In this document: positions 1-26,212 of the stretch, one piece after another
Layout: each line of letters opens with the position of its first letter
Position numbering within the stretch: the first letter of the stretch is position 1
From: a virus
DNA: 26,212 nt
Reading direction: 5' to 3' (one strand)
IMG/VR virus record: IMGVR_UViG_3300017727_000132
Coordinates: 1 to 26,212 of that record
Position numbers and translations under genes: made by a program
The notes under the pieces: model-generated
Seen by the model: only the letters and a program-made list of their open reading frames with translations
Databases searched by the model: none
What the model was told of the DNA's origin: nothing

Positions 1-20
1 AAACTCTAGTTTTAATGTAT

Positions 21-28
21 TATAAATA
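21..28 (+). promoter_or_regulatory. T4-type late promoter box upstream of gp18
   Basis: Exact TATAAATA, the T4 late promoter consensus read by gp55-RNA polymerase, 80 nt before the gp18 start codon. It is followed by TC, as is the box before gp22. The transcript would carry an approximately 75-nt leader containing a hairpin at 56-71. The match is seen directly; late activity is inferred from the family. Confidence 0.75.
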
Positions 29-55
29 TCACTAGATGAATGTTTTAAATATGGG

Positions 56-71
56 CGTAAGAAAACTTACG
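56..71 (+). other. Leader hairpin between late promoter and gp18
   Basis: Perfect 6-bp stem CGTAAG/CTTACG with an AAAA loop, followed by ATTTTTG. It may be a weak intrinsic terminator for transcription entering from the left, or a 5' stability hairpin in the gp18 leader. The stem is short and the T-run is interrupted, so termination would be inefficient. Confidence 0.45.
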
Positions 72-108
72 ATTTTTGACAAATTAGCTAATTAAAGGAG
101 ATAAACCT

Positions 109-2055
109 ATGGCATTTCAAGTATCACCAGGTGTTCTCGTACAAGAAAAAGACGTAACAAGAATAATACCTGCTGTGTCAACTTCTATTGGTGCTGTCGC
201 TGGACAGTTTAACCAAGGACCAGTTGATGAAGTAGTTACTATTTCGAGTGAACAAGAATTAGTAAGCACGTTCGGAAAACCAGATTCAGTTAACTTTGAA
301 TACTTTTTTTCAGCTGCAAACTTTTTACAATACTCAAACGCTCTTAGAGTAGTACGAGCACAGAATACTGGAGTTGTAAACGCAACTACAGGTGGAACTG
401 GTATTTTAATTAAGAACACAGACGACTACACAAATAACTATGCGTCAGGTACAAATAGTGCAGGAAACTTCGCTGCTCGTACTGGTGGTGCATGGGGAAA
501 CAATCTATTAATATCAACTTGTCCGAGTGCGACAGCATACTCACAAGAACTAGCAGTAGGAAACTCAGTAGCATCAGCCGGTGCAGTCGGAGATACAACT
601 GTTACTGTAGATGATGTTGACTTAGCAAATAACGTAATCAATGTTGGTGATGTTATTCAATTTAGTACAACAGCAGCTACAACAGACTTTGATGATGGCG
701 AACTTTACAGAGTAACTGCTTTAAATACAGGTACAAACGTAATTACAATTGTTCAACATCCAAGAGGTACTGGCGGTTTAAAAAGAGTTGTTGCCGATAA
801 CGCAAGAATCAAAAGACGTTGGAGATATTTTGACGCTGTTGATGGTGCGCCAGGAACATCGACTTATGCTTCTACAAGAAGCGGTAGTAACGATGAAATG
901 CACATTGTCGTTGTTGACGAAGACGGTGGAATTACAGGTGTACCTGGAGAAATTTTAGAAACTTACTCAAAAGTATCTAAAGCTTCAGACGCTAAAACTC
1001 CACAAGGTGATGACAACTATTACCCTAACGTAATATACAATAAATCAAACAACATCTACTGGATGGATCACAATTCAGCTGGTACTAACTGGGGAACAGC
1101 AGCTGCTGGATTAACTTTCACAGACGTTAAAACTCCTACGTTAGAATCACTAACTGCTGGTGCAAACGGTTCAGCTGTAACTAACGGTCAAATGAAATCT
1201 GCTTTTGAAAAATTTGCAGACGCAGAAACTATTGACGTTGGTTTGATTATTGCTACAAAGGGTGACTCAACTCACTTAGACAACTTAATTACTATTGCAG
1301 AAAACAGAAAAGACGCTGTTGTATTCTGTTCTCCAGAGAGAGCAGATGTAGTTAATGTTACAAACTCTAATACACAAACAAATAATGTAGTTGCATTTTT
1401 TGACACAATCAGATCATCATCATATGCTGTATTTGATAGTGGTTACAAATATATGTACGACAGATACAATGATGTGTATAGATATGTACCATTAAACGGC
1501 GATACTGCTGGATTAGCTGCAAGAACTGATCTAGTTGCAGACTCATGGTTCTCACCTGCTGGATTTAACAGAGGTGTTATCAGAGGCGCTGTGAAACTTG
1601 CATACAATCCTACAAAAACACAAAGAGATGATTTATATCAAGCAAGAGTAAATCCTGTGGCAACATTCCCAGGACAAGGTACTGTATTGTTTGGAGATAA
1701 AACTGCTCTTTCAAGTCCAAGTGCTTTTGATAGAATCAATGTAAGAAGACTTTTTATTACTTTACAGAAAGCAATATCAACTGCTTCTAAATTTCAATTG
1801 TTTGAGTTCAACGATGAATTCACAAGAGCAAACTTTAGAAACATTGTAGAACCTTTCCTAAGAGAAGTACAAGGTCGAAGAGGTATTACAGACTTTTTAG
1901 TAGTTTGTGATGAAACTAACAATACAGGTGATGTTATTGATAGAAATGAATTTATTGCAGAAATCTTTGTGAAACCTGCAAGAAGTATCAACTTTATCAC
2001 ATTATCATTTGTAGCAACAAGAACCGGCGTCAGTTTTGACGAAGTAGCGGGTTAA
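109..2055 (+). CDS. 18: Tail sheath protein gp18
   Basis: Contractile tail sheath subunit, which polymerises around the tail tube and contracts during DNA injection. The 648-aa length is close to T4 gp18 (about 659 aa). The N-terminus (SPGVLVQEKD, then a VAGQFNQGP stretch near residue 30) and the C-terminal block from about residue 590 (GRRGITDFLVVCDETNN... and KPARSINFITLSFVATRTG) are the conserved sheath features; the middle, about 90-330, is the variable protruding part. An AAAGGAG Shine-Dalgarno at 94-100 fixes the start. The gene begins the 18-19-20 late cluster, driven by the late box at 21-28. Recognition is strong from both ends and from gene order. Confidence 0.95.
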   Translation: MAFQVSPGVLVQEKDVTRIIPAVSTSIGAVAGQFNQGPVDEVVTISSEQELVSTFGKPDSVNFEYFFSAANFLQYSNALRVVRAQNTGVVNATTGGTGILIKNTDDYTNNYASGTNSAGNFAARTGGAWGNNLLISTCPSATAYSQELAVGNSVASAGAVGDTTVTVDDVDLANNVINVGDVIQFSTTAATTDFDDGELYRVTALNTGTNVITIVQHPRGTGGLKRVVADNARIKRRWRYFDAVDGAPGTSTYASTRSGSNDEMHIVVVDEDGGITGVPGEILETYSKVSKASDAKTPQGDDNYYPNVIYNKSNNIYWMDHNSAGTNWGTAAAGLTFTDVKTPTLESLTAGANGSAVTNGQMKSAFEKFADAETIDVGLIIATKGDSTHLDNLITIAENRKDAVVFCSPERADVVNVTNSNTQTNNVVAFFDTIRSSSYAVFDSGYKYMYDRYNDVYRYVPLNGDTAGLAARTDLVADSWFSPAGFNRGVIRGAVKLAYNPTKTQRDDLYQARVNPVATFPGQGTVLFGDKTALSSPSAFDRINVRRLFITLQKAISTASKFQLFEFNDEFTRANFRNIVEPFLREVQGRRGITDFLVVCDETNNTGDVIDRNEFIAEIFVKPARSINFITLSFVATRTGVSFDEVAG

Positions 2056-2070
2056 TAAAGGAGAAATACT

Positions 2071-2598
2071 ATGCCGAATATTAACGATTTTAAAGCTAAA
2101 CTTGCTGGCGGTGGCTCAAGAGCCAATCAGTTTAAGGTAACAATGCCTTTTCCTGGTTACTCGCAAGTTGGTGGTGAAATAGAAGACTTAGCATTTTTAT
2201 GCAGAGCTACATCTATTCCTGCTATGACAATTGCTAACGTAAACGTACCTTTCAGAGGTAGACAGATCAAAATAGCAGGTGATAGAACATTTGCTGATTG
2301 GTCAGTTACAGTTATCAATGATACAAATTTCAAATTAAGAAACGCATTTGAAAGATGGCAGAATGGTATTAACAATATGTCAGACAATGAGGGATTAACT
2401 AATCCAGTTGATTACCAAGTTGACGCATTTGTTGACCATTTAGACAGGAACGGAAATACTACTAAGAGTTATACTCTTAGAGGTCTGTTCCCAATAGACA
2501 TAGCTGCGATTGAATTGAGTTATGACCAAGCGGACACTATTGAAGAATTTGGTGTTTCGTTTAGTTATCAATACTTTGAAGCAACAACTACTACCTAA
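2071..2598 (+). CDS. 19: Tail tube protein gp19
   Basis: Major tail tube subunit forming the inner conduit under the sheath. It has 175 aa; T4 gp19 has 163. Family-like features are FKAKLAGGGSRANQFKVTMPFP at the N-terminus, the SIPAMTIANVNVPFRGRQIKIAGDRTF segment around residues 47-75, and a C-terminus with ELSYDQADTIEEFGVSFSYQYF typical of this beta-barrel family. It follows gp18 by 15 nt with an AAGGAG site, so it probably shares the gp18 late transcript. A short inverted repeat (TACTAC/GTAGTA, 2589-2607) overlaps its end and the next late box. A second, more divergent tube-family protein lies at 9865-10485. Confidence 0.93.
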   Translation: MPNINDFKAKLAGGGSRANQFKVTMPFPGYSQVGGEIEDLAFLCRATSIPAMTIANVNVPFRGRQIKIAGDRTFADWSVTVINDTNFKLRNAFERWQNGINNMSDNEGLTNPVDYQVDAFVDHLDRNGNTTKSYTLRGLFPIDIAAIELSYDQADTIEEFGVSFSYQYFEATTTT

Positions 2599-2605
2599 AA
2601 AGTAG

Positions 2606-2613
2606 TATAAGTA
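2606..2613 (+). promoter_or_regulatory. Variant late promoter box upstream of gp20
   Basis: TATAAGTA, one mismatch from TATAAATA, 20 nt before the gp20 ATG. The box plus downstream leader (2606-2625) matches 6361-6380 before gp21 at 19 of 20 positions, the single difference being inside the box. That shared leader makes the assignment more credible than the box alone. Confidence 0.6.
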
Positions 2614-2633
2614 TATACAGAGGTAATTAAATT

Positions 2634-4148
2634 ATGGCTGAATTATTTGGATTTTCTATAACTAGGGCTAAGAAACAAGCCGATCCAAAACAAAGCTTTA
2701 CTACAACCCAAGCGGATGACGGTACACAAACCGTCGCCGCTGGGGGTTATTTTGGTTCGTACCTGGACATGGAGGGTACGGCTAAGAGTGAAGCGGATCT
2801 TATAAGAAGATATAGAGAAATAGCATTACACCCCGAGTGCGACATGGCAATCGAAGATATTGTCAATGAAGCAGTTGTGGCTAATGAATTAAAAGAAGCT
2901 GTTAAGGTAAATGTTGATAACTTACCTTACGGTGATGAAGTACGAAGAAAAGTAGAAGACGAATTCCAAGAAGTATTAAATTTAATGAATTTTAATACTA
3001 AAGGGCACGATATCTTTAGAAGATGGTACGTTGATGGTAGAATATACTATCAAAAAATTATTGACAGAAATTCTCCTAAAAAAGGAATTACAGAATTAAA
3101 ATATATCGACCCTCGTAAAATCAAAAAGATTAGAGAAGTAAGAAAGAAAAGACCTGAAGGTGCAGGTCCTAATATGCTTTCTGTAGTAGATGAGTTTGTT
3201 GAATATTATATGTTCAATGAAAAAGGCGTTGCTGGTCAAACATCAGGATCAGGAATTAAAATAGCACCAGACACAATAGCATTTTGTCCTTCTGGTTTAA
3301 TAGATCAAAACAAAAATATAGTTTTATCATATTTACATAAGGCAATTAAACCTGTAAATCAATTAAGAATGATTGAAGACGCAGCTGTTATTTACAGAAT
3401 TGCAAGAGCGCCTGAGAGAAGAATATTTAAAATAGATGTAGGTAATTTACCAAAAGTAAAAGCTGAACAATACCTAAGAGATGTTATGGCAAGATATAGA
3501 AACAAACTTGTCTATGACGCAGCTACAGGTGAGATCAGAGATGACAGAAACTATATGTCAATGTTAGAAGATTTTTGGTTACCAAGTAGAGAAGGTGGTA
3601 GAGGTACAGATATTACTACACTACCAGGTGGACAAAACCTTGGAGAAATTACAGACATAGAATACTTTAGAGCAAAACTTTATAGAAGTTTAAATGTTCC
3701 TGTAAGTAGATTAGAAGGATCACAAGGTTTTAGCCTAGGTCGTTCTACTGAAATTACAAGAGATGAACTTAAATTTACTAAATTTGTTCAAAGATTAAGA
3801 AAGAAATTTACTGAACTCTTTAACGATTTATTAAGAACACAATTAATTTTAAAAGGTGTTATTAATGAACAAGATTGGATGAAAGTTAAAGAAAGACTTA
3901 ATTACGATTTCTTACAAGACGGACACTTTGCAGAATTAAAACAAAGTGAAATGTTATTAGAGAGATTAAGATTAGCTGATGCTATGAGAGATTATGTAGG
4001 TAAATATTATTCAGTTGAGTATATTAGAAAAAATGTACTTAGACAAAACGAAAGAGAAATGGAAGAAATTGATAACCAAATCAAAAAAGAAATTGATGAT
4101 GGTATTATTTCTGCCCCAGACTCAACTAATCCAGAAGGAGAATTATAA
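2634..4148 (+). CDS. 20: Portal vertex protein gp20
   Basis: Dodecameric portal at the unique capsid vertex; it initiates head assembly, is the DNA channel, and docks the packaging motor and neck. It has 504 aa (T4 gp20 524). Conserved T4-portal stretches are visible: RRYREIALHPECDMAIEDIVNEAVV (about 58-82), the ELKYIDPRKIKKIREV block (about 153-168), and SLNVPVSRLEGSQGFSLGRSTEITRDELKF (about 354-383), which is a standard marine-myovirus diversity marker region. The C-terminal part is helical and charged. The TAA stop overlaps the ATG of the next gene by 1 nt (TAATG), indicating translational coupling with the core protein gene. Confidence 0.96.
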   Translation: MAELFGFSITRAKKQADPKQSFTTTQADDGTQTVAAGGYFGSYLDMEGTAKSEADLIRRYREIALHPECDMAIEDIVNEAVVANELKEAVKVNVDNLPYGDEVRRKVEDEFQEVLNLMNFNTKGHDIFRRWYVDGRIYYQKIIDRNSPKKGITELKYIDPRKIKKIREVRKKRPEGAGPNMLSVVDEFVEYYMFNEKGVAGQTSGSGIKIAPDTIAFCPSGLIDQNKNIVLSYLHKAIKPVNQLRMIEDAAVIYRIARAPERRIFKIDVGNLPKVKAEQYLRDVMARYRNKLVYDAATGEIRDDRNYMSMLEDFWLPSREGGRGTDITTLPGGQNLGEITDIEYFRAKLYRSLNVPVSRLEGSQGFSLGRSTEITRDELKFTKFVQRLRKKFTELFNDLLRTQLILKGVINEQDWMKVKERLNYDFLQDGHFAELKQSEMLLERLRLADAMRDYVGKYYSVEYIRKNVLRQNEREMEEIDNQIKKEIDDGIISAPDSTNPEGEL

Positions 4149-4468
4149 TGAGTGAAAAAGAAAATAACGTTGTTAATTTTATTGATAACTTACAAACTGG
4201 AAACAATGCTGACGCTGGCGAAGCGTTTAAATCCGCATTAAGAGATAAAGTGGGAGCTGCCTTAGACGCTAGAAGACAAGAGATAGCGGCTAGTTTATTT
4301 AATAAAGATGGAACACCTGAAGCAGTACCACATAGCGATCCAAAACCGGAAGTTGCTGATGTAGGAACTTTTAATCAGGATGGATCGGTTACAACAACAG
4401 CTGACGCTAAAGACGGTCAAGCTGATATTGATTTAACAGCCGATCAAAATGACACAGAGAGTAAGTAA
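4148..4468 (+). CDS. 67: Prohead core protein, gp67-like
   Basis: Small internal head (core) protein, 106 aa. It lies immediately after gp20, as gp67 does in T4. Residues about 21-52 (AGEAFKSALRDKVGAALDARRQEIAASLF) follow the same pattern as T4 gp67 near its N-terminus (an 'A-x-F-x-x-A-M...I...A-R-N-F' helix), from memory of that protein. The C-terminal half is acidic, Asp/Glu/Thr-rich and probably disordered, like the acidic tail of gp67. T4 gp67 is an essential core component cleaved by gp21 to small peptides. The start is coupled to the gp20 stop. Assignment rests on position, helix pattern and acidity rather than full similarity. Confidence 0.65.
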   Translation: MSEKENNVVNFIDNLQTGNNADAGEAFKSALRDKVGAALDARRQEIAASLFNKDGTPEAVPHSDPKPEVADVGTFNQDGSVTTTADAKDGQADIDLTADQNDTESK

Positions 4469-4703
4469 TTTTATAAAAGAGAATCAATCTTTTGATTCCG
4501 AAGCGTACAAAAAATTAACACCAGTACTGAAAAGTGCTGTTGAAGATGTTGTATCATTGGTTAAAGAAAGAAAAGGACAAGATATAGTATATGCTTTTGA
4601 TGAAGCGATAGAGCATTGTGCTATGTTTTGGCATATTAGTCAAAAAGATTTATTAGATTACTTTGACGAAGAAGTAATGGAACAATTAGGAGGAGACAAA
4701 TGA
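4449..4703 (+). CDS. Small helical protein of unknown function, in the gp68 position
   Basis: An 84-aa protein starting 20 nt inside the gp67-like gene and overlapping the following gene by 4 nt (ATGA), so it belongs to the translationally coupled late head operon. It appears alpha-helical, with no membrane segment and an acidic C-terminus (YFDEEVMEQLGGDK). T4 has gp68, another core protein (about 141 aa), at this place; this product is much shorter and I see no decisive motif, so a gp68 role is only positional. No strong Shine-Dalgarno precedes the ATG, consistent with coupling. Confidence 0.6.
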   Translation: MTQRVSNFIKENQSFDSEAYKKLTPVLKSAVEDVVSLVKERKGQDIVYAFDEAIEHCAMFWHISQKDLLDYFDEEVMEQLGGDK

Positions 4704-4951
4704 CAAATACTGTAATAGCAAAGGGAGAATTTATAAACAACCCTAGTGCTAACAATATTGGTAGAGCTCAATTTGTTCATTGTGTAGCTACTGGTGCAAC
4801 ACAATCAGTTGTAGTAAAAGAAGCGGGCGGCACAACTTTAGGTAATATTTACCTACACGGTGCTGGCGATTCTATTATAATTGAAAAAGCACCTGGTGAT
4901 ACTATCACAATAACAGATGGCCACGCTAGTGCTGTTGGTTCGCCGAGGTAA
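4700..4951 (+). CDS. Small beta-rich probable virion protein
   Basis: An 83-aa protein of unknown function. It consists of alternating short hydrophobic beta-strand patterns (SVVVKEAGG, NIYLHGAGDSIIIEKAPGDTITI) with Gly/Thr turns, and has no membrane segment or catalytic motif. AGGAGG at 4689-4694 is a good Shine-Dalgarno. It lies within the head gene cluster between the core protein and the protease, and the composition resembles small capsid or fibre-associated proteins of marine T4-like phages. A virion role is inferred from context. Confidence 0.6.
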   Translation: MTNTVIAKGEFINNPSANNIGRAQFVHCVATGATQSVVVKEAGGTTLGNIYLHGAGDSIIIEKAPGDTITITDGHASAVGSPR

Positions 4952-4953
4952 TA

Positions 4954-5313
4954 ATGCCTTTGGCAAAAGAAATATTAGTAGATAATAATACTAAAACTAT
5001 TGTTAAGGCAAATGGTTTAAAAGACGAAGATAATCAATCTTTGGTTGAGGTAAGTGGTTTAAAAAACTCTTCTAGTGACTCGTCTTTAAATATATCTGGT
5101 TTGCATTATGCAATAGAGGGTACAGGAAGTATTCAAGTTTTTTATACTAATGACAATAGTAGAAAAATTACTTTGACAGGTAATGGTGCATATCCAAGAC
5201 CTGAAGATGAGTCATTAGGTTATGTTAAGGGAGATATTAATATAACAAGCGACACAAACGTAAATAAATATAATATAATAATAGAATGTCAAAAAAGAGA
5301 AGGTTTTAATTAA
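4954..5313 (+). CDS. Beta-sandwich-type hypothetical virion protein (paralog A)
   Basis: A 119-aa product of unknown function. The C-terminal half has a pattern shared with the next gene: a strand ending in an F/W-Y/D-x-x-D turn, then an L-x-GNG turn (LTGNGAYP), then GDI-x-I and Y-x-III-E at the C-terminus. The N-terminus contains two similar short units ending in GLK (about residues 20-22 and 35-37). It starts 2 nt after the previous stop and overlaps the next start by 1 nt, so the two are coupled. The paired arrangement suggests a tandem duplication of a small structural protein. Confidence 0.6.
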   Translation: MPLAKEILVDNNTKTIVKANGLKDEDNQSLVEVSGLKNSSSDSSLNISGLHYAIEGTGSIQVFYTNDNSRKITLTGNGAYPRPEDESLGYVKGDINITSDTNVNKYNIIIECQKREGFN

Positions 5314-5705
5314 TGGCTGATACAGTAACAACACAAACATTAACAGATACATCTGGTGTAAAGTTTGTTGTAAAGTTAACTAACATATCTGATGGTACAG
5401 GAGAAACTTTAGTAAAAAAAGTTGACGCTTCTGAATTAACTTTTATGACCGAAGATGGCAATAGAAAAATTGCAAAAATATGGTACTCTGTAAATACATC
5501 AAACAGTAAATCAGCTGTTGAGTTAGTTTGGGACGGAGATACAAATTCTACTGCCATGGTTTTAGGTGGTAATGGTTATTGGGATTTAAGAACATCAGGA
5601 AATGAAGTTACAAATAGTGCAACTACACCAAATGGTGATTTGTTATTGACAACAAAAAATTTTGCAAACGGAGATAACTATACTTTAATTATAGAATTTA
5701 GATAA
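5313..5705 (+). CDS. Beta-sandwich-type hypothetical virion protein (paralog B)
   Basis: A 130-aa product. The segment ...SAVELVWDGDTNSTAMVLGGNGYWDL..., followed by NPNGD-like LLLTT and a C-terminal YTLIIEFR, is typical of short uncharacterised proteins found among structural genes of marine T4-like phages. The GNG turn, GD(L/I) strand and Y-x-(I/L)II-E end align with the preceding gene, suggesting paralogy. It overlaps the previous stop by 1 nt. No enzymatic motif is seen. A minor virion or decoration role is plausible but not shown. Confidence 0.65.
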   Translation: MADTVTTQTLTDTSGVKFVVKLTNISDGTGETLVKKVDASELTFMTEDGNRKIAKIWYSVNTSNSKSAVELVWDGDTNSTAMVLGGNGYWDLRTSGNEVTNSATTPNGDLLLTTKNFANGDNYTLIIEFR

Positions 5706-5720
5706 TCGAAAGGCTATATA

Positions 5721-6365
5721 ATGATAGATTATGGAAATGCTATTCATCCTAATTGTGGTGAATACGAAAACATCAACGACATATTAGTAACACCATTTTT
5801 CACAAAAGAATTTTGTAATACTTTATGTGAAGTTTCGAAAAAATTAGATAACAAGTTTTCTTTCTGGCAACAAAATCATACTACACATAGCCATGAAGGT
5901 GATTTATATTTTAATCAGTTATACTTTAGTGATATAAGTCATTTTTTATTTGTAGATTTTACAAAGCATTATTCTAAACACATACTCCCAATAATTGCAA
6001 AAGAATGGCCAGTAACAACTATTGATGGTTGGTATTCGCCTTTTGTAGTTAAGTATGATAGTTCGAATAAGGATACACTACAATTACATAATGATATTAG
6101 TTTGATTACACTAGTGGTAAAATTAAATGATGATTACGAAGGTGGTCACTTAGAGTTTCCAAGACAAGGTTATTCTGGTAAAGATTTACCCGTAGGTTAT
6201 GCTCAAATTTGGCCAAGTGCTGTAACACATCCACATAGGGTTACACCGGTAACTTCTGGTATGCGTTATTCAATGACAAGTTGGACATGGCCATATAGTT
6301 GGAATGATCCAATGGGTATAGGATATGATGAGAAAATTCACGGTTTAAGAGTAAAAGATGTATAA
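5721..6365 (+). CDS. 2OG-Fe(II) oxygenase, prolyl-hydroxylase type (no. 1)
   Basis: Predicted non-haem iron, 2-oxoglutarate-dependent dioxygenase, 214 aa. The double-stranded beta-helix signature is clear: H123-x-D125 (LQLHND), a strand and EGGHLEF turn at 140-146, distal His172 (THPHRV) and Arg182 (GMRYSMTSW), ten residues later, for the 2OG carboxylate. The substrate is unknown; the fold family hydroxylates proteins, nucleic acids or small molecules. It is embedded in the capsid operon between small structural genes and gp21, and its stop codon lies inside the late promoter box of gp21. AAAGG at 5709-5713 serves as the Shine-Dalgarno. Confidence 0.85.
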   Translation: MIDYGNAIHPNCGEYENINDILVTPFFTKEFCNTLCEVSKKLDNKFSFWQQNHTTHSHEGDLYFNQLYFSDISHFLFVDFTKHYSKHILPIIAKEWPVTTIDGWYSPFVVKYDSSNKDTLQLHNDISLITLVVKLNDDYEGGHLEFPRQGYSGKDLPVGYAQIWPSAVTHPHRVTPVTSGMRYSMTSWTWPYSWNDPMGIGYDEKIHGLRVKDV

Positions 6366-6368
6366 ATA
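6361..6368 (+). promoter_or_regulatory. Late promoter box upstream of gp21
   Basis: Exact TATAAATA, 18 nt before the gp21 ATG, overlapping the stop codon of the oxygenase gene. The following 12 nt (TATACAGAGGTA) are identical to those after the gp20 box and include the AGAGG ribosome-binding sequence. Confidence 0.75.
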
Positions 6369-6386
6369 TATACAGAGGTAGGGAAT

Positions 6387-7031
6387 ATGAAATTAATTTC
6401 AGAGGAAGTTTCAAACGCAGAATATCTTGTAGAAGAAACAAACGGCAAAAAAGATTATAAAATTAGAGGTATCTTTCTTCAATCAAATATGAAGAATAGA
6501 AATGGAAGAGTTTATCCAAAAGACATTTTGGAAAACGAGGTGACGAGATACAATAAAGAGTTTATCAATAAGAAAAGAGCTTTCGGTGAGTTAGGACATC
6601 CTGACGGACCTACAGTTAATTTGGAAAGAGTTTCACATATGATTACGAAACTTCATCCAGATGGAAATAATTTTATTGGTGAAGCAAAGATAATGAATAC
6701 ACCATACGGTAAGATTGTAAAAGGTCTTATAGATGAAGGCGCTCAATTGGGTGTTTCTAGTCGTGGTATGGGCTCATTAATACAAAGAAACGGTGCAAAC
6801 TACGTTAAAGATGATTTCTATCTTGCTACCGCTGCTGATATAGTTGCAGATCCATCAGCTCCAGACGCTTTCGTTGAAGGTATTATGGAAAACAAAGAGT
6901 GGGTTTGGGACAACGGTGTCTTAAAAGAAAAAGACATTGAAGCTTGGAAAAGTCAAGTCCAAACTGCAAAACAGCGAGCATTAGAAGAATCAAAACTAAA
7001 AGTATTTGAATCTTTTCTTAAAAAACTTTAG
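6387..7031 (+). CDS. 21: Prohead core protease gp21
   Basis: Serine endopeptidase that digests the scaffold and trims capsid precursors during prohead maturation. It has 214 aa, like T4 gp21 (212). The herpesvirus-assemblin-like signature is present: GELGHP with His71, and GVSSRGMGS with Ser124/Ser125 as candidates for the nucleophile. The N-terminal RNGRVYPKDIL segment is characteristic. It lies just before its main substrate gp22. The cleavage rule of the family ([L/I]-x-E before a small residue) has a match in gp23 at residues 50-53. Confidence 0.95.
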   Translation: MKLISEEVSNAEYLVEETNGKKDYKIRGIFLQSNMKNRNGRVYPKDILENEVTRYNKEFINKKRAFGELGHPDGPTVNLERVSHMITKLHPDGNNFIGEAKIMNTPYGKIVKGLIDEGAQLGVSSRGMGSLIQRNGANYVKDDFYLATAADIVADPSAPDAFVEGIMENKEWVWDNGVLKEKDIEAWKSQVQTAKQRALEESKLKVFESFLKKL

Positions 7032-7034
7032 TTT

Positions 7035-7042
7035 TATAAATA
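7035..7042 (+). promoter_or_regulatory. Late promoter box upstream of gp22
   Basis: Exact TATAAATA 55 nt before the gp22 ATG, followed by TC, as is the box before gp18. It lies immediately after the gp21 stop, allowing separate high-level late transcription of scaffold and capsid. Confidence 0.75.
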
Positions 7043-7097
7043 TCTTGTAAGAAAGAAATTTAATAAACGTTTATTAAAATAATTAAGGAGATTTCTT

Positions 7098-8183
7098 ATG
7101 GCCGAAACAGAAAATAAGTTAGAGGTGTTGGAACAAGAAGCAGTAGTAGAGGCGCAAGCCAACCCTATGGCTGATGCTCCAAAAAAGAATGCTGTAGCAG
7201 CTGAACCAACTCATCTGAAAAACGATGCTGAGGATTTAGGTGCACCTGTAGTAAAACCTACTGACAGCAATCCGGACGCAACTAAAAAATCTAAACAGGT
7301 TTCTGGTGACGCTCAACAAGCAAATGCTGGTGCTGCTGAGGCAATGCCAAAATTAAAAGAAGAGCAAGACGAGGAAACTGTCGAGGCAGATGATTCTTCA
7401 AAAGAAGTTGTTAAAGAGGAAGAAATCGTGGAAGAAGATGAAAAAATCGATGTATCCGCTGATGTCGAAGCTTTAACAAAAGACGAAGATTTATCTGAAG
7501 AGTTTAAATCGAAAGCTGCTACTATTTTCGAAGCTGCTGTTAACTCAAAAGTTAAAGAAGCAAAGAAGAAAATGATGGCTGGTTACGAAGAAAAACTTAA
7601 AGAAGAGATTGATACTGCTAAGGGCGAACTTGTAGAAAAAGTTGACTCATATCTATCATATGTTGTAGAAGAGTGGATGAAAGAAAACGAGATAGCGCTT
7701 GAAAGAGGTATCAAAGGAGAAATTGCCGAGGACTTTATATCTGGTTTGAAAAAACTATTTGAAGACCATTACATCGATGTCCCGGATGAAAAATATGACG
7801 TGCTTGAAGATCAAGCTTCAAAAATTGAAGACTTAGAAAACAAACTAAACGAACAGATCGAAAAGAATGTTGAACTAAAATCTGGTATATCAGAAAAAAC
7901 TAAAGACTCAATCATTTCAAAAATGGGTGAAGATTTAGCTGATACATCAAAAGAGAAGTTTAACAAACTTGCTGAAGAAGTTGAGTTTGAAAATGAAAAA
8001 GACTTCACATCTAAAGTAGCTACTATTAAAGAAAGTTACTTTGGTATAAAATCAGAAGCTTCTTCTGGTGATTTAGATGATGTAGCGGTAGGCGATGAAT
8101 CGACTCCGGTTGATTTAACGAATGCTATGGCTGCTTATACCGCCGCTATAAGTAAAACAAAAGACATGAAAGTGTCTAAATAA
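7098..8183 (+). CDS. 22: Prohead scaffold protein gp22
   Basis: Major scaffolding core protein around which gp23 assembles, later degraded by gp21. It has 361 aa, longer than T4 gp22 (about 269), with the excess in a low-complexity Ala/Glu/Asp/Lys N-terminal region (about 1-120). Residues about 120-320 are highly charged and predicted coiled-coil (EEFKSKAATIFEAAVNSKVKEAKKKM..., EDQASKIEDLENKLNEQIEKNVELKSGI). The FEAAVNSKV and FISGLKKLFEDHYIDVPDEKYD patterns are typical of marine gp22. The C-terminus (LTNAMAAYTAAISKT) is the conserved end that contacts capsid. AAGGAG precedes the ATG. A late-box variant for gp23 lies inside its 3' end. Confidence 0.92.
   Translation: MAETENKLEVLEQEAVVEAQANPMADAPKKNAVAAEPTHLKNDAEDLGAPVVKPTDSNPDATKKSKQVSGDAQQANAGAAEAMPKLKEEQDEETVEADDSSKEVVKEEEIVEEDEKIDVSADVEALTKDEDLSEEFKSKAATIFEAAVNSKVKEAKKKMMAGYEEKLKEEIDTAKGELVEKVDSYLSYVVEEWMKENEIALERGIKGEIAEDFISGLKKLFEDHYIDVPDEKYDVLEDQASKIEDLENKLNEQIEKNVELKSGISEKTKDSIISKMGEDLADTSKEKFNKLAEEVEFENEKDFTSKVATIKESYFGIKSEASSGDLDDVAVGDESTPVDLTNAMAAYTAAISKTKDMKVSK
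8147..8154 (+). promoter_or_regulatory. Candidate internal late box for gp23
   Basis: TATAAGTA within the gp22 3' coding region (codons for A-I-S-K), 51 nt before gp23. It is identical to the box before gp20 and at a distance similar to that of the gp22 box. It could be chance in AT-rich coding DNA. Confidence 0.4.
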
Positions 8184-8205
8184 AAAATAGAGGAGAGAAG
8201 AAGAT

Positions 8206-9552
8206 ATGTACTTATCTGAAACTTACGAGAAAAAATGGCAGCCAGTCTTAGAGCATCCTGATTTACCAAAAATTGAGGATTCTTACAGACGTGCCGTTAC
8301 AGCAACTATCTTGGAAAACCAAGAAGCTGCACTAAAAGAAGACGCTGCTTTCATTAGCGAAGCTGCACCAACTAACTCTACAGGTGCTTCTATTTCTAAC
8401 TGGGATCCAATTTTGATCTCATTAGTAAGAAGAGCAATGCCTAACCTTATCGCATACGATATCGCTGGTGTACAACCAATGACTGGTCCAACAGGACTTA
8501 TCTTTGCAATGAGAAGTAGATATACTAACCAATCTGGCACAGAGGCGTTATTTGACGCTGCTGATACAGATTTCTCAGGTAGAAACGCTGCTGGTTCAGC
8601 TGTAGATGGTTATTCTACAACTGCTGATTCAGGCGCTAACCCTGCTGTTCTTAATGACGCTTCACCAGGTACTTACACAAAAGGTACTGCAATGTCAACT
8701 GCTGCCGCTGAGGCACTAGGTGACGCTGCTGGTAATGCATTTGCTGAAATGGCTTTCTCAATTGAGAAGTCAACTGTAACTGCTAAAAGTAGAGCGCTTA
8801 AAGCTGAATACACTATGGAACTTGCACAAGACTTAAAAGCAATCCATGGTTTAGACGCTGAAACAGAACTTGCAAACATTCTATCTGCTGAGATCCTTGC
8901 TGAGATCAACAGAGAAGTTGTAAGAACAATTTACATCAACGCTGAAAAAGGTGCTTCTGCTAACACAGGAACAATCAACACAACTACTGAAGGTATCTTT
9001 GATTTAGATACAGACTCAAACGGTAGATGGTCAGTTGAAAGATTTAAAGGTCTTATGTTCCAAGTTGAGAGAGAAGCAAACACAATCGCTATGAGAACTA
9101 GACGTGGAAAAGGTAACATGATTATCTGTTCTTCAGACGTTGCTAGCGCATTGCAAATGGCTGGTGTTTTAGATTACACACCTGCTTTGAACAACAATCT
9201 AAACGTTGACGATACTGGTAATACTTTTGCTGGTGTATTAAACGGTAGATACAAAGTGTACATTGATCCATACTCAGCTAACCAAGCTGCGAAGCAATAC
9301 TTCGTTGTAGGTTACAAAGGTACTTCACCTTACGATGCTGGTATGTTCTATTGCCCATATGTTCCACTACAAATGGTGAGAGCAGTTGGACAAGACACTT
9401 TCCAACCGAAAATCGGTTTCAAAACTAGATACGGCTTACAAGCAAACCCATTTGCTGAAGCAGGTACTGGTGACGCAGCTGTTATTAACGGTTCAGGTTC
9501 AGCGAATGCTAACAGATACTACAGAAGAGTACAAGTTGCAAACTTAATGTAA
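8206..9552 (+). CDS. 23: Major capsid protein gp23
   Basis: Main HK97-fold shell subunit, 448 aa, shorter than T4 gp23 (521) as is usual for marine T4-like phages. Conserved elements: ISNWDPILISLVRRAMPNLIAYDIAGVQPMTGPTGLIFAMRSRY (about 65-108), AEYTMELAQDLKAIHGLDAETELANILSAEILAEINREV (about 205-243), and the C-terminal PYVPLQMVRAVGQDTFQPKIGFKTRYG. The N-terminal propeptide likely ends at I50-S51-E52|A53, matching the gp21 cleavage rule. Codon use is richer in GAC/AAC/ATC than its neighbours, as expected for a very highly expressed gene. GAGGAG at 8191-8196 is its ribosome site. A strong terminator follows. Confidence 0.97.
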   Translation: MYLSETYEKKWQPVLEHPDLPKIEDSYRRAVTATILENQEAALKEDAAFISEAAPTNSTGASISNWDPILISLVRRAMPNLIAYDIAGVQPMTGPTGLIFAMRSRYTNQSGTEALFDAADTDFSGRNAAGSAVDGYSTTADSGANPAVLNDASPGTYTKGTAMSTAAAEALGDAAGNAFAEMAFSIEKSTVTAKSRALKAEYTMELAQDLKAIHGLDAETELANILSAEILAEINREVVRTIYINAEKGASANTGTINTTTEGIFDLDTDSNGRWSVERFKGLMFQVEREANTIAMRTRRGKGNMIICSSDVASALQMAGVLDYTPALNNNLNVDDTGNTFAGVLNGRYKVYIDPYSANQAAKQYFVVGYKGTSPYDAGMFYCPYVPLQMVRAVGQDTFQPKIGFKTRYGLQANPFAEAGTGDAAVINGSGSANANRYYRRVQVANLM

Positions 9553-9583
9553 TATTGATACTTTTGTGTATCTTACACAATTC

Positions 9584-9617
9584 AAAAGGGGCGACTTTAA
9601 ACATCGCCCCTTTTTTT
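9584..9617 (+). terminator. Rho-independent terminator after gp23
   Basis: An 11-bp perfect stem (AAAAGGGGCGA at 9584-9594 with TCGCCCCTTTT at 9604-9614), a 9-nt loop and a run of seven T at 9611-9617. It ends the capsid operon. A smaller alternative hairpin (TTGTGTA/TACACAA, 9564-9580) sits just upstream. Confidence 0.93.
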
Positions 9618-9631
9618 ATGCCTCCGGTATG

Positions 9632-9639
9632 GATAAATA
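9632..9639 (+). promoter_or_regulatory. Late-like box (GATAAATA) before the small membrane protein gene
   Basis: One mismatch (first base) from TATAAATA, located directly after the gp23 terminator and 5 nt before ATG 9645. A start about 6 nt downstream would give an essentially leaderless message. Because the upstream terminator would cut off read-through, some promoter is needed here, which supports the call. Confidence 0.45.
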
Positions 9640-9644
9640 GTATT

Positions 9645-9878
9645 ATGAAAAAGACACTATTTCAACTATCTTGGATATTAGGTTTAAGCGCAGGAATATT
9701 ATTACTTTCTATTATAGTTTTTCCTGGACCAGAGAAAAGACAAGATTTTTTACAAAAGCAGTTAGATAATATTCAAAAACAAAAAGAAATACTAACTCAA
9801 AAAGAATACGAGTTACTCCTAAAAGCTTATGATAAAGAGTGGCAAGATTTAGACAAGGCAGAAAATGACAACAACTAA
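9645..9878 (+). CDS. Small membrane-anchored coiled-coil protein
   Basis: A 77-aa protein of unknown function. Residues about 5-26 (LFQLSWILGLSAGILLLSIIVF) form one hydrophobic transmembrane helix after two lysines. The remainder (about 32-77) is a charged, Gln/Lys/Glu-rich coiled coil. The positive N-terminus predicts N-in topology with the coiled coil outside the inner membrane, which resembles an inner-membrane spanin subunit, though location and size do not prove that. I chose ATG 9645: in-frame ATG 9618 lies in the terminator T-run and a longer frame would run through the terminator. It overlaps the next gene by 14 nt. Confidence 0.65.
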   Translation: MKKTLFQLSWILGLSAGILLLSIIVFPGPEKRQDFLQKQLDNIQKQKEILTQKEYELLLKAYDKEWQDLDKAENDNN

Positions 9879-10485
9879 TAGTTATTTAAGGCAACCAACA
9901 TCGCAAGATTACGCTTCACCTACTCAGTTTAAATTTTCAATACTTAAATTGCCTAAAGTAGAATTTTTTGTAACACAAGTAAATATACCTGGTATTACAT
10001 TAGGCACAGCTGTTCAAAAAACACCATTAAAGAACATACCAACACCAGGTGACCAGTTAAACTACGAAGATTTACAAGTTTCATTTCAAGTTGATGAAAA
10101 CTTAGAAAACTACCAAGAAATACATGGTTGGCTAGTTGGTCTAGGTTTTCCAAGAGATTACTCTGAATATAGAAACTTAACAGGTGCAGGTGCAGATAGA
10201 TTTCCTACAACTAATTCTGTTTCTACAGAACCAGGTAAAGTAAAATATGGTACATCGGACGCTGGTGCTACATATTCAGACGCTACACTATCTATACTAA
10301 CAAGTAAAAATAATGCTGTACAAGAAGTTAGATTTAGAGATTTATATCCTACTTCTTTGAGTGGATTGCAATACGACCAACAGGCTGAAGATGTTAATTA
10401 TCTTACTGCTACGGTTACATTTAGCTATTTGATTTATGATTTTGCGAGTGTAGGTGCTTCGGCAACTACTGTTACTACCTCGTAA
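9865..10485 (+). CDS. Tail-tube-family protein (gp19/gp54-like) in the gp3 position
   Basis: A 206-aa protein. Residues about 20-48 (TQFKFSILKLPKVEFFVTQVNIPGITLG) and 55-96 (KNIPTPGDQLNYEDLQVSFQVDENLENYQEIHGWLVGLGFP) match the tail tube fold pattern: a strand pair, then a hydrophobic-pocket helix with W and LGFP. A C-terminal strand (TATVTFSYLIYDF) parallels the end of gp19. In T4 the gp19 fold is reused in the tube initiator gp54, and cyanophages usually place gp3 (tail completion) between gp23 and uvsY. It could therefore be a tube initiator, terminator or second tube protein; sequence alone does not decide. Confidence 0.65.
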   Translation: MTTTNSYLRQPTSQDYASPTQFKFSILKLPKVEFFVTQVNIPGITLGTAVQKTPLKNIPTPGDQLNYEDLQVSFQVDENLENYQEIHGWLVGLGFPRDYSEYRNLTGAGADRFPTTNSVSTEPGKVKYGTSDAGATYSDATLSILTSKNNAVQEVRFRDLYPTSLSGLQYDQQAEDVNYLTATVTFSYLIYDFASVGASATTVTTS

Positions 10486-10489
10486 AAGC

Positions 10490-10518
10490 TTTACATTTCA
10501 ATAGTTTTGTGATATAAT
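10490..10518 (+). promoter_or_regulatory. Sigma70-like promoter of uvsY
   Basis: TTTACA (10490-10495), a 17-bp spacer, then TATAAT (10513-10518) with TGTG just upstream. The predicted transcription start is about 10525, 3 nt before the uvsY ATG. The GGAG at 10519-10522 would be used only on read-through transcripts. GTAAA/TTTAC (482-486/490-494 in the 10 kb block) forms a small inverted repeat at the -35. Confidence 0.8.
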
Positions 10519-10527
10519 GGAGATATT

Positions 10528-10956
10528 ATGGATTTAGAAAAATTACAAGAACTGGCTGATAAAGACTTGTCTATCAATGATTCGGAGTTAGATTTAGAGT
10601 CTTTAAAAACACCACAATTACACAACAAATATATGAAACACTTAACAAAGTTTAAGTTAATGTTGAGTCGTGCCGAATCTGAATATAGAACAATCAAAAG
10701 AGATAAGTGGGAATATTATACTGGTAAGGCAGACGCCTCAGTATATGCACAAAAACCATTTGATTTAAAAATATTAAAAACTGATATAGACAAATACTTA
10801 GAAGCTGACGAAGATTTACAGAGAATAAAACAAAAGGTAGATTATTTAAATGTTGTTGTTGATTTCTTAGATAGAACAATTAGACAAATAACAAATAGAA
10901 CATTTACTATAAAAAATTCTATAGATTGGAAGAAGTTTACTAGTGGCGCAATTTAA
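10528..10956 (+). CDS. uvsY: Recombination mediator UvsY
   Basis: Loads the UvsX recombinase onto gp32-covered single-stranded DNA, in recombination-dependent replication and repair. It has 142 aa (T4 UvsY 137). The helical, Lys/Asp-rich sequence with KYMKHLTKFKLMLSRAESEYRTIKRDKWEYYTGKADASVYAQKPFDLKILKTDIDKYL at about 36-92 and a DFLDRTIRQITNRTFTIKNSIDWKKF end is typical of the family. The W-x-Y-Y-x-G-K-A segment (about 67-75) is highly conserved. It starts at the 5' end of the uvsY-oxygenase-uvsW unit and its TAA overlaps the next ATG by 1 nt. Confidence 0.92.
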   Translation: MDLEKLQELADKDLSINDSELDLESLKTPQLHNKYMKHLTKFKLMLSRAESEYRTIKRDKWEYYTGKADASVYAQKPFDLKILKTDIDKYLEADEDLQRIKQKVDYLNVVVDFLDRTIRQITNRTFTIKNSIDWKKFTSGAI

Positions 10957-11534
10957 TGAATATTTTAAAAGAAGATTTATTTCCTACTAGAATTTTTTTA
11001 GTTGATAATCTTTTAAAAGAAGAATATATCAACACAATGAGAGAAGATATACTCTCTACACCTAAAAAACAATCTAGGCCTAAATTACAATACGAACTAA
11101 AATATAAAGAGTTGGTTGATAGAGTTTATAATATTGCACAATCTTATTTTATTGATATGATGTGGAATGTAGAAGACTATCAAATTACAGATATGTGGTC
11201 TAACGTATTAAAGCCTGGAGAAAGTCATTCATTACATACACATTCAAATAATGTTATAAGTGGTGTTTACTATATACAAGCAAAGAATTCAGAAATACGA
11301 TTTTTTGATCCTAGACCACAAACAAGAATTTTAATTCCTAGAGCTTGGCAAGATAATAAAGAAAATTCAACAACATGGTTTTATCCAGCAACTACAAATA
11401 GATTGTTAATGTTTCCTTCTTGGCTAGAACACGATGTACCTACTACACAAGAGGAAAGAATATCTATTTCCTGGAATATTATGTTTAAAGGTAAGATTGG
11501 TTCTTCCGAAGAATATCAATCAGCAGAGTTTTAA
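10956..11534 (+). CDS. 2OG-Fe(II) oxygenase superfamily protein (no. 2)
   Basis: A 192-aa protein of the phage-rich putative 2OG-Fe(II) oxygenase family with a TIGR02466/PF13759-like layout. It has H94-x-H96 (SLHTHSNN), then SGVYYIQ (102-108), RFFDPRPQ (115-122), LLMFPSWLEH with distal His159, and Arg168 in RISISWN. The C-terminus (SWNIMFKGKIG) is nearly the same as that of the protein at 21298-21927 (AWNIMPKGKIG), suggesting the two are recent paralogs. It sits between uvsY and uvsW with 1-nt and 0-nt junctions, so it is co-translated with recombination genes. The substrate is unknown. Confidence 0.82.
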   Translation: MNILKEDLFPTRIFLVDNLLKEEYINTMREDILSTPKKQSRPKLQYELKYKELVDRVYNIAQSYFIDMMWNVEDYQITDMWSNVLKPGESHSLHTHSNNVISGVYYIQAKNSEIRFFDPRPQTRILIPRAWQDNKENSTTWFYPATTNRLLMFPSWLEHDVPTTQEERISISWNIMFKGKIGSSEEYQSAEF

Positions 11535-13016
11535 ATGACCGCAACAAAGTATATTATCATAGACAAAAAAGATGAAGTACATCTAAAGATTGAAGCTGAC
11601 GCCGATATTAGGAGAGATATATCAGAGTACTTTACTTTTGAGGTACCTGGTTTTAAGTTTATGCCTCAGTTTCGAAACAGAGTATGGGACGGAAAGATAA
11701 GGTTATTTTCGTATGCAAACGGTCAAATATATGCAGGATTATATCCTTATATCTTAAATTGGTGTAAAGAAAACAATGTCCAAGTAGTAGATGGTACGAA
11801 GATTAAAGATGTGGTTGTTGATGATAAAGTGGTTGACCGATTTTTAAAAGCACTTAAAATACCAAAGATTGAGATAAGAGATTATCAAAAAGAAGCATTT
11901 GTACATTCTATTAAAAAGAGTAGATGTTTGTTGTTATCACCCACAGCTTCAGGTAAATCATTAATAGTTTACTTAATGTTGATATACAATCTAGTAAGAT
12001 TAAGAGATAAAAAACAAGATAAGATATTAATTATTGTACCTACAACATCATTAGTAGAACAATTATTTAAAGATTTCAAAGATTATGGTTACAATAGTGA
12101 ACGTAACGTACATAGAATATATCAAGGCCATGACAAAGACACAAAGAAAAGAGTTATTATATCTACATGGCAATCAATATACAATCAACCTAAAAAATGG
12201 TTTAGTCAATTCGGTATGGTAATTGGTGATGAGGCACACTTATTTAAAGCAGTTTCATTAACTAAGATATTAACTAAATTAGAACAATGTAAATATAGAG
12301 TTGGTTTAACAGGTACTTTAGATGGTACAAAGACACACAAATTAGTTTTAGAAGGACTGTTTGGTACAGTCAATAAGGTAATATCTACAAGTGAATTACA
12401 AGAAAATAAACAACTAGCCGATTTAAAAATATTTTGTTTGGTATTACAACATGATAAAAACGCTAGACATTTTTTAAAAGATAAGACATATCAGGAAGAA
12501 ATGGATTACTTGGTCGCTAATGAAAAGAGAAATAAATTTATTAGAAACTTAGCTGTAAACAGTATTGGAAATACACTATGTTTGTTTCAGTATGTAGAAA
12601 AACACGGAACAATTTTAAAACAAATGATAGAAGACAAAGCAGAAAACAAAAAAGTTTTCTTTGTCTATGGAGGAGTTGAAACAGATGAACGAGAAAAAAT
12701 CAGAGAAATCACCGAAAAATCGGATAACGCCATTATTGTGGCTTCTTACGGCACTTTCTCAACCGGAATTAATATACGGAATTTGCATAACATTATTTTT
12801 GCTAGTCCTTCTAAATCTCGCATAAGAAATTTACAAAGTATTGGTAGAGGTTTAAGATTAAAAGATAATAAATCAGAAGCTACATTATACGATATATCAG
12901 ATGATTTAACTTATAATGAAAAAGAGAACTACACTTTGGCACACTTTAGAGAAAGAATAAATATATATGGACAAGAAGAGTTTAATTACGAAATACATAA
13001 CGTAGAGTTAAAGTAA
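11535..13016 (+). CDS. uvsW: DNA/RNA helicase UvsW
   Basis: Superfamily 2 helicase that rewinds or branch-migrates recombination intermediates and unwinds origin R-loops, switching phage replication to the recombination-dependent mode. It has 493 aa (T4 about 503). The N-terminal domain has FRNRVWDGKIRLF (46-58). Motifs are Q-like RDYQ (115-118), Walker A PTASGKS (136-142), DEAH (232-235), motif III GLTGTLDG (258-265) and motif VI QSIGRGLR (434-441). It directly follows the oxygenase gene. A patch around 12680-12830 uses CGA/CGG/CGC and other codons rare elsewhere in the window, which hints at a recombinant segment. Confidence 0.94.
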   Translation: MTATKYIIIDKKDEVHLKIEADADIRRDISEYFTFEVPGFKFMPQFRNRVWDGKIRLFSYANGQIYAGLYPYILNWCKENNVQVVDGTKIKDVVVDDKVVDRFLKALKIPKIEIRDYQKEAFVHSIKKSRCLLLSPTASGKSLIVYLMLIYNLVRLRDKKQDKILIIVPTTSLVEQLFKDFKDYGYNSERNVHRIYQGHDKDTKKRVIISTWQSIYNQPKKWFSQFGMVIGDEAHLFKAVSLTKILTKLEQCKYRVGLTGTLDGTKTHKLVLEGLFGTVNKVISTSELQENKQLADLKIFCLVLQHDKNARHFLKDKTYQEEMDYLVANEKRNKFIRNLAVNSIGNTLCLFQYVEKHGTILKQMIEDKAENKKVFFVYGGVETDEREKIREITEKSDNAIIVASYGTFSTGINIRNLHNIIFASPSKSRIRNLQSIGRGLRLKDNKSEATLYDISDDLTYNEKENYTLAHFRERINIYGQEEFNYEIHNVELK

Positions 13017-13017
13017 T

Positions 13018-13431
13018 ATGGAACAAGATATAAAAATAGTCAAACTGGTAAACGGCGATGATATTGTTTGCAATATGCCAAACGAACAATTGCCAACTAA
13101 TTCACCAATGTTAAGAGTAGAGCGACCATTTCAAATAAAGTATGTACCTCAAATGACACCAGGTGGTGTTAAAGATTATGTAGCTTTAATGAAGTGGGCG
13201 GCTTACACACATGATATTGTTATTACTATCCCTAAAGATAAAATTATAACAATAACAAATGCTACAGATGAGATGAGTAAAAGTTATGCTAATTTTTCCA
13301 AAGATTATGATAAACTAGAAAAGAAAATAGACGACAATGTGTTCCGAAATGATGAATTGTCCGATGAAGAGAATGAGAAATTAAATGAAATATTTAATAG
13401 TTTTAGAGATGTTAAGAAGGTACTTAATTAG
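13018..13431 (+). CDS. Sm-like phage protein of unknown function
   Basis: A 137-aa product. The N-terminal part (IKIVKLVNGDDIVCNM, 5-20; then PFQIKYVPQ..., VALMKWAAYTHDIVITIPKDKIITITNATDEM) has the strand order of Sm-like small beta-barrels found in T4-like phages next to uvsW. The C-terminal 40 residues are acidic and helical (ELSDEENEKLNEIFNSF). RNA binding is possible for the fold, but no binding residue set is demonstrable. It starts 1 nt after the uvsW stop, so it belongs to that operon, and its stop lies inside a 6-bp inverted repeat. Confidence 0.6.
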   Translation: MEQDIKIVKLVNGDDIVCNMPNEQLPTNSPMLRVERPFQIKYVPQMTPGGVKDYVALMKWAAYTHDIVITIPKDKIITITNATDEMSKSYANFSKDYDKLEKKIDDNVFRNDELSDEENEKLNEIFNSFRDVKKVLN

Positions 13432-13464
13432 TACCTAATAGCCCTTATCACAGGCGACACGCCT
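13419..13464 (+). other. Two hairpins at the end of the uvsW operon
   Basis: Inverted repeat GGTACT/AGTACC (13419-13435) spans the stop codon, and AGGCG-ACA-CGCCT lies at 13452-13464. No T-run follows either, so they are not classical terminators; they may be RNA-end stabilisers or factor-dependent termination sites. Confidence 0.4.
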
Positions 13465-13486
13465 ATTATAACTAAAATTATTCAAA

Positions 13487-13512
13487 TGTCAATGCTCCAA
13501 TGAACATTGACA
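13487..13512 (+). promoter_or_regulatory. Inverted repeat overlapping the gp55 -35 element
   Basis: TGTCAATG (13487-13494) and CATTGACA (13505-13512) form a perfect 8-bp inverted repeat with a 10-nt spacer. The right arm contains the whole TTGACA -35 hexamer. This is a candidate operator, or a hairpin ending transcripts from the left. Confidence 0.5.
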
Positions 13513-13535
13513 AAAACAAAAAATAATGATATAGT
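13507..13535 (+). promoter_or_regulatory. Sigma70-like promoter of gp55
   Basis: TTGACA (13507-13512), 17-bp spacer, TATAGT (13530-13535). The predicted start is about 13542, 3 nt before the gp55 ATG, leaving no room for a ribosome-binding site. The hexamers together match 11 of 12 consensus positions. Confidence 0.82.
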
Positions 13536-13544
13536 GAGTATATT

Positions 13545-14096
13545 ATGAGATCAAAAAAAGAAAAAGAACATTACGTTAATAATAAAGAGTTTTTGCAGGC
13601 CATGATTGGTTACAAAAACGCTGTTGAAAAGGCTGCAAAAGCAAAACAGGAGAAACCACCTGTAACAGATTATATTGGTAGTTGTTTCTTAAAAATCGCA
13701 AACCACTTATCGTATAGACCTAACTTTATAAACTATACGTTTAAAGACGACATGATTTCCGACGGAATTGAAAACTGTTTGCAATATTTGGATAACTTTA
13801 ACCCAGATAAATCAAACAACCCCTTTGCCTACTTTACACAAATTATCTACTATGCGTTTATTCGTAGAATACAGAAAGAAAAAAAACAAACTACAATTAA
13901 GAATAAATTAATAATAGACGCCAACTATGATGATATGACATTACAACCAGGTGAAGATAGGGAGTTTAGAAATCAATTCTCAGAATTTTTAAGACAAAAT
14001 ACTACTATAGATGATTCTGTGGTGGCTAAAGAAAAAGTCAAAAAAGAAAGAAAAAAGAAAACAGTTAAGAAATCGACACTAGAATATTTTTTATAA
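13545..14096 (+). CDS. 55: Late-transcription sigma factor gp55
   Basis: Phage sigma factor that directs host RNA polymerase to TATAAATA late promoters such as those upstream in this window. It has 183 aa (T4 185). Residues about 40-115 (TDYIGSCFLKIANHLSYRPNFINYTFKDDMISDGIENCLQYLDNFNP... and NPFAYFTQIIYYAFIRRIQKEKK) are the sigma region-2-like core. The hydrophobic C-terminus STLEYFL matches the sliding-clamp-binding end of gp55, and a Lys/Arg-rich stretch precedes it. The start fits the family length, though the promoter is so close that a leaderless message is predicted. The stop overlaps the halogenase ATG. Confidence 0.93.
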   Translation: MRSKKEKEHYVNNKEFLQAMIGYKNAVEKAAKAKQEKPPVTDYIGSCFLKIANHLSYRPNFINYTFKDDMISDGIENCLQYLDNFNPDKSNNPFAYFTQIIYYAFIRRIQKEKKQTTIKNKLIIDANYDDMTLQPGEDREFRNQFSEFLRQNTTIDDSVVAKEKVKKERKKKTVKKSTLEYFL

Positions 14097-15661
14097 TGAA
14101 AACTGATAGAATAATTATTGTTGGTGGTGGATCAGCAGGCTGGATGACGGCTGCTACTTTATCACATCAATTTCCTAAAAAAGAAATTACACTAATCGAA
14201 TCACCAAATGCGCCTATCATTGGTGTTGGTGAAAGTACGATAGGTAAAATTAATAATTGGCTATCTTTATTACAAATCAAAGATACTGATTTTATGAAAC
14301 ATACAGACGCTTCATATAAATTAAGTATTAGATTTGAAGACTTTTATAAAAAGGGAGCTGGTGCATTTCACTATCCTTTTCAACAACCAAAAACAGATAA
14401 TACAGCAAACGGATTAAATGATTGGGTATTAAGAAAAGACGCCTTAAACGGAGAACTAGATGTTTCTGATTATGCAGACTCGTATTGTTCAATTATGGGT
14501 TTAATAAACAATAATACTTTTGCAAAAGATGATATACCAGACTTCTTATTTAATAGAGATTGTGCTTATCATTTTGACGCTATCAAGTTTGGTCAATACT
14601 TAAAAAATCATAGATGTAAAAATGTCAAACATATAGTAGAAGATATTACAGAGGTAGAAACAGATGAAAGAGGCATTAAGAATTTAAATGGTAAGTATTA
14701 TGCTGATCTGTTTATTGATTGTACAGGATTTAAAAGATTACTAATACAAGAAAACTTAAAAGAAGAGTTTACTAGTTATGAAGATATACTACCAAACAAT
14801 AGAGCATTAGCAACACATATAGAGTACGGTTATGGTGAAGTAGAAAAAGATTTAAAACCATATACTAATTGTACAGCTATAGAAAACGGCTGGGTTTGGA
14901 ATATACCATTGTATAGTAGAATGGGTGCTGGTTATGTTTATTCAGATAAGTATGTTACCAGAGAACAGGCAGAAATAGAATTTAAAGAACATTTAAAATC
15001 ACAAGGATTAAATCATACTAATTTAAAATTTAAAGATATAAAATTTACACCAGGTACTATCAACAGACCATTTAGTAAAAATGTTGTTGCAATAGGATTG
15101 TCGTCTGGTTTTATCGAGCCTTTAGAATCAAATAGTTTATTTACAACACATGATAATCTATTACATTTAATAAGAATTATAAACAGAGGTGAAGTAAACC
15201 AGTTTGATAGAGATACTTATAACTTAACAGTAAAAGATAAGTTTAGAGCATTTGCTGAATTTGTTGCAATGCATTATGCCTTATCACATAGAAGTGATAC
15301 TCAATATTGGGTTGACGTACAAAATAGAAAGTATGAAAAGAACATAGATACAAATGAGTTTGTTAGATTTACAGATGGTTTTACTCATGCTATTACCGAT
15401 AGAATGATACAAAGACAATATCCAAAACATGAAGGATTTAATTTCATTGCTACAGGTATGAGATACTTTGCTACAGATTTATCTACAGAAATTAAATTTG
15501 ATTTAAGACCAGAATACGACATAGAACTAACAAAAGAACACATTGTAACAGCTACAGAATATCTAGTAAAACAAAAGAATGAGTGGAATGAATTAGGTAA
15601 AAAACAAAAATCATTGTACAAATACTTGAAAGAAAACATATATGAAAATAGCACTTCTTAA
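14096..15661 (+). CDS. Flavin-dependent (tryptophan-type) halogenase
   Basis: FADH2-dependent halogenase, a 521-aa full-length enzyme. Motifs: GxGxxG-type FAD site GGGSAGW (10-16), GVGEST (43-48), catalytic-lysine motif SYKLSIRF with Lys75 (equivalent to Lys79 of PrnA), W-x-W-x-I-P at GWVWNIP (265-271), and G-x-SSGFIEPLES (334-345) with Glu344 in the place of the PrnA active-site Glu. All key residues are intact, so it is predicted to be active: it would generate HOX, held as a lysine adduct, and halogenate an unidentified substrate. Related genes occur in marine cyanomyoviruses, and a cyanophage member (VirX1) has been reported to iodinate. It is coupled to gp55 and overlaps gp47 by 20 nt. 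Confidence 0.9.
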   Translation: MKTDRIIIVGGGSAGWMTAATLSHQFPKKEITLIESPNAPIIGVGESTIGKINNWLSLLQIKDTDFMKHTDASYKLSIRFEDFYKKGAGAFHYPFQQPKTDNTANGLNDWVLRKDALNGELDVSDYADSYCSIMGLINNNTFAKDDIPDFLFNRDCAYHFDAIKFGQYLKNHRCKNVKHIVEDITEVETDERGIKNLNGKYYADLFIDCTGFKRLLIQENLKEEFTSYEDILPNNRALATHIEYGYGEVEKDLKPYTNCTAIENGWVWNIPLYSRMGAGYVYSDKYVTREQAEIEFKEHLKSQGLNHTNLKFKDIKFTPGTINRPFSKNVVAIGLSSGFIEPLESNSLFTTHDNLLHLIRIINRGEVNQFDRDTYNLTVKDKFRAFAEFVAMHYALSHRSDTQYWVDVQNRKYEKNIDTNEFVRFTDGFTHAITDRMIQRQYPKHEGFNFIATGMRYFATDLSTEIKFDLRPEYDIELTKEHIVTATEYLVKQKNEWNELGKKQKSLYKYLKENIYENSTS

Positions 15662-16688
15662 CGATACACACTTTGGTTGTAGAAACGATAGTCCAGCTTT
15701 TATGGAGTATCAAAATAGATTTTACAATGAATTGTTTTTTCCTTATTTAAAAGAACATAACATAAACACACTTGTTCATTTAGGTGATGTAGTTGATAGA
15801 AGAAAGTTTATTAACCATAATACAGCACATAACTTTAAGAAAGTATTTTGGGACAAGATAGATGAAATGAAACTAGATACACATATTATCATTGGTAACC
15901 ACGATACTTACTATAAGAATACCAATGAAATAAATGCAATGTCTAATTTAAGTATTAGTAAAGAGGCTAAAGTATATACAAGACCAACTGAGGTTACATT
16001 TGACAATTTAGATATATTGTTTTTACCTTGGATTTGTGATGATAATTATGATGATAGTATTTACAAGATAGATAATTCAACATCATTAATAGCTATGGGT
16101 CATTTAGAAGTTAAAGGTTTTGAAATGCACAAAGGAGTTTATAACGACCACGGTTTAGATAAAAGTCAATTTACTAAATTTGAAAAAGTTATATCTGGCC
16201 ACTTTCATAAAAAATCAGATGATGGTAGAGTGTATTACCTAGGCACACAATACGAAATAACATGGTCAGATTATGGTTGTCCTAAAGGCTTTCATATATT
16301 TGATACAGAAACAAGAGAATTGGAACGTATATCTAATCCTATAAAAATTCATAAGAAGATAATATACAATGATAAAGAAAACAATTACTTAGATTTTGAT
16401 TATACTGATTATGAAAGGTGTTTTGTTAAAGTATTCATATCACAAAAAACTGATGAAAATATGTACAATACATTTATAGAAAAGTTTTATAACAATACTA
16501 ACGTACATGAATTACAAATAATAGATGATCCTACAGATTTAAATACAACAGTAAGTGATAATATATTAGAACAAGGAGAAGATACTATGACATTTTTAGA
16601 AAATTACATAGATCAAATAGAAACAGACGTTGATAAACAAAAGTTAAAAGCTTTTGCAAAAGACCTTTATACAGAGGCAGGTGAATAA
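15642..16688 (+). CDS. 47: Recombination endonuclease subunit gp47 (SbcD/Mre11-like)
   Basis: Metallophosphoesterase nuclease subunit of the gp46/gp47 complex that resects DNA ends for recombination and host DNA breakdown. It has 348 aa (T4 339). Motifs: NDTHFG with Asp8/His10, GDVVDRR with Asp49, GNHD at 85-88, MGHLEV with His154, and GHFH at 186-189, the complete Mre11-type metal site. The C-terminal part contacts gp46. It starts inside the halogenase gene and is followed, with a 1-nt overlap, by an oxygenase gene rather than directly by gp46. Confidence 0.94.
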   Translation: MKIALLNDTHFGCRNDSPAFMEYQNRFYNELFFPYLKEHNINTLVHLGDVVDRRKFINHNTAHNFKKVFWDKIDEMKLDTHIIIGNHDTYYKNTNEINAMSNLSISKEAKVYTRPTEVTFDNLDILFLPWICDDNYDDSIYKIDNSTSLIAMGHLEVKGFEMHKGVYNDHGLDKSQFTKFEKVISGHFHKKSDDGRVYYLGTQYEITWSDYGCPKGFHIFDTETRELERISNPIKIHKKIIYNDKENNYLDFDYTDYERCFVKVFISQKTDENMYNTFIEKFYNNTNVHELQIIDDPTDLNTTVSDNILEQGEDTMTFLENYIDQIETDVDKQKLKAFAKDLYTEAGE

Positions 16689-17338
16689 TGGACGAAGAGT
16701 ACAAATTAGAATACAAATATTATCATTGGGGACCTTTTGTTATGCAAACAAAGATAACAGAGGAACTTAGATTATGGATGTTAGATGAGGCTAGAAAACA
16801 ACAAGAAAACTTTAATAAAGAATTAGCTGGTCATTTAAAATATCAGTTTAAATATACAGATGAAGTTGCTGGCCAGTTTTATGAAAAAACACAACCAATA
16901 TTTAAAATGTATAGACAAGGTCATGTTGACTTTCATGGATCAAAAGGTAAAGAAGTTAGATATGTTGGCAGGTCATTATGGGTAAACTTTATGAAACCTG
17001 GTGATTGGAATCCACCACATATACATGGTGGTGATTTTTCTTTTGTTGTTTACTTAGATGTACCCGATGAATTAAGAAAAGAGTTTAAAGAGTTTGAAGG
17101 AACAAGTGCTGGTCCAGGTAGTATTACATTTGATTATGGTACAGAATCACGTCCTAAATGGGCTACAAATGCACATCATCATTATCCAGAGTCAGGAGAT
17201 ATGATAATATTTCCAGCATTAACAGCTCATTCAGTAGCACCTTTTAAAACTGATTGTACAAGAATATCTGTTAGTGGTAATTTAACTTACGAACTAAATG
17301 ATAACAATAATTTAGACAGGATAGATGATTACTTTTAA
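16688..17338 (+). CDS. 2OG-Fe(II) oxygenase superfamily protein (no. 3)
   Basis: A 216-aa protein. The iron site motif appears as H111-x-H113 in PPHIHGGDFSFVVYLD, with distal His181 (FPALTAHSVAPF) and Arg192 (CTRISVSGNL), the layout of the TIGR02466/PF13759-like family. The central insertion contains TFDYGTESR and a His cluster (AHHHYPESGD, about 162-171). It lies between gp47 and gp46 with overlaps on both sides (1 nt and 14 nt). The substrate is unknown. It belongs to the same superfamily as the proteins at 10956 and 19040 but is clearly divergent from them. Confidence 0.8.
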   Translation: MDEEYKLEYKYYHWGPFVMQTKITEELRLWMLDEARKQQENFNKELAGHLKYQFKYTDEVAGQFYEKTQPIFKMYRQGHVDFHGSKGKEVRYVGRSLWVNFMKPGDWNPPHIHGGDFSFVVYLDVPDELRKEFKEFEGTSAGPGSITFDYGTESRPKWATNAHHHYPESGDMIIFPALTAHSVAPFKTDCTRISVSGNLTYELNDNNNLDRIDDYF

Positions 17339-19040
17339 GAAAATAAGATATAAAAACTTTTTATCTACAGGTAATACACCAATAGAAGTAGATTTAAATA
17401 AGTCAGATACAACTTTAATAGTAGGTAAAAATGGTAGTGGTAAATCTACACTACTTGACGCCTTGTGTTACGTCTTATTTAACAAACCATTTCGTATGAT
17501 TAAGAAAGAACAAATGGTTAACACTATTAACAATGGTGATTGTATTGTAGAAGTTGATTTTGATGTTGGTACAAAACAATATAAAGTTATTAGAACAATA
17601 AAACCAAACAGCTTTGAGATATATTGCAATGGTAAATTACTAAACCAAGACGCAAGTACTATTGACTATCAAAAATACCTAGAAAAAAATATAATGAAAT
17701 TAAACTATCGTTCTTTTTTACAGGTTGTTTTATTAGGTTCTTCATCATATGAGCCATTTATGAAGATGAAACCAAGATATAGACGAGAAGTTGTTGAAGA
17801 GATACTTGATATCAGAGTTTTTGGCTTAATGGACTTGATTTTACGTTCTCAACAGAGTGATTTACAAAAAAAGTTAACGGAGGTACGCCACCAATGTGAA
17901 TTGATTAAGACGAAGTATCAAACTGAAGCAAAACATCTTAAATCACTGGAAGACCAAGGGACAGACTTCCAGACCTATAAAAAGAAAACGCTAGATAAAA
18001 ACGATCAGGATACGAAGAATTATCAGAAAAAGATACAAAAGTTAAATGAAGAGATAGCCGTGTCAAAAGAGAAGATAAAAGACAGAATGGACCATGACAT
18101 CAAGCTAAATAAACTTCAAAAATTAGAAACTCAGATAGAAACTAATCTAAACTCACATAGAAAAACACTCCAGTTTTTTAAAGACAATGATACTTGTCCT
18201 ACTTGTACACAAACAATAGATGTAAATTTAAAAACTAGTAAATGTGACCACGAACAAAAACATATTACTAAATTAGAATCTGGTATAAATCAACTACTAG
18301 ATGAAATATCTAAGACAGAAATTAAAGTCACCGAGTTTTCTTCTATATCAAATAAAATAAATGATATGAATGTTGAGATTGCTAAAATAACCTCATCATT
18401 AGAGAATATTAAAAGATATAGTGATGATATACACGAAGAGTTACAAATATCTGAAAAAGGTAATATAGACATAGAAAGTATAAAGAAAGACTTAGAGAAT
18501 ATGGCTATTGATCTAAAAGAAGCTGAAGAAAACCTATCTAAAGTACAAGAAGAAAAAGGTTATGTAGATATACTAAGAGAGATATTAAACGACAAAGGTG
18601 CTAAGGCACAGATTATTAAGAAGTATTTACCAATAATGAATACATTAATTAATCAACATCTACAATCTATGGATTTTTATGTTAACTTTAACTTAGATGA
18701 AGAGTTTAACGAAACAATCAAAAGTAGATTTAGAGATAACTTTAATTATAATAACTTTAGTGAAGGTGAGAAGATGAGAATAGACCTTGCCTTACTATTT
18801 ACTTGGCGACAAATAGCTAAAATGAAAAACAGTACAAATACAAATCTATTAATACTAGATGAAATATTTGATAGTAGTTTAGATGGTCAAGGTATGGATG
18901 ATTTCTTTAAAATAATAAAACAATTTGAAAAAGAGAACATCTTTATAATATCACATAAGGGAGATATATTGTTTGATAAGTTTACAAACATAGTTAAGTT
19001 TGAGAAGTATAAAAACTTTACTAGATTAGAGAGGGCTTAA
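17325..19040 (+). CDS. 46: Recombination endonuclease subunit gp46 (SbcC/Rad50-like)
   Basis: ABC-type ATPase partner of gp47. It has 571 aa (T4 560). Walker A GKNGSGKS at 34-41, long coiled coils (about 180-280 and 310-415) flanking the zinc hook CPTC (Cys291, Cys294), ABC signature FSEGEK (478-483), and Walker B LLILDE (508-513) followed by a SLDGQG D-loop. All catalytic parts are present. The segment around 17870-18130 (first coiled coil) uses rarer codons (ACG, CGC, CTG, GCC) than its surroundings, which may mark a recombined patch. It overlaps the upstream oxygenase gene and the next ATG. Confidence 0.94.
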   Translation: MITFKKIRYKNFLSTGNTPIEVDLNKSDTTLIVGKNGSGKSTLLDALCYVLFNKPFRMIKKEQMVNTINNGDCIVEVDFDVGTKQYKVIRTIKPNSFEIYCNGKLLNQDASTIDYQKYLEKNIMKLNYRSFLQVVLLGSSSYEPFMKMKPRYRREVVEEILDIRVFGLMDLILRSQQSDLQKKLTEVRHQCELIKTKYQTEAKHLKSLEDQGTDFQTYKKKTLDKNDQDTKNYQKKIQKLNEEIAVSKEKIKDRMDHDIKLNKLQKLETQIETNLNSHRKTLQFFKDNDTCPTCTQTIDVNLKTSKCDHEQKHITKLESGINQLLDEISKTEIKVTEFSSISNKINDMNVEIAKITSSLENIKRYSDDIHEELQISEKGNIDIESIKKDLENMAIDLKEAEENLSKVQEEKGYVDILREILNDKGAKAQIIKKYLPIMNTLINQHLQSMDFYVNFNLDEEFNETIKSRFRDNFNYNNFSEGEKMRIDLALLFTWRQIAKMKNSTNTNLLILDEIFDSSLDGQGMDDFFKIIKQFEKENIFIISHKGDILFDKFTNIVKFEKYKNFTRLERA

Positions 19041-19624
19041 TGAATTTATTTTCAACATATTTACATCATGTAAATAACAAAGAACTATCAGATAGTTTAA
19101 AAGGTCATTGTGACCAGATATTAAGTGAAGTACAACCACATAAAGATTACCCGATAGGTAGAACAAGTTACTTTGATAATACACTAAGAAAAAAGTACCA
19201 AGAAACATTTTTACCATTTACAGATTTTGTATATGAACAAACATTAGAATATTTAAAAGTATTAGATGTAAAACAAAATGAAATAAACATTAGTCTGGTA
19301 GATTGGTGGGTATCAGATATGCAAAAACATGGTTCACATGACTCACACACGCATACGCCAGGTTCAGTAATAAGTGGTAATTTTTATATTGATATTGATC
19401 CAGGTAGTTCACAAATAAATTTTTATGACGCTGACGCCGATCATAACATATTAGCTGATTTACCCTTTAATAGTTATAATTGTTACAATAGTTCAATTTG
19501 GAATGTACCACCTAAAGAAGGATTACTTTTAATGTGGCCTGCTAATCTAAGACATGGTGTAGAAACTAATATGACAAATAAAAGAATAGCTATCTCTTTT
19601 AATGTAAACGTAACCAAAAAATGA
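19040..19624 (+). CDS. 2OG-Fe(II) oxygenase superfamily protein (no. 4)
   Basis: A 194-aa protein of the same phage family: H103-x-H105 in SHTHTPGSVISGNFYID, INFYD strand (126-130), WPANLRHGVE with His172, and Arg182 in KRIAISFNVNV, ten residues on. Between the strands is an insertion naming no further motif (ADADHNILADLPF). The start codon overlaps the gp46 stop (TAATG) and the stop overlaps the next start (ATGA). No substrate can be deduced. In host genomes such proteins are mostly uncharacterised. Confidence 0.82.
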   Translation: MNLFSTYLHHVNNKELSDSLKGHCDQILSEVQPHKDYPIGRTSYFDNTLRKKYQETFLPFTDFVYEQTLEYLKVLDVKQNEINISLVDWWVSDMQKHGSHDSHTHTPGSVISGNFYIDIDPGSSQINFYDADADHNILADLPFNSYNCYNSSIWNVPPKEGLLLMWPANLRHGVETNMTNKRIAISFNVNVTKK

Positions 19625-20250
19625 AATACCCAATAACAATAGTTGATAACTTTTATGGCAATCCAGATAAAGTTAGAGGGTTGGCATTACAACAAGAGTT
19701 TAAACAAACTACAAAAGGTGGTTTTCCAGGTAAAAGAACAAAACCTTTACATGAAATAAATACAGAGTTGTTTCATTTCTTTAATCATAAGTTGTTTTCA
19801 ATATACTATAATGTAGAGGAAGAAAATTTAAGATGGAAAGTAGATACTTGTTTTGACAAAGCTTATCCTTTTGACAAACACCATAGTGAAGGCTGGATAC
19901 ATAACGACAGTAACGAAAGTAAACTAGTTGGTGTATTATATCTATCACCTCATTGTGATGTAGGTACTTCTTTCTATGATAAACCAGAAGGCTATGATGA
20001 GTTTGCATCCGATATAGAATTAAGAAGACAATTTTATATAGATAGAAAAGAAAAAGATTTATACTTAGAAAGACAGGCATTACATAATTCTAATTTTACA
20101 AAAACATTAGAAGTAAAAGGTAAGTATAATAGATTAGTTGTATATGATTCAAAGTATTACCATGGTTTTGACAACATAAGTATGGTTGATGAAAGATTAA
20201 TACAAGTATTTCATGTAGAAGAGTTATCTACAGAAAGAACACCGATATGA
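19621..20250 (+). CDS. 2OG-like oxygenase-fold protein, DUF6445-type (no. 5)
   Basis: A 209-aa protein. N-terminal KYPITIVDNFYGNPDKVRGLALQQEF (2-27) followed by GGFPGKRT is typical of DUF6445-like proteins. A possible facial triad is visible: H94-x-D96 in GWIHNDSN, distal His181 (YYHGFDN) and Arg192 (ERLIQVFHVEE). Thus the jelly-roll oxygenase chemistry may be intact although the family is not characterised. The middle (about 120-155) is a charged helical insertion. It is coupled by ATGA overlaps to both neighbours. Confidence 0.7.
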   Translation: MKYPITIVDNFYGNPDKVRGLALQQEFKQTTKGGFPGKRTKPLHEINTELFHFFNHKLFSIYYNVEEENLRWKVDTCFDKAYPFDKHHSEGWIHNDSNESKLVGVLYLSPHCDVGTSFYDKPEGYDEFASDIELRRQFYIDRKEKDLYLERQALHNSNFTKTLEVKGKYNRLVVYDSKYYHGFDNISMVDERLIQVFHVEELSTERTPI

Positions 20251-20753
20251 TAGAAGATTACAAAGTAATAGACGATTTTTTACCAAAGGCAGCCTTTGAA
20301 GACCTAAAAAGAGTACATTTAGATACTAACTTTCCTTGGTTTTATATACCTTTTGTAGCTGAGGAAGAAGACAACGATAACTTTTATTTTATACATCGTT
20401 TCTTTTATAACAACAAAGTGAAATCTGATTATTTCAAGGAGTGTTGCCTTCCTTTATTAAATGGTATAGGATACTATAATATAAAAGATATTATAAGAAT
20501 TAAATCTAACTTGTTTACTAAATCACCAAGTCAAATTGAACATGGTGTACACATTGATTACGATGTAGATCATATAACAGGTGTATATTCAGTAAATACA
20601 AATAATGGCTATACACAATTTGATGATGGCACAAAGATTGAGTCAATAGAAAACAGAATGTTATTATTTCATGGACAAAAACCACATCAAAGTGTATCAC
20701 AAACAGATACTAAACAAAGAATAAATATCAACATAAATTACATAGGGCAATAA
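20247..20753 (+). CDS. 2OG-Fe(II) oxygenase, small cyanophage type (no. 6)
   Basis: A 168-aa compact jelly-roll protein: H102-x-D104 (HGVHIDYD), the characteristic VNTNNGYTQFDDGTKIESIENRMLLF block (116-141), distal His147 (KPHQSV) and Arg158 (KQRINININ). This is the short prolyl-hydroxylase-like type common in marine myoviruses. The complete HxD...H...R set predicts activity. It overlaps the previous gene by 4 nt and abuts the deformylase gene (TAA-ATG). No substrate can be read from the sequence. Confidence 0.82.
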   Translation: MIEDYKVIDDFLPKAAFEDLKRVHLDTNFPWFYIPFVAEEEDNDNFYFIHRFFYNNKVKSDYFKECCLPLLNGIGYYNIKDIIRIKSNLFTKSPSQIEHGVHIDYDVDHITGVYSVNTNNGYTQFDDGTKIESIENRMLLFHGQKPHQSVSQTDTKQRINININYIGQ

Positions 20754-21311
20754 ATGAAAGAACTAAAATTAATACCACCATCTGATCCAAGAGTACAACA
20801 CGCAATAGCACCATTTACAAATGAGATGTTAAAAGATGAGGGTTTTGAAACTAGAAAAGAATTGGCTGACTCGATGTATGATTGTATGTCAAAGTTTGGT
20901 GGTATAGGTTTAACTTGTAATCAAGTTGGTCTTCCGTTTAATATGTTTGTATTAGGTAACCACCCTCAAATAGAAAATGGTTTGAAAATGACTTGTTTTA
21001 ATCCTATGATTGTTTCAGCTAGTGATGAAACCATTATGATGAAAGAGGGTTGTTTAACATTTCCTTTTGTCTTTTTAAATATTACAAGACCAAGAAAAGT
21101 TGTAGTAAAGTATGAAGACGAGAATGGTGATTTACAAGAAGGCCATTTAGATGGTATTATGAGTAGAATATTCCAACATGAAACAGATCACATTTTAGGA
21201 AGAACATTTACTGAACACGTTTCTAAGATGAAGTTAGATAGAGCCTATAAAAAGGCAGAGAAAGATATGACTAGATATAAAAAGGCTGTGAAAGAACATG
21301 GAAGAAATTAG
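20754..21311 (+). CDS. def: Peptide deformylase
   Basis: Removes the N-formyl group from nascent proteins. It has 185 aa with all three motifs: GGIGLTCNQVG (49-59; the usual GxGLAAxQ with Thr-Cys in place of Ala-Ala), EGCLTFP (98-104; metal ligand Cys100) and QHETDH (141-146; ligands His142 and His146, catalytic Glu143). A C-terminal lysine-rich helix extends past residue 160. Cyanophages carry related genes, usually explained by D1 turnover; here no photosystem gene is visible, so the reason must be more general. It lies in the oxygenase cluster and overlaps the next gene by 14 nt. Confidence 0.92.
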   Translation: MKELKLIPPSDPRVQHAIAPFTNEMLKDEGFETRKELADSMYDCMSKFGGIGLTCNQVGLPFNMFVLGNHPQIENGLKMTCFNPMIVSASDETIMMKEGCLTFPFVFLNITRPRKVVVKYEDENGDLQEGHLDGIMSRIFQHETDHILGRTFTEHVSKMKLDRAYKKAEKDMTRYKKAVKEHGRN

Positions 21312-21927
21312 AGGCAATAAAAAAATACATTATTTCTGGCCTCAGGTTTTACAAGAGGAAAATATTGGTGTAAAACAAGAACTATTAGATTATGTAAAAA
21401 CATTAGAGTATATAAGAGTAAAACAAGACAATGGTAGTGTTAGCAAAAACCATGATATATTAGATGATGAAATATTTAAAGAACTAAAAGAAACAATTAT
21501 AGACCGTACAAAGTTTTATTTACAAGACCTCTATTCACAAAATCCTTTTGAATTAGAAATTATTGCCAGCTGGGTTATGAAACATAAAAAAGGTGATTTT
21601 GCACAGGCACATTATCATCACAATAGTTATATGAGTGGTGTTTATTACTTACAATCAGACGAAAAATCAGGTAAAATAAATTTTATCAAAAATGACCAAG
21701 AAGATAAATTAAGTCCTACAATAAAACCAGATGTTTATCGTTGGAATGATATTAACGGTGCAATACACTGGTCAAAGGTTACACCTGGCAATTTACTTAT
21801 ATTTCCTTCAAGGCTTGTACATGACACAGATACAAACGAATCAGATATGAATAGATATTGTTTAGCATGGAATATCATGCCTAAGGGTAAAATAGGCGAA
21901 AAAGATCATAAATGGCATATAAAATAA
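21298..21927 (+). CDS. 2OG-Fe(II) oxygenase superfamily protein (no. 7)
   Basis: A 209-aa protein: H105-x-H107 in AQAHYHHNSYMSGVYYLQ, KINFIKND strand (126-133), LLIFPSRLVH with His175 and Arg186. The C-terminus AWNIMPKGKIG closely matches that of the protein at 10956-11534, which also shares SGVYY(I/L)Q, so these two are the closest pair among the seven. It is the last gene of the gp55 operon; a new promoter follows at 21935. No substrate can be deduced. Confidence 0.82.
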   Translation: MEEIRGNKKIHYFWPQVLQEENIGVKQELLDYVKTLEYIRVKQDNGSVSKNHDILDDEIFKELKETIIDRTKFYLQDLYSQNPFELEIIASWVMKHKKGDFAQAHYHHNSYMSGVYYLQSDEKSGKINFIKNDQEDKLSPTIKPDVYRWNDINGAIHWSKVTPGNLLIFPSRLVHDTDTNESDMNRYCLAWNIMPKGKIGEKDHKWHIK

Positions 21928-21934
21928 CACACCA

Positions 21935-21963
21935 TTGACTTTTTAAATCACTTGTGATATATT
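21935..21963 (+). promoter_or_regulatory. Sigma70-like promoter of the DruA-like gene
   Basis: TTGACT (21935-21940), 17-bp spacer, TATATT (21958-21963) with TGTGA upstream resembling an extended -10. The predicted start is at or next to the A of ATG 21970, so the transcript would be leaderless. No Shine-Dalgarno lies between promoter and gene. Confidence 0.78.
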
Positions 21964-21969
21964 AACACT

Positions 21970-23268
21970 ATGGGATATTCGTGGAATAAAGATATGACAA
22001 TTGATGACCAATGGCAGAGTTGGCAAGACAATACAGATTTAACTAAAATACCAGACATAGATACAGATACACTAAAAGAAACAATCATTAAAGATTTGAC
22101 CTTTGTATCTGCTATGACAGTACAAGAATATACGCTTTATCAAAAATTTCAGGAAGTAAAGTTTAGATACCCTACAGCAGAAACAAATAGTTTCTTTGAT
22201 GATAAGCCTGCTATGGTAAGACCAGATCAGGCCACAGTTATACAAGAAGTAAAGAATAACTTTTGGTTACCTGAAGACCCCGAAGAATATCAAAACTTAC
22301 AACCAGAATTAATTTGGACAGATGGTGCTGAGGTACAATCACATACAAATGCCAAAGGCAGTGAAATCTGGAATGCATTAAGAACATTTTTATCTACCAT
22401 GAAAAACAATAGTAATATTGGTAGAAATCTAAACTTTTTAGTTAGAGATAAAGTAACACAAAAATACTTAGGCGTTATTTGTATGAGTAGTGATTTCTTA
22501 GACCTTACACCAAGGGACGAATATATTGGTTGGGAAAGAGAAGCTAAAACTCAGAGAATGATTAATCATACTTGCATTGGTAGTACAATTGTACCTATAC
22601 AACCACTTGGTTATAATCTAGTAGGTGGTAAATTACTTGCGTTATTATGTTTATCAGATACAGTAGAGAAAACATGGGAACACCAATACAAAGATAAATT
22701 AGTTGGTGTTACAACTACAAGTTTATACGGTAAAACTAAAGTAATACCATTATCACAATACGATAGATTAAAGAACTGGAAGAAAATGGGTTGGACAGCT
22801 GGTTCAGTTTCATACGAACCAGAAAAAACAACTAATACTATGATACAACAATGGTTGATGAAAAATCATACATACAAATACTTTGAATGGTACGTTGCAA
22901 AGAAACCTAGTGGCCAACCACATAAGAGAGATCATAGAAATAGAAGCAGAGCATTTACATATAGTAAACTAGGTGTTGATAAGAAGCTACAAAAGTCTGA
23001 ACACGCTAGAGGTATATACTTTGGTGAACTATATGAGAATACTAATCAATTTTTAAGAGAAGAAATTAAAGAAGATAAACTAATAAGAAAATTTGACAAC
23101 TCAGTAGAAGCGTTAACTGATTTGTGGAAGAATAAGTATGCTAGAAAAAGACTAGCCAGTTTAAAGAAACAAGATAGAGTATCAAAAGAAACACACTTTT
23201 ACGATGATATTATATATTTAAATTGGGAAGAGTGTAAGAATAAGTACTTACAGGACGTTGGAAGATAG
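21970..23268 (+). CDS. DruA/DUF4338-like protein
   Basis: A 432-aa protein. The central region (about 155-280) follows the DUF4338 pattern: KYLGVICMSSDFLDLTPRD, IGW at 186-188, an N-x-x-x-x-x-x-x-P-I/V segment (199-212), LxGGKLLALLCL, W236-x-x-x-Y240, LVGVTTTSLYGK (244-255), and S262-x-YDRLKNWKKMGWTAG. DUF4338 is the family of DruA from the Druantia anti-phage system, whose biochemistry is not settled; phages also carry members. The N-terminal 150 and C-terminal 150 residues are extra, the latter very basic, suggesting nucleic acid contact. It is a single-gene unit with its own promoter. The match is from pattern memory, hence moderate confidence. Confidence 0.6.
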   Translation: MGYSWNKDMTIDDQWQSWQDNTDLTKIPDIDTDTLKETIIKDLTFVSAMTVQEYTLYQKFQEVKFRYPTAETNSFFDDKPAMVRPDQATVIQEVKNNFWLPEDPEEYQNLQPELIWTDGAEVQSHTNAKGSEIWNALRTFLSTMKNNSNIGRNLNFLVRDKVTQKYLGVICMSSDFLDLTPRDEYIGWEREAKTQRMINHTCIGSTIVPIQPLGYNLVGGKLLALLCLSDTVEKTWEHQYKDKLVGVTTTSLYGKTKVIPLSQYDRLKNWKKMGWTAGSVSYEPEKTTNTMIQQWLMKNHTYKYFEWYVAKKPSGQPHKRDHRNRSRAFTYSKLGVDKKLQKSEHARGIYFGELYENTNQFLREEIKEDKLIRKFDNSVEALTDLWKNKYARKRLASLKKQDRVSKETHFYDDIIYLNWEECKNKYLQDVGR

Positions 23269-23324
23269 TCGATTCGCTACAAAAAATGACTAAAAAGAAC
23301 AAAATAAGAACAAATATAGTCAAA

Positions 23325-23386
23325 AAACCCTTGTTTTCCAACGAAAAATAAACGCTTGACATTTACGATCTTTTCCTTTAGGATGG
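23325..23386 (+). repeat. 62-nt promoter repeat, copy 1 (upstream of cobT-like gene)
   Basis: Aligned without gaps to 25665-25726, about 48 of 62 positions are identical. Identical blocks are AAACCCTT, CAACGAAAAATAAA (23339-23352, an A-rich UP-element-like stretch) and TTTCCTTTAGGATGG (23372-23386), which contains the -10. The rest of the 23269-23395 gap shows only A-rich sequence. Confidence 0.8.
23356..23384 (+). promoter_or_regulatory. Sigma70-like promoter of the cobT-like gene
   Basis: TTGACA (23356-23361), 17-bp spacer, TAGGAT (23379-23384). The predicted start is about 23391, 5 nt before ATG 23396 and 23 nt before ATG 23414. TATATT at 23390-23395 is an alternative -10 but has no -35 at a proper distance. 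Confidence 0.7.
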
Positions 23387-23413
23387 ATCTATATTATGAA
23401 AAAGGACACACTT

Positions 23414-25654
23414 ATGAATTTAGATGTAAAATCTAATCTTGCAAAATTACTTGCTACAGAAAATATTACAATTCAACATGATAATGTTAAGACAGCTTCT
23501 TTCGATGTAAAGAATAGAGTACTTACATTACCTATATTCAAACAACAATCTGGTGACGTTACTGATATGTTAATAGCACATGAATGTGCTCACGCATTAT
23601 GGACTCCTTATAAAGAATGGGAAGGCATTACTGATCCTGAATTAAGATCATATGTTAACGTATTAGAAGATTGTAGAATTGACTTATTAATTCAAGCAAA
23701 ATATCCAGGTACTGTTAGAAATTACTTGAATGGTTTTGATATACTAGAAAAAAAAGATTTCTTTGGTCTATTTGGTAAAGATATTAATAAAGACCTTATG
23801 ATTATTGATAAGATCAATCTAAGATCAAAATCATTACAAAGATTACCATTTGGTTGGTCTGAACAAGATAAACAATGGTTAGCTAAAGTTGACACAATGA
23901 AAACTTTTGATGATGTACTTACTCTTGCAAAAGAAATATTAGATTGGCAAAAACAACAAGTTGAAGAAATGAGAAAGTTACCTGATTTTGACAATCATGT
24001 AATTGCAAAAAATTATGAACTATCTGATGATGAAGACGAAGACGAGTCAGATACAGAATCACAAGAAGACGGTAACTCTGAGGGTAATAGTGAAGAACAA
24101 AATAACTTCTCTAATGAAGAAGCTGATGATGAAAAAGATAGTAATCAATCAGGTGCCTCTGAAAAATCAGATGAGAAAAAAGAAGAAGCTAAGTCTGAGG
24201 GTGTTGCTCAACAATATGGTTCAGGTTCAGGCGGTGACGCAACTCAAAGAAAATTATTAAAAGCAGTTACAGATGATTCATATACTCAAAAATCTGAAGA
24301 GTTATTAGATGATAAGTCCAAAGGATTTGCTTATGGTAATTTACCAGAACCAAACTTAAAAGATATTACATCTTACAAAGAATTTCTAAAGACTTTTGCA
24401 ACTCATAAATCAAAACAAAATTATGGTAACTATGATGTATGGTTAAGAGATACCTTTAAAAGATTTAAAAAAGATAACAAGAAAACTGTTAACTATCTAG
24501 TTAAAGAGTTTGAAATGAAAAAGTCTGCTCAAGCATATAAAAGAGCTAGTCAGGATAAGACAGGTATTATTGATCCTTTAAAATTACCTTCTTACAAATA
24601 TTCAGATGATATCTTTAAAAGATTAACTATCATTCCTGATGGTAAAAACCATGGTATGATGATGTTACTAGATTGGTCTGGTTCAATGTCTGATACTCTA
24701 ATGCATACAGTTGAACAATTGTTAAACTTAGTTGAGTTTGTAAGAAAGGTTAATATACCTTTTGAAGTTTACTTCTTTACTAGTGAGAGAAAATATTGGG
24801 CGTCTAATGAAACTACTGAAACAAAATCATTTAATCACAAAGACGGTGATTGGAGATTTGAAGACTTTAATTTAGTAAACTGTTTTAGCCACAGAATGAC
24901 TAAAAAAGAATTTGAATTAGCTGGTATGTATATGTACCACATGGCATTTTATTACAACGCTAGTTATGTTTATCATAAACATATGGATAGTGATATGTGG
25001 ATGGCAAGAAATGAAAGTTACGGTATACCTGGTGAGTTTTACTTAGGTAATACTCCGTTAAACGAAGCACTTGTATTTTGTAATAAGTTAATACCAATGT
25101 TTAAAGAGAAATATGGTATTGAGAAAATGTCATTTATTACTTTAACAGATGGTGGTGCCAATTCATTCAGACATACTATCGTAGATAAAAACGACCAGTA
25201 TGGTACAAAACAAGATTACGATAAAACAGCTATCATACAATCTGGTAAAAAGAAAATGGTACTAGAAGGTTATGGTGACTTAACTAACAAACTGTTAAGA
25301 TTTCTAAGAACTTCATACGATCTTAACAATATTGGTTTCTATATTCTTAAAAGAGTTAGAAAATGGGATATTGAAAAGCATATGCCTGGAAAAGATTATA
25401 TGCAACGTGAACAACAGTATCAAAAAGCAAGAAAACAATTTACTAAAGACAAGGCATTGGCAGTAAATAAAGAAGGATACAATAAGTACTTCTTACTTGA
25501 TGGTAAAAAACTGAAAGTAGAGAATTTTGATCTATCTCAGGCTACTGTTAAGAAAGGAACTTCTAGTGAATTAAAGCGAATCTTCGCTGGTTCTATGAAG
25601 AATCGACTAGTTTCCAGAGTGATTTTAAGCAAGTTTATCGAGGAGGTTGCATAA
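23414..25654 (+). CDS. cobT: CobT-like protein: zincin-like N-terminus plus VWA domain
   Basis: A 746-aa protein from ATG 23414, chosen because AAGGA at 23402-23406 lies 7 nt upstream; in-frame ATG 23396 is almost at the mRNA 5' end. The N-terminal domain has HECAH (56-60) in MLIAHECAHALWTP and NVLEDCRID (82-90), an HExxH...ExxR arrangement suggesting a zinc site. A long acidic Asp/Glu/Ser linker spans about 204-262. The C-terminal VWA domain has MIDAS DWSGS (420-424), T547 in GNTPLNEAL and D579 in TLTDGG. This is the architecture of CobT/VWA partners of MoxR ATPases. Its partner ATPase follows with a matching promoter. Literal cobaltochelatase activity is doubtful without CobN. Confidence 0.8.
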   Translation: MNLDVKSNLAKLLATENITIQHDNVKTASFDVKNRVLTLPIFKQQSGDVTDMLIAHECAHALWTPYKEWEGITDPELRSYVNVLEDCRIDLLIQAKYPGTVRNYLNGFDILEKKDFFGLFGKDINKDLMIIDKINLRSKSLQRLPFGWSEQDKQWLAKVDTMKTFDDVLTLAKEILDWQKQQVEEMRKLPDFDNHVIAKNYELSDDEDEDESDTESQEDGNSEGNSEEQNNFSNEEADDEKDSNQSGASEKSDEKKEEAKSEGVAQQYGSGSGGDATQRKLLKAVTDDSYTQKSEELLDDKSKGFAYGNLPEPNLKDITSYKEFLKTFATHKSKQNYGNYDVWLRDTFKRFKKDNKKTVNYLVKEFEMKKSAQAYKRASQDKTGIIDPLKLPSYKYSDDIFKRLTIIPDGKNHGMMMLLDWSGSMSDTLMHTVEQLLNLVEFVRKVNIPFEVYFFTSERKYWASNETTETKSFNHKDGDWRFEDFNLVNCFSHRMTKKEFELAGMYMYHMAFYYNASYVYHKHMDSDMWMARNESYGIPGEFYLGNTPLNEALVFCNKLIPMFKEKYGIEKMSFITLTDGGANSFRHTIVDKNDQYGTKQDYDKTAIIQSGKKKMVLEGYGDLTNKLLRFLRTSYDLNNIGFYILKRVRKWDIEKHMPGKDYMQREQQYQKARKQFTKDKALAVNKEGYNKYFLLDGKKLKVENFDLSQATVKKGTSSELKRIFAGSMKNRLVSRVILSKFIEEVA

Positions 25655-25675
25655 TGAGAGGCGGAAACCCTTACC

Positions 25676-25701
25676 TGGCAACGAAAAATAAAGGGTTGCC
25701 A
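25676..25701 (+). other. Inverted repeat overlapping the cobS-like -35
   Basis: TGGCAAC and GTTGCCA, a perfect 7-bp stem with a 12-nt A-rich loop. The right arm includes the TTGCCA -35 hexamer, as at the gp55 promoter. It may be an operator or a hairpin at the end of the cobT-like mRNA; no T-run follows. Confidence 0.45.
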
Positions 25702-25724
25702 AATGCGAATCTTTCCTTTAGGAT
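25696..25724 (+). promoter_or_regulatory. Sigma70-like promoter of the cobS-like gene
   Basis: TTGCCA (25696-25701), 17-bp spacer, TAGGAT (25719-25724). The predicted start is about 25731, 4 nt before ATG 25735 and 28 nt before ATG 25759. It aligns base for base with the cobT-like promoter. Confidence 0.68.
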
Positions 25725-25758
25725 GGTATTATAAATGAAAAAGAAAGGACATTACACT

Positions 25759-26212
25759 ATGTTAAACACTAAACAACAAGAATTCGTTGATTATGCTGTT
25801 AGTAAGTATAACACAAACGAATTGACGGTTTCTGAACTAAAAGAAGCCAACAAACATTTTGGTTGCAAGTATGCACCTCAATGGTTGATTAAAAATGCCG
25901 ATTATAAAATCGGTAAATCATTATTCAAATTACCTGTAGAAGCTTCAGATGTTTCTACTGTAAAAACTGAATCAAAATCTGGTACTGCCGAAAAACTTAT
26001 GACTAAGGCACCAGAGGTTGAAACTAAAAGCGAAGCTGCTTATATTGTTTCATCACTTACTGGTAACATCGTACCTAAAAAAGATCCAGTTTTCGTATCT
26101 TTTGGTAATTATCCTGATGTAAAATCAATTATCAAATCTAATATGTTCTACCCTATCTTTATTACTGGTTTATCTGGTAATGGTAAGACTATGGGTGTTA
26201 CTCAAGCTTGTG
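25759..26212 (+). CDS. cobS: CobS/MoxR-like AAA+ ATPase, 3' end outside window
   Basis: Partial gene, first 151 codons. The chosen ATG has AAAGGA at 25744-25749, 9 nt upstream; in-frame ATG 25735 would add eight residues. An N-terminal region of about 100 residues resembling a small DNA- or protein-binding module (VSELKEANKHFGCKYAPQWL) precedes the AAA+ core. PIFITGLSGNGKTMGVTQAC has Walker A GLSGNGKT at 137-144. Marine T4-like phages carry this gene, annotated cobS after the cobaltochelatase subunit. MoxR-type ATPases pair with VWA proteins, and the upstream neighbour is exactly that. It is truncated by the window edge, not by mutation. Confidence 0.85.
   Translation, partial: MLNTKQQEFVDYAVSKYNTNELTVSELKEANKHFGCKYAPQWLIKNADYKIGKSLFKLPVEASDVSTVKTESKSGTAEKLMTKAPEVETKSEAAYIVSSLTGNIVPKKDPVFVSFGNYPDVKSIIKSNMFYPIFITGLSGNGKTMGVTQAC

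Follow-up and report, generated by a model that had tools for sequence, protein, structure and literature searches.

Promoters placed at the start codon predict leaderless mRNAs for uvsY, gp55 and a DruA-like gene in T4-like viruses related to SAR11 phages

Introduction

Leaderless genes can, according to Zheng et al. (2011, PMC3160421), be recognised by a TANNNT signal about 10–12 bp upstream of the start codon. Such TA-led genes resemble the starts described here in having a -10-like element about 10–12 bp before the start and no Shine-Dalgarno (SD) motif, but they form a genome-wide class of cellular genes, whereas the present starts belong to a T4-like phage lineage, have a full TTGACA-N17 -35 element, lie alongside an SD-led class and switch class within gene families. 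In Caulobacter, which shares the bacterial class Alphaproteobacteria with SAR11, 375 leaderless mRNAs are translated about as well as led mRNAs (PMC4117421); those were measured in a cellular host, whereas the phage mRNAs considered here are predicted. Leaders in Lactococcus cremoris were measured as <5 nt or about 40 nt, with none reported between 4 and 14 nt (PMC10986495); this distribution is bimodal too, but the organism is Gram-positive and its transcription start sites were measured, while the leaders below are calculated from promoter position. Among phages, lambda cI has an mRNA that starts at the AUG and is called lmRNA in PMC9031893, a single gene as against several families here, and phage transcripts are said to be often leaderless in a paper on AR9 (PMC5312081). 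For pelagimyophages, prediction of middle and late promoters was reported to be unsuccessful (PMC7029224), and no report of leaderless transcription was found in the literature searched, from which subscription journals were mostly absent. Leaderless mRNA is already known; its organised use within a pelagimyophage lineage appears to be undescribed in the literature searched.

Material and methods

A 26,212-base IMG/VR virus record was analysed over its whole length (the window). Gene identities in the window were assigned by Pfam and PHROGs searches. IMG/VR relatives of gp55, uvsY, DruA and cobT were collected and their upstream regions aligned on the start codon, the cobT set being added after the alignment; relatives were anchored on ATG, and the comparison covered ATG starts. 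The gap was counted as the bases from the end of the -10 element to the first ATG. A position weight matrix (PWM) was built from the gp55, druA and uvsY promoters of relatives; its own columns favour those families, and a consensus-only scan and Mosig genes outside the training families were used as guards against this bias. For the scans, start codons were assigned by a simple caller that takes the longest ORF. Predicted leaders were computed with the transcript starting at the 7th base after the -10, cobT and cobS being excluded.

Results

The nearest phage-record match of the gp55 and UvsY proteins of the window was Pelagibacter phage Mosig EXVC030M (76% and 78% identity), followed by HTVC008M and Melnitz; judged from sequence, the lineage is one of T4-like viruses related to phages of the marine bacterium SAR11. 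It carries a gene of the DruA family (Pfam DruA; DUF4338 in Mosig). The PHROG names of the cobT-like and cobS-like genes are 'peptidase' and 'porphyrin biosynthesis'. Between gp55 and gp47 the window carries a tryptophan-halogenase-like gene (14096–15661, phrog_2928), none being annotated there in Mosig or HTVC008M. An Rfam search of the window gave no match.

Table 1. Promoters, genes and the uvsY GGAG motif in the window.
Feature	Position	Strand	Details
uvsY promoter, TTTACA-N17-TATAAT	-35 10490–10495, -10 10513–10518	+	gap 9 to ATG 10528
GGAG	10519–10522	+	between uvsY -10 and predicted start; only on read-through RNA
uvsY	10528–10956	+	UvsY family, E=6.5e-38; predicted mRNA 5' end A10525, leader about 3 nt (AUU-AUG)
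Divergent promoter, TTGACA-N16-TATAAT, perfect consensus	13465–13492	-	upstream of gp55; start region 13450–13464
gp55 promoter, TTGACA-N17-TATAGT	-35 13507–13512, -10 13530–13535	+	gap 9 to ATG 13545
gp55, late sigma factor	13545–14096	+	phrog_234, E=6.5e-63; predicted 5' end A13542, leader about 3 nt without SD
DruA-like promoter, TTGACT-N17-TATATT	-35 21935–21940, -10 21958–21963	+	gap 6 to ATG 21970
DruA-like gene	21970–23268	+	Pfam DruA, E=4.8e-24; predicted 5' end is the A of the ATG, 0-nt leader
cobT-like promoter, TTGACA-N17-TAGGAT	-35 23356–23361, -10 23379–23384	+	gap 11 to ATG 23396
cobT-like gene	23396–25654	+	phrog_459; first ATG 23396 (leader about 5 nt), likelier start ATG 23414
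cobS-like promoter, TTGCCA-N17-TAGGAT	-35 25696–25701, -10 25719–25724	+	gap 10 to ATG 25735
cobS-like gene	25735–26211, cut by window end	+	first ATG 25735, likely start ATG 25759

An earlier note on this DNA had described five promoters with 17-bp spacers whose -10 elements end shortly before an ATG, and all five hexamer pairs, spacers and gaps were found (Table 1). The ATG was the start codon of uvsY, gp55 and druA, and the promoters of these three genes carried an extended -10 (TGA ahead of the -10); when the window was scanned with the PWM, the uvsY promoter scored highest (29.3). The cobT and cobS promoters (23341–23384 and 25681–25724) share, by eye, a longer similar stretch, in part ACGAAAAATAAA ... 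CTTTCCTTTAGGATGG. Promoter-like strings were not enriched across the whole window (49 versus 51.5 in shuffles; by another count, 81 versus 77.2), so that hexamers alone prove nothing and the case rests on conservation at fixed places in relatives and on the gap distribution. A promoter matching at least 10 of 12 consensus positions was present upstream of gp55 in 96% of 95 distinct regions (6% of shuffles), upstream of druA in 78% of 58 (4%) and upstream of uvsY in 54% of 74 (4%); at a threshold of at least 9 of 12 the values were 83% of 52 relatives for cobT (16% of shuffles) and 77% of 22 relatives for cobS (18%). Upstream matches of neighbouring genes (gp19–gp23, gp46, gp47, uvsW, the mau-like gene and pdf) were near the shuffle background. 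TTGACA/TATAAT-like hexamers at 16–18 bp spacing, that is, promoters of the sigma70 type, were kept in relatives, and the conservation of hexamers and short gap that the note had proposed to check was seen in many relatives, with gaps over the IMG/VR loci peaking at 6, 7 and 9. Chance consensus matches in AT-rich DNA would fit the counts for the window as a whole, but are contradicted by this conservation and by the gap distribution, and can be given practically no weight.

When the IMG/VR loci (L005–L318) were scanned with the PWM, the gap distribution had a sharp lower edge at 6, with 3 matches at gaps 0–5. On a quarter of the loci, identical for both, column-permuted matrices gave 0 matches at gaps 6–10 versus 118 for the true matrix, and the consensus-only scan likewise peaked at 6–9. 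The latter also returned 29 starts at gap -2, which were read, as a group and not case by case, as ATGs made by TATAAT followed by G under the longest-ORF rule. The 7th base after the -10 was A in 97% of gap-9 promoters. Predicted leaders were sharply bimodal (<0 nt, 2; 0–5 nt, 240; 6–10 nt, 4; 11–30 nt, 62; >30 nt, 18; cobT and cobS excluded), and parsimony on FastTree trees required at least 7 switches between short- and long-gap classes for gp55 and at least 9 for uvsY.

Two other explanations accept the promoters as real and bear on this distribution. Genome compaction alone might pack promoters onto start codons, with the short leader as a by-product; the intergenic spaces before uvsY and druA, 42 bp each, leave just room for a promoter. 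Yet the space before gp55 is 113 bp, more than 30 nt of spare upstream room was present at 79/177 short-gap promoters, and compaction does not predict a nearly empty zone of leaders at 6–10 nt, so compaction is considered unlikely. The promoters might instead serve downstream cistrons, with uvsY, gp55 and druA translated mainly from read-through RNA. These genes do sit in same-strand operons, and an SD that could act only on read-through RNA is retained at uvsY and at some gp55 relatives; free placement, however, would not leave the ATG almost never at gaps 0–5, the same 79 promoters had room to lie further upstream, and starts at gaps 6 and 7 lack an SD behind the -10. Service to downstream cistrons is likewise thought improbable, and start-codon placement of the promoter is the reading retained here.

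In raw counts over starts, SD motifs followed the two leader classes. With the transcript starting at the 7th base, no start at gaps 6–16 had an SD 4-mer after the -10 and wholly inside the transcript, versus 24/25 starts at gaps 18–22. No SD followed the -10 at gap-6 and gap-7 starts, and at 41/94 gap-9 starts the -10 was immediately followed by an SD that precedes the predicted transcript start and would be usable only on read-through RNA. Within the gap-9 class, the 17 bases preceding the ATG included an SD 4-mer in 22/28 gp55 and 22/30 uvsY relatives. In the window, the predicted uvsY, gp55 and druA transcripts contained no SD, the uvsY GGAG preceding the predicted start; the two translation modes that the note had proposed for uvsY are indirectly supported, as a prediction, by the count in uvsY relatives. 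SD-like letters upstream of the predicted start occurred at some other short-gap starts, including AGGA within TAGGAT -10 elements, which could therefore double as SD on read-through RNA. A TAGGAT -10 of this kind was seen in druA relatives (e.g. L164, L166 and L196), and 15/40 short-gap (6–8) druA starts had an SD 4-mer.

The starts of cobT and cobS differed from the others. Each gene has in the window a second in-frame ATG (positions in Table 1) preceded by AAAGGA (23401–23406 for cobT, 25744–25749 for cobS), and the cobT profile phrog_459 aligns from residue 7, which is the second ATG. An in-frame second ATG was present in 15/15 cobS relatives examined, with an SD called in 12, and cobS was rejected as a leaderless gene on these grounds. 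Among short-gap cobT starts in relatives, 23/43 had a nearby second ATG and 20/43 had none. Since the second ATG was found at every cobS examined versus about half of the cobT starts, cobS is, from its sequence, SD-led and the cobT arrangement is mixed across the family; cobT of the window probably starts at ATG 23414 with its SD and is unlikely to be leaderless. A leaderless reading is not supported for cobS, nor probably for cobT of the window. Gaps of cobS promoters in relatives were spread (20 at 10–16, 18 at 17 or more), and given this spread no claim is made for an in-frame constraint on the first ATG of cobS. An annotation artefact of this kind, with true starts lying downstream behind their own SD, might be suspected for the remaining genes as well, but gp55 matches in other phages start at or near residue 1, uvsY tblastn matches in cyanophages start at residue 1, DruA relatives align from residue 1, and only 2/241 short-gap starts other than cobT and cobS had a nearby in-frame ATG with SD, which makes misplaced starts a very improbable account of uvsY, gp55 and druA.

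In Mosig, 19 annotated starts scored at least 7 in the PWM scan, the next score being 3.2. Short gaps were found at uvsY, gp55, druA, a gp33-like late accessory gene, a 2OG oxygenase gene and a gene at 96375; the primase gene had a gap of 10. In HTVC008M the short gaps were mostly 11–13 (leaders of 5–7 nt) and not 6–9. Melnitz had mostly long gaps, and its single short-gap start resembles that of primase by eye. Sigma70-type promoters with similar hexamers were found by the consensus scan in T4, but with gaps of at least 20 and no short class, and in the cyanophage Syn9, with gaps of at least 14 and none at 6–11 (matches at gap -2 aside in both). The short-gap class separated Mosig from T4 and Syn9 combined (Fisher p=5e-5). 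The early arrangement of T4, in which an SD leader lies between promoter and start, was absent from uvsY, gp55 and druA of the window, whose gaps of 9, 9 and 6 sustain the contrast with T4 drawn earlier. No such promoter was found upstream of any called gene of the unrelated SAR11 podophages HTVC010P, HTVC019P and HTVC011P.

Upstream of gp55 a divergent promoter was present on the opposite strand (Table 1), with a dyad AGGCG-TGT-CGCCT across the expected start. Among 100 relatives it matched the consensus at 12/12 positions in 36, 11/12 in 32 and 10/12 in 7 (at least 10 in 16/300 shuffles). Counted from the -10, the TGT started at position 6 or 7 in 77 of 80 distinct sequences, and 34/80 had an inverted repeat of 4 bp or more versus 8% of shuffles. 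A transcript from this divergent promoter would cover the end of the mau-like gene in the antisense direction. Two further strong promoters, at 7860 (-) of Mosig (L319) and 41391 (+) of G055, are followed by similar sequence (ATGCGGATATCGTATAAAAGTA and ATGCGGATGTCGTATAAAAGTAA) with no gene called; a tRNA was considered after the Mosig promoter, and ARAGORN found none in L319 7500–8000.

Discussion

Because predicted leaders are bimodal, the short class has no SD and T4 and Syn9 have no short class, the uvsY, gp55 and druA mRNAs are predicted to be leaderless. We consider it highly probable that the promoters set the start of the polymerase at or near the AUG, giving uvsY, gp55 and DruA-like mRNAs that are leaderless and lack an SD, with a read-through SD mode for uvsY. 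The near-leaderless messages foreseen in the note agree with the conserved hexamers, the gap edge at 6, the prevalent A at the 7th base and the nearly empty 6–10 nt zone. From the promoters, their spacing and conservation, the bimodality and the SD distribution, all of which were observed, we infer the transcript starts, leaderless translation, SD use on read-through RNA and an early or middle kinetic class.

In the proposed mechanism, host sigma70-type promoters have their -10 at a distance that would make the polymerase begin at the first base of the start codon or no more than about 3 bases from it. With leaders of 0–3 nt and no SD, the mRNAs of uvsY, gp55 and the DruA-like gene would be read by ribosomes that initiate in the leaderless manner at a 5'-terminal AUG. 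Beside these promoters, the same phages would use an SD-led class whose leaders measure about 11 nt upward, and homologous genes appear to have switched between the two classes. The gap-9 form would keep at the DNA level an SD after the -10 that is missing from the promoter's own transcript and present on read-through RNA, which may give uvsY a second, SD-led mode.

The note had suggested that leaderless messages could escape or exploit changes to host ribosomes. An alphaproteobacterial host may translate leaderless mRNA anyway, as Caulobacter does (PMC4117421), and this is the simpler reading. A leaderless regulon (gp55, the gp33-like gene, uvsY and others) gated at translation, in which phage bS21 or another alteration of the ribosome would promote leaderless initiation during one phase of infection and SD-led genes would be read during another, is a distinctly unlikely extension; the bS21 ribosomal protein encoded by Mosig and HTVC008M nevertheless makes the question of ribosome changes worth asking. 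For phages abundant in the ocean, the arrangement yields a promoter map that is simple and open to test, predicts SD-free translation of key regulators and would supply naturally occurring cases of genes that have changed between leaderless and SD-led initiation.
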